DNA of 53,618 nt from a virus. The notes beneath the pieces are model-generated. The model was not told the origin of the DNA, ran no database searches, and saw nothing but the letters and a program-made list of their open reading frames with translations. Below are positions 1-53,618 of the stretch, in pieces (the stretch's first letter is position 1; each line of letters opens with the position of its first letter). Position numbers and translations under genes: made by a program. The DNA lies in the IMG/VR virus record IMGVR_UViG_3300044684_000174, positions 1 to 53,618 of that record, one strand, 5' to 3'.

Positions 1-127
1 CAAGTGCAGAACATCCAAAATTGTTTTGGCGCTGACGATGTCATATTGGAGCAGAGGGTAGTCGCCTTCCAACATGAGACGGCGGATCGACGCAGCGACG
101 TCAGAGCTGGAGTCGTTGATGACCTCC
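1..127. repeat. 127-bp direct terminal repeat, left copy
   Basis: These 127 bases are identical to the last 127 bases of the window. 127 is a common maximum k-mer in short-read assemblers, so the repeat is best read as the overlap of a circular contig, not as a biological terminal repeat. The unique genome is then 53,491 bp. The repeat lies inside the primase-helicase reading frame, which continues through it. A circular assembly fits headful packaging, or a phage whose true direct terminal repeats were collapsed. Confidence 0.95.
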
Positions 128-2382
128 TGGACGTACTTGGTGCGCGGGGCATGGCCATCCGGTTGAAAGCTTGAAGCGATCTCCCAGCTATCGAGAAACG
201 CTCTCAGCGCCCCCGGCATATCACGGAGCATCCCGAAGAGCGGCGGGAAGTAGTTCTCACCGAGAGCCTGCACCTGTGCTTTATGCTGAAGGGGTGACTT
301 CACCACGAAGTACCGGCGGTCGCCCGGTGTCAGGGCAAGCGCGTCGTGGTGATTACTGAAGAGCATGTAGTTGCTGATGTTCGGAGCTTCGCGGGTGTCG
401 CGGTTGCGCTGGTTGATCGAAATGCTGTCGTTGGTGATGAGAGGTTTCAGCGCGTTCATTACCTCCTTGCGGTTAGTGCCCGCAACCCGGACTTCCTCCA
501 GAACGATGAGTTGAGCTCCAAAGCACCATTCGTTCCACCCTTTCTTGATCGCTTCCCCGTTGATCGCTTTGACGTGCTCCATGCCGAGTACCACTTTCAT
601 AGCTTCGGTCAAAAACGTTTTCCCTGCTCCCTCTACCGACTGGATCAGCGTAGCCCATCGGATTTTCCGACCGGGGAACTGCACCAGGTACGCCATAAAA
701 TCGATCAGCGTTCGCCGGTACTCAGGCTCAAGTATCAACACATCAAGATGCTTGAGAAACATCGAGCCAGCTTTGTCCGCGTTCTTGGTGTCCAGCTCTG
801 GGTACGTCGGGGCGTAGGTGTTGACGAACTTCCGGCCCCGGTGAACAAAGAAGATGTCCGTGGGCTGGGAGGGGTCATAGGCGAGATCGTAGACCGTGGA
901 GATCTTTAGATGGTTCAACGCGTAATCAGACGGGCTGACAATGGGCGTGGAGAGCGTGGCCGGGGTCGCTGCTATCCCCATCTCCTTGAGGGAGTCTTCG
1001 GTCGGCAGCAGCCAGCGGGCGTATGTGGCGTTAAAGGCTTCCTTCGTGTAAAGCTCGCCCGTGCGTTGCCGGTAGAACTGCTGCGTGGAGCTGATGTAGC
1101 AAACGCCCTTCGCCCAGCGCGGCTCCCGGATCTTCTCCGTAGGCTTCGCCTGGGCTTTCATCTCAGCTTTCACGCGAGCGATGTCTTTGCGGATCGCCGT
1201 TGCCGAGATCGTGTAAGCGAAGCGCTTCTTGGCTTGAGCACAAAGCCGGTGGATCAGGACATCCTCTTGAACGTTGGTGAGCAATGGAGTAGCAAGGATC
1301 TTCTTCACCCCCCACTCCATGAGCGTTGTTACACTGTCGGCTTCTTCCTCGATCCAACGGATTAGCTGTGCAAAGCAGTTCTCTTTTACCTTCTTGTCGT
1401 CCCACCCGGCAGCGACCGCCAGTCGGAGAAGAGAGCGGATGGTGACCGGTAACCGGCCAATCGGTGTTGGCCGTAGGCTATCCCACTTGGCGCGGGTCTC
1501 CTCCTGCCCGCCGTACTTGCTCCCACCTTCGCTCCAGGTGTCAAACAACTCGAAAGCTTCTTCGGCTTGGCGCGGGCTAAACTGATGCTTGAGAGCTGCC
1601 GCGCATTCGAGCCATTCAAAGTAGCTGCAATCCGGGTCTACAGCTTGGAGCGCTTCCGTTGCAATCGCGAGGTTGATCTCTGGAACCGGTGCCCGCAAAA
1701 ACTCTAAAGCGTCAATCCCGGCTTCACCTGCCGGCCCTTTTGCTTCTGAGTATTCGGGGAAAAGCGAATCTGAGATGTCCGAAGGCTCGAAGGCCCGGCC
1801 GTCCACGCGGTACGCAATCAGCGGGTGATCCTCGTCCGATGAGTCCGAAAACATCGTCGGAACGAACATCGGCTGAACAGCTACCTTGGACTCAGTGGTG
1901 AGCTTGGCGAGCCCCAGGCGGGCCGCGACAGTTGCAACAGCTCTCGGGTAGGTAGAGATGGGGATGTTGTTGGCATCCACCACAATCCGCATGCGGGGCT
2001 TTTCCGCAGTGCTCGACGCTGTTGTGTGCGCAGCAAAGTTGAACCCCTCCAGTGCTGAATAAAGTGAATCCGGGTTGTTGTAGAACGGGGCCGCCGGGCA
2101 CTTGCCTTCCTTGGTCTCATCGATGTCAATGAAGATCAGGTTGCAGCGCGTGGCCTCTTCGTAGACACGTTTCGATGGGGATTCCTTAAAGCACGCGGGG
2201 ACAAAAAAGGGAACCTGTTTTAGCTCATTGCGCTTGCGCTTGTCCAGGTTCAGGAACGCTTGCTGGGTAATCCCGAGCGTCGGGCAGATCCGCAGAATGT
2301 CCACCACTTCACAGAAGTTGTGAGCCGCTGAAGCGCTGACTAATCCGGTGACGGATTTACCTTGGAAGTATCGGGCTGCCAC
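1..2382 (-). CDS. Primase-helicase (AEP primase, PriCT-2, D5/SF3-type helicase), main part
   Basis: The leftward frame is open from 2403 past base 1 and, after closing the circle, ends at the TGA at 53285-53287: about 862 residues from a GTG at 2380-2382. It synthesises primers and unwinds DNA at the phage fork. Near residue 80 an FIDIDE motif and then HTTASST and KPRMR resemble the archaeo-eukaryotic primase core. Around residues 240-290 a WLECAAALKHQF stretch fits PriCT-2. Around residue 580 VEGAGKTFL is a Walker A variant with Ser in place of the first Gly. LIVLEEV follows as Walker B, then NYMLFSNHHDALAL and GDRRYFVV as in D5/VapE-like helicases. No ATG is available near the N-terminus. 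GTG is the likeliest start, 21 bases after the TAG of the upstream 55-codon gene. There is no clear ribosome site, so the start is uncertain. Confidence 0.88.
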   Translation of the reverse strand, partial: MAARYFQGKSVTGLVSASAAHNFCEVVDILRICPTLGITQQAFLNLDKRKRNELKQVPFFVPACFKESPSKRVYEEATRCNLIFIDIDETKEGKCPAAPFYNNPDSLYSALEGFNFAAHTTASSTAEKPRMRIVVDANNIPISTYPRAVATVAARLGLAKLTTESKVAVQPMFVPTMFSDSSDEDHPLIAYRVDGRAFEPSDISDSLFPEYSEAKGPAGEAGIDALEFLRAPVPEINLAIATEALQAVDPDCSYFEWLECAAALKHQFSPRQAEEAFELFDTWSEGGSKYGGQEETRAKWDSLRPTPIGRLPVTIRSLLRLAVAAGWDDKKVKENCFAQLIRWIEEEADSVTTLMEWGVKKILATPLLTNVQEDVLIHRLCAQAKKRFAYTISATAIRKDIARVKAEMKAQAKPTEKIREPRWAKGVCYISSTQQFYRQRTGELYTKEAFNATYARWLLPTEDSLKEMGIAATPATLSTPIVSPSDYALNHLKISTVYDLAYDPSQPTDIFFVHRGRKFVNTYAPTYPELDTKNADKAGSMFLKHLDVLILEPEYRRTLIDFMAYLVQFPGRKIRWATLIQSVEGAGKTFLTEAMKVVLGMEHVKAINGEAIKKGWNEWCFGAQLIVLEEVRVAGTNRKEVMNALKPLITNDSISINQRNRDTREAPNISNYMLFSNHHDALALTPGDRRYFVVKSPLQHKAQVQALGENYFPPLFGMLRDMPGALRAFLDSWEIASSFQPDGHAPRTKYVQEVINDSSSDVAASIRRLMLEGDYPLLQYDIVSAKTILDVLHL

Positions 2383-2403
2383 TTGGGGTATTAAGGGAGG
2401 GTT

Positions 2404-2571
2404 CTACTGCAATTCGGGGACAGTATCAAAGCAGACAGCTTCCTTTATGTGGAGCAGCCGTTGAATCTCCGTGGCTTTTGGGTGTCTGATCTGAAAAACC
2501 ATGCAAGCAAATGCAAGATACGCTATCCCGAAATACCATGCAGACACGAGATAACCTGTAAGCCTCTCCAT
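2404..2571 (-). CDS. Small membrane protein, 55 aa
   Basis: A short gene: ATG at 2569-2571, TAG at 2404-2406. The N-terminal third (GYLVSAWYFGIAYLAFACMV) is one hydrophobic segment followed by a charged tail, so it is probably a single-pass inner-membrane protein. Its start follows the previous gene's TAA by three bases (TAA-CCT-ATG), the same spacing and bases as at 39713-39721. This coupling supports a real gene. It is in frame with the primase downstream, separated only by its own TAG. Function unknown. Confidence 0.6.
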   Translation of the reverse strand: MERLTGYLVSAWYFGIAYLAFACMVFQIRHPKATEIQRLLHIKEAVCFDTVPELQ

Positions 2572-2574
2572 AGG

Positions 2575-2952
2575 TTAAAACTCGTCCAAGTTGAGCGGGT
2601 GTACTGTCGGCTGCTCCGGCTCCTCTACCTTGCGAGCGATCTTGTAAACCAGTGCAAAACGGGATTCTTTCTCACAGGTAATGTCTACCAGTGCGATAGA
2701 GAATTTCTGTGAAAGTTTTTCACAAGCACTGGGCATCTCCTCAATCGGGATGGCATAGGCCGGGATGCTCTCGAAGAGCCCATCGCCTTTCTCGATTAAC
2801 CCCCGGTCCCCGAGCACTTCAGCAACCCGCTTGGCACACTGGAACTGGGCCACGTATTCACCCGTCTTGCAGACGAGGGTTATGCCCGCTCCGGCTGAAA
2901 CGCGGCGGGTCTTGAGGTATCCCTCCTGCTTGGCGTCGTAGAGTAATGACAT
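2575..2952 (-). CDS. MutS domain I-like stand-alone protein with acidic-Phe tail
   Basis: 125 residues. Residues about 24-92 follow the order of the MutS mismatch-recognition domain: a strand (ITLVCKTGEY), a helix with QFQCAKRVAEVLG, then ESIPAYAIPIEE and FSIALVDI, against the MutS pattern MGDFYELF..DAKRAS...PIPMAGIP...VAICEQ. The Phe-x-Glu that reads mismatches in MutS is replaced by Tyr-Val-Ala (residues 33-35), so mismatch wedging is doubtful. The C-terminus is NLDEF, the same tip as on the phage ssDNA-binding protein and DUF2800 nuclease. It lies directly before the primase gene, so a role at the replication fork is inferred. The assignment rests on reading the pattern by eye; a structure prediction would settle it. 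Confidence 0.6.
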   Translation of the reverse strand: MSLLYDAKQEGYLKTRRVSAGAGITLVCKTGEYVAQFQCAKRVAEVLGDRGLIEKGDGLFESIPAYAIPIEEMPSACEKLSQKFSIALVDITCEKESRFALVYKIARKVEEPEQPTVHPLNLDEF

Positions 2953-2966
2953 AGGGGGAGAACGGG

Positions 2967-3203
2967 TTAAACGTTGCCCCCGAGAAGCTTCTCCACGGAC
3001 AAGTCGAAGACCTTCGCCAGTTTGGCCAGAACATCCAGGCGGGGCTGGGTAGACCCTTTCTCCACTCGGGAGATGTATGCCCCCGCGTCTTCGCCCGTGT
3101 GCCCGATGCGGTGTGCAAGTTCAAGCTGCGTAAGGCCCGCAGCCTTTCGGGCTTTTCGGATTTTCGTTCCGAGTTTTTTGGTAAAGGTCGTCGGCTTGGC
3201 CAT
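2967..3203 (-). CDS. XRE/Cro-type helix-turn-helix regulator
   Basis: 78 residues, almost entirely one HTH_3 domain: KIRKARKAAGLTQLELAHRI, then YISRVEKGSTQPRLDVLAKL, ending with the usual leucine-rich fourth helix. DNA binding as a dimer is typical of the family. It starts at ATG 3203, about 15 bases after a good sigma70-like promoter (3219-3246), so it should be made early. It heads the MutS-like/membrane/primase operon. No protease or dimerisation domain is attached, so it looks like Cro more than CI. Possible operators are the GGTATAAG repeats near 9570-9585 and 9750 and the inverted repeat at 9705-9728, but this is a guess. Confidence 0.88.
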   Translation of the reverse strand: MAKPTTFTKKLGTKIRKARKAAGLTQLELAHRIGHTGEDAGAYISRVEKGSTQPRLDVLAKLAKVFDLSVEKLLGGNV

Positions 3204-3218
3204 AATCTGAGGTAAAGA

Positions 3219-3246
3219 GGTATAGGGTTTTTGCTTATTTGGTCAA
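3219..3246 (-). promoter_or_regulatory. Early leftward promoter P3
   Basis: On the minus strand: TTGACC (3246-3241), 16 bases, TATACC (3224-3219). The spacer AAATAAGCAAAAACCC closely resembles the spacer of the promoter before 53207. It sits directly upstream of the XRE gene. Confidence 0.6.
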
Positions 3247-3263
3247 GAGGGATTTTTGTAAGG

Positions 3264-3650
3264 CTACCCCTTAAAGCCGCTCAGCCGTTTAATCATCGCC
3301 AGCCGGGCAGCAGCATCAAAACGCGGCACCACGATAGGCGCGGGAGCTGGTTCAACTGGGGCAGGGGGTGTATGGGATTTCCCATGCACCTTAGCAGCCT
3401 TTTTCTTTTTCCGTTTTTTGGGATTGCGCGGTTTGGGCTCACCTTTCGGTCTCCCACGGGGTTTTGGCTCACCGTGTTCAGCAATGTACTTTTCGACTGC
3501 TTTCGATGCGTCTTCTGGATTAGAGAAACCGCCCAGGAACTTCACCTTCCCATCCACCCGTAGCCGGGCGTCGTACTTCTCACGGCTCTTAGCTCTTGGC
3601 GGCCGGTAGGTGACACCTCTCGGCAGGTCTCGTGGGTGCATGTGTCCCAT
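3264..3650 (-). CDS. AP2-like DNA-binding protein with basic tail
   Basis: 128 residues from ATG 3648-3650, two bases after the previous stop. Residues about 20-60 (YDARLRVDGKVKFLGGF, then NPEDASKAVEKYIAEHG) match the three-strand-plus-helix AP2/integrase-DNA-binding pattern common in phage HNH and regulatory proteins. A strongly basic stretch follows (PRGRPKGEPKPRNPKKRKKKKAA, residues about 65-90), with AT-hook-like GRP cores. No nuclease motif is attached. It probably binds DNA; its role is unknown. Confidence 0.6.
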   Translation of the reverse strand: MGHMHPRDLPRGVTYRPPRAKSREKYDARLRVDGKVKFLGGFSNPEDASKAVEKYIAEHGEPKPRGRPKGEPKPRNPKKRKKKKAAKVHGKSHTPPAPVEPAPAPIVVPRFDAAARLAMIKRLSGFKG

Positions 3651-3652
3651 AA

Positions 3653-4237
3653 TCAAACGGTTTCTCCGCAGTCCTCGCAATACTGTTCCCGGCCCAGTCC
3701 CTGACTGCGTAAGTGCCGATGCTCGCATGGATCTGAATGCACTGTTTTTGTGCTATGGTTTTCAAGGTGTGTCCCATTCCTCAACCAGTTACAGACATCG
3801 TGCACCCAGTCACCTCGCATGTACTCAGGTGGAATCCAGTTCGACTCACTAGCCGCCTTCTGAATTGCTTCCCAATCCTCTTTGTCTAAATCCAAGGTTG
3901 TTATTTCAGTCTGCCTCACCTCCTCTCTTTGTTGTGACAAATCCGTTGTCACTAGCGCCTTGTATGCCTCCTGGGCTTTCTCCAGAGTTGGGTAAGCAAT
4001 CTTGATGAAATACTGTCCACCTGGTTGAGAGTTGCATGTTGCAAACCCTTTTCGCAAAAGGACAATGGTGCCACGCAGTTCAACGGTTGCGTTGTCAATT
4101 GCCTGTTGAACGAAAGAGCCTTTCTCTTCAGTCGGGGGAAGTTCAAGAGGTGTTTCACCTAATGAAGAGAGCCACGCTCTTTCCAGCTCCAGTTCTTTGT
4201 TTGCTGCTTCGATTGCTGCTTTAGACGGGGTGGTCAT
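3653..4237 (-). CDS. Hypothetical protein, 194 aa, C-terminal zinc-binding motif
   Basis: Start chosen at ATG 4235-4237. The middle has a hydrophobic strand-rich part (VELRGTIVLLRKGFATC, QYFIKIAYPTLEKAQEAYKAL) resembling phage domains that read one variable into table-like repeats. The tail carries CEHRHLRSQGLGREQYCEDCG, which could hold zinc through C, H, C and C. No recognised family. Tightly followed by the AP2-like gene. Confidence 0.55.
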   Translation of the reverse strand: MTTPSKAAIEAANKELELERAWLSSLGETPLELPPTEEKGSFVQQAIDNATVELRGTIVLLRKGFATCNSQPGGQYFIKIAYPTLEKAQEAYKALVTTDLSQQREEVRQTEITTLDLDKEDWEAIQKAASESNWIPPEYMRGDWVHDVCNWLRNGTHLENHSTKTVHSDPCEHRHLRSQGLGREQYCEDCGETV

Positions 4238-4268
4238 AATATTAAAGCTTATTTGTGTTTGGGGCGAT

Positions 4269-4463
4269 TCAGATGTCTTTGCAATGGTTAATAATGGCAG
4301 CACACTTAGGGCAGGATACAGACCTTTCGTTTGTTGCTTCGTTTTCCTCTAATTCATTATCAGGATCACCCTCCAGCGCGTCCCCGCACAAGGTGTAATC
4401 TGAGAACCGGTGAACTAGATGAACCCCCTCAGAGGTTTTTACGAATTCTTGTTTAACGCTCAC
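4269..4463 (-). CDS. Hypothetical small protein, 64 aa, CxxC
   Basis: Starts with GTG (4461-4463) overlapping the TGA of the upstream gene (GTGA), which supports the start. An HLVHRFSDYTLCG stretch with a later SCPKCAAII pair suggests a small zinc-binding fold with one Cys in the first half and CxxC near the end. Function unknown. Confidence 0.5.
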   Translation of the reverse strand: MSVKQEFVKTSEGVHLVHRFSDYTLCGDALEGDPDNELEENEATNERSVSCPKCAAIINHCKDI

Positions 4464-4669
4464 GGTTCGACGTTCCTTTTGAGGGTTTCTGTTTTAGTGA
4501 AAGAGATGTAGGTCTTAGCTCGGGCACCTTCGTTCTGCCAGTCTAACCTATACCGGTACTTTTCGATTGTGAGCGTCCAAATCTGGTCGCACATACTGAT
4601 CTTTGTACCGGTGGGCAGGAGTTCGATTCCCTTGTAAAACGTTGGACCTTTTGTAACTTTGATAGGCAT
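4460..4669 (-). CDS. Hypothetical small protein, 69 aa
   Basis: Beta-rich small protein: alternating hydrophobic stretches around GTKISMCDQIWTLTIEKYRY. It is coupled to the next gene by a 4-base overlap. No family recognised. Confidence 0.5.
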   Translation of the reverse strand: MPIKVTKGPTFYKGIELLPTGTKISMCDQIWTLTIEKYRYRLDWQNEGARAKTYISFTKTETLKRNVEP

Positions 4670-4766
4670 AGCTGCTATCCTTTCTTGTTCTTCATTTCTA
4701 CAGCAAAATTAAAAGCCGCTTTGACAACCAGAACCGTAGGTGCACCTATTTCGTCCATAGTTAGGT

Positions 4767-5138
4767 TTAAAAGTGAAGTCTGCTGGTTTCATGTTCAGCC
4801 CTACGCGGGGCGTGAGCGCATTCAGGTGCACCGTTGAGGTAGTCTTCAAACTTGAGCCCCGCTTCGCGCCATAGCTTAACCCGGTGGCCCCAGTCCATGA
4901 CGTGGGCAACCGCGTGAAAAGCCATGAACCTGGTGTGCTTCTGCATCTGCATGACCACAAGGCCGAAAGCTTTTACTACATCGGGGTTCTGAACGTAAGA
5001 ATATAGATCAACGATCTCAACGGCTGCCCGCAGAGCACGGATATCGGCCCCGGTTAGCATAGCAAGACAGTTACTATCTAAGTTTTTACGAAGCCAAGGG
5101 AATACGGTAAGGCTAGGTGGTGGTGAGGTTTTTGGCAT
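4767..5138 (-). CDS. Hypothetical protein, 123 aa
   Basis: Start at ATG 5136-5138, five bases after the TAG of the gene upstream. Mostly helical: residues 30-75 (GADIRALRAAVEIVDLY, VVKAFGLVVMQMQKHTRFMAF) and an HAVAHVMDWG stretch with several His. No catalytic motif recognised. The 97 bases between its stop and the next gene hold nothing I can identify. Confidence 0.5.
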   Translation of the reverse strand: MPKTSPPPSLTVFPWLRKNLDSNCLAMLTGADIRALRAAVEIVDLYSYVQNPDVVKAFGLVVMQMQKHTRFMAFHAVAHVMDWGHRVKLWREAGLKFEDYLNGAPECAHAPRRAEHETSRLHF

Positions 5139-5143
5139 AGGTT

Positions 5144-5359
5144 CTATTTCAAGGTGAAACTGATTTTCCGCTCCGGCGGGGTGCACACCACCTGTCGAAA
5201 GCTAACATGCTTGATCGTGTTGCGGGGTGTGAGCTTTTCGATCAACTCGGTGACCTGTTCAGCGCTGAGACCGTAGCCCATTGCGCGGATCTTCCCGGCG
5301 TGAGTGCTCAGCATTCCGCGAAGAGCGTTCGCTTCTGTAGGGTTTAGATTTGGGGTCAT
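5144..5359 (-). CDS. Hypothetical small protein, 71 aa
   Basis: Helical first half (NPTEANALRGMLSTHAGKIRA) and a beta-like end. Ends in a TAG five bases before the next ATG. No family recognised. Confidence 0.5.
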   Translation of the reverse strand: MTPNLNPTEANALRGMLSTHAGKIRAMGYGLSAEQVTELIEKLTPRNTIKHVSFRQVVCTPPERKISFTLK

Positions 5360-5399
5360 ATCGGTCTCCCGTGACTAAGTTTAATGAGGTAAAACGAGC

Positions 5400-5561
5400 T
5401 TAACCGGCAACGCTGTACGTCACCGGCTTGTCTGGATTAGGGGTTTCTCTGATCGTGTCAAAATCGGGGTGAGGGTTTCCCTGCGTGAGGTAGTTTCCCT
5501 CATGGGTAATAGCACCATCAAGCCGTGGCTCTGGTTGAAAGCTGCTGACAATCACTGCCAT
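5400..5561 (-). CDS. Hypothetical small protein, 53 aa
   Basis: Start chosen at ATG 5559-5561, preceded by AATAAT as at several other starts here. The frame stays open upstream to a GTG at 5774, but that extension (Cys, Arg and His rich, with no internal pattern) looks non-coding. The short form contains SSFQPEPRLDGAITHEGNY and TPNPDKPVTYSVAG. Unknown function, start uncertain. Confidence 0.35.
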   Translation of the reverse strand: MAVIVSSFQPEPRLDGAITHEGNYLTQGNPHPDFDTIRETPNPDKPVTYSVAG

Positions 5562-5749
5562 ATTATTCTGGCGTGGCGAATGGGTTGCCATCTGATTTCC
5601 ATGGAGCAGATGCACCGATCCCTTAGCAGGTACACGAAAGCCCGTATGCGGTTTTTTATGGCTCTGGCGAGAGACGGGCAGAATCCTATTATCACAAAGG
5701 AGATTGGCTGTCTTCCGTTCGATGGGGCACCAGCAAGGCACGGTTAAAC

Positions 5750-5781
5750 GGAACCGGCGACAGCAGGTAGTCACCGGTTCC
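5750..5781. terminator. Hairpin after the 5797-6045 gene (possible weak terminator)
   Basis: Perfect 8-base arms GGAACCGG (5750-5757) and CCGGTTCC (5774-5781) with a 16-base loop, 16 bases past a leftward stop codon. Only GTTTA follows on the transcript, so it lacks a proper U-tract. It could be a processing or attenuation hairpin. Confidence 0.35.
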
Positions 5782-5796
5782 GCTCGCTTGTGAGTG

Positions 5797-6045
5797 CTAA
5801 TCTTTCCTGTAGACGTGCAAAGAGACGTTGTGCCCTGTGGTTTCGTTTAGTCCAGACCGGTAACCGATGAACGCGTCAAAAATGGCATAGGAATGGTCTG
5901 GTGGGTGCGAATCCAGCCGCAACGCTCCCACGTTTGACTTCTTGCCGTAGTTCTTACGGGCCATACGCGCTGCAAATACTTGAGCCGCTTCCGTGAACGA
6001 TTCGGCCAACACTGGCCGCATTCCTTCGCAAGTGTATTTGTTCAT
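5797..6045 (-). CDS. Hypothetical protein, 82 aa
   Basis: Start at ATG 6043-6045, four bases after the TAG of the gene upstream; a GTG 12 bases earlier is less likely. Helix with FTEAAQVFAARMARKNYGKK, then a beta end HNVSLHVYRKD. Widespread small phage gene type, no known function. Confidence 0.55.
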   Translation of the reverse strand: MNKYTCEGMRPVLAESFTEAAQVFAARMARKNYGKKSNVGALRLDSHPPDHSYAIFDAFIGYRSGLNETTGHNVSLHVYRKD

Positions 6046-6049
6046 AAGC

Positions 6050-6451
6050 CTATTCACAGTAGAGTTCCCCGTCGCAACCTTCTACCAGGTTCACCTCTCT
6101 GAAGGTCTTCGCGATGTCGGTGAGCTGGCTCGCAAACGGTTCGGGCCAATCCCCATCCCAGAAACCCGCTCCGTGACCGTTCCGAGTGAGCCAGAAATCG
6201 TGTGCAGCTCTTTCCCATTCGTTAAAATCTGGACCGCACACAACTTCGCTGGTTTCAATGGCCGCGCTGATGATCCCGCTTGCAGCGTGGAGGAAGTTTT
6301 CGCAATCGCGTTTGCAGCGCTCAAGCGAAAGCTCGTGTAAATCGGCGTAGGTGTAGTGATCGTCTAACGGTTCTCCATCGTCGCCGGTAGAAGACCAAAG
6401 GGCAGTGATTAGGTAAGCCCGGAGAAAAGCATCAATGTTTTGAGTGCTCAT
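6050..6451 (-). CDS. Conserved phage protein, DFWLTRNGHGAGFWD family, 133 aa
   Basis: Start at ATG 6449-6451, overlapping the upstream TGA (ATGA). It carries the strongly conserved HDFWLTRNGHGAGFWDGDW motif (residues about 90-110), known from many unrelated phages. The middle has KRDCENFLHAA. The function of this family is not known to me. It sits among other widely shared small genes. Confidence 0.75.
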   Translation of the reverse strand: MSTQNIDAFLRAYLITALWSSTGDDGEPLDDHYTYADLHELSLERCKRDCENFLHAASGIISAAIETSEVVCGPDFNEWERAAHDFWLTRNGHGAGFWDGDWPEPFASQLTDIAKTFREVNLVEGCDGELYCE

Positions 6452-6645
6452 TTTGTCGATTTTCCTGGTGGGTTTGCGAGGCGTTTGGTAATTGCAATTT
6501 TTGCAGCATGAACGCTCTTTGCTGGAGTCGTCCTGTGGTCCCATGCTTGCCAGCATACCTCTTCTTTTCCTGTCGTCCTGTTTTGACAGGTATGAATGGC
6601 AAAGTTTTTGTAACGAATCGTTAAAAAGCTGTCTTTGTTATCCAT
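6448..6645 (-). CDS. Hypothetical small protein, 65 aa
   Basis: Starts four bases after the TAA of the gene upstream (TAATATTATG). Beta-then-helix layout (FLTIRYKNFAIHTCQNRTTG, then HAAKIAITKRLANPPGK). Basic. No family recognised. Confidence 0.5.
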   Translation of the reverse strand: MDNKDSFLTIRYKNFAIHTCQNRTTGKEEVCWQAWDHRTTPAKSVHAAKIAITKRLANPPGKSTK

Positions 6646-6649
6646 AATA

Positions 6650-7036
6650 TTAAATCGCTTCTACGTCAGCCTCAGTAAAACCGGCGTGATTTATTGCATC
6701 CCAGAAAAGGCTCTCAAGCGCGCCGTTGCACTTGCTGTCGCTGGTAATGTTTTTGCGCATGGCATCTGCCCCGTCTCCGTTTAGCAGCTCGCGGGTAGCG
6801 GCGATTGAGCGTAACCACGCGGGGCCCAGTACATAGTCTTCGGAGAGTGGCGACTCGTGGCGAATGCGGTAGGACTCCGCGTATTTCAGCAGAGAGTCTA
6901 GCATGATGGTAAGTGGCTCGCCGAAGGTCATGCCGATCTTGTGGGCGTGTTCCGCGATCGTCCCGGTAGGGATTCGGTTTGCGGCCGTGACAGCTTCAGC
7001 GCTGTAGCGGTAAAGGGTGCTATGGGGCGTTTTCAT
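6650..7036 (-). CDS. Hypothetical protein, 128 aa
   Basis: Mostly helical. Contains AVTAANRIPTGTIAEHAHKIG, EPLTIMLDSLLKYAESYR and a PAWLRSIAATRELLNGDGA stretch typical of small phage proteins that carry a helix with W followed by LLNGDG. Starts four bases after the upstream TAA. Function unknown. Confidence 0.55.
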   Translation of the reverse strand: MKTPHSTLYRYSAEAVTAANRIPTGTIAEHAHKIGMTFGEPLTIMLDSLLKYAESYRIRHESPLSEDYVLGPAWLRSIAATRELLNGDGADAMRKNITSDSKCNGALESLFWDAINHAGFTEADVEAI

Positions 7037-7040
7037 GGGA

Positions 7041-7250
7041 TTAGAAATTGAGAAGAGCGACTAAGATTGATTTGTTTTTGAGAAGGTACTCAGTGACGGG
7101 AATAGAGCTTTTAGCGAGGCAACCTGTCTCATTGAGCATTTTCCCAACAAAGTGAGCCACAAGGCTCTCCCTGTATTCAATAGCCTCTTTCTCAGTGTCG
7201 AAAAGCTTCCCGTTCGTCCGATACATTGTGACTTGCTCTATTGCTTCCAT
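7041..7250 (-). CDS. Hypothetical small protein, 69 aa
   Basis: Start at ATG 7248-7250, one base after the upstream TAA. Beta-start (MEAIEQVTMYRTNGKLFDTE) and KEAIEYRESLVAHFVGKML helix, a layout common to small phage proteins that begin by restating a variable name-like strand. No function known. Confidence 0.5.
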   Translation of the reverse strand: MEAIEQVTMYRTNGKLFDTEKEAIEYRESLVAHFVGKMLNETGCLAKSSIPVTEYLLKNKSILVALLNF

Positions 7251-7251
7251 A

Positions 7252-7443
7252 TTATTGCTTCTCGTAACCGTCAAACCATGGGCCCTTGAGAGCTGTTCTC
7301 CGCTTATTAGCGGCCTTTGTGCAAGTGCTAGAGCTAGTCTCTGGGTCGGAGCAGTGAGCTTGCGCCTCTTCGAGAGTTAGACCGGTGGCGATAGTACGGC
7401 GGCCTCCTTTGAAGTACATACGAACGATTTTATATCTTTCCAT
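7252..7443 (-). CDS. Conserved small phage protein, HCSDPETSSSTC family, 63 aa
   Basis: Start at ATG 7441-7443. Has the widely conserved order IVRMYF...RRTIATGLTLEEAQAHC, then SDPETSSSTC, and a final GPWFDGYE. Homologues of this pattern occur across many phages as an uncharacterised protein. Start and length fit the family. Confidence 0.75.
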   Translation of the reverse strand: MERYKIVRMYFKGGRRTIATGLTLEEAQAHCSDPETSSSTCTKAANKRRTALKGPWFDGYEKQ

Positions 7444-7515
7444 TTTGTCTAGTTGCAAACGCATCTTAAGCGCGGCGTGCCAGCGGTTTTCGGTTGTCTA
7501 GCTTAGTCTCCTCAG

Positions 7516-7558
7516 TGCCGGTTTAGCTAGTTTCCGGCAGACCGGCGGTGAAGCCGGT
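7516..7558. repeat. Tandem CCGG-core hairpins
   Basis: Two adjacent inverted repeats: TGCCGG/CCGGCA (7516-7521, 7534-7539) and ACCGGC/GCCGGT (7541-7546, 7553-7558). They lie between the 58-aa membrane gene and the 63-aa gene, in the leader of the latter. No U-tract follows, so a terminator is unlikely. mRNA processing or stability is possible. The rest of 7444-7575 shows no gene. Confidence 0.45.
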
Positions 7559-7575
7559 TTCGACACGTGGTTAGG

Positions 7576-7752
7576 TTATTGAGCGATTAAGGCGAAAAGC
7601 ATAACAGCGACAAAGAACCATAGGCCCATTCCTTCGTGGTACCACCATTGACGCCATGAGTTGTACTTGGATTGTTTTCGGAGAATGCTCATGGTGACGG
7701 CTCCGGAGAGGAGCGCGCCCAGAAGGAAGGAGTGAAGCTGGAAGTGGTGCAT
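7576..7752 (-). CDS. Small two-helix membrane protein, 58 aa
   Basis: ATG 7750-7752 to TAA 7576-7578. Two hydrophobic segments, FLLGALLSGAVTMSIL and LWFFVAVMLFALIAQ, are joined by a charged, Trp-rich loop (RKQSKYNSWRQWWYHEG). The layout suits a small inner-membrane protein; being in the early set it is unlikely to be the holin. It fills an otherwise empty 300-base gap in a tightly packed leftward operon. No family recognised. Confidence 0.6.
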   Translation of the reverse strand: MHHFQLHSFLLGALLSGAVTMSILRKQSKYNSWRQWWYHEGMGLWFFVAVMLFALIAQ

Positions 7753-7777
7753 TTTGTTGTGTGTTGGGATTGCTGGT

Positions 7778-7957
7778 TTATTTGAGAATAAAAACAGTGT
7801 AGCCTTTACGCGCTAAAGCGTTAGGGGTTCTCCTGGTTGTCGCTGCTCCGCACTCCCATTCCCCAGCGGGTGAGAACGCGCCGTAGATAATCCTGAAGGG
7901 GAAGTAGCCTTTCAGCCGTTGCAATTCGGCTTCCTGTTCTTTTGACAGTGTAGGCAT
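7778..7957 (-). CDS. Conserved small phage protein, 59 aa
   Basis: Start at ATG 7955-7957, one base after the upstream TAA. Core YFPFRIIYGAFSPAGEW and NALARKGYTVFIL, a short beta-rich pattern found in many phages with no assigned function. Confidence 0.6.
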   Translation of the reverse strand: MPTLSKEQEAELQRLKGYFPFRIIYGAFSPAGEWECGAATTRRTPNALARKGYTVFILK

Positions 7958-7958
7958 A

Positions 7959-8162
7959 TTACAGAGTTTCTGAAGTTCCGTTATCCGATGGGTCCGGCGG
8001 TAGCAGAACCTTGCCAAGCTCTGTCAAAAGCTCGTTTTCCGCTGCTTCGAGACACTTGCATGCGTTTTCGATGCGTGGGGACTCCGTGCGGATGGGCTGA
8101 AGCAGGCGAAGGGTGTTCTGCACCAGGTCAATGGATTTTAGGCAGATAGGTTTGTTAGGCAT
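7959..8162 (-). CDS. Hypothetical helical protein, 67 aa
   Basis: Short helical protein (SIDLVQNTLRLLQPI, ACKCLEAAENELLTELGKVL). Starts six bases after the TAA of the interrupted gene upstream. Unknown function. Confidence 0.5.
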   Translation of the reverse strand: MPNKPICLKSIDLVQNTLRLLQPIRTESPRIENACKCLEAAENELLTELGKVLLPPDPSDNGTSETL

Positions 8163-8168
8163 GGCGGT

Positions 8169-8720
8169 TTACTCCTCGTTCTCAATTTCGAGTGTGATCT
8201 CAAGCTCCGCTACAAGTTCGGCGGTTAACGGCTGCAAGCTGTCGCCATTTAGGTCTTTGGCGTAAATCCAGTGTTTCTGCACGTCTTTGGAGTTCGGACC
8301 ACTAGGGCGGAATCCGAAAGCCTCTTGGAAAAGCTCGTTATCTGCCCAAACGTCTTCGCCTTCTGGAGCTGGCGTTTTGACCGTTTCCCAGCGGACGAAT
8401 TGACCGGGTTGCAAGGGGTAGTCTGATTCAACCGCCTCACGTTCTGCACTTCCATCTAGTGGGCGGATAATCTTGGACTCCCGTATAGTGTAATTGTATT
8501 CCTTGCGAATCTCTTCGATGGTCTCGCTTGCTTCCGGGAAAAATTCGTCTTCGCAAATTTCGTAAGCCTCTTCCTAGGTTTGAGCGCGGACGATACCAGA
8601 AATCCCCATTGAATCCCTGTGGATGTAAAGTTTCCCATATCCATCGTCATAAACTGGGATCGGGTATCCGAAGCGAGACTTCGCTCCTTTTAAGCGCTGA
8701 GTGTCTGTAATGAGTGGCAT
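8169..8720 (-). pseudogene. Conserved phage gene interrupted by an in-frame amber codon at 8574-8576
   Basis: From ATG 8718-8720, four bases after the upstream TAG, the frame runs 48 codons, meets TAG (8574-8576), then stays open for another 134 codons to TAA at 8169. Both parts read as one protein: ITDTQRLKGAKSRFGYPIPV, YDDGYGKLYIHRDSMGISG, IVRAQT, then the TAG, EEAYEICEDEFFPEA, IIRPLDGS, FVRWETVKTPAPEG, NELFQEAFGFRPSGPN, YAKDLNGD. As I know this phage family, the residue at the TAG is Trp (TGG), so one G-to-A change explains it. If not suppressed, only a 48-aa peptide is made. A TTG at 8412 could start a fragment, but the intact frame upstream argues against that. Confidence 0.8.
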
Positions 8721-8724
8721 AGCC

Positions 8725-8925
8725 CTATTTCTCTCCTTCCGTGACTTGGTTTTCTTCCCGGTCTTGTGCGTCGCGGTAGCGCTCTAGGGCTTTGTTGCCG
8801 TTGCGCTCAAGCTGTAGCACTTCCGCGTGTGTGAGGGTTTTAACAAGCGCCGTGTCTGAGAGTAGGCTGGCGTAGGTGTTTGCCAAGGTGAGCCATGTGG
8901 CGGGCTGTATGTGTGGTGTGCTCAT
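8725..8925 (-). CDS. Conserved small phage protein, 66 aa
   Basis: Helical protein with TWLTLANTYASLLSDTALV and GNKALERYRDAQDREE, a pattern seen in many phage early operons. It ends in TAG, showing that TAG is used as a real stop here. It is the first gene after promoter P2. Confidence 0.6.
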   Translation of the reverse strand: MSTPHIQPATWLTLANTYASLLSDTALVKTLTHAEVLQLERNGNKALERYRDAQDREENQVTEGEK

Positions 8926-9030
8926 AGTGTTAGGCCACTTTCGATGCTCCAGCTCTATCAGGTGTTCTGTACTCCGTAGAGTCCCAGTCTCGTCCCCTGT
9001 GTCGCCGGTGCATCCGTTATTACGTGGGTG

Positions 9031-9059
9031 AGACTATCGTTGGTTGCCTAATTAGTCAA
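9031..9059 (-). promoter_or_regulatory. Early leftward promoter candidate P2
   Basis: Minus strand TTGACT (9059-9054) with the 16-base string TTGACTAATTAGGCAA identical to promoter P1 near 53288. The -10 is weak (TAGTCT at 17 bases). The 199-base gap 8926-9124 holds no gene; this element is what it contains, 115 bases before the next start. Confidence 0.45.
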
Positions 9060-9124
9060 GAGACTTTTTTGAAAATAGTTGTAAAGCGTTGTAGGTGAGT
9101 AGGTTGTGAGGTGAAAAAAGTTTT

Positions 9125-9544
9125 TTAAAACATCGGGTCATCCATCGGGTTTTCTCGTTTTTCCGGCCCATAGCCCATAGCTGCACGGATGTCCCGTGCA
9201 CTAGCACCACGGGGGAGCCCCAGCGCTTTTCGGCCCTTGCTGAGGTGGTTGTAGATCGTTTGGAGCTTGAGAGAGCTTTCGCGGGCAAACTGCTCGACTG
9301 TGAGCTTCTGCACGTACACAGCATAGAGTGCGTCCCATTGCGCGGATGTGGGCTCTTTATCTGTTAGGGTGTGGTAGGATGTCCCCGGCAGAGCTTCCCG
9401 GCCCAACTTCTGCCGGATGTTGTAACAGTGCACCCGGTAACAGTTTGGAGTCATCTTTAGGGAGCGCTGTATTTCTTCAGGCGTTGCTCCGTTTTCCAGG
9501 TAGTCAAATATCTCCTGCTGAGTAGGTGACAGTCTCTTAGGCAT
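9125..9544 (-). CDS. Helix-turn-helix regulator, 139 aa, with MDDPMF tail
   Basis: Start at ATG 9542-9544. Two HTH-like units: residues 1-55 (LSPTQQEIFDYLENGATPEE, then IQRSLKMTPNCYRVHCYNIRQKL, like LuxR/sigma-4 folds) and residues 60-110 (SAQWDALYAVYVQKLTVEQF then SSLKLQTIYNHLSKGRKALG). This looks like a transcription regulator at the edge of the early operon, facing the gene-free control region. The last six residues, MDDPMF, are identical to those of the unrelated 77-aa protein at 44750. The target is unknown. Confidence 0.6.
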   Translation of the reverse strand: MPKRLSPTQQEIFDYLENGATPEEIQRSLKMTPNCYRVHCYNIRQKLGREALPGTSYHTLTDKEPTSAQWDALYAVYVQKLTVEQFARESSLKLQTIYNHLSKGRKALGLPRGASARDIRAAMGYGPEKRENPMDDPMF

Positions 9545-9621
9545 ATATGGTGGGTGTGTGGAGGTATAAGGGGTATAAGGTAGCAGACCCTTAATTTTTG
9601 ACAAGGTAAAGCAGGGTTTTC

Positions 9622-9680
9622 CTTAATGAAATTTGTGGTAAACGGCTGTTTTTGGAAAAATCTTAATGAAATTTGTAGTA
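9622..9680. repeat. 19-base direct repeat, 40-base pitch
   Basis: Copies at 9622-9640 and 9662-9680 differ only at one base (G/A). The 40-base pitch is close to four helical turns, placing both on one DNA face. Confidence 0.7.
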
Positions 9681-9704
9681 ATCTTAATGCAAAAACGTGA
9701 GTCC

Positions 9705-9728
9705 TTGTCTAGTTAAGCTAATAGACAA
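9705..9728. promoter_or_regulatory. Inverted repeat, possible operator
   Basis: TTGTCTA (9705-9711) and TAGACAA (9722-9728) with a 10-base centre GTTAAGCTAA. The size suits a dimeric HTH protein such as the XRE product of this phage. Confidence 0.4.
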
Positions 9729-10020
9729 GAAACGTAGTAAGCTGTTAAGGGTATAAGAGGAAACCTTAATGAGTACAGAGTGTTTCTACTATTAACTAGT
9801 TACTGTTGGTTTACTTATTGGCTAAGAGAGAAAAAACAAAAGAGGTGATGAGGGTATCAAATTGAGTTTTTTCGGAAAAACTGTGGCTAATCCTGACCAA
9901 CGGTAAATAGTGAAGAGTAATCATTAAGACGGTGTGAACTGATGGAGGTGAGCGTGTGTAATATCGTGTAAGCTGTTACCCGGTCTCGCGACCGTCAAAA
10001 CCTGGTGAGAGAGTGGAGGT

Positions 10021-10032
10021 TTGACTTATTAC
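10021..10032 (+). promoter_or_regulatory. Candidate rightward promoter element before terS
   Basis: TTGACTTATTAC, followed about 12 bases later by AAAAAG. Nearly the same layout (TTGACTTCTTAC ... AAAAAT) precedes the first tail gene at 15962. There is no canonical -10. Confidence 0.3.
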
Positions 10033-10055
10033 ACAATAGGCGTAAAAAGTGGGTC

Positions 10056-10523
10056 ATGCCTAAGCTGAAAAACCCACGTCAAGAGCGTTTTGCAAGAGAA
10101 GTGGCTCTTGGGAAAAGCCAGTCTGAAGCGTACCGCATCGCTTATGGTGCGGTCGGATGGCCCGGCCAAAATGCGTGTAACCTGATGCGCAATATTGATG
10201 TGTGGGAACGCGTGGAAGAGCTGCAAGCGGAACACGCTGAGAATGTGGCTCTTACAGCCCATGAAATGCACTCTTTCCTGCGGGACGTCGTGAAAACCCC
10301 CGTGGGGCAGATCGATGAACATTCCCCGCTCTGTGAGTCCGTGGAAGATACGAAATACGGGCGTAAGGTGAAGACCCCCAGTAAGTTAAAAGCCCTTGAG
10401 CTGGCGGCCCAGTTACAAGGAATGTTAGGCGCGGGAGGAGCGGCAGAAGCCCGGCCGCATGTACGCTTACAGCTCATTGCTTCTGGTGGTGCGTCGGTTG
10501 CTGCGCAGTTGGATATGATGTAA
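10056..10523 (+). CDS. terS: Terminase small subunit
   Basis: 155 residues from ATG 10056; a GTG start 51 bases upstream is less likely because the family begins with the P-K-Q-E-x-F helix. PRQERFAREVALGKSQSEAY, then YRIAYGAVGWPGQNACNLMR, NIDVWERVEELQ fits the Terminase_2 HTH (DNA-recognition) domain. The C-terminal half has a helix ending in TPSKLKALELAAQLQGMLG, typical before the oligomer/large-subunit binding tail. It recognises packaging DNA and feeds it to TerL. It is unusual in lying 2.8 kb from terL and on the opposite strand. Confidence 0.85.
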   Translation: MPKLKNPRQERFAREVALGKSQSEAYRIAYGAVGWPGQNACNLMRNIDVWERVEELQAEHAENVALTAHEMHSFLRDVVKTPVGQIDEHSPLCESVEDTKYGRKVKTPSKLKALELAAQLQGMLGAGGAAEARPHVRLQLIASGGASVAAQLDMM

Positions 10524-10896
10524 GTCATTGAACATCAGGCACTTACCCAGACAACATCGTACTATACGCATCATATTAAGTCGCAATCTGTAGGGCTTTT
10601 GTCCGTCGACCGGGTCTCAAGGTAGCGGGGGAAATCGCGTGTAAGCGGCTTCGCGAGTCTTCGTAAGAGCCTCTAAGGGATCGTTTTCCAATAGGTTTTC
10701 GAGGGGTAGGGTCTGGTGGGGTGGGCTGTCAGCCGAGCTCGGGAGTCCCACGCGTATAGGCACCCACAACGAAATATCCGTATTCCCTAAAACCCCACTC
10801 CTCCACCCCACCTTAACACTTACCATTCCTATCCACTGAGCCACTTCTACAGGTAAACACTTGACCAACCATACAAGTCTCCCTAGCCTACGCCCC
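10524..10896. other. 373-base non-coding stretch with G-rich run and long-range inverted repeat
   Basis: No convincing gene. It contains four G-runs at 10703-10725 (GGGG-TA-GGG-TCTGGT-GGGG-T-GGG), fitting a G-quadruplex pattern. GGTGGGGTGG (10715-10724) is the exact complement of CCACCCCACC (10803-10812), 78 bases on. A CCCC/ACCCC-rich stretch runs 10789-10812. Being right after terS, it could hold the packaging site. Confidence 0.4.
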
Positions 10897-11379
10897 ATGA
10901 CAGAAGTATCCCTTTCTATCGACAACCAGGCCCAGATGACCCGAGAAGGGCACGAACAGTTCTCCACGGGCGCTGTACGCTCCAATGGGGTTGCAGGCGA
11001 CGGCAGCGGCTTTCCAGCACGCTTTGACCTCATTTCCCCAGTCGGTCTACGCAGACTCGCTGAGACCTACGGAGAAGGCTCCCAGAAGTACGGCGACCAC
11101 AACTGGACCAAAGGAATCCCGGCGAGCAACCTTATCAACCATTGCCTTGCCCACATAAACCAGTTCCTTGCCGGGGACACGAGCGAAGACCACCTCGCCC
11201 ATGCTTCTTGGAATCTGTTCGCTCTGATGCACTTTCAGGAGTGCAAACCGGAACTAATGGACATCCCCGTTGAGGATGTCACCGAACAGCGGCTAGGGTT
11301 CATAGCGACACCGGAAAACAAATTTGGTGTTTGCCCACGCTGCGGGACAAAACTTCTACCTTGCTACTGCTCCCTATGA
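10897..11379 (+). CDS. dATP/dGTP diphosphohydrolase-like protein (DUF5664 / MazG-like)
   Basis: 160 residues from ATG 10897 (a TTG 36 bases earlier is weaker). RFDLISPVGLRRLAETYGEG then KYGDHNWTKGIP, NHCLAHINQFLAGD and EDHLAHASWNLFALMHF match the dGTP_diPhyd_N family, which hydrolyses dNTPs to monophosphates in phages. The End (CPRCGTKLLPCYC) adds a zinc-ribbon-like tail. In some phages this enzyme supplies precursors for 2-aminoadenine DNA, but no PurZ or DatZ is visible here, so plain dNTP-pool control is more likely. First of a five-gene coupled cassette. Confidence 0.7.
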   Translation: MTEVSLSIDNQAQMTREGHEQFSTGAVRSNGVAGDGSGFPARFDLISPVGLRRLAETYGEGSQKYGDHNWTKGIPASNLINHCLAHINQFLAGDTSEDHLAHASWNLFALMHFQECKPELMDIPVEDVTEQRLGFIATPENKFGVCPRCGTKLLPCYCSL

Positions 11380-11708
11380 AACACAAATCCCTCAAGCTCT
11401 ACGGGCACCAGGTTGACATCGTGGAGGTGCCCCCAAACATTTTCTCTCAAAACAATCTCGGGCAGACCAACATCAAGGACAACCGGCTTCACTTAAACGC
11501 GTCTCTGCCGGAGTCGATGAAACACTCCACGCTTCTGCACGAAGTCATCCATTTGGTGCTCGACCACAACGGCCATCAAAACGTTTCCCGCGATGAGACA
11601 GTGGTGTGCGCTCTGGAGGTTGGCCTATTCACCTTCCTCCGCGACAACCCCGGACTGGTCGCAGAGATGGCGGGAGTAGAACCTCGCTTTTTTAAGAAGA
11701 TCCGGTAA
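11376..11708 (+). CDS. HExxH metallopeptidase-like protein (ImmA/IrrE type)
   Basis: 110 residues. Start at ATG 11376 overlapping the previous TGA (ATGA). LLHEVIHLVLDH gives H55, E56, H59 of a gluzincin/ImmA-type zinc site, and E81 in CALEVGLFTFL can be the third ligand. The Short length and position after a phage regulator-free cassette fit the small phage ImmA-like proteins. ImmA relatives cleave HTH repressors; whether this one acts on the XRE protein is not shown. Confidence 0.7.
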   Translation: MKHKSLKLYGHQVDIVEVPPNIFSQNNLGQTNIKDNRLHLNASLPESMKHSTLLHEVIHLVLDHNGHQNVSRDETVVCALEVGLFTFLRDNPGLVAEMAGVEPRFFKKIR

Positions 11709-11986
11709 TGCCCCGCTTCCTCTCCCAGGGACACGCAGAAGACGTTATTCTGCGTCACCGCTACCTCTACTATGTCGAGGATGCTCCGGTACTCTCTGAC
11801 AAGGAATACGACGAACTGGAGGCACAGGTAAAAGCCACATGGAGCATTGGGGTTGCTTCACACACGGTCGGCAGCAGCGACCCGGCCAACTACCCTCCTT
11901 ACATCGTGGAAGGCCGCAGACCCCTCAAAGCGGAGCGGGAAGAACGCGACAGAGAGATTGTAAGCCGGTGGCTTCGGCTGCTATAA
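11708..11986 (+). CDS. Stand-alone NAD-dependent DNA ligase Ia-like domain
   Basis: 92 residues, start overlapping the previous stop (TAATG). HRYLYYVEDAPVLSDKEYDE (residues 17-36) matches the N-terminal Ia domain of LigA, where Tyr, Asp, Tyr and Asp contact NMN: here Y21/Y22, D31, Y34, D35. SHTVGSS resembles the later TxxVGS strand. There is no adenylation domain, OB fold or BRCT, so it cannot ligate alone. It may bind NAD/NMN or a host ligase. The family is read by eye but the motif is strong. Confidence 0.7.
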   Translation: MPRFLSQGHAEDVILRHRYLYYVEDAPVLSDKEYDELEAQVKATWSIGVASHTVGSSDPANYPPYIVEGRRPLKAEREERDREIVSRWLRLL

Positions 11987-12000
11987 CACCCACAACTCCT

Positions 12001-12864
12001 ATGCAATCCGTCTTCCTCTCCTCCCTAGACATCCTGCTCCACACGCAGCTTACCGACCGCACGGCTAAGCCGGTGATCGACCTGGTGGTAGACGAGTTGC
12101 TTTCTTACCACTCATCCCCGCCTCCCAACTCAGCTACTCCCCAAACCACCGGATACGTCATGGCAGCCGGTGGGCGGTACGCCAAATACGGCTACGCCAC
12201 TTGCCGCTTCATCCGCGAAGTCTTGAAAGACTCCACCCCGATTGAGGTATGGGTTGGTTCAGACGAGACCCTTGAGAACTGGGGCATACCCGACTGCCTG
12301 CATAGACAATCCACGGAGACCAAAGGAGGATGGCCGCTCAAAGCTGATGCAGTGTTCAACTCGTGCTTCCGGCACATCGTATTTCTCGATAGCGACTGCA
12401 TACCGCTAGTGCCTGCCGCCGATCTCACCTCGATCCCGGAGTATCAAGAAACCGGTGCCGTCTTCTTTCCTGACATCTGCAACCACCGCCGCAGCGATTG
12501 GGCCTTCCCCGCACTGGGCCTCAAAATCAACTCGGTGTCGGAGATGGAAGCGGGGCAACTCATAATCGACCGAGCGAGACACTTGCTAGCCATCGAACTG
12601 GTCTGCTACTTCAACCACCACCCGGAGTTCTTCTACAGGCACAACCATGGGGATAAGGACTTGTGGGCTCTCGCGTTCGCCCGGCTCGGTATCCCGTTCA
12701 CGACATCGGTGCCATGCGAGAACAAGGAATGGGGGTTACGTCACTTTCTCCCGGATTGCTCACCGGGCTTCGATCACTTGATCCATACTAAGAGCGGCAG
12801 ACGATACGACGGTGAACACGCTGAAAAGCTCACCGGCTATCTTGAGGAGTATTCGGCACCATGA
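12001..12864 (+). CDS. Glycosyltransferase, MNN1/mannosyltransferase-like (GT-A, DxD)
   Basis: 287 residues from ATG 12001. YVMAAGGRYAKYGYATCRFI then PIEVWVGSDE, GWPLKADAVFNSCFRHIVFL and the metal-binding D130-S-D132 in FLDSDCIPL match the Mannosyl_trans2-like GT-A fold; later HNHGDKDLWALAF and CENKEWG suit the acceptor side. It transfers a sugar from a nucleotide donor. Neighbours are nucleotide and NAD-binding genes, not capsid genes, so the target could be DNA, a surface glycan or protein. A longer frame upstream overlaps the LigA-like gene and is a shadow. Confidence 0.75.
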   Translation: MQSVFLSSLDILLHTQLTDRTAKPVIDLVVDELLSYHSSPPPNSATPQTTGYVMAAGGRYAKYGYATCRFIREVLKDSTPIEVWVGSDETLENWGIPDCLHRQSTETKGGWPLKADAVFNSCFRHIVFLDSDCIPLVPAADLTSIPEYQETGAVFFPDICNHRRSDWAFPALGLKINSVSEMEAGQLIIDRARHLLAIELVCYFNHHPEFFYRHNHGDKDLWALAFARLGIPFTTSVPCENKEWGLRHFLPDCSPGFDHLIHTKSGRRYDGEHAEKLTGYLEEYSAP

Positions 12865-13325
12865 TTGTTGCTTTCACAGGTCATCGGCCAAACAAATTGG
12901 GAGGGTACAAAACCCCGAACCCGACTTCTCGATATGTAACTTGGAGAATAGAGCTTGAACTGATTGGCTTAAACCCAGACCGTGCTATTTCAGGAATGGC
13001 TCTTGGGGTAGATCAATGGGCGTCACAGGTATGCGTAAAGTTAGGCATTCCTTTTGTCGCGGCCGTACCGTTCAAAGGGCAAGAGTCGCAATGGCCGGAG
13101 CAATCGCAGAGGGAATTTCAACGGTTAATCAAGTTGGCTGAAGAGGTGGTTGTAGTCTGTGATGGAGGGTATTCAGCCGCGAAGATGCAAAGGCGAAATG
13201 AGTACATGGTTGACAAGTGCGACATCTTAATTGCCGTTTGGGACGGCACACCCGGCGGCACCGGCAACTGTGTTCGTTACGCCCAGAGCAAGGGCAAAGA
13301 GATAATCCGCATCCTACCTTGCTGA
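12861..13325 (+). CDS. SLOG-domain protein (YpsA/DUF1273-like)
   Basis: 154 residues, ATGA-coupled to the glycosyltransferase. MIVAFTGHRPNKLGGY at the start, ISGMALGVDQWASQ (residues 44-56) and AVWDGTPGGTGNCVRYA near the end are the nucleotide-binding loops of the SLOG/YpsA fold. Such proteins bind nucleotide-derived ligands; phage members have no settled function. Its stop overlaps the terL stop from the other strand by 12 bases. Confidence 0.8.
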   Translation: MIVAFTGHRPNKLGGYKTPNPTSRYVTWRIELELIGLNPDRAISGMALGVDQWASQVCVKLGIPFVAAVPFKGQESQWPEQSQREFQRLIKLAEEVVVVCDGGYSAAKMQRRNEYMVDKCDILIAVWDGTPGGTGNCVRYAQSKGKEIIRILPC

Positions 13326-15185
13326 ATACCCTACCCCCGAGCGCCCCTGATAAGCTTTCACCACCGTGAACCCCTGCTGATACGGGATCACCTTGCGGTC
13401 CTCTTCATCGTCGTCCCATTTGTCCCCGCCGGTCACCACCCCAAGCGAATCACTAAGCCCGTGCCGCCGGGCGTTGTTGACCAGTAGCACGCACGAGTCG
13501 GCGTCATCCGGGGAGCGCTTGATGCGCTTCTTCATCTCGTCCTTCTTCTCTACGTCCTGTTTCTTACCCGAGTTCTGCTCAATCACCTTGCGGGCGCAAA
13601 ACTGCTCGGTCATGGCAGATTGTAGCGACATCCCGCGAATCACTCCAGCGATCACGGCCGACCGCATATTCATCCAGAGCTGGGTGACCTTCTTGCCGTA
13701 AACCTCCGAGCATAGCCGGGTATCGCCGTTGCCGATAGGCACATCATCTGGGGAACCCATGAACGAGGTCGGGATGAAGTTGATTCGCCCCCCAGATAGC
13801 TTTAGGCAGCTTCCGTAAATCTTGCCGCCGTCGCCCGAGATATCCAATTCAAACTCAGTGCATCCCCGCCGGTCGCACTCCTCGATAAATCGCAAGGCGA
13901 TCTGATCCTCAAACGAAAGCCGCGAATCCTTTGAAGGAGCGATCAGCACCGCATGGGGCTCGATCTCAAGACGTTTCACCCCGTCCGAGCACACCCCGAG
14001 CTTGCCAAAGGCAGCCATACATGGGTCACCATCTTTGCGGAATCCCAGATCCCCGCCACCGAGAACTTTGACTGGGCTCCCCTTCCAGATGGCTTTCGTG
14101 TTGGCGAGGTTTAGCTTTATCACGTCCTGGGTAAGAACCGTGTCCGCGACTTCCGCCGAGTGCGGGAAGCCTTTGACTTGGACCCAGAAGCCCGGCGTGT
14201 CCCGGCCCCCACTACGCCGCTCGATCTCAGCAATCGAGTCCCGGGAGATGATACCACGGAACGGGGGCTTGCCCTCGTACCGCAGATTGGGGCTCTTCTC
14301 CCCGTCGAACCACTCGCAGTATCCGCTACGTGTAGGCCAACCGGTAGCCGTGTTGGTGTCGATAGAGCGGTAACCGTCTTCGTACCCCGGCCCGTAAGGC
14401 TTGGCGGTCTCGTAGAACTGAGTCCCTTCTTTTGGGGCGTTGCCAAGATCAATGATCTGGCAGAAGGGATTCGTGCAAAGGTTAGCCTCGGCCAACGTCG
14501 TGTCGTTGGTCATTAGCTGGCTCTCGTCTTTGATCCAGATCACGTTTTCATTCTTACGGCCGGAGATGGCTGCCAAGGCGTTGTCTCCCTCGTTGCCGGG
14601 CTTAATCATGACCAGGTGGATCGAGTTACGGAAATCCCGGTCGCTCTTGTCGTCGGCTTTGACGTTTTCCTCCAGCACGATCGACTTCTTGTACTCCAGG
14701 AGCACGGCCCCGATCGGGCAGCGGTCATTTCGGAAGAAGTTCTTCATGTACCCCCAGCCCCGCTGCTCGGCTGCCTCACCGCTGGTCGTGGAGAAGAAGA
14801 CACTGGTTGCCCACGGCTTGGCCTTCCAGGCGGTGTAGGCGCACGCCGATGGGATGTAGCTCTTTCCAGATGAACCGCACCCCATGAACACGGGGAACTT
14901 CTCGCAGCAGAACCGGTGTATCTGCCGGTAGGCCCACTCGTTTTTCTCCCCCTCGTGCTCGACCGAGAAAATAAGCGGGTCGTGCCCCCATTGTAGCTTC
15001 ATCATCCCAAGCAGGAAGATTGGCCGCAAAGGCGATCCAAACCGAAGATCGTTGTAGGCTATTGCCTCCACTTCATAGGGGTGCATCGGCTTGCCCTTCC
15101 CGATCTTCTCCCGGATCGCCTTGCGGATCAGCTCGGCTCGCTTCTGAAGGAACTCTTCGCTATACTTGGGGGGAGCGTCGGCCAT
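13314..15185 (-). CDS. terL: Terminase large subunit
   Basis: 623 residues. ATPase: FMGCGSSGKSYI (Walker A, G102-S109), VIWIKDESQ (Walker B, D220 E221). RNase H-like nuclease acids: D379 in LGGGDLGF, D448 in FELDISGDGG and D561/D563 in SPDDADSC. It translocates DNA into the prohead and cuts concatemers. It is transcribed leftward with the UVR-motif gene, against terS and against all virion genes. Start at ATG 15183, four bases after the upstream TAA. Confidence 0.95.
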   Translation of the reverse strand: MADAPPKYSEEFLQKRAELIRKAIREKIGKGKPMHPYEVEAIAYNDLRFGSPLRPIFLLGMMKLQWGHDPLIFSVEHEGEKNEWAYRQIHRFCCEKFPVFMGCGSSGKSYIPSACAYTAWKAKPWATSVFFSTTSGEAAEQRGWGYMKNFFRNDRCPIGAVLLEYKKSIVLEENVKADDKSDRDFRNSIHLVMIKPGNEGDNALAAISGRKNENVIWIKDESQLMTNDTTLAEANLCTNPFCQIIDLGNAPKEGTQFYETAKPYGPGYEDGYRSIDTNTATGWPTRSGYCEWFDGEKSPNLRYEGKPPFRGIISRDSIAEIERRSGGRDTPGFWVQVKGFPHSAEVADTVLTQDVIKLNLANTKAIWKGSPVKVLGGGDLGFRKDGDPCMAAFGKLGVCSDGVKRLEIEPHAVLIAPSKDSRLSFEDQIALRFIEECDRRGCTEFELDISGDGGKIYGSCLKLSGGRINFIPTSFMGSPDDVPIGNGDTRLCSEVYGKKVTQLWMNMRSAVIAGVIRGMSLQSAMTEQFCARKVIEQNSGKKQDVEKKDEMKKRIKRSPDDADSCVLLVNNARRHGLSDSLGVVTGGDKWDDDEEDRKVIPYQQGFTVVKAYQGRSGVGYSAR

Positions 15186-15189
15186 CAGC

Positions 15190-15939
15190 TTACAAACTCT
15201 CTACAGCAGCGAGGTTCTGAAGGGCTTTGATGACTTGCCACTTGTTCTTTTTGTGGACGTCCTGGACACCCTTGGTCTTCGCGTACTCGCGAACAAGTTC
15301 AACGTCCATCGTCTTCAGAGCTTCAATCGAATACTCTTGCCCAGGGATGAGACCGAAAGCCGTGATATCGGATTTCTCGTCCGTCACGTCAGCCGTTGGG
15401 TCCGTCTCCACTTGAGCAGGAAGTTGACCGTGGATGGCCCCCGCCCAGACGACCAGATATTCGCCATGATGGATCTGATCGATCCAGTTCGATGTGGCCT
15501 GAGACTGGAGAAACTGAAAGGCTTGGTTCTTGTTGAGCGGGTCCGGGATCGCTTCGATGAGGATGTTTTTTGCACCGGTAGATTCTTGGGTGATGGCTTC
15601 AAAAGCTTTGTCGTATGCCGCTTGGAGTTCGGTAGGAGGGATCGACTTGTAGCCTTGCTTGATCGCAAGCCCGCGTTCGACTTCGAGTCCGTTGGCCTGG
15701 TCCCGGTACTGTGCGGCGCTTGTGTAATCCCGCCGGGCCGCAGCTTGGCGTTCTGCTACCCCCAGCTCTTCAATGCGGAATGCCAACTCCGCATCTTGCG
15801 GGGAGCCGGAGAGCCCTAGTTGCGGGTTATGCAGTACCCATAAGTTCTCGACAGCCAAGGACTTTGCAAAGGCTGCGGCGAGATTAAGCGCGGCTAAATC
15901 GGTATCGTCGAATACGAGTAGGATGAGGCTTTGTATCAT
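15190..15939 (-). CDS. Unknown protein with UVR-like motif and SAP/HeH-like end, 249 aa
   Basis: Residues 62-87 (AERQAAARRDYTSAAQYRDQ, then ANGLE) match the UVR helical-hairpin motif of UvrB/UvrC: paired hydrophobics, AA, and the closing RD. The last 45 residues (YSIEALKTMDVELVREYAKT, then NKWQVIKALQNL) resemble the HeH/SAP/Rho-N helix-extended-loop-helix that binds nucleic acid. The N-terminus is a hydrophobic helix-strand unit. It is co-transcribed with terL, four bases upstream, so a packaging or DNA-end role is a fair guess. No full-length family recognised. Confidence 0.55.
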   Translation of the reverse strand: MIQSLILLVFDDTDLAALNLAAAFAKSLAVENLWVLHNPQLGLSGSPQDAELAFRIEELGVAERQAAARRDYTSAAQYRDQANGLEVERGLAIKQGYKSIPPTELQAAYDKAFEAITQESTGAKNILIEAIPDPLNKNQAFQFLQSQATSNWIDQIHHGEYLVVWAGAIHGQLPAQVETDPTADVTDEKSDITAFGLIPGQEYSIEALKTMDVELVREYAKTKGVQDVHKKNKWQVIKALQNLAAVESL

Positions 15940-15961
15940 GGTGGTGTAGTGGTTATAAGCG

Positions 15962-15973
15962 TTGACTTCTTAC
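15962..15973 (+). promoter_or_regulatory. Candidate rightward promoter element before the virion operon
   Basis: TTGACTTCTTAC then AAAAAT, the counterpart of the element before terS at 10021. It lies in the narrow gap between divergent genes at 15939 and 15989. Confidence 0.3.
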
Positions 15974-15988
15974 GTTTTACCCTTAAAA

Positions 15989-17050
15989 ATGTCAATCCGT
16001 ATGGCCGGTAACCCTTGCGAACCAAGTCCATGTGCTGGTGTTTCGGCCAGCCTCCCAAGCAACTGTCAGTGCGCTGACCCAGGCACAGTATCGTCTGGGC
16101 TCAACGTCATTGTGTCGGATTCGGGAACTTGCCCACGGCGGCTTCTGCCATTGCGCGACGTGAGCTTGAATGTGCTCAACGGCCTGTTGATGGTCCAGCA
16201 AGATCCTGTCAGCGGAGCGCAAACGCCGAATGTGGTTTGGACTCAGCAACCGGCTATTCCTTACCCGACTCTAGCTATCACCGCAAACGCGTCTTTCAGT
16301 TCGTTCGTAGTAGCAACAGGCGCTACCGGGCTTCATTACCGGCTGACACCTCCGGCTACCGCGAACCTGGCACTTCAGACAGATGGTGTAGGGGGGTTCA
16401 AGCTTGCGGCGTTCCCGCTTACCAACATACCTGACCCGCTAACGATCGGGACCATTACAGCTAACACAGCCATCGTCTGCAATGGGTTGCTCACTCTTGG
16501 CAATGTCAATGGCGCTGCGATTCCATCGGGGACGATTGCTAGTGCTATAGGGTTGAGTGCTACTAATACCTTGGTTAAGGGCAGCCCGTCTGTGCAATCT
16601 GCTAAAGCGATGTACTATGAGGATACTGTTCGTGATAACACTCAAACCAATTTTCCTAACCAAAATTTAGTAGCCAATGGTAATTGCTACATAGGTAACG
16701 AGCTTAGTGACGCTAGCGGCCTTGCGCACGTACAGGATTCATTTACTATAAAAATAGACCAAGCAGGTAGCTATCAGATTGATTGGGCAGGCGTATTTGG
16801 GAAGCCCATAGTAAACTCGGCTTCATCTCCCGCAGTATGGCTTTATATAAATGGGGTCTGCAAGAACGCGGGTGCTGGCGGTCTATCTGTTAACTATACT
16901 TATCAGGTAGGTGCTACTACTGTTGGATCGCATTTAACTTCATTGAATGTTGGAGACTTGATTTCCTTAAAAATTAGCTCCACAGCGGCTACGGTGGTAG
17001 GGTGCCAGCTTAGAAACTTACAACTGATCCTGACTCGTTACGCGCCGTAA
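15989..17050 (+). CDS. Virion/receptor-binding protein candidate, Cys-rich N-terminus, C1q-like end
   Basis: 353 residues from ATG 15989. The N-terminus has CEPSPCAGVS, CQCADP and GTCP: six Cys in the first 50 residues. The centre is low-complexity beta sequence rich in Ala, Thr and Asn, as in fibres. The last 110 residues (FTIKIDQAGSYQIDWAGVFG, WLYINGVCKNAG, LNVGDLISLKIS, LRNLQLILTRY) follow a TNF/C1q-type jelly roll, common at receptor-binding tips of phages. First gene of the virion operon. GC falls and codon use shifts in the C-terminal third, as often seen where fibre tips are swapped. Confidence 0.55.
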   Translation: MSIRMAGNPCEPSPCAGVSASLPSNCQCADPGTVSSGLNVIVSDSGTCPRRLLPLRDVSLNVLNGLLMVQQDPVSGAQTPNVVWTQQPAIPYPTLAITANASFSSFVVATGATGLHYRLTPPATANLALQTDGVGGFKLAAFPLTNIPDPLTIGTITANTAIVCNGLLTLGNVNGAAIPSGTIASAIGLSATNTLVKGSPSVQSAKAMYYEDTVRDNTQTNFPNQNLVANGNCYIGNELSDASGLAHVQDSFTIKIDQAGSYQIDWAGVFGKPIVNSASSPAVWLYINGVCKNAGAGGLSVNYTYQVGATTVGSHLTSLNVGDLISLKISSTAATVVGCQLRNLQLILTRYAP

Positions 17051-17054
17051 CAAC

Positions 17055-18908
17055 ATGGCAACGGCTACCCCCATTTTCGACGGTCACGACGCGCTAACAG
17101 GCATGGAAGGGGGCAACCCTTCTATCATCGGCGCGTCGAGCTGTGCTAATGCGGTAAACCGTAGTTTCCGTGGGGGGTACAACAGGACCAGGACGCCCTT
17201 TCGGGAACTGGCTTTGACATTTGCCAGTGATGCGGATGCGCAGTTGTTCCGGACTGGCAATGTCCAAGGGGCTTTTTTCTATTCAGGCCGGCCGCCTACC
17301 ACCAACCAGGTAATCGGTGGATCGGTCCCGCTCTACTGGCCAAACTACATCGTGGTGGCAATCGCGGGAACCATATTCGGGATTCAGCTCTCAGGCAAGA
17401 CTGGGACTGTTATTAACATCAGAAGTGGTAACAACCCGCTCCTGATGCACACCTGGTTTGAGCAGGGTTACGAGTGGCTCTTTGCCCAGAACGGGGAAGA
17501 GAACTGCATCATCTGGAACGGGCAAGACCCCACCAACGCGAAGAACTGTTTCCGCAGTCAGCCGACGCTAAACCAGATGCCCACGGGCGGCCCAATGGCT
17601 TTCATCTACGGCCGGATGGTGGTCACTAGCGCTGATGGGCGAAACCAGATTGCGGTCAGCGACATAGCTTACGGCAACCACCAAAATAATTCCAGTGACA
17701 TCTACATGTTCACGGATCAGACGTACTGGAACGAAGGCGGGTATTTCGACATCGCGGCATCGCTCGGCGACATCATGGGGATCACGCCGATGCCTTACCT
17801 GGACACGGGCTCTGGCCAGAATGAGCTGGTGGTGTTGTGCCGCAATGGAGCCACGTCTTTTGACTTTTCGGCTCCGCGCGCAAACTGGCTAAACACCCAG
17901 GTGCAACGCATCAGCTTAGTAGGGATGGGATGCGCGTCTACCCACTCTCTCGCGCTCGTTAATGGGGATTTGGTGTACAAGAGCAAGGACGGCATTCGCA
18001 CTTACCGAAATAGCCGCCAGGAGTTCGCCAGCGGGTACAGTCAAGTCCCGATTAGCTATGACGTGGACAAGTGGCTATCCCAAGAGAACAAATCGCTTTT
18101 GGAGTTCTCCAGCCAGATTAGTTGGAACAACATGCTTTTTTCCACGGTAATGCCGATGATGCAGGCGAACGTTACGCCTGGTTATGGCTATCACCGTTAC
18201 CACCGTGGAATGGTAGTGCTGGATTTCCAGACCAACAATAAGCTCTCCGGGTCCACCCCTATGTGGTATGGGCTTTGGACTGGCATCCGGCCGACTGCGT
18301 TGGTGCAAGGCTACGATGGCGGGAACCACCGGGCCTTTGTTTTTAGCTTCGATTGCGACGGACAAAACCGGGTCTACGAGTTCGAGGAGCAGGGGGATTA
18401 CGACTTCGGCAACGGACAAAGGAGTGCGATCGTTTCGTTCTACGACACGCCGAGGTATTGCGGGATTCAAAGCAATCGGTTTACTCACAAGCGATTGATC
18501 GGCGGCAATATCGAGCTGAGTGAGATCAATGACCCGGTGGGCTTGACCATTCAGTATAAACTAGACAACGCTCCGGTGTTCCTGGATTGGAAAAGCACCA
18601 CAGTTGGGTGCACTTGCACCGGCTTAGGTCAAAACCAGAGTTGGGATCGCAAGGACTTAGGCCAGCCCAACGACGCTTGCGTAGACGGCAGCCGGTTTCT
18701 GGCGAACATCTTCAGGGCGTCACAGTTCCGCATTAAGCTCACAGGGGCCGCCACCGTGGACCGGTTTGGTGTAACGATGGTCACCAAGGAGCAGACCAAC
18801 AAAGACAACTTCGCGGAGCCTACCGCTTGCGCAGTTCCCTCGGCACCATGCTCAACGGTACAATGCCCGGATACCGGAGATTTTGATTACTCGATTGTAA
18901 ACTGTTAG
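17055..18908 (+). CDS. Tail tubular/nozzle-like protein (beta-rich, 617 aa)
   Basis: A long beta-strand-rich protein with repeated hydrophobic-aromatic strands (GYEWLFAQNGEENCIIWNG, GGPMAFIYGRMVVTSADGRN, NELVVLCRNGATSFDFSAP, NGDLVYKSKDGIRTY) like a propeller, as in the tail tubular B/stabilisation proteins of short-tailed phages. The C-terminus has a Cys cluster and ends in Cys (ACAVPSAPCSTVQCPDTG ... NC). Preceded by the fibre-like gene and followed by an IPT protein and a tubular A-like protein. Confidence 0.6.
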   Translation: MATATPIFDGHDALTGMEGGNPSIIGASSCANAVNRSFRGGYNRTRTPFRELALTFASDADAQLFRTGNVQGAFFYSGRPPTTNQVIGGSVPLYWPNYIVVAIAGTIFGIQLSGKTGTVINIRSGNNPLLMHTWFEQGYEWLFAQNGEENCIIWNGQDPTNAKNCFRSQPTLNQMPTGGPMAFIYGRMVVTSADGRNQIAVSDIAYGNHQNNSSDIYMFTDQTYWNEGGYFDIAASLGDIMGITPMPYLDTGSGQNELVVLCRNGATSFDFSAPRANWLNTQVQRISLVGMGCASTHSLALVNGDLVYKSKDGIRTYRNSRQEFASGYSQVPISYDVDKWLSQENKSLLEFSSQISWNNMLFSTVMPMMQANVTPGYGYHRYHRGMVVLDFQTNNKLSGSTPMWYGLWTGIRPTALVQGYDGGNHRAFVFSFDCDGQNRVYEFEEQGDYDFGNGQRSAIVSFYDTPRYCGIQSNRFTHKRLIGGNIELSEINDPVGLTIQYKLDNAPVFLDWKSTTVGCTCTGLGQNQSWDRKDLGQPNDACVDGSRFLANIFRASQFRIKLTGAATVDRFGVTMVTKEQTNKDNFAEPTACAVPSAPCSTVQCPDTGDFDYSIVNC

Positions 18909-18914
18909 AAGCCT

Positions 18915-19679
18915 ATGGCCGGTAATTCTCAAAACTCAATGCCGATTGTGGCCGCGACGTGTCCCTCAGACAGGCAATGTGTCAGGAATGGAACTGACGT
19001 ATTGAATCTAGTCCAGGATTTCTGTTCAGTTGGTGGAACCGCTGGCAACTCTGGATCGTCTCTCCCAACTCAGGACTCGACCGGCGCGCAGGCTTTGCAG
19101 ATTGCCCAGCAAAACACTGCGGCTATTCAGGGTGTTCTTGCCAAGCTTCCAGATACCCGGTTTGCGACTAACTTTGCTCCCGTACCGCCAGCAGTGAGCG
19201 GGGTTAGCACCGCGGGCATTTCTTGGACTGTGCCGTTAGGCACTACCAACTACATCGTGCACCTAAGCTTCCAAGGCCCGGATAGCAATGCAGCGATCAG
19301 CGCGGCTTTCAACTGGTGGGTAGTTCAAGGGAGCCAGACCACCACAGGATGCACTATCCACTTTGATTCTGCACCGGCAAAGAGCGTCGGGCTCACATTC
19401 GCGTGGGCGGTTACCGCTCCCCCGAATGCCATTGCCTCCGGCCCTACGTTCGCGGGAGTTAACCCGACTCACGCTGCCGTGGGTTCATCTGTAACGATAT
19501 ACGGAAGCGGGTTTACTGGCGCAACCGAGGTGGACTTCAATAGCACTCCAGCTAGCTTTACCGTCGTTAGTGATACTGTGATTACCGCCACCGTGCCTAC
19601 GGGTGCCACTACTGGGGCTATAACCATCCAGACGGGAAGCGGCAGCGTAATTTCAACCTCTAGCTTTGCTATACCGTAA
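18915..19679 (+). CDS. Virion protein with C-terminal IPT/TIG domain
   Basis: 254 residues. The last 77 (residues 177-253, GVNPTHAAVGSSVTIYGSGF, then DTVITATVPTGATTGAITIQ) are a clear IPT/TIG Ig-like domain. The middle is a fibronectin-like beta domain (ISWTVPLGTTNYIVHLSF). The N-terminus has two Cys (TCPSDRQC). IPT domains in phages decorate tails and capsids and bind surface sugars weakly. Confidence 0.7.
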   Translation: MAGNSQNSMPIVAATCPSDRQCVRNGTDVLNLVQDFCSVGGTAGNSGSSLPTQDSTGAQALQIAQQNTAAIQGVLAKLPDTRFATNFAPVPPAVSGVSTAGISWTVPLGTTNYIVHLSFQGPDSNAAISAAFNWWVVQGSQTTTGCTIHFDSAPAKSVGLTFAWAVTAPPNAIASGPTFAGVNPTHAAVGSSVTIYGSGFTGATEVDFNSTPASFTVVSDTVITATVPTGATTGAITIQTGSGSVISTSSFAIP

Positions 19680-20647
19680 TGAATTTAGCCCTTGGGGAAG
19701 TATTAGGCCCAGTAGCCCCGAATGTGGGTGATAGTGGCATCTGTCTTTTAACCGACAGGCAAGCGGCCGTGGACGCCGTAAACCGCGCCCAGCGGCTCTT
19801 GATTGTGCGTCTTGACGCGAAAGGGACTGTGGTGCCGCGTTGCATTGACGTGTGCCAGGAGGTATTCGCGCTTCCGCCGGAGATCAACGAGATTCGCAGC
19901 GTGATGGTTGACGGGCAAGAAGCTGTGCAGCGTGAGCAGTCTTACGAGATGGGCAGGCACCGCGGATCCCACCATTGGCGGCATCACTGCCATGGCCATG
20001 AACTGATGGACTTAGGCGATGGATGGGCGACCCCGACCTTGTTGCCGCAAATTCCCAACGCGCATCTTGCAATCTCCGGAGTCGATGCAGACGCGGGAAA
20101 GACGCTTACCTTCCGGGTCTTAAACCGGTACAATCAGTGGGTTACCGAGAACCTCACGATTCAGGTTGACCGGCAGATGGACTTCACTCAGACCGATTGT
20201 TACGATGTACAGTTTTGCAGCAAGCCGGTCACGGCAGGGCCGGTGAACGTGTATTGGGTTGCCCCCGATGGCACCTACGGGCTGCTAGCCACCTATGGGC
20301 CGAATATCACTAGCCCCACTTACCGCCGTAAGAGGCTGCCAAAGCATCACGGACACCACAAGATTCACCGGGTCAAGATCCTTGGGAAACTTCGCTACTT
20401 CCCCGCCTCCGCGGACGCCGATCAACTCGTGATCGGGAATCTTGATGCCATCATTTGGGGTGTGAAGGCCATCACCGCGCAAACCCTTGGCGATGCAAAA
20501 TCGTTCGACCAGTATATCGCTCTGGCAGTTAATGAACTGGAACAGGAACTTCGAGACGAAGAGTCTGATGCGACCGTAGCTCCGATACAGGTTTCAACCG
20601 GATGCAGCTTTAATCAAAGGAGAGCACATGGCCGCCACTGGCACTGA
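19679..20647 (+). CDS. Tail tubular A/adaptor-like protein, His-rich, 322 aa
   Basis: Start overlaps the previous stop (TAATG). VDAVNRAQRLLIVRL early on resembles the helical start of tail tubular A/adaptor proteins, followed by RCIDVCQEVFALPPEI and a beta domain. A His-rich loop (GRHRGSHHWRHHCHGHE, near residue 100) and KHHGHHKIHR (near 228) are odd and could hold metal. The C-terminal helix QYIALAVNELEQELRDEE fits a connector tail. The family call is tentative. Confidence 0.5.
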   Translation: MNLALGEVLGPVAPNVGDSGICLLTDRQAAVDAVNRAQRLLIVRLDAKGTVVPRCIDVCQEVFALPPEINEIRSVMVDGQEAVQREQSYEMGRHRGSHHWRHHCHGHELMDLGDGWATPTLLPQIPNAHLAISGVDADAGKTLTFRVLNRYNQWVTENLTIQVDRQMDFTQTDCYDVQFCSKPVTAGPVNVYWVAPDGTYGLLATYGPNITSPTYRRKRLPKHHGHHKIHRVKILGKLRYFPASADADQLVIGNLDAIIWGVKAITAQTLGDAKSFDQYIALAVNELEQELRDEESDATVAPIQVSTGCSFNQRRAHGRHWH

Positions 20648-21080
20648 GGAATGCCCGATTGATAAGGCTGAACTGGAGCGCAAGCTTTTACCCATTGGGG
20701 ACTTGCAGTGTGAGCTTGTTCATCTTTTTGCCCCGGGCGTCTACATTCGCGGGATACACATGCCTGCCGGAGCATGGGTGCTTGGCCACGAGCATAAGAC
20801 CGAGCACTTCAATATTGTGCTGACAGGCAAAGCCAACGTGGTGATGGATGGAAAGAAGGTAGAAGAGATTTCCGCTCCCGCCATTTTTAAGAGCGGCCCC
20901 GGAGTGCGAAAACTCCTATTCATCGTTGAAGACATGCACTGGCTGACGGTTCACCCAACCGATGAAACCAACGTTGCTAAACTAGAAGATATGCTAGTGG
21001 TTAAAAGCGAAGCATGGAGGGAGCACCATGCTAGCTTAGAACAAGAAAAGATGAACTCTATTGAGGAGTCGCAGTTATGA
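20628..21080 (+). CDS. Cupin-fold protein in the virion operon
   Basis: 150 residues with a strong SD (AAAGGAG, 20616-20622), which is unusual in this genome. It overlaps the previous gene by 20 bases. GHEHKTEHFNIVLTGKANVV (H54, H56, H60) and HWLTVHP later form a metal-type cupin site; the pattern HxH...H fits a RmlC-like barrel. Phage cupins of this type lie next to tail genes in many podophages and their job is unsettled. A metal-binding structural or isomerase-like role is possible. Confidence 0.7.
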   Translation: MAATGTEECPIDKAELERKLLPIGDLQCELVHLFAPGVYIRGIHMPAGAWVLGHEHKTEHFNIVLTGKANVVMDGKKVEEISAPAIFKSGPGVRKLLFIVEDMHWLTVHPTDETNVAKLEDMLVVKSEAWREHHASLEQEKMNSIEESQL

Positions 21081-22021
21081 GCTACATGGCACTTGGCGGA
21101 ATGGTCGTTGGCGGACTTGTGGGGGCCGGCGGCGCGGCACTCGCTGGGAAGCGAAACATGTACCAGCCTGAACTGTTTCACCCAAAAGCGTTTGATCTTA
21201 GCAATGCTCTTAGTTCGTGGCAAAGCATCGTTAAAGGTAATTGGGGTGATGCAACTCAGATGGCTTCCGCTGCCGACGACTTTAGCCGTGGTCAAGCGGA
21301 AGAAACTAATGCTTTCAACCGTGGCCAAGCGTCCCAGACCAATGCGTTCAACCGTGGCCAAGCAGCCCAGACCAATGCTTTCAACCTAAATCAAGCGTTG
21401 AAGGATTACACTACTATTCAGCCGGATTTCACCGCGATACAAAAAACTGTTGGGGACAATGCTCTGTCCTTTGCCAAGGGTGAACTTCCTGCTGATGTGG
21501 TGTCAAGTATTGGGCGAGCAGCAGCTTCGCAGGGGATTCAAAATGGATTTGCAGGTGGCAACCACACAGGAACTAGCTTTATAGGAAACGGCGCGGCTAC
21601 ATCCCTTGATCTGCGCAATCTAGGGGTTAGCAGTCTTGACCTCGCGCAGATGGGAACTAATCTGGGGATGCAAGTTAATTCCCAAGCCAAAGCTTTATCC
21701 CCCGACCTTGTAAACCCTGGCATCATAAATCCTGGTATCGTTAGCCCGGTTCTCTCTAGCCCTATGTCGTTCCTGCCGGGGTTGGACACCGCCTTGAACA
21801 TCGGGATGAGCAACAACAACGACTTGAACAGCGCAAATCTATCCAACATCGCCGCGCTGAACAAGTACGAACAGGAGAAGCTGGACGCTGATTACGCGTA
21901 CCGCATGCAAATATACAACGGGGCAATGAGCGGTATGAAAGCTGGATCAAGTATGGGAGGTGGTGGAATGGGCGGAGGTGGCGGCGGAATGGGAGGTATG
22001 ATGGGTGGAATGATGGGTTGA
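21077..22021 (+). CDS. Internal virion/ejection protein with glycine zipper and 11-residue repeats
   Basis: 314 residues. The N-terminus MALGGMVVGGLVGAGGAALA is a glycine-zipper membrane helix typical of T7 gp14-like ejection proteins. Residues 71-103 hold three 11-residue repeats, RGQAxxTNAFN, and the 70s form a Gln/Asn-rich helix. The C-terminus is a Gly/Met-rich tail (about 24 residues of GGGM type). It probably forms part of the DNA-delivery channel in the host membrane. Confidence 0.65.
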   Translation: MSYMALGGMVVGGLVGAGGAALAGKRNMYQPELFHPKAFDLSNALSSWQSIVKGNWGDATQMASAADDFSRGQAEETNAFNRGQASQTNAFNRGQAAQTNAFNLNQALKDYTTIQPDFTAIQKTVGDNALSFAKGELPADVVSSIGRAAASQGIQNGFAGGNHTGTSFIGNGAATSLDLRNLGVSSLDLAQMGTNLGMQVNSQAKALSPDLVNPGIINPGIVSPVLSSPMSFLPGLDTALNIGMSNNNDLNSANLSNIAALNKYEQEKLDADYAYRMQIYNGAMSGMKAGSSMGGGGMGGGGGGMGGMMGGMMG

Positions 22022-22049
22022 GTCGTGTGAACTAACCGGAGTAACCAAC

Positions 22050-23516
22050 ATGGCTATTCAAGAATTCGATTTAGGCGTCAAAGACCCAGGATCTATCTAC
22101 CCGCTCATGGCTCAGTTCATGGCGAGCATGAGTAAGAACGCGGAGGATATTGGAAACAACATCCGTTCCAGCATGCTTCGCACTGAAGCCAATACTCAGA
22201 CAAAGGACATGTCTACAGCTATTAAGGGTGCGGAGTTGTTCAACCCGAATGGCACCAGCAAGCCAGACTCCATGACTAAGCTGATGTCCATTGCTGCTGC
22301 GTTCCCGCTTGGCGCGTCTACACCAGTTGGTAGAATGATGTTTAGCCAGTTAGGCAGCCAGATTGAATATAACATGCCTATCGCTGGAACTCCTGGAGCG
22401 CAGACAACTACCACAAGTGACGGTGCTGGAGCTGGAACGGCCACAACGTTTGGTCTTAATCCAGACGGCACTGTCGATACGCAAGATAACGGGGTTGGGT
22501 TTAAGGGTGCCAACACTCGCGACCCTAACCTAGTTGGAGTTGCGCTGCATCCGGATGACCTGAAGGGGGCAGGTATCCCGTACCGGGATTGGAAAAACGT
22601 CGTTGTCGAAGTAACTAACCCACAGACGGGACAGACTCAGCGCGGAAAGGTAGTGGACTTGCTTGGCAACAAGGACGCCAGCATTGACCTAACTTATGGG
22701 ATGACCAAGGCCGTTGGGGCTGATGGGAAAACCCCTGTAAACTGGAAAATCGTTGGTGTGGATACTGGCTCAAGCAACCCCCCAACTGCGTCTAACAACG
22801 CCCTCACTGGTAGCCCAATGGACATGTTCCGGGAGCCGATCACTGCGATTGATAAGCGGATTGCTACCTTGCAGTCTATGCTACCGGCTGTCGTAACGAA
22901 GGGCAACCATGTTCTTTACGACAACGCATTGAACCAGATTAGCCGGTTGGAGGCTCAGAAGAGTAAGCTAATCGAGCAATCCGCTGTGCAAACCCGTGCT
23001 GATGCCCGAGAGAAGTTAGCGCAAGACAAGGCCAGCCGTGATGAGCGTCGGCTAGATATGATGCAAGAGCGGATAGATGCCGCTGACAAACGGGGCGACG
23101 ACGCAACGGCATCAAGGCTTCGCACAGAGCACCGAATGGAGATCAAGGACCAGCTTGAACCGGTGCAGAAGGACATCGCACAACTGGAGACCCAGCTTCG
23201 TGACTCACGCAAGAGCTACGAGTCGTACTCAACCGCGATAGTACAAGAAACCGATCCAAAGAAAAAGGCTCAATGGACTAAAAAGGCTCGTGATGCCCAG
23301 AAGGAGATGCAGGGCATACAGCAGAAGATAGACGCCAAGCAGGAGCAGGCATCTGGGCTTACACAGCGGTTATCGAACTTAGATGGAAGCTCCGATTCAG
23401 CACCCACCAAGAAACAGCCCACTCAAGCTGATGTGAGCAAAGCTTTCTCCGATGCAAATGGTGATCGCGCAAAGGCTAAAGAGCTGTTAAAGAGCCGGGG
23501 CTATGCCATCGATTGA
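22050..23516 (+). CDS. Internal virion protein with double-psi beta-barrel-like domain
   Basis: 488 residues. Residues about 135-240 contain DNGVGFKGANTRDPNLVGVA, LHPD, VVVEVTNPQTG, KVVDLLGNKDASIDLTYG: the layout of a double-psi beta-barrel (RlpA/MltA type). The key acid could be D203, with D209 and D213 near. The same motif order recurs in the lysis gene at 43763. The C-terminal half is a long coiled coil (residues about 270-440). A virion-carried murein-cutting role during DNA ejection is inferred. SD-like GGAG lies 10 bases upstream. Confidence 0.6.
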   Translation: MAIQEFDLGVKDPGSIYPLMAQFMASMSKNAEDIGNNIRSSMLRTEANTQTKDMSTAIKGAELFNPNGTSKPDSMTKLMSIAAAFPLGASTPVGRMMFSQLGSQIEYNMPIAGTPGAQTTTTSDGAGAGTATTFGLNPDGTVDTQDNGVGFKGANTRDPNLVGVALHPDDLKGAGIPYRDWKNVVVEVTNPQTGQTQRGKVVDLLGNKDASIDLTYGMTKAVGADGKTPVNWKIVGVDTGSSNPPTASNNALTGSPMDMFREPITAIDKRIATLQSMLPAVVTKGNHVLYDNALNQISRLEAQKSKLIEQSAVQTRADAREKLAQDKASRDERRLDMMQERIDAADKRGDDATASRLRTEHRMEIKDQLEPVQKDIAQLETQLRDSRKSYESYSTAIVQETDPKKKAQWTKKARDAQKEMQGIQQKIDAKQEQASGLTQRLSNLDGSSDSAPTKKQPTQADVSKAFSDANGDRAKAKELLKSRGYAID

Positions 23517-26500
23517 TGAAATGCTTGATGTGGCTGCCAAGGAGAAAACTCCTTCGGTGGACCAGATGCTAGACGCTGCTGCCGCTGCTCAAGAGAAGCC
23601 CCAATCGGCAGCACAGCCGTCTGTCGATCTTCCTAAGCCCCCTTCGGTAGGTGACACGATCGATGCGGAGATGCAGAAGCGGATTGACCGGGAGGCAAAG
23701 CGGAATGAGCCACAGCTATCAGCTAGCCCAGGGCAATCTAAATGGGAGAGTTTGCAACGTTACTTCTCTCCGTTATTTGGCCCTACCCAGGCCCAGCAGA
23801 TCGAAGAAGCGGTCCCTTTCGGCAAGAACCCAGATGGCAGCCAGAAATACGAGTACAAGCCCTTGGGCAGCAGGATCGACAAAGAAGGGTTGATCCCGGC
23901 CATCCTGCATGTAACGATGGAAGCCACTTCGCCTGATTCGGCTATCCGCGGCGCGAAGCTGGCAGCCCAAGGCAAAGACACCTCCTTAGAGTCGATTGCA
24001 CAGGATAAGCAAAAGGAATATCTACAGCCTAGCCCCAGCGACACGAAGATTGACGCAGCTCTGAAGGCTTATCACAACACGCTTTTCGATCTGACCACGA
24101 TGCTGGAAAACCCAGGCATGTTTGCGATGCCGGAGAGTAAATTACTGAGTGGGTATTTTACCACACAGATGGCGCGCAGCGCTATTGATCAGACCAAGGA
24201 AGCTCTAAACGCGAAGACCGAACAAGGGAAGATCCAAGGCGCAATGGGGGCGGTCGTGTCTTCTCTATTTGCGGGTCTTGGGGCCAAGCATATTGCTGGT
24301 GGTAAACCAACCCCAGAAGAGATCGCGGATCATGTTAGCGCTATCCCAGATGACATATTAAAAGAGGCCGCGGCTAGTCCCGGTATCAAAGAAAACGAGC
24401 CTGAGCTTCACCAAGCAGTAGAACAAGAAATCCAAAAAAGGAGCGAACAAAATGCCACTACAGAAGGGGAAAAGCAAAGCAACATTGAGCCGGAACATAG
24501 CGGAGTTCCACAAGGGGAAAACGTACCAGCAGACCAAACGCAAGCACGGCAAGGCGAAAGCGGACAAACAGGCGGTGGCGGTGGCGTTCAGCCAGCGCAG
24601 ACGCAGCTAGAAGAGCCTCTATCCAAAGAGCAACAGGACAAAGTTAGGTCTGCGTACAACGAGATAAAGCAGAACTCCGGGTTTCGGGATGTCCTGATTT
24701 CTGATCTTCAGCAGCGCTCTGGTGTGCCGCTAAAGCCATTGCAGGACTGGCTTCGCCAAGAAAGCCGCAACGGCACCGTCAACCCTACAAAGGGGGACTG
24801 GTCACTCTCGAATGAGAACGACCGCAACGCAGCGATCCAAGTTGCTGGTGAGCCTCATTTGCGTGTGCAGCTCAAGGATGCCGAATCACCGGCTGTGGAA
24901 GCTGCCCCTGAAGCGGCACCAGTTAATACGTTCGTGCGTGATATCAATTCGCTTCCAGAGGATGTCAATCTGTTCAACAGCCGGATGGTGTCCATACTTA
25001 ACGCATGGAAAAAGTACCGCAGTAAAACTGGCTCTGATATATCTCTGGATGACTTTAAGAGGAAGTTAGTTGAAGAGTCTGCTAACGGAAACATAGAGCT
25101 TAAAAGGTTTGATTTCCCCACTAAGGAAACGCTCCAGGAATATGGTCTAAACCATGAAACGCTTCCCCAGTCAGAGGTCTATCGTGGAGGTGAGACGTAC
25201 CACGCAATCGTTCAAGCAAATGAGCGGCCTCCTGTTCAGCGGACAAAACCTGGTAGAGTGAGAATTAATATAAGGAGAGAAGAGACACCCGAGAATTACG
25301 TTGGCGGTCCAGGCGCAATGGGGCCAAAGGAAGCGCAAGAGATGCAGGCCAACAGGCAGATGCTTTCCAACAAAAACGCTGCGGTGGATGAAGCTCGTGT
25401 TGCCCGCGGACAACAACCACTCATGTCCCACGCCAAGCAGACTCTTGGGGAATGGTGGGATCAGGCGATTGACATAATTGCTAAAGACAAGGAAGCCGGA
25501 CCTAAGCTTGTAAAGAGCATCCTTGCTGATCCAAGTCCGAAGACCAGCAAGACCGATGAAGCGGTGTTGCTTCATCACCGGGTGGACCTAACCAACGATA
25601 TCGAACAGTTGGCCGGAGTAATTAACAACGAGTCTGCGAGCCCAGAGGAGAGATCACAAGCCCAGCAGGACTACGATAAGGCGATGGCGAACCTGGAAGA
25701 CCTGGACCAGGCAACGCGCAAGATAGGGTCAACATGGGGCGAGGCTGGCCGGATGCGGCAGGCATCCATCGCTGATGACTATTCCCCTGCATCTCTTCTA
25801 CGAAAAGCGCAAGCTGCGCAAGGAGGCAAACCTCTGACTCCCGAGCAAGTTGAGGAAGTAACCAGGATCGGCGCGGAAATTACGAAGGCGCAAGAAGAGT
25901 CCGATACCCAGGATAAGATCAATGCTCAGAAGACGGAAGCAGAGCGGGATAAGGATGCCGAGAAAAACATTGACGAGATCAAAAAGAGAACTAGCAAACC
26001 GGAAAAGAAAGGGTTGCTAAAGAGGTTAAGGAAAGAGCCCACACCAGAGGAGCGCTTCAACTCGATCGTCTCAGGGCTAAAGCGCAATGCTGACAACCCG
26101 GATTCAATTGGGACGTACATCCAGAAACTTGCGGAGCACTTTGTACGGCAGGGAATCGACCAGCGGGAGCCGTTGGTAGAGGCTGTGCACAATGCGGTGA
26201 AAGACATCCTCCCCGACGCGACTAACCGCGACATCCGGGACGCGATTTCCGGTTATGGAAAGTATTCCGAACTCTCCAAAGACGCGGTGAAAGTAAAGCT
26301 CCGCGACCTGAAAGGTCAGATGCAGCAGGTCAGCAAGATTGATGACATGCTCAAGAAAGGGCAGCTTCCGGAGAAGACCGGCGTGGAGCGCAGGAAACCC
26401 AGCGCGGAAGAGCGGACGCTTATTAAGGAAGTCAACCGCATCAAGAAAGAGCTGCAACTCGAATCGAACGACCCAACTAAGCTGCAAGGCGCTCTCGACG

Positions 26501-28863
26501 CGATCAAGACCCGGCTGCGCAACCGGATTGAAGAGTTGAACCTTGCCATTTCGAAAGGTGAGAAGCTGCCGGAAAAAGGGCGCAAGGTTGTCGAGGACGA
26601 AGAAACTAAAGCGCTGCGGGCAGAGCGCGACCGGATTCAGAAGGAATACGACAACATGGTGGGCATCGAGACTGATGCCGTTGAGGCCGCTAAAGAGCGC
26701 AAATTAAAGCAGGACATCGAGGAGTTAAGCAGGCAGATAGCTGTTGGGGAATTTGAGCAGCAAGGCCGCACAGGCACGGCGACGGCAGACACGCAAAAAG
26801 TTGCAGAGTTGAAAGCGCAAAGGGACGAACTCTTAAAGCAGAAACGGGAGATGATTAAGGCGAAGACTGCCAAGACTCCCGAGGAGCGCGAGTTGCTAGC
26901 TTTAGAGAAACGTCGGGACAAGCTGCGCGAGAAAGTTGCTTCAGGCGATATATCCACTAGGACTAGCAAAGCAACTGTTGATACCAAAGAAGTTTCAGCA
27001 GTGCGCGATGAGATCGACCAGCTTAACGATCAGATCGCCAAGATGCGGGAGATAGCCAACCCTAAGCCGACCGAAGAAGAGCTTCGCGAACGCCAGCTAG
27101 ACAAGCGCATCGCTGAAGTGGAGAAGAAGATCGCCGATGGGGATTTGTCAGCTAAGAGCGGCACGCCCACCGTCGATACTAAAGGGATTGCTGAGAAAAA
27201 GCAAAGGCTTGAAGAACTCAACAAACAGCTTTCCGATATGCGCAAAGCTGCTAAACCGAGGCTTACCCCTGACCAGATTGCTAACAAGGTTTACCGGACG
27301 CGAACGGAGAACCGCATTGTTGAACTAGATCAGCGGCTTAAGAATAGGGACTTCAGTAAACAGCCGCGTAAAAAGCTGGAGCTGGATGCTGAATCCCTAA
27401 AGGCGAAGACTAGATTAGAGGAAAAGAAATTAGAATTCGATCAGGCTGCGGTGAAGTACCGGCTGTCAACCAGGACTCGCACCGAGAGAGCTTTGGACGG
27501 TCTTGTGAAGTGGAACCGCGCCTTCCTTCTTTCCGGTATTAAGACCCTCGCCAAGCTCACCAGCACGGCAGCAGAAATCAATCTAACGTCCCCCATCGAG
27601 CGTTTGGTAGGCGCGGGATATGGTAAGTTGTTACCTGGATTAGCTAAAGACGCGCCACGTTACGGTCAGATTAGCTTGAGGTCAGAAGGCAAAGCTGTTG
27701 GGGAGATGTGGAAGAACTTTTTTAAGGATTTCACTTCTGAGTTAAAGACTGGCCGGATGGACATTGACGTTCTCTATGGTAAGCCCGACGTGATGCCGCC
27801 AGAGCTGAAGAACTTTGTCCAGCATATACACGGCGCATTAAAGTCATCCGCCCGGCGCAATGAGTTCACCCGCTCACTGGAGGCTCGACTAGAGAATGCA
27901 GCGCTTCGCGGTGAGGATGTTAAAGATCCGATGGTGCAGACCAAGTACGCTGTGGAAGCTTACAAGGATGCTAACCGGGCGATCTACATGGAAGATAACG
28001 CCATGACTAATGGATGGAGACGGTGGATGTCAGCTTTACGTGAGCCCAGCAAAGAGACTGGTAAGGTAAGTATGCTGCGTAAGGCCGGAGAGACCACGCT
28101 GGGAATTGCTCTGCCTATCGTGAAGATCCCTACCAACTTGATGTTCCGGTATTTCGAGTACTCCCCACTCGGGCTCGGGACTGGCGCTGTGAGGCTAGCC
28201 AGAGCGTTTAATGAAGGTTTTGAAACTCTTCATCCGGCAGAGAAAGAGCTTATATTCCGCAACCTCGCCCGTGGCACCATTGGCACAGCCATCATGCTGT
28301 GGGGCGCATTCAACCCTGATAACGTTGGCGGGTACTACCAGCGCGGGGAGAAGCGTAAGCCGGGCGATGTGAAAGAGGGTGGTCTCAAAATCATGGGATA
28401 CGAAGTGCCGAAGTTCCTGATACATCATCCGCTACTGGAGCAGGCCCAAATTGGGGCGAGCATCCGCAAGCTGGTTGAATCCAAGCTCGGGAAAAGTGAG
28501 AAGGAGCAAATCGGATACCCTAGTGCGGGAGTAGCGATTGCTGCCAAGATTATTTCCGATATTCCGTTCGTTGGCGAGAGCTTAAAAATCAATGATCTGC
28601 AAACTGGTAGCGGGCAAGTTCGGATGACGAGTGAACTGGCTAAACGCGCCGTGCCGCTTGGGGTACAAGACATCGCGCAATACCTGGACAAAGACGAGCA
28701 AGGTAATCCAGTCAAACGCGACCCACAGAACGCAATGGAAGCCGTTGAATCCGCGCTGCCGGTGTTGCGTCAGAACGTGCCTGAGAAGCAAGAAAGCTCC
28801 CGCGGTAGATCATCTTTGCGTCCTCCCGGCATCCGTAAATCGTTCCGGCCGGGGTCGAGGTAA
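23503..28863 (+). CDS. Giant ejection protein, coiled-coil repeats and membrane-active C-terminus, 1786 aa
   Basis: The N-terminus repeats the unit PSIDEMLDVAA / PSVDQMLDAAA. Residues about 1000-1320 are coiled coil with at least three repeats of a unit with the core DGD(L/I)S..(T/S)(G/K)xx(T)VDTK, each followed by an about 40-residue helix (see AVGEFEQQGRTGTATADTQK, ASGDISTRTSKATVDTKEV, ADGDLSAKSGTPTVDTKG). After about residue 1320 a helical membrane-type region follows (AFLLSGIKTLAKLTSTAAEI, TIGTAIMLWGAFNPDN), as in large T7 gp16-like or polyvalent ejection proteins. It is one of three ejection genes in a row. It overlaps the previous gene by 14 bases. Confidence 0.7.
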   Translation: MPSIDEMLDVAAKEKTPSVDQMLDAAAAAQEKPQSAAQPSVDLPKPPSVGDTIDAEMQKRIDREAKRNEPQLSASPGQSKWESLQRYFSPLFGPTQAQQIEEAVPFGKNPDGSQKYEYKPLGSRIDKEGLIPAILHVTMEATSPDSAIRGAKLAAQGKDTSLESIAQDKQKEYLQPSPSDTKIDAALKAYHNTLFDLTTMLENPGMFAMPESKLLSGYFTTQMARSAIDQTKEALNAKTEQGKIQGAMGAVVSSLFAGLGAKHIAGGKPTPEEIADHVSAIPDDILKEAAASPGIKENEPELHQAVEQEIQKRSEQNATTEGEKQSNIEPEHSGVPQGENVPADQTQARQGESGQTGGGGGVQPAQTQLEEPLSKEQQDKVRSAYNEIKQNSGFRDVLISDLQQRSGVPLKPLQDWLRQESRNGTVNPTKGDWSLSNENDRNAAIQVAGEPHLRVQLKDAESPAVEAAPEAAPVNTFVRDINSLPEDVNLFNSRMVSILNAWKKYRSKTGSDISLDDFKRKLVEESANGNIELKRFDFPTKETLQEYGLNHETLPQSEVYRGGETYHAIVQANERPPVQRTKPGRVRINIRREETPENYVGGPGAMGPKEAQEMQANRQMLSNKNAAVDEARVARGQQPLMSHAKQTLGEWWDQAIDIIAKDKEAGPKLVKSILADPSPKTSKTDEAVLLHHRVDLTNDIEQLAGVINNESASPEERSQAQQDYDKAMANLEDLDQATRKIGSTWGEAGRMRQASIADDYSPASLLRKAQAAQGGKPLTPEQVEEVTRIGAEITKAQEESDTQDKINAQKTEAERDKDAEKNIDEIKKRTSKPEKKGLLKRLRKEPTPEERFNSIVSGLKRNADNPDSIGTYIQKLAEHFVRQGIDQREPLVEAVHNAVKDILPDATNRDIRDAISGYGKYSELSKDAVKVKLRDLKGQMQQVSKIDDMLKKGQLPEKTGVERRKPSAEERTLIKEVNRIKKELQLESNDPTKLQGALDAIKTRLRNRIEELNLAISKGEKLPEKGRKVVEDEETKALRAERDRIQKEYDNMVGIETDAVEAAKERKLKQDIEELSRQIAVGEFEQQGRTGTATADTQKVAELKAQRDELLKQKREMIKAKTAKTPEERELLALEKRRDKLREKVASGDISTRTSKATVDTKEVSAVRDEIDQLNDQIAKMREIANPKPTEEELRERQLDKRIAEVEKKIADGDLSAKSGTPTVDTKGIAEKKQRLEELNKQLSDMRKAAKPRLTPDQIANKVYRTRTENRIVELDQRLKNRDFSKQPRKKLELDAESLKAKTRLEEKKLEFDQAAVKYRLSTRTRTERALDGLVKWNRAFLLSGIKTLAKLTSTAAEINLTSPIERLVGAGYGKLLPGLAKDAPRYGQISLRSEGKAVGEMWKNFFKDFTSELKTGRMDIDVLYGKPDVMPPELKNFVQHIHGALKSSARRNEFTRSLEARLENAALRGEDVKDPMVQTKYAVEAYKDANRAIYMEDNAMTNGWRRWMSALREPSKETGKVSMLRKAGETTLGIALPIVKIPTNLMFRYFEYSPLGLGTGAVRLARAFNEGFETLHPAEKELIFRNLARGTIGTAIMLWGAFNPDNVGGYYQRGEKRKPGDVKEGGLKIMGYEVPKFLIHHPLLEQAQIGASIRKLVESKLGKSEKEQIGYPSAGVAIAAKIISDIPFVGESLKINDLQTGSGQVRMTSELAKRAVPLGVQDIAQYLDKDEQGNPVKRDPQNAMEAVESALPVLRQNVPEKQESSRGRSSLRPPGIRKSFRPGSR

Positions 28864-28937
28864 ACCTGAGTGGTTTGTCAGATCAGGCAAGAAAACGCTT
28901 TACTGTTGTTCCCTACGCAAGTAAAAGGCTTTTCACC

Positions 28938-29228
28938 ATGTCACCAGATAACCCCGCCCCTGAAAACGGGCCTACGATCACCCCGGAAGAAGCTTGGGCA
29001 AAGCTCTGCGGGCTGTACCTCAAGGCAGCCCGGCACCAGCTTCAGCACTCCGTAGTTTGCCCGAAACCGGATGTGCGGTTGCAGGTTAAAATCAACAAGC
29101 GGAAACAACGCTTGTTCCGCATTGTCTGCTCAAATTGTGACGCGCAAGCTCGCATCCCTTCCGAGCCCTACTGGTTTGGAGGTTGGGACATCATCAACGA
29201 ACAGCCTTCGGTAATTCTACCAGGATGA
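28938..29228 (+). CDS. Small protein with CxxC zinc-ribbon end, 96 aa
   Basis: Start chosen at ATG 28938 (TTG at 28875 adds a non-conserved leader). Residues about 40-75 (CPKPDVRLQVKINKRKQRLF then CSNC) form a possible two-Cys-pair zinc knuckle. Followed with ATGA overlap by a glycosyltransferase. Unknown function. Confidence 0.45.
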   Translation: MSPDNPAPENGPTITPEEAWAKLCGLYLKAARHQLQHSVVCPKPDVRLQVKINKRKQRLFRIVCSNCDAQARIPSEPYWFGGWDIINEQPSVILPG

Positions 29229-29869
29229 AAACTTTCGTAGGCATCCCAGTCGTCAACCGGTTCGATCTTCTCGAACGAGCGTTGAACTGCATCCCGGAAG
29301 ACATTAACGGGGTAGTTGCAAATAACTCAGGAAAACCCTTGGTCGTACCAGGGCGTTTTGAATCGATTCTGAGCCCCGTACCGCTCAGCTACTCGCAGAG
29401 CATGAATGCTTTTCAACACAAAGCGAAGTACGAGATCCGCGATTACTGGTTCTTCATGCACAGCGACGGGGTTGCAAAGGAAGCTGATTTCCGTCGTCTG
29501 ATCGAGATGGCTGAGAGCGCTAGCTTAACAGACAAATGGGCTTGCATCTTTACCCACTACGACGTGTTGGCTCTCTTCAACACAAAAGCTGTCGCCGACA
29601 TCGGCCCTTGGGATCATCACTCATTCCCGAATTATTTCACTGACAACGACTGGTATCGTAGGGCAAGACTGAAAGGTTACGAGATGTTCAACTTGCCTGA
29701 GCATACAGTTGAGCACGGTGAGAACGGGAATGGGTCTCGGACGATCAATAGTGATCCAGTATTGCTCAAGACTAACGAGGTGATGTTCCCTGCTTACCGT
29801 GCTCTGTACGCTGCTAAGTGGGGAGGTGAGCCGGGACACGAAACGTACGCTACTCCATGGAACCGATGA
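29225..29869 (+). CDS. Glycosyltransferase family 2-like (GT-A), first of three
   Basis: 214 residues from ATG 29225 (ATGA overlap). FVGIPVVNRFDLLERAL opens as a GT2 nucleotide-sugar-binding strand, then VVANNSGKP, YWFFMHSDGVA at the place of the metal DxD, HYDVLALFNTKAVADIGPWD and DNDWYRRARLKG, GYEMFNLPEHTVEH on the acceptor side. The DxD is only SDG (residues 80-82), so metal use is uncertain. It lies between ejection and portal genes. Confidence 0.7.
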   Translation: MKTFVGIPVVNRFDLLERALNCIPEDINGVVANNSGKPLVVPGRFESILSPVPLSYSQSMNAFQHKAKYEIRDYWFFMHSDGVAKEADFRRLIEMAESASLTDKWACIFTHYDVLALFNTKAVADIGPWDHHSFPNYFTDNDWYRRARLKGYEMFNLPEHTVEHGENGNGSRTINSDPVLLKTNEVMFPAYRALYAAKWGGEPGHETYATPWNR

Positions 29870-30462
29870 AACCAGTATTCCACATCATAACGCCTTTCAG
29901 CCGTCCACACAACATTCCGGCGCTTGCGGCTATGTTCCAGAATATGGGTAGCCTAGTGACATGGCACCCTGTCTGTCACGATGTTTCCCATGCCGATTCG
30001 CTTTGGGATGCCGGGGCTGACACCGTACTGATGCACCGGCACATCGAAGGCTGGGACTTGTGCTATGAAAAGCTCAACGCTGCTTTGGATTATTTCTCCT
30101 TTCCTGATGAAGACTATGTAGGGTTCTTGTGCGACGACGATCTTTATGAGCCGGGGGTTATCACTGAGCTTTCAAGGAATGTGGGCTTACAGGTCCTAGT
30201 AATCTCGGCCAAGCGGTGGCATCGCGGAAAAGTGCCGAGGTTTGACGGGTGTGTTCTTGAAGCGTCAAGGGGGAACGCGAGACCTTGCCACATTGGAGTC
30301 GAGCAGTTGTTTGTGCGCGCCGATGTGATGCGTGAATACCGCTTCAACAACTCTCGCTATGCGGATGGCGAATTAGCTGAACGGTTATTAGCAGATGGTC
30401 GTTCATTCTTCTGTTGTCCTGATCTCTTCGTAGGGTGGAATTGCCTGCCAGACGTACCCTAA
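29866..30462 (+). CDS. Glycosyltransferase-like (GT-A), second of three
   Basis: 198 residues from ATG 29866 (ATGA overlap; an ATG three codons earlier is possible). FHIITPFSRPHNIPALAAMF then YVGFLCDDDLYEPGVI gives D90-D91-D92. GVEQLFVRADVM and RYADGELAERLLADG match the C-terminal part of GT-A enzymes. ATGA/TAATG coupling ties all three glycosyltransferases. The family is GT2-like by eye. Confidence 0.7.
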   Translation: MKPVFHIITPFSRPHNIPALAAMFQNMGSLVTWHPVCHDVSHADSLWDAGADTVLMHRHIEGWDLCYEKLNAALDYFSFPDEDYVGFLCDDDLYEPGVITELSRNVGLQVLVISAKRWHRGKVPRFDGCVLEASRGNARPCHIGVEQLFVRADVMREYRFNNSRYADGELAERLLADGRSFFCCPDLFVGWNCLPDVP

Positions 30463-31067
30463 TGATTTCAAAAACTATCCACCAAATTTGGATCGGCTCA
30501 AGCATCCCTCCCGAGATCGCTGAAAGGATGGAAGGGATCAAGCGCGGCAACCGCAACTTCGTTTACAAGCTGCACACTGATCTCTCGGAGTTCTCTAACG
30601 ACCCATATATTCGTTGGGCAGTTGATTCTAAGCAACCACTAGCGTTCATCGTAGATCGCATACGGCTTCTGTGCCTTCAACGAGATGGCGGTATATACGT
30701 GGACTCTGATTGCCTGCATTGTCGGTCATTCGATTATCTGGATGTATGGGGAGACGTAAACGCGGATTTTGTTTTTGGGATGCGCAGTCCCGACCGCTAC
30801 GGCGTGGCGCTGAGGGGCGGGATCTCACTAGTGGACAACACAGTGATGGCCAGCGCGCTGAATGGCCGGATGGTCAGTCGGCTGCTTGAACTCTATCACC
30901 CGAATAGCAAGCACCAGGACGGCGGCAGCATTGGTCTCCAGATTCTTAGACACATGGATATTGATACTCGAGTAGTCAACTTCCGTTACTTCTATGCAGA
31001 GCAAAGGTGCCCAGAGTCAATCGTGTTACACGATAGCATAAACCTTGGTAGCTGGTGTAAGAAATAA
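30462..31067 (+). CDS. Glycosyltransferase family 32-like, third of three
   Basis: 201 residues, start overlapping the previous stop (TAATG). KTIHQIWIG and PLAFIVDRIRLLCLQRDGGI, then YVDSDC (D81-S-D83) is the GT32/TcdA-TcdB type donor-binding signature. The end lacks the long toxin-type region. It is located directly upstream of a small Cys protein, a DUF1360 membrane protein and the portal gene, so a virion glycan is a natural target. No sugar can be inferred. Confidence 0.8.
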   Translation: MISKTIHQIWIGSSIPPEIAERMEGIKRGNRNFVYKLHTDLSEFSNDPYIRWAVDSKQPLAFIVDRIRLLCLQRDGGIYVDSDCLHCRSFDYLDVWGDVNADFVFGMRSPDRYGVALRGGISLVDNTVMASALNGRMVSRLLELYHPNSKHQDGGSIGLQILRHMDIDTRVVNFRYFYAEQRCPESIVLHDSINLGSWCKK

Positions 31068-31072
31068 TAATT

Positions 31073-31354
31073 ATGCTTCTACGAGACAAAAGCCATTCGA
31101 TCCCCTCCGGCGCTTTCTGGAAACACCGTGACACCGGCACCATGATCTATTGGACTGAAACCAAGTCATGGGAAACGTTTTTTAACGAGGTTCAACAGTT
31201 CTGCGCTGCGAACGGGTTCCAAGCTCCCACGGATGAAGAACTGCAAGATATCGTGTGTTCACAGCTTGGGGCCGGCTGGTGCGTAGGAACTTCCAACTTC
31301 AGGCAGGCAGACTCAACCGGAAGGAGCGGCTGCCAAACTTGTGGAGGACGATGA
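31073..31354 (+). CDS. Hypothetical small protein, 93 aa
   Basis: Starts five bases after the previous TAA. Aromatic strands (GAFWKHRDTGTMIYWTETKS) and a Cys-containing tail (CSQLGAGWCV ... CQTCGG). The last residues, CQTCGGR, might form a small zinc site with CSQ...C. Unknown function. Confidence 0.5.
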   Translation: MLLRDKSHSIPSGAFWKHRDTGTMIYWTETKSWETFFNEVQQFCAANGFQAPTDEELQDIVCSQLGAGWCVGTSNFRQADSTGRSGCQTCGGR

Positions 31355-31623
31355 AGCGCTTACTCCTCAACGCGCTTGTGATACTTGGAGTTTGGGAATC
31401 GACATCCCCTGATATGCTCCTTGGACCCATGGCTGCGAAGGTTAAAGCGGCCGCCGGGGAAACAGCAGTGAAGCCGCTCTTCGATTGCCCGGTCTGCATG
31501 AGTTCTTTTTGGGGGTTGGCTTTTTACTTCTTCGGTCATCGCTTCAAACCTCTGTGGCATGTCCTTTCCCTCTGTGGACTTATGAAGTTGATTATGCGGC
31601 TCGTTTTTACTAAAAAACCGTAA
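31351..31623 (+). CDS. DUF1360-like small membrane protein, 90 aa
   Basis: ATG 31351 overlaps the TGA of the gene before. LFDCPVCMSSFWGLAFYFFG matches the DUF1360 pattern (cysteine pair, then W and G within a membrane helix), with a second helix near the C-terminus (LWHVLSLCGLMKLIMRLVF). Such proteins are inner-membrane proteins of unknown role in phages and bacteria. Directly followed by portal. Confidence 0.65.
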   Translation: MKRLLLNALVILGVWESTSPDMLLGPMAAKVKAAAGETAVKPLFDCPVCMSSFWGLAFYFFGHRFKPLWHVLSLCGLMKLIMRLVFTKKP

Positions 31624-31628
31624 AAAGT

Positions 31629-34031
31629 ATGGCTGATCGTCCTGTTAGCAAAAAACCGCCACTGGGCACCCTTCTCAATATCAGCAAGGACGGGAAGCCT
31701 CCTAAGTCCCGGATGCCGACTGCTGAATCGGCGCATGCAGCTTTTGAGAAGTGCGAGCAGGACGCCGCATTAGACAAGGCGAGAGTGATCTCGTTGCGGG
31801 GCATCTACGACGGGCACCCGCCATTGTCCCAGAGCGATCTAGACGAATGCGGGTTGGGTGACATGCCTAACATCAACACGAAGCAATTCTCGGGGAAGAT
31901 TGACGCGTATTGCACCGCATGGCTGGACCTTAACACGAGCGGGGATTCGTTTACAGATGTTCGAGCCAGCGAAGAGCATGTCCCGCCAGCCTTGATCCCC
32001 CAGGTTTCGGGATTGCTCACGCGGTTTTTCGATGACGCGATTCTGGACTGGGCCGCTCCCGGCACAATGAACGCTGGAGGGTACATTCGTGAGTCAGCCG
32101 TTCGGGATACACAAATGGGGCTCTTCGGCATTGGCCCAGCGGTCTTCATGGACCCTTTCGACTGGCGCTTTGTGGCGATGCCGCTGCATCGGGTACTTGT
32201 CCCCAGGGGCACCTTCCTGAGCATGAGCAACTGCCAGATGATGTTCATCAAATGGAAACTGCCGCTGACCACGATGTTCCAGTATGTGAGATCTGGAAAA
32301 GCAGGGTGGGATGAGGAAGCCGTTCTTCGAGCGATCCACGAGCATAAGGCCACCAAGGAGTCCAGTACCTATAACGCGAATTTCCTGAAGTGGGTCAACC
32401 AGTTCCGTAACAACGATCCTGACTTCACCAAGTTCGGTGCACCGGAAGTTAAGGTAGCGCATACGTTCATCCGCGAGTTTGCCGAGTCAGGGGAGAGCAA
32501 GATCAGCCACCACGTTATCTGCCAAGGAGGACTTAACGAGCACGGGTACTTGTACTCGAAGCTCAACGCCCACGACAACTGGGGTAACGTCATTACTCCG
32601 TTCTGCGACCGGGTAGGCCCAGAGGGGGTTTGGCACGGTATCAAGGGCTTTGGCGATGACATCTTCGATGCCTGCCACTTCCAGAACACCCTCTTCAACT
32701 GGACCGCCACGAACGCTATCCTCAACGGGCTTCCGATGTTCACAAGTGCGGATGCCGACAGCCGGAACAAGCTCTCCCGGGTAAAGCTCACCCGCATGGG
32801 GATTCTCTACCCGGGCATTACACCGCAACAGCTTCGGCTGAATCTGGACATAGCTGGCACCATGAGCCTCTTCTCTGCGTCCACTCAGATCATGGACCAG
32901 AACACCAGGATCTACGGCGGCCAGCAGACCCCGCAGACCAGCAGCCACACCGGCCGACCTAGCCCCACCGAGATTATGAACTCGGTGATGAGCCAAACCC
33001 AGTTCAGCTCTACCCAGATTAAGAACTACCGGACGACTGGGCTCGATCCGCTATTCGCTGAAATGTACCGCCGTCTCACCGCAGATGGTTACCCGGAGGA
33101 CATGCCGGGCGGCAAGCAGGCAAAGGCGTTTAGGGACAAGTGCGAAAAGGCCGGCATCCCCAAGGAAGTTTACCAGAATGTGCGGTTTGTTCGAGCCAAT
33201 CGTAACGGCGGCACCGGCAACAGTGCAGCCGACTTCCAGCGTGCACAGGAGGTTTACAACGTCGCTACTCCCGGCATGGGGCAACTCAACGCTCGTAAGG
33301 ACATGATAGCGGCTCTCAAAGGCCGTGAAGTGGTTGCATCCTATGTCGAGGACACGCCGCAACCGGCCCCAGAGGATAAGACGATCGATCTGGAGAATCA
33401 GCTATTCCTAGCAGGCCAGATGCCAAAGGCTATGCCAATGGAGGATCACGTAAGGCATTTGGGGATGATCCATCCACAAGCGCAAGGCCACATCGGGAGT
33501 TTGCTGCGGGCGCAACAACAGGCAGCACAGATTCAGGATAACCTGGATCAGTACATGGCCAAGATCGGCAGTGACCCGCTTATCGTTATGAGGGCGCTTG
33601 ACGCTCATATCGCGCACGCTAGCCAGCATCTTAAGTTCCTCCAGTCATCCCCGCTCACCGCTGAAGCATCCAAGCCTTACGCGAAGGTCATTAATGATGT
33701 TCACGGGTTCGCGGTGCAGTTCGCCGGGAACGTTCAGAAAGCGCTGATGAAGCGTCGGCCTAACGGCGGGATTGATCCGAAGGTGGCCCGAGAGATGGCT
33801 ATCACCCAGGCTAAGATTCAAAGCCTGGATGCGTCCACGGCGGCAGACATCAAGCGCAAGAACCTCGCTCACGCAGTCAAGCTCAGGAACCTTCAGCAGG
33901 CACATGAAGCACGTCAGGCGATGAAGGTCAAGGATGCTACCCTGAATCTGGGGCTCAAGGCTGAAAGCACAATGGCGGGCATCGAAATGGACAAGCACCG
34001 CAGCAAAAAGAAAAGCGTCCTCTCCGAATGA
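31629..34031 (+). CDS. Portal protein
   Basis: 800 residues, with the portal-typical order: an early segment (QFSGKIDAYCTAWLDLNTSG), a wing-like region (FFDDAILDWAAPGTMNAGGY), central YRRLTADGYPEDMPGGKQ and a long helical C-terminal end rich in Gln/Ala/Lys. Position before scaffold and capsid, and size, fit podovirus portals (T7 gp8-like, but longer). It forms the 12-mer DNA gate. The family is inferred from context and layout rather than a short motif. Confidence 0.7.
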   Translation: MADRPVSKKPPLGTLLNISKDGKPPKSRMPTAESAHAAFEKCEQDAALDKARVISLRGIYDGHPPLSQSDLDECGLGDMPNINTKQFSGKIDAYCTAWLDLNTSGDSFTDVRASEEHVPPALIPQVSGLLTRFFDDAILDWAAPGTMNAGGYIRESAVRDTQMGLFGIGPAVFMDPFDWRFVAMPLHRVLVPRGTFLSMSNCQMMFIKWKLPLTTMFQYVRSGKAGWDEEAVLRAIHEHKATKESSTYNANFLKWVNQFRNNDPDFTKFGAPEVKVAHTFIREFAESGESKISHHVICQGGLNEHGYLYSKLNAHDNWGNVITPFCDRVGPEGVWHGIKGFGDDIFDACHFQNTLFNWTATNAILNGLPMFTSADADSRNKLSRVKLTRMGILYPGITPQQLRLNLDIAGTMSLFSASTQIMDQNTRIYGGQQTPQTSSHTGRPSPTEIMNSVMSQTQFSSTQIKNYRTTGLDPLFAEMYRRLTADGYPEDMPGGKQAKAFRDKCEKAGIPKEVYQNVRFVRANRNGGTGNSAADFQRAQEVYNVATPGMGQLNARKDMIAALKGREVVASYVEDTPQPAPEDKTIDLENQLFLAGQMPKAMPMEDHVRHLGMIHPQAQGHIGSLLRAQQQAAQIQDNLDQYMAKIGSDPLIVMRALDAHIAHASQHLKFLQSSPLTAEASKPYAKVINDVHGFAVQFAGNVQKALMKRRPNGGIDPKVAREMAITQAKIQSLDASTAADIKRKNLAHAVKLRNLQQAHEARQAMKVKDATLNLGLKAESTMAGIEMDKHRSKKKSVLSE

Positions 34032-35326
34032 ACTTCAAAGATAAAACCGTCTGTATCCGTGACACGGGGATCTTCCTCCCGATAGCCCGCGCCTACGCCA
34101 AACAGTTTGGCACCGCCTACTATTCGACTCCTTGGGAGAAGCAATTTCCAGATGGCGAAGCTTTGCAGATTGGCGACGGCTATCCCGAGTTGATCCGGGT
34201 GGACAACATCAACAAGATCATGGACGAGGTGGATCTGTGGATTTTCCTGGATATCGGCGACGGCGCGCTACAAGACCGCTTGCGCAAAGACGGCAAGCGC
34301 GTGTTCGGTGGCGGCAGCGCGGGAGAAGACCTTGAACTGAAGCGCTGGCACTTCCGTAGGACCATTCAGGACTTAGGGCTTCAAGTGAGCCCGGCCAAGC
34401 GTATCATCGGCATCACCGATCTTCGGGAACACTTGATGGAGAACGATTGCCAGTGGGTCAAGCTGAGCAGGTTCCGCGGTATCGAGGAAACCTTCTACTC
34501 GGAGAGCTACCCGGTGATCTTCCCGTTCCTGGATCAGCTTCAGAGCAAGCTCGGCCCACGCCGGGAGCTGGTAGAGTTCATGGTAGAGGAACCGATCGAC
34601 GCCGTTGTGGAGACCGGGTACGACGGCTTCTGCATTGATGGGGAGTTCCCCCGCCAAGCCTTCTTCGGTTATGAGCGAAAAAACAAGAGCTACGCGATGG
34701 TCGCCAAGCCGTATGACGAACTGCCGGAAGAGGTGCGTATGGTCAACGACGCAATCGCTCCAGTGCTCAAGAAGATCGGCTACCGCAACTCCTTCCACAC
34801 CGAACTGCGGGTCACGGAAAAAGGCGATGTCTTCTTCACTGATATTACCTGCCGGCCGGGCAGTCCCCCCAGCGAGATTTTCTCAGAGCTGATAGAGAAC
34901 CTTGCTGAGATCGCTTGGTACGGTGCCGAAGGGATTCTCGTAGAGCCTAAGCTCGCGTTTGAGTACGGGGTGCAAGCCGTGATCGAGTCCCACTTCGCGG
35001 AGCAAAACGCTATGACGGTCACCTACCCGGAGTCGGTCGGGCATCGGGTGAAGATGTTCAACAGTTGCATCGACCAAACCGGCCTTGAATGGGTTACCCC
35101 GTTGGATGGCAACTCAGCGGAGATCGGGTTTGTGGTGGGCTTAGGCGACTCACTTCAAGACGCGATGGAGGAGTGCATGGAAATTGCGGGTCAAGTTAAA
35201 GGCTTCCGGCTCAAGATCGACACCGACGAAGTTTGCAACGCGCTTAAGGAGATCGAGAAAGGCGAGGAAGAGGGAATTGAGTTCTCTGATGACCCTTTAC
35301 CAGACCCTGACGAGATCGAAGCATGA
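34028..35326 (+). CDS. PurD-like ATP-grasp enzyme in the capsid operon
   Basis: 432 residues, ATGA-coupled to the portal gene. RVFGGGSAGEDLELKRWHFR opens the ATP-grasp lid; WVKLSRFRGIEETF (K145) resembles the ATP-gripping Lys and glycine-rich loop; FHTELRVTEKGDVFFTDITC, R276 and PGSPPSE (E259, D272) are the metal/phosphate part in PurD form. The last 100 residues (GHRVKMFN ... GLGDSLQDAMEE) resemble the GARS C-domain. Such enzymes ligate a carboxylate to an amine using ATP. No purine pathway partner is present, so the substrate is more likely a peptide, amino acid or lipid. The tail is acidic, ending DPDEIEA. Confidence 0.8.
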   Translation: MNFKDKTVCIRDTGIFLPIARAYAKQFGTAYYSTPWEKQFPDGEALQIGDGYPELIRVDNINKIMDEVDLWIFLDIGDGALQDRLRKDGKRVFGGGSAGEDLELKRWHFRRTIQDLGLQVSPAKRIIGITDLREHLMENDCQWVKLSRFRGIEETFYSESYPVIFPFLDQLQSKLGPRRELVEFMVEEPIDAVVETGYDGFCIDGEFPRQAFFGYERKNKSYAMVAKPYDELPEEVRMVNDAIAPVLKKIGYRNSFHTELRVTEKGDVFFTDITCRPGSPPSEIFSELIENLAEIAWYGAEGILVEPKLAFEYGVQAVIESHFAEQNAMTVTYPESVGHRVKMFNSCIDQTGLEWVTPLDGNSAEIGFVVGLGDSLQDAMEECMEIAGQVKGFRLKIDTDEVCNALKEIEKGEEEGIEFSDDPLPDPDEIEA

Positions 35327-35757
35327 CCCCCTGCAAACCAGACTGCCCGGTATGCAGCGGGACAGGACTTGTCTCGATGCTAGATGACTCTTACAACTCA
35401 CTCGGAAAACAACCATGTCCACGTATTCCAAAGATGCCTGAGAAACCTAAAAAACTGCCGCCAAAAGAGCCTACACCGCTATCCCCGTGCCCTTCATGGG
35501 AAGAGCTGAAAGCCAACCCTGAGTTTAAGGAATGGCACGGCAGCCCGTTCTTGCGGATGATGACGGCCGCCCTTCGCGAGAACTTCCCTACTTCAGGTGC
35601 GACTGATCCTCACGTTATGATTAACCACGGCGGTCAAATCACCGGTTGGCTCTCAGCCCTTGGGGTAATCAACTCGTTCTGCGATGTAAAGCAGGAAGGC
35701 GAGAAAGAAGCGGCCAAGTCAATCCCTTACCAACACCACCACACCCATGAAGACTAA
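35323..35757 (+). CDS. DnaJ-type CxxCxGxG small protein, 144 aa
   Basis: ATGA-coupled to the ATP-grasp gene. CPVCSGTGLV near the start is a DnaJ zinc-finger half-motif; only one copy is seen. Then a Pro/Lys-rich linker and a helix WEELKANPEFKEW. The C-terminus is QYHHHTHED-like. It overlaps the scaffold start by 11 bases. Function unknown; a chaperone or linker in capsid building is possible. Confidence 0.5.
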   Translation: MTPCKPDCPVCSGTGLVSMLDDSYNSLGKQPCPRIPKMPEKPKKLPPKEPTPLSPCPSWEELKANPEFKEWHGSPFLRMMTAALRENFPTSGATDPHVMINHGGQITGWLSALGVINSFCDVKQEGEKEAAKSIPYQHHHTHED

Positions 35758-36901
35758 AACTCGATTCGGATTATTCCTTGCTCCCGACACCGGAGGAGAG
35801 GGAGGCGGGGTAGCAGCGGCCATAGAGACCGGCGGAGAAGGCGATGCCGGAGGCACTGGGCTTTTCAGTGGCGGCCTCAAAATCGGAGAAGCGCTTGCCA
35901 GCGTTGCACCGCCGGCCGCCGACCTCACGCCCGAGAAAAAGGAAGAGGTTAAAAACCCACCACCGGCTGAACCTAAGAAGGAAACACCTCCTGCCAAAAA
36001 GCTGCCACATCAGCACTTCCAAGAGCTTCAGGCGTCTCGTGATAAGGCCCAGAAAGAACTGGAAGACGAGCGGGCAGCGCGGAAGGCTGAAAAGGAAGCA
36101 TGGGAAGCAGAACGTCAAAAGTTATCCACCCCGGCGGTGCCAGAGGACTTCCAAAAGCAGTTCGACGCGCTCAAAGCTGAGAAAGAGCGCATGGAGAAAG
36201 ACTTCCAGGCGGCCATCGTACAGCGGACTATCCAAGCTGAGTACCTGCCGAAGCGTAACAGCCATGTCGAGAAGCTGTCTGCGATCGCGAAAGCGAATGG
36301 AGAAGATGGCGTTCTTCAAGCTATCGCTCGCTGGGATTATGACGCTCTCGCTGAATTCGGGGATAGCCTAACCAGCGCGTCCCAGAAGCGGGATTGGAAC
36401 CGCGCCATTGACGCTGTTGCCGAGATCGATGAGCAGATCGCCGAGAAGAGCAAGAACGTTGAAGGCGGATGGGAGGAACTCCAGCGCAAGGCCCAGGAAC
36501 AGACCGTAGCGGCCCAGAAAGAGCGGGTCCAACGCAACGTCGTTCTTGCTGAGTCGCTCTACACTAAAATGACCGAAGCGCTGCCGGAGCTGAAGAACGC
36601 GCCGGAGTTGGCCACCAAAGTCCGTGCTGACATGGTAGCGATGGCCGGTGGTGAGGGGAACAGCAAGTTCACCGCGGAGCAGGTGTTGCAGCGGATGGGT
36701 GAGTACGTCATTCTCTCCGAGATCGTCACACAGCAGACGGGGAAGATTAAGGAACTGACTAAGGCTCTAGCCGAGAAAGAAGCAGCGCTTAAAAAGCACG
36801 TCACCGGGTTTACCCACGATCACGTTGACCCTGATCTTGGCGACGGTGAAGACAAGGGCACAGGTTTGTTCAGTGGCGGGATTGTCGTCAGGGGACGGTA
36901 A
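35747..36901 (+). CDS. Scaffolding protein candidate
   Basis: 384 residues. A Gly/Glu-rich head, Pro/Lys linker, then a highly charged coiled coil (residues about 85-350) between portal and capsid genes, as in scaffold proteins. GTGLFSGG occurs both near the N-terminus and at the C-terminus (residues about 37 and 374), a duplicated tag. Its length fits podovirus scaffolds. Confidence 0.75.
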   Translation: MKTKTRFGLFLAPDTGGEGGGVAAAIETGGEGDAGGTGLFSGGLKIGEALASVAPPAADLTPEKKEEVKNPPPAEPKKETPPAKKLPHQHFQELQASRDKAQKELEDERAARKAEKEAWEAERQKLSTPAVPEDFQKQFDALKAEKERMEKDFQAAIVQRTIQAEYLPKRNSHVEKLSAIAKANGEDGVLQAIARWDYDALAEFGDSLTSASQKRDWNRAIDAVAEIDEQIAEKSKNVEGGWEELQRKAQEQTVAAQKERVQRNVVLAESLYTKMTEALPELKNAPELATKVRADMVAMAGGEGNSKFTAEQVLQRMGEYVILSEIVTQQTGKIKELTKALAEKEAALKKHVTGFTHDHVDPDLGDGEDKGTGLFSGGIVVRGR

Positions 36902-36975
36902 CCTCTTCAGATACGTCTTGATAAACACCCACCAGTCATGTAGAGATTAAGCGCGTTGTTTTACTACCGGGGGAG

Positions 36976-37011
36976 AAAACGGCCACCTTTCTGAAGCGGG
37001 GTGGCCGTTTT
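36976..37011 (+). terminator. Rho-independent terminator between scaffold and capsid
   Basis: Stem AAAACGGCCACC (36976-36987) and GGTGGCCGTTTT (37000-37011), 12 perfect pairs, 12-base loop, then CATTTTTAC. It stops or lowers read-through from the upstream operon, implying that the capsid gene has its own start. Confidence 0.85.
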
Positions 37012-37249
37012 CATTTTTACGTTGACTGCGTAAAAACTATGTGGTTCTCTCCGACACAGATATCAACGTAAGCCCGACCCCGAAGTAAGGATTCGTCCGA
37101 GCTTGGAGGGGTTCCCAAGAAGGTTGTTCCCGGCAAACCTTCAACTAGCTCAAACTCATTTTGGCTAGTCCGTAGCAGGGGTTCGGTCCTGCGGGGGTTG
37201 AAGAAGCAAGTCAGTTTTCTTCTTTTTAACCAACCTCTTTTAACTCTCT
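37012..37249 (+). promoter_or_regulatory. Capsid gene leader with palindrome and three hairpins
   Basis: After the terminator lies a palindrome TTTTTACG-TTGACTG-CGTAAAAA (37014-37036) containing TTGACT, a possible operator or promoter -35. Then three hairpins in a row: GAAGGTT/AACCTTC (37119-37142), ACTAGC/GCTAGT (37144-37169), GCAGG/CCTGC (37175-37192). There is no SD; the ATG is preceded by TTTTAACTCTCT. In total 36902-37249 holds 348 bases without a gene. The structured leader may stabilise or regulate the abundant capsid mRNA. Confidence 0.55.
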
Positions 37250-38680
37250 ATGTCAGCACCCTTTGTCATCAACGGATGGCAGGACATCAACAAGTTCTTC
37301 GTCAAAGGCACTCCTCGGCTTCACGAGGATTTCGCGTTCATGGAAAAACCGCTCGGCCAATGGGGCGAGTGGATTGAATACGATGGTGTCTTTGAAACCA
37401 ACCACGGTGCCAGCGCTCGCGTTACCCTGATGGGGACCAAGCGGCCGACGACCACCAACAAGTGGAACCGCATGGTTGCCTTGCAAGGCGACTGCACGGT
37501 TTCTTGCGATCCACCGGTCCAGAACATCTCAGTATCCGCCTGGGACAACCGTTGGTATCACCTCTTTGAAACCTCCTTCCGCAGCCCAGTCTATGACATG
37601 ACCCAGATGTGGCTGGAGGCAATGAACCTGCCCAGGCAGATCGAGAATATCGAGCGGGGTCTGAAAGACTGGGTTAGCGAAATCCTGGAGGAATTCTACC
37701 AGGGGTCGTACACCGCGATGTGCCAACACAAGTGGGTTGGTGTTGACAACAACATCTCCTACATTCGCGAAGCCCTTTGGGACTTCGAGCGCGATGCCAA
37801 CGGTGACCCGAACTACGATCGCATCGTAGTCGATCCTTCGCTGATTAGCCAAATCGGCAACGTCTCGCTGCTCACCCAAGACGTGCTCGACTACATCAGC
37901 ATCTACGCTTACTACAATAAGTCGTGGAACTTCATGGACTCCACCCTGAAGCCGCTGATGGTCGATCCAATCACGTCCCAGTACTTGCCGAAGCAGGACA
38001 ACAACCAGCGCAAGGACAACCGGGTGTTCGATCCAGAAACGCTCAACCCGAACTTGGGCTACGAGCGCGAGTACGCCGGATGGGGTCACAAGGTGAACAT
38101 GTTCCAGTTCCGCTACAACTGGGATTTGACCAACCCGAACTACCCGAACGGGGTTCTTCAGCGGGTGCACCACAACGCAACTCGCAGTGTCACTAGCGGC
38201 GCGGTCACCGACATCAACCCGGACTTCCTGAACGCGAGCTTCTGCATCGCGATCCCCTTCCGGCCTGACGTAGTGAAGTTCCAGAACTTCACCCCGCCGA
38301 AGTCAGTCGGGAAGGATGTGAAGTTCGAGGCAGTCACCCACGCTTACGAGGGTATCTGGAACTGGATCAACGAGACCAACAACATCACTCCGGCCAACGA
38401 GACTAAGGAGAAGGGCTACTTCCTGGCAGCCATCAAGAAGGCCGCCAAACCGGTGCGGTGGGATCTCGGTCATGCGATCCTCTACCGGCTCTACGATTCA
38501 CCGGGCGTCCAGCGCTCGACTCGTCCGCTCAGTGTGTCGGTTGGTACGTACTACCCGCTCACTGACTTGGCTTGTCCTCCACTCGACCAGTACCCAGCAC
38601 CTATGGTTACTCGTAGCGTGTGCGGTAACCTCACCCGTGCGGGTTGTGAGTGTGCTCCTTGCACTGACGTTACCCCGTAA
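37250..38680 (+). CDS. Major capsid protein
   Basis: 476 residues, directly after scaffold, behind its own terminator and structured leader. Rich in Asn/Trp/Tyr strands, with WLEAMNLPRQIENIERGLKD as a long spine-like helix, consistent with an HK97-fold capsid of podoviruses. The C-terminus has four Cys in CGNLTRAGCECAPCTD, which is unusual. The family is inferred from position, size and composition. Confidence 0.8.
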   Translation: MSAPFVINGWQDINKFFVKGTPRLHEDFAFMEKPLGQWGEWIEYDGVFETNHGASARVTLMGTKRPTTTNKWNRMVALQGDCTVSCDPPVQNISVSAWDNRWYHLFETSFRSPVYDMTQMWLEAMNLPRQIENIERGLKDWVSEILEEFYQGSYTAMCQHKWVGVDNNISYIREALWDFERDANGDPNYDRIVVDPSLISQIGNVSLLTQDVLDYISIYAYYNKSWNFMDSTLKPLMVDPITSQYLPKQDNNQRKDNRVFDPETLNPNLGYEREYAGWGHKVNMFQFRYNWDLTNPNYPNGVLQRVHHNATRSVTSGAVTDINPDFLNASFCIAIPFRPDVVKFQNFTPPKSVGKDVKFEAVTHAYEGIWNWINETNNITPANETKEKGYFLAAIKKAAKPVRWDLGHAILYRLYDSPGVQRSTRPLSVSVGTYYPLTDLACPPLDQYPAPMVTRSVCGNLTRAGCECAPCTDVTP

Positions 38681-38686
38681 TCTGTC

Positions 38687-39016
38687 ATGCCACTAAGCAC
38701 TAACGCCTACGGGGTTATCACCCCGAACCAGTATCGCAATGCGGTGCAGGCGGCTTCGTGCCAAAGGGCTCCCGTCCCGAGCTATCCGCTTACCCCGGAT
38801 AGCTTTCGGGCGGGGCTCCTGGCGGGGCTCCAATCGCTTGCAGTGGCCAAGGGGTTAACGATTGATCTCTCGAAGATCGATCCAGCAGACCTCGCGGCTG
38901 CTACCAAAAACCTCAACGAGGCTATCGAGGCATCCCGTGTCCGGTTTCCGGATGTCCAGGGTGACACCTTTGAAGCGATCGTTGCGTACCTGCTCAACCA
39001 GCTCTTAAGCCCGTAA
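38687..39016 (+). CDS. Head protein candidate, 109 aa
   Basis: Starts six bases after the capsid TAA with no SD. Helical (YRNAVQAASCQRAPVPSY, FRAGLLAGLQSLAVAKGL) with ATKNLNEAIEASRVRFPDV. It may be a head-completion or decoration protein; not assignable by motif. Confidence 0.45.
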   Translation: MPLSTNAYGVITPNQYRNAVQAASCQRAPVPSYPLTPDSFRAGLLAGLQSLAVAKGLTIDLSKIDPADLAAATKNLNEAIEASRVRFPDVQGDTFEAIVAYLLNQLLSP

Positions 39017-39025
39017 TAGCTGTTC

Positions 39026-39511
39026 ATGTCCTGGGGCTCATACTTCCCATCGTCTCTGTGTGAAAGCGCACCGCAGTGCGGCCTTCCGCAGCAGGTATGG
39101 GTCTCGGGCGTCATGTCGAACAAGACCTTCATTGTGCTCAACGAAGCTTCCTTGCTCTCGTTAAACCAGGCACAGATGAATAAGGGCGACTTGGTATTGA
39201 TCCTTGCAGCAACGTCCAAAACTCTACCAAACGGCTTGGTCGTGGTGGTCAACCCTGCGGACGCCGGGACATGGCTGGCGTTCGCAGTGGTCACTATGGT
39301 CCAGCTAGACCTATCAGGTCTGCCTAACTACGACCCCGGCGTGCAGTTCACCCCGTGGAACAACGGAGGGTTGCTCGCTATTTCGTCCGGCCCTGCTCAA
39401 GGCAACAGTGTGAAGATCGGGATCGACCTCTCTATCCTACCAACTTCAGACCCGCATGTGCTCTACGCTCCGTGGAACGATGGTGGGCTCTTCGCAATTT
39501 CACAAGGCTAA
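39026..39511 (+). CDS. Head/virion protein with two DLS-LP-WN-GG motifs, 161 aa
   Basis: The C-terminal half has two copies of one motif: DLSGLPNYDPGVQFTPWNNG and DLSILPTSDPHVLYAPWNDG, each ending GG, ..AIS(S/Q)G. The same unit ends the next gene. The N-terminus is a hydrophobic beta part (KTFIVLNEASLLSLNQ). Likely an arm or decoration protein of the virion. Confidence 0.5.
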   Translation: MSWGSYFPSSLCESAPQCGLPQQVWVSGVMSNKTFIVLNEASLLSLNQAQMNKGDLVLILAATSKTLPNGLVVVVNPADAGTWLAFAVVTMVQLDLSGLPNYDPGVQFTPWNNGGLLAISSGPAQGNSVKIGIDLSILPTSDPHVLYAPWNDGGLFAISQG

Positions 39512-39514
39512 TTT

Positions 39515-39715
39515 ATGGTTATCACTCAAAACCAACAGCCGGTCCTCTTACTAGCATTAGACCCCAACGGTAATCCAACACCTCTGCGGTGTGACAAGAA
39601 CGGCGTTTTGATTTTAGCAGCGTCGTGGGACTTGTCCACACTGCCGACCAGCGACCCTCACGTACAATACGCGGCGTGGAATAACGGTGGCGTACTCACA
39701 ATCTCCAACGGTTAA
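39515..39715 (+). CDS. Small virion protein with third copy of the same motif, 66 aa
   Basis: Ends with DLSTLPTSDPHVQYAAWNNG, GVLTISNG, the third copy of the motif in the previous gene. Starts three bases after its TAA. It looks like a duplicated C-terminal domain with a new short N-terminus (QPVLLLALDPNGNPTPLRCD). Confidence 0.55.
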   Translation: MVITQNQQPVLLLALDPNGNPTPLRCDKNGVLILAASWDLSTLPTSDPHVQYAAWNNGGVLTISNG

Positions 39716-39718
39716 CCT

Positions 39719-41419
39719 ATGAAAAACCTTTTTCGACTCTTCTTACCCTGCTTTATCCTTACGCTGCTTTGCGGCTACACATGGGCGTTACCAAGTCCCA
39801 GTTTTGACACAGCCACGGTAAATACAATCCAGAGTGGTAGCACAGGGATAACTTCGTTCAGTGGCACAATGCAGTTTAATGGGACTGTTTCTGGAACTGG
39901 ATTTACAACTGCTGCGGCTAACGCGGCTCCTGTGCAAAGCGTAAATGGCGCTATAGGCAACATAGAAGGAATGTTGAGCAGCGGTTCGGTAAGCAAACTA
40001 TACATCGCTACCACATGGACAATCTATGACATGCGCTTGCACATCGCGCTGTCTACAACAGGGACGAGCTTTAGTTACATGACAAACAATCCCGTAGGAT
40101 CAGGAACCTCTTCAGCGTTTCGTGACGCGAGTATTCGCAAGCTCGCAGATGGCTATTGGTACATTGCGTTTTGCGGGAGAGCAGACGGCACAGGTTCTTT
40201 AACTCCGGTGATTCGCTCGAACGATCTGGTAAACTGGTCAGACGTTACCAATATTGATTTTTCTGATGTGGGCACAATCAACGACAACTGGGCTCCCCAA
40301 TTGTACCAAGACCCATCGGACCAAACATATGCGGGGCTTCACGTGTTCAATAATATCAGCACTGATGGAGGTACTACCTTCAAAACTTACGAAAAGCATC
40401 CGACTAATGCATCTCTAACGGCATGGAGTCCTGCCGTTCAAGTAACCGGATCAGGGCTGCCTGCGACGTATATCGATTCTGCGTTCTACAAAATCGGTTC
40501 CACCTATTGGTGGATTTACAAAAACCAAGTGGGAAATGTTGGACTCATCGAGACAGCCACAAGCAGCAGTTTGACAAGCGGCTATGTGGTCAATCACTCC
40601 GGCGACTGGATGGGTATAGGGTCGAGTGTCGAAGGTCCGTGTTTAGCACCTAACGTTGCAGGAAATGGGTATTATCTTTATGTTGACGGTTACTCTTCAC
40701 TTTCCCTCGCGACTCGGGGAATCCAAGTGGTTCCATTGAATTCCAGCCTTAGTGCCACTACTGGAGCGATCCAGTTTTGGGGAACATCACTAGAAGCGAA
40801 GCACTGCGATGTGATCGTCGAAACAGATACAACGGCTATTCGTAAAATTCTTTCGACCGTGGTTTCGGATGGGAAGGGCACTCCACAGAGTGCAAACGGA
40901 ATTTACGTAGCCCGCAAAATAGTGGCTGGAGGGGTAGATAATCAATTTTCCACAAGGTTGCCAAACAATTACGCGCAACTGGAAGTTGGAGGTCCAGACG
41001 ATGCTGCTACTTACATTCAAATGCGCGGCATGGGGCCGAAAGTGCTTTTGTTTGACAAGGATAATGACGGCCAAGATGTCTTCTTGACTAGGCAGGCAAC
41101 AGGCGGCACCGACTACGGTCGGTTCATTGGTGGAACAAATAACGCAGAGTGGTACGGGACGCACACTTTTGATATAGGCGCAAAAATTGGGACTAACGGA
41201 ACAACTATAAACGCCTTTGTGAGTGGGACTGCAACGCTAACGAGCGGCTCTGCCTGGGTTGTGGACAGTAACATCGCTGCTGGATCAGGCCCAACGCTAG
41301 TTGGACTTGGCACAACCAACGCTGGATATTTGAGTGTCGCGCTGGCCTCTGGTTCAATGCAGATCATTAGCTCGAACGCGTCCGACGCGAGAAGCGTGCG
41401 CTGGTCCATCCAGAACTAG
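39719..41419 (+). CDS. Secreted GH43-like five-bladed propeller protein (fibre/depolymerase candidate)
   Basis: 566 residues beginning with a signal peptide (KN..R, then LFLPCFILTLLCGYTWA, likely cut after A23). Residues 130-330 show the GH43 propeller order: FRDASIRKLADGYWYIAFC (D136), WAPQLYQD, YIDSAFYKIGSTYWWI (D253), SVEGPCLAPNVAGNGYYLYV (E305), fitting the three acids of GH43 enzymes. The C-terminal 200 residues are fibre-like (TNNAEWYGTHTF...). Whether it is secreted from the host or a virion fibre is open. Starts three bases after the previous TAA. Confidence 0.65.
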   Translation: MKNLFRLFLPCFILTLLCGYTWALPSPSFDTATVNTIQSGSTGITSFSGTMQFNGTVSGTGFTTAAANAAPVQSVNGAIGNIEGMLSSGSVSKLYIATTWTIYDMRLHIALSTTGTSFSYMTNNPVGSGTSSAFRDASIRKLADGYWYIAFCGRADGTGSLTPVIRSNDLVNWSDVTNIDFSDVGTINDNWAPQLYQDPSDQTYAGLHVFNNISTDGGTTFKTYEKHPTNASLTAWSPAVQVTGSGLPATYIDSAFYKIGSTYWWIYKNQVGNVGLIETATSSSLTSGYVVNHSGDWMGIGSSVEGPCLAPNVAGNGYYLYVDGYSSLSLATRGIQVVPLNSSLSATTGAIQFWGTSLEAKHCDVIVETDTTAIRKILSTVVSDGKGTPQSANGIYVARKIVAGGVDNQFSTRLPNNYAQLEVGGPDDAATYIQMRGMGPKVLLFDKDNDGQDVFLTRQATGGTDYGRFIGGTNNAEWYGTHTFDIGAKIGTNGTTINAFVSGTATLTSGSAWVVDSNIAAGSGPTLVGLGTTNAGYLSVALASGSMQIISSNASDARSVRWSIQN

Positions 41420-41452
41420 CAATGCCATAACTCCCTCGAACTACAAGGACGT

Positions 41453-41782
41453 ATGCTCACTTTCAACCAGCGAAACATACTAAAAATCCTGTGGATGCCT
41501 GCTGAAGTCCTGAAAGAAGATATGCACCGAAGCGTACTACCCGAACTGCTAAAGTCCTACGTGTCTCTGGCGTTCTCGGCTGGCACGACCTTCATGTATT
41601 GGATGGACCTGATTCATCATCTTCTAGGAGACGTGGCGATCATCGCCTCGATAGCGGCAGCGATTTACTCTGTTCAAGCCTCGCGGGCTACGATCAAGAA
41701 ATCCGAGTCAAAACCCAAGCCAAGACCCAAACATGAAAAAGGCACTCATCATCCTGAGCATCGCGGCCATCACGGCCATTAG
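41453..41782 (+). CDS. Two-helix membrane protein, holin candidate, 109 aa
   Basis: Has an AAGGAC SD-like site, then two hydrophobic segments (YVSLAFSAGTTFMYWMDLI, GDVAIIASIAAAIYSV) and a highly basic His-rich tail (KKSESKPKPRPKHEKG ... HHGH). It is the first gene of the lysis block and its tail-charged layout fits class II holins. It overlaps the next gene. Confidence 0.55.
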   Translation: MLTFNQRNILKILWMPAEVLKEDMHRSVLPELLKSYVSLAFSAGTTFMYWMDLIHHLLGDVAIIASIAAAIYSVQASRATIKKSESKPKPRPKHEKGTHHPEHRGHHGH

Positions 41783-42149
41783 CTTTGCAGACACGTTCCC
41801 AGGGACCACGACTCCGCAAAACTCGGATCGAGACACGCAATCGCTCTGGCGAATCAACAGGCTGTTGTATGAGGCAGCGAACGGCATTAAGCCGCTTCAG
41901 ATTGCAACGTCTGGAACCTCCACAACCACGGCGACGGTTTCAGGAACCAATTTGACGACTTCAGGGACGTTGGCCGCTGGTGCTCGTTCTGTAGTGTTCA
42001 TTTCGAGCAGCAACTTCGCTGGATCAATCGCTACGGCTGTAGTTCCAGCATCCAACACGCAAACGCTTCGTGCGCCCGATGGAATGACTCTATCGGCGAT
42101 TCCTTATACCGTAACCTCTGGGACGTTAGGCGTCCTTAAAACCCAATGA
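41733..42149 (+). CDS. Exported protein with signal peptide, 138 aa
   Basis: A Sec signal peptide KKALIILSIAAITAISFA is likely cut before DTFPG. The mature part is a Ser/Thr-rich beta protein (TSTTTATVSGTNLTTSGTLA) like a fibre or pilin-like fold. ATGA-coupled to the next gene. Unknown function. Confidence 0.5.
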   Translation: MKKALIILSIAAITAISFADTFPGTTTPQNSDRDTQSLWRINRLLYEAANGIKPLQIATSGTSTTTATVSGTNLTTSGTLAAGARSVVFISSSNFAGSIATAVVPASNTQTLRAPDGMTLSAIPYTVTSGTLGVLKTQ

Positions 42150-42418
42150 CAAAAACCCAAATACGTGCTGCTCTGTATGTCACATTGGCAGTCGGCGCAA
42201 CCCTTCAGCAAGGGATTGCAGGTGTTCACTCTGTCAAAGACGGCGTGATTCTGGCGATTTCGGTGATCGTAACAGCAGCGACAACCCTCCGTGCATTCAT
42301 CGACACAACCCCAGCAGATGAAGCAGCGCTTGCGGCCAAAACACCTACCGCTTTATCAGCTAGACAAGACACCTCTGATAAGGTAATAGCTGAGGCTTCA
42401 GTAGAGAAATTACCATGA
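42146..42418 (+). CDS. Two-helix membrane protein, second holin candidate, 90 aa
   Basis: TQIRAALYVTLAVGATLQQG and GVILAISVIVTAATTLRAFI are two hydrophobic segments, then a soluble tail with Ala/Thr/Lys. Its size and place upstream of a lipoprotein and peptidase fit a holin or antiholin. Coupled by ATGA on both sides. Confidence 0.55.
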   Translation: MTKTQIRAALYVTLAVGATLQQGIAGVHSVKDGVILAISVIVTAATTLRAFIDTTPADEAALAAKTPTALSARQDTSDKVIAEASVEKLP

Positions 42419-42990
42419 AAACCAAACTTCTTATTGTCGCTTCACTTGTCACTGTTATTGCCTTACCAGCGTGCCAGAATTTACAAACCGCGCTCAACTC
42501 TACCACGGCGCACGAGATCGAACAGAACGTTGCACCCCTCGTTGCTGGGTACGCGGCCACCGGCAAAGTCAACGAAGCCCAGGCTATCAACGTCGGGCTT
42601 CAGTCCATCGCTGATCTGGCTCCTGCTACTTGGCAGCAGGCAGGTGTGAGCCAGTTCTCAGACTTGATCCGGAACACGGTAGCTGCGTTCACCGGGGACA
42701 AGGGGTCGGGCACAACCCTTGGCCAGCGCATCGCACAAGCAGTTGTAACCGCGCTACCGAGTAACCCGACTCCAGTGCAGGTAAAGGCCGCTGTCGTGAC
42801 TGCGGGGGTAACCGCAAGCACTGCCGCAAACGCTCCTGTACCAGCGGCCACTCCCGCACCGGTGGGTGAGCTTCTTTCGCAATCGCAAGTGACTTCAGAG
42901 GTAAAGTTCGGCTACAGCGCTTACCCGAACCCAAACAGCGACCCTACCAACCCAGCGCGTAATCGCCAGATCGCCCAAGTTCTTCATTGA
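42415..42990 (+). CDS. Lipoprotein, 191 aa (possible outer-membrane spanin)
   Basis: KTKLLIVASLVTVIALPACQ: the lipobox LPAC marks signal peptidase II cleavage, leaving a lipid-anchored Cys. The mature part is Ala/Thr/Val-rich and helical. As phages of diderm hosts often use a lipid-anchored spanin, this is a candidate, but no matching partner has been identified. Confidence 0.55.
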   Translation: MKTKLLIVASLVTVIALPACQNLQTALNSTTAHEIEQNVAPLVAGYAATGKVNEAQAINVGLQSIADLAPATWQQAGVSQFSDLIRNTVAAFTGDKGSGTTLGQRIAQAVVTALPSNPTPVQVKAAVVTAGVTASTAANAPVPAATPAPVGELLSQSQVTSEVKFGYSAYPNPNSDPTNPARNRQIAQVLH

Positions 42991-42996
42991 ATTTCC

Positions 42997-43257
42997 ATGA
43001 CGCGTTACCGGCGAGCGATGGAAGCTGCGGATAGTGAGGACAAAGAGAAATTCTGGTTCCGCGTTCGTGCCGCTGCCTTGATTGTGGCTGGGTTGGTTCT
43101 CCTATTTGTGTGTTGTGGGTGCCAGAACCTATCACAATACGCTCGCCGGGACATGTCTCAAATTTCCCACCGAACGACAGTCCAACTCAACCCTTTCCCC
43201 GTAGTGACCAGCGAATGGCGTTTCATTCTCCGGCCGGTCACCGCATCCCCAAAATGA
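42997..43257 (+). CDS. Small membrane protein with Cys-rich end, 86 aa
   Basis: One membrane segment AALIVAGLVLLFVCCGC is preceded by a basic helix. CCGC is close to a lipobox but lacks its -3 residue rule. The rest is a short tail. Might be a small spanin partner. Six bases after the previous TGA. Confidence 0.45.
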   Translation: MTRYRRAMEAADSEDKEKFWFRVRAAALIVAGLVLLFVCCGCQNLSQYARRDMSQISHRTTVQLNPFPVVTSEWRFILRPVTASPK

Positions 43258-43757
43258 AAGTTCTTATTTGGCGTGAGCACTCCGGCGACCCGCTCTCCAA
43301 AGTCATTGAAGCTATCACCCGTGGAAGCTACACGCACGCCGCGCTACTGGTGCATGGGGCTTCTCTAAGCATCGTAGAAGCGTATTGGCCGGAGCTTCGT
43401 ACTCGCGCTCTTACTGAAGCAGAACTTCCTGGCCTTGACGTTTTCGCTGTCGAAGGGCTGACGCCCGAGATCGAGCAGAAGCTCATCGACTGGTGGGCTG
43501 AGAAGATTCAACAGCATGTAGCTTACTCCCTGAAAGGTTTGGCACGTTTCAGCCCAGTGCTCCGTTTGCTGTTTGGGGAAGGCAGTGATGCTGATACCCA
43601 CAAAGAGATGTTCTGCTCCCAGGCTGTGGCGCAAGGTTTCGAGGACTGCGGCCTTCCGCTTCTGCACGAGCATTCTTGGTGCGTTGACCCAGAACGGTTG
43701 AGTGGGTCACCGCTGCTTACCAAGCTGGGGGATGGCACAATCTTACTCAAGAAGTAA
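43254..43757 (+). CDS. Papain-like peptidase/amidase, permuted YiiX type
   Basis: 167 residues, start overlapping the previous TGA (ATGA). H28 in RGSYTHAALLV, E42 in SIVEAYWPELRT and C121 in KEMFCSQAVAQGFED mark a circularly permuted NlpC/P60-like (YiiX/DUF830) site. It could cut peptide cross-links or amides in the cell wall. Next to a double-psi beta-barrel protein, so a two-part lysis module is likely. Confidence 0.75.
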   Translation: MKVLIWREHSGDPLSKVIEAITRGSYTHAALLVHGASLSIVEAYWPELRTRALTEAELPGLDVFAVEGLTPEIEQKLIDWWAEKIQQHVAYSLKGLARFSPVLRLLFGEGSDADTHKEMFCSQAVAQGFEDCGLPLLHEHSWCVDPERLSGSPLLTKLGDGTILLKK

Positions 43758-43762
43758 CCCTT

Positions 43763-44221
43763 ATGTTCGAGATCCAGAGGGATGGCAACGACATCCTCGC
43801 GCTCAACGTCATTGTAACGTGTTTTGGGGGTGGCTACGATAGCGGTGATAACGGACAAACCGAATCCGGCGTGTTGAACGACGGCAGCGACCCAAACCTC
43901 TTGGGTTGCGCTCTGCCAATCCGCTCCACTGAAGCCGCGACAAAGGGAAGCCCGCTCGCCTGTGCAACCAAACCCCATATCCCTTGGGGCACACTGGTAC
44001 GGTTCTGGCGGGCTGATATGCCGGAGAGCACCGGCATTACGGTTAAGCTGATTGACAACGGCCCAGACGTTAAGAAATACCCTTCCCACGCCGGAGATTT
44101 AACGGTGGCCGCCGCAGCCCATTTTTGGCCGAACACGTCTCGTTGCTTGCTACCGAACAACTTCGAGATGCGGCTCAATTACCGCGTCATCGGGGCTGTG
44201 CCGTACACCTCGCTAAGCTAG
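43763..44221 (+). CDS. Double-psi beta-barrel lysin candidate (RlpA-like)
   Basis: 152 residues. SGDNGQTESGVLNDGSDPNL, GCALP, PWGTLVRFWRA and ITVKLIDNGPD (D98), then DLTVAAAAHF follow the RlpA/EG45-like barrel order; the acid D98 sits where RlpA has its catalytic Asp, and H120 might be the partner. Its closest relative in the genome is the virion domain at 22050. Most likely the soluble lytic transglycosylase-like enzyme. Ends by overlapping the opposite-strand gene by nine bases. Confidence 0.65.
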   Translation: MFEIQRDGNDILALNVIVTCFGGGYDSGDNGQTESGVLNDGSDPNLLGCALPIRSTEAATKGSPLACATKPHIPWGTLVRFWRADMPESTGITVKLIDNGPDVKKYPSHAGDLTVAAAAHFWPNTSRCLLPNNFEMRLNYRVIGAVPYTSLS

Positions 44222-44548
44222 GTTCCGTTTTTCGAGTTCCGCGTAGACGTCTTCCGGGGCACACTTGGAAGACGGTAGCGGGTGGATCACTTCCTCTGGC
44301 TCTGCGCGGTACTCCCTAGTTTCCTCGTGGACTGCTGCAAACACTAGCTTCTCACCGTTTGCTTTCAGCAGTTCCCTTGCTTGCTCTGCTTGATCGAAAG
44401 TGGGGAAGATGAAAGCTTCATCCCTGTCCTCCGTCCACTCCCATTCATCCTCCGCGAACAGGGACGGAACATGCTTTAGGTAAAGCGTCACTGGGGCTGG
44501 GTCCACCACCAGCTTCCGTACACATCCGCGGGGGATTATGGGGTTCAT
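44213..44548 (-). CDS. Hypothetical protein, 111 aa
   Basis: Strand-turn-helix protein (VRKLVVDPAPVTLYLKHVPS, then EAFIFPTFDQAEQARELLKA, LVFAAVHEETREYRAEPE). The layout resembles small phage proteins of the MazG/toxin-like or reading-type group, but no family can be named. Last gene of the leftward set. Confidence 0.45.
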   Translation of the reverse strand: MNPIIPRGCVRKLVVDPAPVTLYLKHVPSLFAEDEWEWTEDRDEAFIFPTFDQAEQARELLKANGEKLVFAAVHEETREYRAEPEEVIHPLPSSKCAPEDVYAELEKRNLA

Positions 44549-44549
44549 A

Positions 44550-44744
44550 TCATGGCATAAGGTTCAAGCTACTTTTGCTCATCTTGCGGCCCGCCTTCTT
44601 CCTTCGCCGTTTTGTACCAGCTCCTCCGTGTCCGTGGGTATTACCACGTAGGTGGTGGTATTGGATGTACTCGGCTTTGACAAACCTGTTACGTGGGGGC
44701 GGCACCACCCCGCCACACCCGCATTTGCATTTTACTTCTGGCAT
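44550..44744 (-). CDS. Cys-rich basic small protein, 64 aa
   Basis: PEVKCKCGCGG at the N-terminus gives three Cys in a short knuckle, then a long basic region (GTKRRRKKAGRKMSKSS). A zinc-stabilised, nucleic-acid-binding small protein is plausible; phage homologues of this CxCGCG pattern are common and uncharacterised. Confidence 0.5.
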   Translation of the reverse strand: MPEVKCKCGCGGVVPPPRNRFVKAEYIQYHHLRGNTHGHGGAGTKRRRKKAGRKMSKSSLNLMP

Positions 44745-44749
44745 AGGGA

Positions 44750-44983
44750 TTAGAACATTGGATCATCCATTGATGGCGGACGAACAGGACGTGGCAAGCT
44801 GCCGTGTGACTTTCTCCATTCGCAGAACGCCTGAAACAGCTCCTTACCGCCCCGTACTTGTGCAGCAGTGCTCTTGAGCTGACGCTCTCGTGCTTCGCCT
44901 TGCTTGAAGACTCTGCCGTCATCGCTGAAGGAGTAGTACCAGTCGTGCTTAGCCAGATCGTCGTAGAATTCTTGTATTGTCAT
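44750..44983 (-). CDS. Hypothetical protein, 77 aa, with MDDPMF tail
   Basis: Aromatic-rich N-terminus (FYDDLAKHDWYYSFSDDGRV) and GKELFQAFCEWRKSHG helix. The last six residues MDDPMF repeat those of the HTH protein at 9125. Start overlaps the TGA of the helicase gene. Unknown function. Confidence 0.55.
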   Translation of the reverse strand: MTIQEFYDDLAKHDWYYSFSDDGRVFKQGEARERQLKSTAAQVRGGKELFQAFCEWRKSHGSLPRPVRPPSMDDPMF

Positions 44984-46356
44984 GCTGCTTTACGGTAGCT
45001 CTCCAACATCTGGAGAGCGGAAATTAGTCGGGCCTCGTTTTCGGCTTTGTTGGCCAGTGCTTCAGCCACTGCGTCATCTACCGTCCCAGGCACCATGAGA
45101 CGGTACACCTTCGTAACGTTCTGCTGCCCACGGCGGGCGAGACGTGCAATCATCTGTTCGTAGATCTCACGGGAATAGGTGAGCGAGATCCACACCATCG
45201 CCGATGACCCGTATTGGAGGTTGAGCCCGTGGCCTACTGAAGCCGGATGAGCTACGAGCATGGGGATCTTCCCGGCATTCCAGTCGGTGAGTAGCTTCGT
45301 CTGGTCCTTCACACTCTTGGCGTCAGTAAAGAACCTCGCCTGGGGGAACTGTTCACGGATGCGGTCCTGCTCGTGCTGGAATATCACCGCCACGAGAAGA
45401 GGCTGTTTCTCTTGTTTAGCGATGCGCTTGAGCGCGTCGAACTTGAGATTGTGGATCGGGTGGACATCCCGTTCCTCGTCGTAGATATGCCCGCTGGTAA
45501 ACTGCAATAACTTTGTGACGAGAGCGGCAGCGTTGGCAACGTTGAGTATCTTATCCTTCCGCAACTGCAACACGAGATCCGCTTCAAGCCGGAGGTACTG
45601 CTTGCGTAGCTCGGGGCTGAACTCCAGTTCGATATCCTCGTAGTGCGTGTCTGGGATATCTAACCAGTCAGATGACTTAAGCGTGATCGTGATGTCACTG
45701 ATCTTGCTCTCCAGCGTGTCTACGGCACCAAGCTTGGTTTCCCATTTAGCAAAGTCCCTTTCAGGTTTGTAGAAGTAGCTCTTCTGAAAATCAGTAACGT
45801 TGCGGCCCAGCCGTTGCCCGCCGTCGATCAATCGGACTTGCGCGAACAAGTCCATCCAGGAGTTAGGCATCGGTGTGCCGGTGAGCCCCCAATGGCGCTC
45901 AGCACGGGGCACCTTCCTACGGTAGAAGTTGATTCGCTTGGAGCTGGGATTCTTGGCGCGGGTCAACTCGTCAAAGATCACCACGTCATACGGTAGTGTA
46001 CCACGTCGCCGTTCAACTAACTCAGCGACGATCTTGAGCGAGTCATAGTTGATCGTGTAGATGTGGGCTGTGCCATTAAGGAAAGCCCGTTGACCCTTTT
46101 CCTCTCGAAGGTTGGCAACACGCATCCACTTGAACTGGTCCCACGTTTTGACCTCCATCGGCCAAGTCAGGTTCGCCACGCGCAGAGGGGCAACGACAAG
46201 CGCGGACGTAGCTTCAGCGCCAAGGAAAAGCTCGTTGAGGGTGTCTAGGCATGCAGCCGTCTTGCCAATGCCCATGCCGACGAAAGCAAGCGCGTCCTCG
46301 CACTGTAGCAAGTGCTCCTTGATTAGTTCTTGAGGCTCTACTGGTTCAAAACGCAT
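44980..46356 (-). CDS. SNF2/DEAD-like helicase
   Basis: 458 residues. FVGMGIGKTAACLDTL (Walker A, residues 27-34), VVAPLRVANLTW (Ia), VVIFDELTRAK (Walker B DELT, 129-132), HWGLTGTPMPN (III), LLVAVIFQHEQDRI (IV), GLNLQYGSSAMVWISLTYSR (V) and IARLARRGQ (VI) are all present. It uses ATP to remodel DNA or displace proteins. This set with polymerase A, VRR-NUC and DUF2800/DUF2815 is a known replication module of tailed phages. Confidence 0.92.
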   Translation of the reverse strand: MRFEPVEPQELIKEHLLQCEDALAFVGMGIGKTAACLDTLNELFLGAEATSALVVAPLRVANLTWPMEVKTWDQFKWMRVANLREEKGQRAFLNGTAHIYTINYDSLKIVAELVERRRGTLPYDVVIFDELTRAKNPSSKRINFYRRKVPRAERHWGLTGTPMPNSWMDLFAQVRLIDGGQRLGRNVTDFQKSYFYKPERDFAKWETKLGAVDTLESKISDITITLKSSDWLDIPDTHYEDIELEFSPELRKQYLRLEADLVLQLRKDKILNVANAAALVTKLLQFTSGHIYDEERDVHPIHNLKFDALKRIAKQEKQPLLVAVIFQHEQDRIREQFPQARFFTDAKSVKDQTKLLTDWNAGKIPMLVAHPASVGHGLNLQYGSSAMVWISLTYSREIYEQMIARLARRGQQNVTKVYRLMVPGTVDDAVAEALANKAENEARLISALQMLESYRKAA

Positions 46357-46361
46357 TACAG

Positions 46362-46571
46362 TTATTCTAGCTCAGTTAAAATCCCTAAAACCTTTGGTTC
46401 CCCAATAATTTGATAGGTCTGATCCGCTTTAGACATAGCGCGTTGAACTTGTTCAATGCCTTCCTTACTTGCTTGTCGTAACAGTTGCTCAACATTGCAG
46501 TCTGGTCCCCAAATACCAGCAGTCACTTCAACAGTTACTTGAATTTTTGCTTTTGCGGTTACACGGCTCAT
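46362..46571 (-). CDS. Hypothetical small protein, 69 aa
   Basis: Beta start (KAKIQVTVEVTAGIWGPD) and helix VEQLLRQASKEGIEQVQRAM. It lies between helicase and VRR-NUC genes and is ATGA-coupled. No function recognised. Confidence 0.5.
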   Translation of the reverse strand: MSRVTAKAKIQVTVEVTAGIWGPDCNVEQLLRQASKEGIEQVQRAMSKADQTYQIIGEPKVLGILTELE

Positions 46572-46864
46572 AAGCTCTCCAGATCAATTATTCTTTTTCC
46601 GTCGATTACGTTGTCTACCACGTAGACAGTGTGTTTCTTACTTCGTATCTTTGCTATCTCAACTTCTTGGCCGGGTGACGGTTTACAACCTTTCCGCTTA
46701 AACTCGATCCAAAACACCCTACCACCATCCACGAGAAACTGACGGTCTGGAACGCTGCGACAGGAAGGGCTAGTGAACTTATAAACGAGCATGCCTTTGG
46801 ACTTTGCATAGTCACAAACCTTCTTTTCAATATCCTTCTCCAGCGGGTCGGGGTTGGCTGGCAT
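46568..46864 (-). CDS. VRR-NUC domain nuclease, 98 aa
   Basis: Start ATG 46862-46864, one base after the upstream TAA. EKKVCDYAKSKGMLVYKF, then VPDRQFLVDGG (D40), VFWIEFKRKGCKPSPGQEVE (E54, K56, Q66) is the VRR-NUC (PD-(D/E)xK) active site. Such phage proteins cut branched DNA. The next gene down is the helicase. Confidence 0.9.
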   Translation of the reverse strand: MPANPDPLEKDIEKKVCDYAKSKGMLVYKFTSPSCRSVPDRQFLVDGGRVFWIEFKRKGCKPSPGQEVEIAKIRSKKHTVYVVDNVIDGKRIIDLESL

Positions 46865-46865
46865 G

Positions 46866-47615
46866 TTAGTCTCTCTTAACAGGCCCAATAAACTTGATGC
46901 GATAGTTCTTGTACTTGCTGCGCTTCTCCCCTTCACAGTAACGCTTGAACGCGTCCAATGGAGTCTCACCTTTCTGCATATCGATGCCATGCCCAATAGT
47001 TCCACCCTTCCAGTCATTCTTACCTGGGCCTACTTCCTCACTAAACCGGATGTCCAAACTGCGATGAATCTTGGCTGGCCAAAACCATTTCATCCATCTG
47101 AACCAACCTTCACCACGATGCCACTCTCGTTCCTCGATAAAGCAGGTTGCAATGATGCGCTTCCCGTCGTAGTCCTCAATCTCGAATTGTTCTGATGGGC
47201 AGGTCTCGCGGACTCGCATGAACTCGAAAAAGTCTCCTGCCTGTGTAGCAAAGTGATCACCGACTGGAGTGTAAACGCTGCTACGGACACACCTCCATTG
47301 CTTCCACGGTAGATGCTTGCACCAGTCTTTAGTAGTGCGGCTGTCATGGGTTTGCTGACCAAACTTGACAATCAGGAAGTCGTATCCGTTCCCCATATCG
47401 TGAAGTGAGATACCATACTCTTTTTCGTTAAATCCTCCGGCCGGTTTGATGTTGAAAGGCATCTTGATCCGCAGCGCCCATCCAAACCCAACAAGGGTGA
47501 AATACGTGATAGCTTCATCTTCATCGGCACCAGTCAAGCGGATAGAGAAAAGCTTTGTCCACGGACCTACGGTGAATGGTCCCCAGTTTCTGTCATGTTC
47601 GGTCATTCTGCTCAT
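46866..47615 (-). CDS. Conserved replication-module protein, 249 aa
   Basis: Strand-rich protein: FSIRLTGADEDEAITYFTLV, GFGWALRIKMPFNI, then GHGIDMQKGETPLDAFKRYC near the C-terminus. Found between polymerase and VRR-NUC genes here, as I have seen in related phages. No fold or enzymatic motif can be assigned. Starts four bases after the polymerase stop. Confidence 0.6.
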   Translation of the reverse strand: MSRMTEHDRNWGPFTVGPWTKLFSIRLTGADEDEAITYFTLVGFGWALRIKMPFNIKPAGGFNEKEYGISLHDMGNGYDFLIVKFGQQTHDSRTTKDWCKHLPWKQWRCVRSSVYTPVGDHFATQAGDFFEFMRVRETCPSEQFEIEDYDGKRIIATCFIEEREWHRGEGWFRWMKWFWPAKIHRSLDIRFSEEVGPGKNDWKGGTIGHGIDMQKGETPLDAFKRYCEGEKRSKYKNYRIKFIGPVKRD

Positions 47616-47619
47616 AGTA

Positions 47620-49650
47620 TTAGTCTTTCCTGTAAAACGGCACTAGCGACCCCTCCGCAGCGATCGGCAGCCCTTCCGCCCATGCAGGCAGATCAGTTAA
47701 TAGCTGCACAAACTGTTCTGCGGTTTGTCCATCTTGGTGGTAGGATAAAGCCTGGTCATGGATCAAAGTCATAATCTCGTAGCCTTCGTTCTCACAGTTG
47801 TGTGCTCCGGCCGCCATGACGTCGGCAGCAACCGCTTGTGTGGCATTTTCCACGAGTGACCCGCCCCACGTCGCGATGTCACCCCACTGGGTTCCCTTGA
47901 TGTTGCCAAAGAAGTGGATTCGGTCATCCTTGATCTTGGGCCACGGGTAGGCAAGCTTCCGGCCCGAAGGCAGCTTCATCAGCAGAAACGGGATACCAGA
48001 GATGTCCTCGCATTTGAATGCTACCTTGCCAGCGGGGAAAACTTTGCCCTTGTTCAGGATCGCCCGCTTGGCAGCTCTCTCGGAGTCATACCAGAACGAC
48101 ACAATCTTCTTGTTGGCTGACCGGAAGGTGGTCACCGCTTTATCTTCGAGCCCGGCTTCAAGGTCATAGTTGCCTTGTGCTTTAACCGTGACACGGAACT
48201 TGGAAGAGCCCATGCCGAACCCGAGACCAAGCTTTGCGTGCTTGCCAACGTGGCGGTGCGGGAACTTCTCTACCTGGTCAACCCGGTCAAACCCGTAGAT
48301 CAGCATGGCTAGCAGCCGGTATGGGTCAAGCGCGTGCTTCTCTTCCGGCGTTTTAGCGGCATCGTAGGCGCGGTACTGCCGTAATGCGTCCTCTTCCCCC
48401 GCCAGCCATGCCACGATACGGGCCTCGATAGCTGCATAGTCTGCATCGTTGATCGGGCGTGAGTCTTGGACGAAATGCCGGATGCAAAGGCTAATGATCT
48501 CCAGCGGGTCACCGTAGCAAAGGTCTAGCATCTCCCGGCTGATACCTTCACAAATTTCCTTGTAAGCTTCCTCGCTGGTCTTGGTGGAACGCTTCATGTT
48601 TTGGAACTGCACCAGTGATGCAGTCCAACGGCCGGTATTCGCCCCGTGGTGGTTAAGCATACCACGGATGCGGTTGTCATGGGGTCCAACGCAAGCCAGC
48701 ATTGCAGCGACCTTCTTCGGGGCCGCGTAGGACAGAGCTTGCTTCATCTGGAGAGCGTCTATCACTTCGTAGATCGCTGGGTCTTGCGGGTCGTCTTCAA
48801 ACTGACCAAGAAAATCGTCAATGGTTCCAGCTTGCAGATCCGGCAATCGTGCGCCTCTTTCATTGCACCAGGAGAGTACCTTCTCCCGCTGAGTGATCTC
48901 GAAGCCAGTCAGATCCCGGAACCGAGCTGACACAATAGCCGTTTCCTCTTCAATGATACGCTGCGTGTGCTGGAGAGCGGGGATATTCACTGCTACACCA
49001 CGAGCGTTTATTTTGGCGTCGAGGGTATAGTTGGCATTGTTGATAGGCTCATCGAAGTAAGCTAGTTTCCGGCCAACCTCTTGCTCTACCCGAACGTCCT
49101 GGCGGCAGTATTCTACGAACTCCCGGAAAGCTTCTGGCTCGTCTGCGGGGTAGATGCGACGAACAGGAACACCTTCCGGGTTCTTCTTGGTGGGCTTCTT
49201 CGCGGGCTGCATCTGCGCAAACTTCTTGATGAGCGCTTTGCCGCGGTTGTCCTTCTTAGCGCTTAGCCCCAAAGTCTCTGCCAGCTTTTCCAGTGAGTTT
49301 GGTAGGCATGCCCGGCGGGCCAATGACATCGTACAGCGGAACCGGGAAAGGTCGGGGCACCTTATGTTCCAAGTCTTGAACATCAGCGCTTGGCTCATAG
49401 CCATCTCCATCATGGCGTTGTGAGCATACACAAGCACTGAAGGGTCTTCAAGCGCATCCCAATAGCGCTCAAGCTTATCAAGCTCAGAGTCAGGCATCCC
49501 TTGCCACCATGCCATAGGTTCCTCGTCATCTATGGCCATTGCCGCCACAAGTATTTCTGTTGAGCTATCGTAGGAGTAGCGGTATGCCCCGACATCCCTC
49601 AGATCGGCCTCTGAGAAAGATTCGTAGTCGAGATGAAGGTGTCGGGGCAT
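47620..49650 (-). CDS. DNA polymerase, family A, with 3'-5' exonuclease
   Basis: 676 residues. N-terminal exonuclease: HLDYESFSEADL (D8, E10), then a later YCRQDV (Exo III-like D). Polymerase: DYAAIEARIVAWLAGEEDAL (motif A), KHAKLGLGFGMGSSKF (motif B region), LIHDQALSY (motif C). Motif C has Gln where most family A enzymes have Glu (HDE), which is worth noting. It copies the genome with DUF2815, DUF2800, VRR-NUC and helicase partners. Confidence 0.93.
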   Translation of the reverse strand: MPRHLHLDYESFSEADLRDVGAYRYSYDSSTEILVAAMAIDDEEPMAWWQGMPDSELDKLERYWDALEDPSVLVYAHNAMMEMAMSQALMFKTWNIRCPDLSRFRCTMSLARRACLPNSLEKLAETLGLSAKKDNRGKALIKKFAQMQPAKKPTKKNPEGVPVRRIYPADEPEAFREFVEYCRQDVRVEQEVGRKLAYFDEPINNANYTLDAKINARGVAVNIPALQHTQRIIEEETAIVSARFRDLTGFEITQREKVLSWCNERGARLPDLQAGTIDDFLGQFEDDPQDPAIYEVIDALQMKQALSYAAPKKVAAMLACVGPHDNRIRGMLNHHGANTGRWTASLVQFQNMKRSTKTSEEAYKEICEGISREMLDLCYGDPLEIISLCIRHFVQDSRPINDADYAAIEARIVAWLAGEEDALRQYRAYDAAKTPEEKHALDPYRLLAMLIYGFDRVDQVEKFPHRHVGKHAKLGLGFGMGSSKFRVTVKAQGNYDLEAGLEDKAVTTFRSANKKIVSFWYDSERAAKRAILNKGKVFPAGKVAFKCEDISGIPFLLMKLPSGRKLAYPWPKIKDDRIHFFGNIKGTQWGDIATWGGSLVENATQAVAADVMAAGAHNCENEGYEIMTLIHDQALSYHQDGQTAEQFVQLLTDLPAWAEGLPIAAEGSLVPFYRKD

Positions 49651-49668
49651 ACGTGTTGCAGCGGTTAA

Positions 49669-50211
49669 TTAAAACTCGTCCAGCTTCTCCTCAAGAGCTT
49701 CAAACTCATCCTCTGCGTTGATTGGAGCGGCACCGAAGCTCTCACCGTCTTTGACAAACTGGACGGCCCGAAGCTCAGCATTCACACGCTTACCCCACTT
49801 GTTATCTTGCACCCAAAGGCGTACAGTAGCATTGACATAGCACCCGGCATACACAACGCCATCTTCTTCAGTCACTGGGCTCACCGAACGGTCAACAACA
49901 GCGGGCCGGGTCTTCCGGCCGGCAGAGATGAACATGATACCATCACCGTAGCCTTCGATATCGGCTTTGTCGTTACCATCGCGCAAGCAGGATTTGAAGT
50001 TGGTCTTCTTCTTCCAGTAGTCGAGAGCAAGCCGGTCAATCAGCTTCTCGATTTGAGCGATCGTAGATTTGTGCTCTTCTACGTCCATGAGGAACGTAGC
50101 TGAGAACTTGGGTTCTTGCCCTTCCTCCATCGCGTGAGCAGTGAAGAGGTGAGGGAAGGAAAGCCGAACGTTCTTCAGCTTGACGATTGCGGGGTCTGCG
50201 GGTTGTCCCAT
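49669..50211 (-). CDS. DUF2815 single-stranded DNA-binding protein
   Basis: 180 residues. VKLKNVRLSFPHLFTAHAME, then PKFSATFLMDVEEHKSTIAQ and VYAGCYVNATVRLWVQDNKW, ELRAVQFVKDGESFG match the DUF2815 OB-fold family. The acidic C-terminus ends EEKLDEF, an SSB-like tip. It coats ssDNA at the fork. 18 bases before polymerase. Confidence 0.9.
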   Translation of the reverse strand: MGQPADPAIVKLKNVRLSFPHLFTAHAMEEGQEPKFSATFLMDVEEHKSTIAQIEKLIDRLALDYWKKKTNFKSCLRDGNDKADIEGYGDGIMFISAGRKTRPAVVDRSVSPVTEEDGVVYAGCYVNATVRLWVQDNKWGKRVNAELRAVQFVKDGESFGAAPINAEDEFEALEEKLDEF

Positions 50212-50242
50212 ATATGTGGTTTTCTTAACTGTCGGTTTCTGG

Positions 50243-51166
50243 TTAGTCTACGTCAGACAATTTGAAAGTTGCCTGCTTGTCGTCGTGAGGTACGACCTGT
50301 TTAGGAGTGAACGGGAACTCTGCGGACTCAAACCCGCAAGCCCCACGGTGGCCGCCCCCGCCGTGCTTTACAGCGATCTTAGACAGGTCAAGATCTGTGC
50401 GGAAACTAGCTTGGTACATGCTAACGTTCCACTTCTCCCCGTCGAAGTAGAATCCCATCAAGGCATCATGTCCATTGGATGGTTTATCGAGAGCCACAAA
50501 TGAATTGCTGTTGCAGCGAGCCGTACAGAGAGCCAAGAAGATAAGACCCTCAAACTTCAGCATAAAGCTACGATGCCGTATCACGTTTGCGTCTCGTTTC
50601 TCGATACACGTCTTTGCAGCGCGGCCGCCCGTCAGTAACGAGCTGACATAGATGTTGCCGTTTTGACCGTATTCTAAAAGGAGATCCCAATTCAAGTTTG
50701 GACATGCATCCAGTGCGAACTGGAAATCAATATCGTCCCCATTGCTGGGTTTGTGATCCCAGATGTCGTACTCCCCGGCAAGGGTGACAGCATAGGGCTC
50801 CAGAACTCGACGGCGTTCGTAGGCGACTTTGACCCAGCTAACATCTCCGAAAAGGTATTGCCAAGTGAGGCGGCAAGCGGCAACACCGTCGATACGGTAA
50901 CCAGGGATGGCAGGATGATATCTATCGATCGCGCTCTTGTGGTGGTCGATCCAGTTGAGAGCAGGATGATCCATCAGCTCAGGGATGGAGATATCAAGCA
51001 TGTAGATGGTGGAGTCCTGGGAAACCTCCGGCACTGGATCGCCGTAGTTCCAACCGATGTACTCGGTCTTTCCAGGGTATTCGTTCTCAAAAAACTTCTT
51101 CGCGATTTCACGACAGAAGATGCCGTCGTAGTCTGCGTTGTGGTAAATTACAATGATGGGTGCCAT
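50243..51166 (-). CDS. DHH/DHHA1 family phosphoesterase
   Basis: 307 residues. YHNADYDGIFC, MLDIS, NWIDHHKSAID and the C-terminal KHGGGGHRGACGFE give DHH motifs I-III and the DHHA1 GGGH loop. Relatives degrade short RNA/DNA (nanoRNase) or cyclic nucleotides. Why it is in the replication operon, between SSB-like and DUF2800 genes, is not known; removing short primers or signalling nucleotides are both possible. Its gene starts 12 bases after the DUF2800 stop. Confidence 0.87.
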   Translation of the reverse strand: MAPIIVIYHNADYDGIFCREIAKKFFENEYPGKTEYIGWNYGDPVPEVSQDSTIYMLDISIPELMDHPALNWIDHHKSAIDRYHPAIPGYRIDGVAACRLTWQYLFGDVSWVKVAYERRRVLEPYAVTLAGEYDIWDHKPSNGDDIDFQFALDACPNLNWDLLLEYGQNGNIYVSSLLTGGRAAKTCIEKRDANVIRHRSFMLKFEGLIFLALCTARCNSNSFVALDKPSNGHDALMGFYFDGEKWNVSMYQASFRTDLDLSKIAVKHGGGGHRGACGFESAEFPFTPKQVVPHDDKQATFKLSDVD

Positions 51167-51178
51167 GATGTTGTTAGG

Positions 51179-52408
51179 TTAAAATTCGTCTAAATCGATA
51201 ATAGGGCCGAACTCGTCTGAAGCGTTGATAACATACGCTTCGCGCTTGTCATCCTCTGGGGCCAGCACAGGTGTACCTTGTGCCTTAGAGATTAGGTTAG
51301 TGAGCGCAACGTTGAACTTCTGCTTGCCGAGCTTCTTCTCTGCGGCGGCAGGCCCGATTACCTTTTTCTCGTAGACCTCATCCTCTCGAAGGATGGTAGT
51401 CTGTAAAAGCAATTTGCCTGCTTTGTCAGGATCAGACCAAAAGCGGTTTCCGCCGCGTGAGAGAACTAGCTTGTGACCAGGTATAGTGCCTCCGTTCTTT
51501 ACAAAGGATAGCGCATACGACTCAACGTCTTTGATCCATTTCTCAATGCTGCTGCCATGCTTTAGCACTGCCACAATCTGCTCAACGCTAATCACATTGG
51601 GAGCAGGTAACGAGAGTGGCTTCTCGTCAATCACCGCAAGCGCTTCAACGTCTTTAGTGTAGTAGCTCCACCTGGATTCACAGAACTTTTTCGCGGGGCA
51701 CCACTGACAAGCTTTTTCTGAGGGAGCAAATTCGACTTCTCCTGGTGCCTTACCTTGGGCCACATGAGCTTGTTGAACTAAAAAGTAGCCTGTATGATAA
51801 AGCTCTCCCCATGTTGTTTCCCAAGTGCGAAACGGTTCCGCTGAGTCCCTACCACGGGGTTGAAAGATGTGAAGAGTTATAGCAAAATCACTACTAGGAC
51901 CGTCGTCTAAGTTACCTGTTTCAGAGAACCGCGAAAGAATCAGCCCGATTGCGTAGATCGATAGTTGCAAGTTCCTAACCGCATCCACGATGATTCCTTC
52001 CCCGTACTTAAAGTCTACAATATGCACGTTATTCTGATTAACTACCGCAGCATCTACAATAGCATTGCGGCCTTCCATGTAGAAGAGCGGGAACTTGTGC
52101 TCGACTAGCAATGTGCTACCCGGCTCCCGAAGGCTAGCGACGTATTCAGAGTAGTCCCAGCCGTGCATCCGCATCTCAGCATTCACAGGCACCGGGCATT
52201 TCTCTTTGTCGCTTTCGTCCGGTTTACGGTCTTGGAGGAACGCAGCAGCTACCTCGTGAGCTGTTGTACCTTCCTGGTTGAAAACGTTATCGGAATCTTC
52301 ACACCTATCCCAGTTGTCAAAGATGAACTGCGGGCTAGCTGTGCACGTCGTCCACCGGTCGGCGGAAGACGGGTTAAGATCGATTTTGCGGGTGCGCTTT
52401 TTGGTCAT
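51179..52408 (-). CDS. DUF2800 Cas4/RecB-like nuclease
   Basis: 409 residues from ATG 52406, five bases after the small gene's TAA. SSADRWTTCTAS opens DUF2800. EGTTAHEVAAAF and NVHIVDFKYGEGIIVDA (D, and DxK of PD-(D/E)xK) and CQWCPAKKFC (Fe-S-type Cys cluster) fit Cas4/AddB-like nucleases. It ends with the tip IDLDEF. The same gene pair with DUF2815 is common in tailed phages and is thought to serve recombination or replication. Confidence 0.9.
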   Translation of the reverse strand: MTKKRTRKIDLNPSSADRWTTCTASPQFIFDNWDRCEDSDNVFNQEGTTAHEVAAAFLQDRKPDESDKEKCPVPVNAEMRMHGWDYSEYVASLREPGSTLLVEHKFPLFYMEGRNAIVDAAVVNQNNVHIVDFKYGEGIIVDAVRNLQLSIYAIGLILSRFSETGNLDDGPSSDFAITLHIFQPRGRDSAEPFRTWETTWGELYHTGYFLVQQAHVAQGKAPGEVEFAPSEKACQWCPAKKFCESRWSYYTKDVEALAVIDEKPLSLPAPNVISVEQIVAVLKHGSSIEKWIKDVESYALSFVKNGGTIPGHKLVLSRGGNRFWSDPDKAGKLLLQTTILREDEVYEKKVIGPAAAEKKLGKQKFNVALTNLISKAQGTPVLAPEDDKREAYVINASDEFGPIIDLDEF

Positions 52409-52413
52409 AAACG

Positions 52414-52545
52414 TTACCTGTAAAAACTTGCATACGACAACATCGCTACCCAACGCAGCACATCCAGCATGTCCCAATAATGAGAAAACACTCGGTTTGT
52501 GTTTTGACACCACCAAAGAAATGCTGCGCGACGTTTAGTAAGCAT
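52414..52545 (-). CDS. Small aromatic protein, 43 aa
   Basis: AGGAG SD nine bases upstream. MLTKRRAAFLWWCQNTN then WDMLDVLRWVAMLSYASFYR: hydrophobic and aromatic with basic ends, membrane-tethered or packing against a larger partner. Five bases before the DUF2800 ATG. Too short for a family call, but the SD and coupling are convincing. Confidence 0.6.
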   Translation of the reverse strand: MLTKRRAAFLWWCQNTNRVFSHYWDMLDVLRWVAMLSYASFYR

Positions 52546-52564
52546 AATGCTGTGCTCCTTGATT

Positions 52565-52606
52565 CAGACTTGGACGGGGAAACGTGTCCCCCGCCCCGTG
52601 TCTAAA
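52565..52606. repeat. Structured 42-base intergenic element, copy A
   Basis: 37 of 42 bases match copy B at 53055. It folds with CGGGG/CCCCG (core) and outer AGAC/GTCT. Lies about 20 bases upstream of the 43-aa gene start. No U-tract follows. Function unknown. Confidence 0.7.
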
Positions 52607-52618
52607 CCCGCTCCTCTG

Positions 52619-53014
52619 TTAGAGCGAAAGGGCTTCGATGTCCTTCTCAAAGGCCGCGTGCTTGTCGGCAGGGATGTCCTTGAGACTGGAGCCGTACTTA
52701 GCGATGATCTTTTTCACTTCCTCGCCTTTACCATCCTGGACGAGTGGCGAGATAAGATCGCGGAGCTGTTCGTAGGTCTTGCCCTCGACTTCAGCAGGCT
52801 TCTTCTCTTCGACTGGTGCAGTAGCAGCTTTTCCGCGACCGCCGCGTGCACCCTTCGGTGCTTCAGTAGTGTCACCGCCGGTAACGGCTCCAGCGGGTGC
52901 CCCGGTCGGTGTGTCAGTAGTTGCACCACCCATTGCTTCATCAGCGAGAGCGGTAGCAGCGGAAGCCAGCGCGGTAGCGGCTGAAGCAAAAGCGAGGATT
53001 GTAGTTCTGTTCAT
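52619..53014 (-). CDS. Ala-rich protein with C-terminal helical domain, 131 aa
   Basis: N-terminus ILAFASAATALASAATALAD looks like a signal peptide or an amphipathic helix, then a Gly/Pro/Thr linker and a basic patch GARGGRGKAA. The C-terminal 55 residues (YEQLRDLISPLVQDGKGEEV, KKIIAKYG, DIPADKHAAFEKDIEAL) form a small helical domain that recurs in phages after such linkers. Function unknown. Copy B of the structured element lies in its leader. Confidence 0.55.
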   Translation of the reverse strand: MNRTTILAFASAATALASAATALADEAMGGATTDTPTGAPAGAVTGGDTTEAPKGARGGRGKAATAPVEEKKPAEVEGKTYEQLRDLISPLVQDGKGEEVKKIIAKYGSSLKDIPADKHAAFEKDIEALSL

Positions 53015-53054
53015 AAGTTATGTGGATATGGTTTATGTGGCGTTCTGGTTGACC

Positions 53055-53096
53055 CAGACTTGAACGGGGGCACTTGTCCCCCGTCCCGTGTCTAAA
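53055..53096. repeat. Structured 42-base intergenic element, copy B
   Basis: Same length as copy A. Stem ACGGGGG/CCCCCGT (53064-53070 and 53078-53084), loop CACTTGT, outer AGAC/GTCT. The A-to-B base changes alter stem-end pairs but keep the core. Between the microprotein and the 131-aa gene. Confidence 0.7.
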
Positions 53097-53111
53097 TCAG
53101 CACCGCTGAGA

Positions 53112-53207
53112 TTAGCACTTATCCTTTTTCGGCATCGGCTTTTTGCCGGTGGGTTTGCTCGACGGTTTGCCCATTTTATTGACGGGTTTTTGCACTTTTT
53201 GTGCCAT
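53112..53207 (-). CDS. Lys/Pro microprotein, 31 aa, with perfect SD
   Basis: ATG 53205-53207 to TAA 53112-53114. Ten Lys and five Pro in 31 residues, ending KKDKC with a single Cys. The SD is AAAGGAGGTGAT (53213-53224), a full 12-base match to the usual 16S 3' end, seven bases before ATG. No other start here comes close. It is the first gene of the early operon behind promoter P1. Likely an abundant early nucleic-acid- or host-protein-binding peptide. Function unknown. Confidence 0.75.
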   Translation of the reverse strand: MAQKVQKPVNKMGKPSSKPTGKKPMPKKDKC

Positions 53208-53226
53208 GTGGTATCACCTCCTTTTG

Positions 53227-53245
53227 CCCTAGTTGAATACTAGGG
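53227..53245. promoter_or_regulatory. Hairpin in the microprotein leader
   Basis: Perfect arms CCCTAGT (53227-53233) and ACTAGGG (53239-53245), five-base loop, close to the expected transcript start and two bases upstream of the SD. May stabilise the 5' end or be an operator. Confidence 0.55.
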
Positions 53246-53260
53246 TCAACGATTTATTAG

Positions 53261-53288
53261 AGCATAGGGTTATTGCCTAATTAGTCAA
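53261..53288 (-). promoter_or_regulatory. Early leftward promoter P1
   Basis: Minus strand TTGACT (53288-53283), 16 bases, TATGCT (53266-53261). Its -35 overlaps the primase stop codon (53285-53287). It shares TTGACTAATTAGGCAA with P2 and the spacer pattern with P3, so it should fire with them early. Confidence 0.7.
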
Positions 53289-53618
53289 CCGTAGATTAGC
53301 TCCATGCAGAGATTTTTTTGGTTCGTTTCGCTCCTCAGTACAGCGGTTTGGATAGCGCTAGCAGCACTGACCCCGCCACGCACCCAGATGTAGTGTTTGT
53401 CGGTGCCAAACGTGTGTCGGCCGACCTGCTGGAAACCTTCTTCGCGCAAGACGTGGGCCACCTGCTGAGGTGTGGCCTTGACCCCTTCCTCCAAGTGCAG
53501 AACATCCAAAATTGTTTTGGCGCTGACGATGTCATATTGGAGCAGAGGGTAGTCGCCTTCCAACATGAGACGGCGGATCGACGCAGCGACGTCAGAGCTG
53601 GAGTCGTTGATGACCTCC
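53285..53618 (-). CDS. Primase-helicase, 3' end (continues from base 1 across the circle)
   Basis: The same frame as at 1-2382, re-entering the window at 53618 and ending in TGA at 53285-53287. Bases 53492-53618 duplicate bases 1-127. This part encodes the C-terminal helical end (DIVSAKTILDVLHLEEGVKA, TPQQVAHVLREEGFQQVGRH), a winged-helix-like D5-type tail. Treat as one gene with the first part. Confidence 0.88.
   Translation of the reverse strand, partial: EVINDSSSDVAASIRRLMLEGDYPLLQYDIVSAKTILDVLHLEEGVKATPQQVAHVLREEGFQQVGRHTFGTDKHYIWVRGGVSAASAIQTAVLRSETNQKNLCMELIYG
53492..53618. repeat. 127-bp direct terminal repeat, right copy
   Basis: Identical to bases 1-127. See left copy. Confidence 0.95.

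Follow-up and report, generated by a model that had tools for sequence, protein, structure and literature searches.

Three non-homologous genes of a viral genome (2575-2952, 49669-50211 and 51179-52408, all on the minus strand) encode proteins that end in the same four residues, LDEF, and the presence of this tip on three unrelated folds exceeds chance. Seven annotated phages that have this replication module had tips other than LDEF, yet these were often common to several proteins of one phage. The conserved feature is the match among the tips of one phage, not the LDEF sequence, and the tips of DUF2815, DUF2800 and primase correlate across phages. As judged by analogy with T7, the best reading of these C-termini would be a T7-style docking extended to more enzymes, with tips that change together.

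The window, meaning the whole stretch of DNA analysed here, comes from IMG/VR, where it forms a virus record of 53,618 bp. It carries a direct terminal repeat of 127 bp (positions 1-127 and 53492-53618) and, with its ends redundant in this way, appears to be a complete genome. The replication block, with the order DUF2800-DHH-DUF2815-PolA-Acb3-VRR-SNF2, holds two of the three LDEF genes (Table 1), and the third one, encoding a 125-aa protein, lies just upstream of the primase gene, outside the DUF2800-SNF2 block. A DHH phosphoesterase gene (50243-51166, minus strand; phrog_4771) is inserted between DUF2800 and DUF2815, and the gene between PolA and the VRR nuclease (46866-47615, minus strand) strongly matches the CBASS inhibitor Acb3 (PF25187, E=7.5e-57). 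The C-terminal YRKD of PolA is also that of an 86-aa gene product (5797-6057, minus strand), possibly by chance; PolA of this phage group usually ends in YRKD or YKKD. No match to a bacterial-type SSB gene (PF00436 OB-fold) was found anywhere in the record.

Table 1. Replication genes and tip-bearing genes of the window, with the C-termini of their products.
Feature	Position	Strand	Assignment and C-terminus
125-aa protein, no recognisable family	2575..2952	-	between Xre-type repressor-like ORF and primase; tip ...HPLNLDEF
HTH (GerE / sigma-r4-like) protein	9125..9604	-	159 aa; Pfam GerE E=3e-6; tip ...ENPMDDPMF
77-aa protein adjoining SNF2 helicase	44750..44983	-	phrog_16661; tip ...PPSMDDPMF
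SNF2 helicase	44980..46356	-	PF00176, phrog_62; ends ...SYRKAA, without tip here; tip in some relatives
PolA-type DNA polymerase	47620..49650	-	676 aa; phrog_17 E=4e-71; ends ...FYRKD, without tip
DUF2815 / Enc34-type (T7 gp2.5-like) ssDNA-binding protein	49669..50211	-	180 aa; PF10991, phrog_112; tip ...EEKLDEF
L-D-E-F codons and stop of DUF2815 gene	49669..49683	-	CTG GAC GAG TTT TAA
DUF2800 exonuclease (PD-(D/E)XK)	51179..52408	-	409 aa; PF10926 E=5e-65, phrog_69 exonuclease E=2e-76, weak PF12705; tip ...PIIDLDEF
Primase C-terminal end	53285..53492	-	ORF runs on from window 1-2403 (-) across the 127-bp terminal repeat; ends ...MELIYG, without tip

Judged from their profile matches, the family assignments of the DUF2800 and DUF2815 proteins are firm, the latter matching PF10991 with E=7e-40 and 137 bits (cut-off 26). 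DUF2815 has been described as an SSB of the T7 type whose tail is acidic (PMC5686142). The window protein has an acidic C-terminal tail (...AEDEFEALEEKLDEF), with an internal acidic-Phe motif (...AEDEFEAL...) just ahead of the tip, and by analogy with Enc34 ORF6 (PMC5686142) it probably binds ssDNA. No relatives of it were found in bacterial genomes. An internal motif of this kind, D-[DE]-F-[DE]-x-[LI], recurs about 5-20 residues before the end in both DUF2800 and DUF2815 (alignments A1 and A2), as if a docking motif were doubled. An earlier note on this DNA had placed the stops of the three LDEF genes at 2575, 49669 and 51179, and all three proteins were confirmed to end there in LDEF. Its description of the 125-aa protein as MutS domain I-like did not hold, with no Pfam match (PF01624) even at E=10, none in PHROG and nothing relevant in a PDB search. 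This protein had no relatives in Pfam, PHROGs, phages, viral contigs or genome contigs, and its single-sequence AF2 model was poor (pLDDT 42.6).

When all ORFs were listed whose terminal Phe lies no more than three residues after an acidic one, a second shared tip surfaced, MDDPMF, on two unrelated genes (those of the HTH protein and of the 77-aa phrog_16661 protein). Three homologues of the 77-aa protein in other phages lack a tip and end in KEV, KDA and YRA, which makes MDDPMF look like something added in the window phage. When 75 protein ends were drawn from other phages, three of them agreed in their last four residues in 0.28% of draws, and a column-frequency model puts the expected number of triples with any common last four residues at 2.6e-5 and that of pairs with any common last six at 1.5e-4. 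LDEF is encoded as TTG GAC GAG TTT in the 2575 gene, CTG GAC GAG TTT in the DUF2815 gene and TTA GAC GAA TTT in the DUF2800 gene, and the MDDPMF codons also differ between their two genes; a recent duplication of the tail at the DNA level was therefore ruled out.

The expectation of the earlier note that an acidic-Phe or LDEF tip would be conserved in homologues was not borne out, since their last residue was mostly L, I or V and their tips differed from phage to phage (e.g., DDEEV, EDGLI, DDDL), an outcome that the earlier note had itself named as refuting. Even in G001, which is most closely related to the window phage (DUF2815 72% identical), DUF2815 ends in ...AMDEF and VRR in ...MMSDF, but DUF2800 ends without a tip (...EGLEN); its ORF between repressor and primase, in the same place as the 125-aa gene, ends in ...TMEDF. 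Sharing within a phage was most striking in L189, where DUF2815 and DUF2800 both end in ...DDEEV and the primase in ...DEDEEV. Phage FoX4 has ...DEDL on DUF2815, ...DADEL on DUF2800, ...DDEL on the primase and ...DLEL on SNF2. In PspYZU01, DUF2815 and an upstream gene product both end in ...DDEDGLI, and SNF2 in ...LEDLI; the tips in BPP-1 are ...EDLV and ...ADLV. Unlike the window primase, that of some other phages, FoX4 and G031 for example, bears a tip. Tips of another kind were observed in Curvibacter phage PCA1 (L008), where the ends of primase (...SDLFG), DUF2800 (...SDLFN) and VRR (...KDLFT), at 4832-7408, 18615-19988 and 23813-24208, resemble sliding-clamp binding motifs, and DUF2815 and an upstream gene product have a different common tip, ...SFF.

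The seven annotated phages had prompted the hypothesis of within-phage matching, so it was tested on more data. A DUF2815 alignment yielded 80 viral loci, with complete or near-complete records for many of them. A first set comprised 37 phages, and a later, new set (28 phages) was gathered with two primase alignments and another alignment of DUF2815. Together they give 65 non-redundant phages. The DUF2800 alignment was too divergent to serve as a viral search query. Identical last four residues were found in 10 of 51,187 non-homologous gene pairs within a genome vs. 29 of 1,379,347 between genomes (9.3-fold; 31 genomes), and identical last five residues in 4 pairs within vs. 0 between. In paired permutations, the BLOSUM62 similarity of the last 3-4 residues was compared between true pairs and shuffled pairings; many pairs of proteins were tested, and the p values given here are uncorrected. 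In the first set, which includes the seven phages that suggested the hypothesis, p was 0.002-0.006 for DUF2815-primase with and without GC blocking (0.004-0.006 under GC blocking alone) and 0.02-0.08 for DUF2815-DUF2800. The later 28 phages gave p=0.001-0.002 for DUF2815-DUF2800, p=0.003 for DUF2800-primase and p=0.005-0.01 for primase-SNF2, with DUF2815-primase showing only a trend (p=0.10). In all 65 phages, p was ≤1e-4 for DUF2815-DUF2800, 2e-4 to 4e-4 for DUF2815-primase and 1e-4 (last four residues) to 0.003 for DUF2800-primase, and the two leading pairs held under a 21-fold correction. A strictly shared class of the last three residues was present in only 17 of the 65 (null 7.2).

These matches would need no docking at all if the tails were generically acidic, serving ssDNA mimicry, solubility or autoinhibition, and if the resemblance within a phage came from shared composition and descent, an explanation to which we give a low probability. 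An acidic tail that tunes DNA binding is a feature of SSBs in general (PMC5686142), and shuffling stratified by clade weakened the signal about tenfold, leaving p=0.001-0.006 for DUF2815-DUF2800, 0.001-0.012 for DUF2815-primase and 0.01-0.10 for DUF2800-primase. The control taken 8 residues upstream was null for DUF2815-DUF2800 and DUF2815-primase, but it was not clean, with primase-PolA at p=0.005 in the new set and DUF2800-SNF2 at p=0.002-0.004, which makes SNF2 a weak member of the group. What argues against composition and descent are the exact matches of 4-6 residues written in different codons, the DUF2815-primase signal kept under GC blocking, and the fact that PolA and VRR of the same genomes are mostly uncorrelated: DUF2815-VRR similarity was null in the 65 phages, and only in some settings did primase-VRR (p=0.01-0.05) or DUF2815-PolA (p=0.03-0.05) give a signal.

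The proteins also differed in how often they carry an acidic-hydrophobic tip. It was present on 46 of 65 DUF2815 proteins, 22 of 62 DUF2800 proteins and 18 of 49 primases, and on SNF2, PolA and VRR in 6/56, 4/60 and 1/56 cases, respectively, compared with 4.5% of other genes; the polymerase and the VRR nuclease are thus mostly without such a tip. Non-module genes matched the DUF2815 tip class 8 times vs. 1.8 expected (p=0.005), among them an ATP-dependent DNA ligase and a ParB-like protein of G007 (...RDEEELI, ...IEEEELI), a phrog_408-like protein of G016, a FoX4 portal-region gene and small unknowns.

Collectively, these observations lead us to favor, with modest confidence, that the tips, made up of acidic residues and a terminal hydrophobic residue, would be short C-terminal docking peptides tying several replication and recombination enzymes of the phage to one shared reader surface. 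This is the part of the earlier proposal (one docking peptide for a common hub) that stood, given a beyond-chance tip on unrelated folds and a within-phage sharing that recurs across related phages as a common docking partner would predict; LDEF itself was not kept. Since many proteins carry the tip, one or few readers are implied. The reader would be phage-encoded and would co-evolve with the tip, and the likeliest single candidate is the phage PolA, by analogy with T7, in which gp2.5 and gp4 have similar ends and each makes contact with gp5. Tip similarity correlated weakly with the distances of all core proteins, most strongly with those of SNF2, and PolA was not singled out. In the window phage, LDEF would direct three proteins to the reader, namely the SSB, the DUF2800 exonuclease and the 125-aa protein, and MDDPMF may serve as a second address or else mimic the tip of the host SSB. 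More tentatively, DUF2800-DUF2815-PolA phages in general might use a lineage-specific C-terminal address peptide, which a co-evolving phage hub would recognise on DNA enzymes that are otherwise unrelated (SSB, exonuclease, primase, ligase, ParB-like proteins and small unknowns), so that a drift in hub preference would change all client tips together.

The main rival to PolA as reader is the SSB itself. The OB-fold groove of DUF2815, which its own acidic tail can fill, would also receive the look-alike tips of the exonuclease, primase and others, and a copy of the SSB tail would thereby bring these enzymes to DNA coated with SSB. We regard this as unlikely, even though DUF2815 is the most frequent tip bearer and the other carriers correlate with it, because DUF2800-primase and primase-SNF2 correlate too, which is compatible with a DUF2815 reader but does not need one, and because the demonstrated partner of the gp4 tail in T7 is gp5. 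The least probable account is that the tips imitate the bacterial SSB tip, MDFDDDIPF (PMC7913777), and dock into the host pockets that bind it (those of RecO, ExoI, PriA and similar proteins). MDDPMF does resemble that tip, some primases end in an SSB-like manner (DDFPF, EDVPF, KDVPF), and DUF2815 ends in DDIPW or DDISW, near the E. coli SSB tip, in three related contigs without detectable PolA (G006, G036 and G017; loci L072, L078 and L079). Most tips, among them DEL, DGLI, DDDL, DEEV, DLV and LDEF, are not SSB-like, so the competition for a host SSB pocket that the earlier note had considered fits poorly. Mimicry of the host SSB may hold for MDDPMF and for the three DDIPW/DDISW contigs, but not for most tips.

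If docking by matched tips is correct, the last few residues of each protein would reveal replication-machinery genes among unknowns without homology, the T7 tail-docking principle would extend to a large phage group, and a rapidly evolving, easily swapped interaction would be at hand for testing how complexes keep several partners matched in evolution. Our literature search retrieved no description of phage-specific matched tips shared with an exonuclease and other DNA enzymes; as most subscription journals, including key T7 biochemistry, were outside its scope, an earlier description is possible. The duf2800-gp2.5-polA phage module was already known from an SSAP survey, which notes no ssb genes nearby; it consists of the same genes as here, and shared C-terminal tips are not described in the parts of that survey consulted (PMC8093625).

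Docking of phage proteins by similar acidic C-termini is already known from T7, and a wholly new mode of replisome assembly, as first suggested for LDEF, is therefore not supported. In the T7 record gp2.5 ends in ...DGDF and gp4 in ...DTDF, and according to published work both acidic tails contact the gp5 polymerase (PMC12593628, PMC5686142). The gp4 tails attach to basic patches on gp5, and without them processivity drops (PMC12593628, PMC8835902, PMC8472574), and the gp2.5 tail has been implicated in contacts with polymerase and primase-helicase (PMC5686142). It is on the basis of these contacts that we read the tips as T7-style docking peptides. SP6 was considered as a second T7-like case and gave no clear shared pair (primase-helicase TQEFNG, polymerase SWKETH, gp20 SEEEEF, gp25 EPDVF). 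The bacterial SSB C-terminus is alike in having acidic residues and a terminal aromatic residue, MDDPMF being close to it in sequence, but there one protein serves many reader partners, whereas here many proteins carry the tip. As in T7, the SSB of the window phage and another replication protein share an acidic tip with a hydrophobic end (LDEF on DUF2815 and DUF2800), DUF2815 is a gp2.5-type SSB and PolA belongs to family A, as gp5 does. Unlike in T7, where gp4 bears its DTDF tip, the window primase ends in MELIYG without a tip, and the tip is found here also on the DUF2800 exonuclease and in relatives on primase, SNF2, ligase, ParB-like and phrog_408-like proteins. Finally, the tips described here vary from phage to phage while being matched between proteins.
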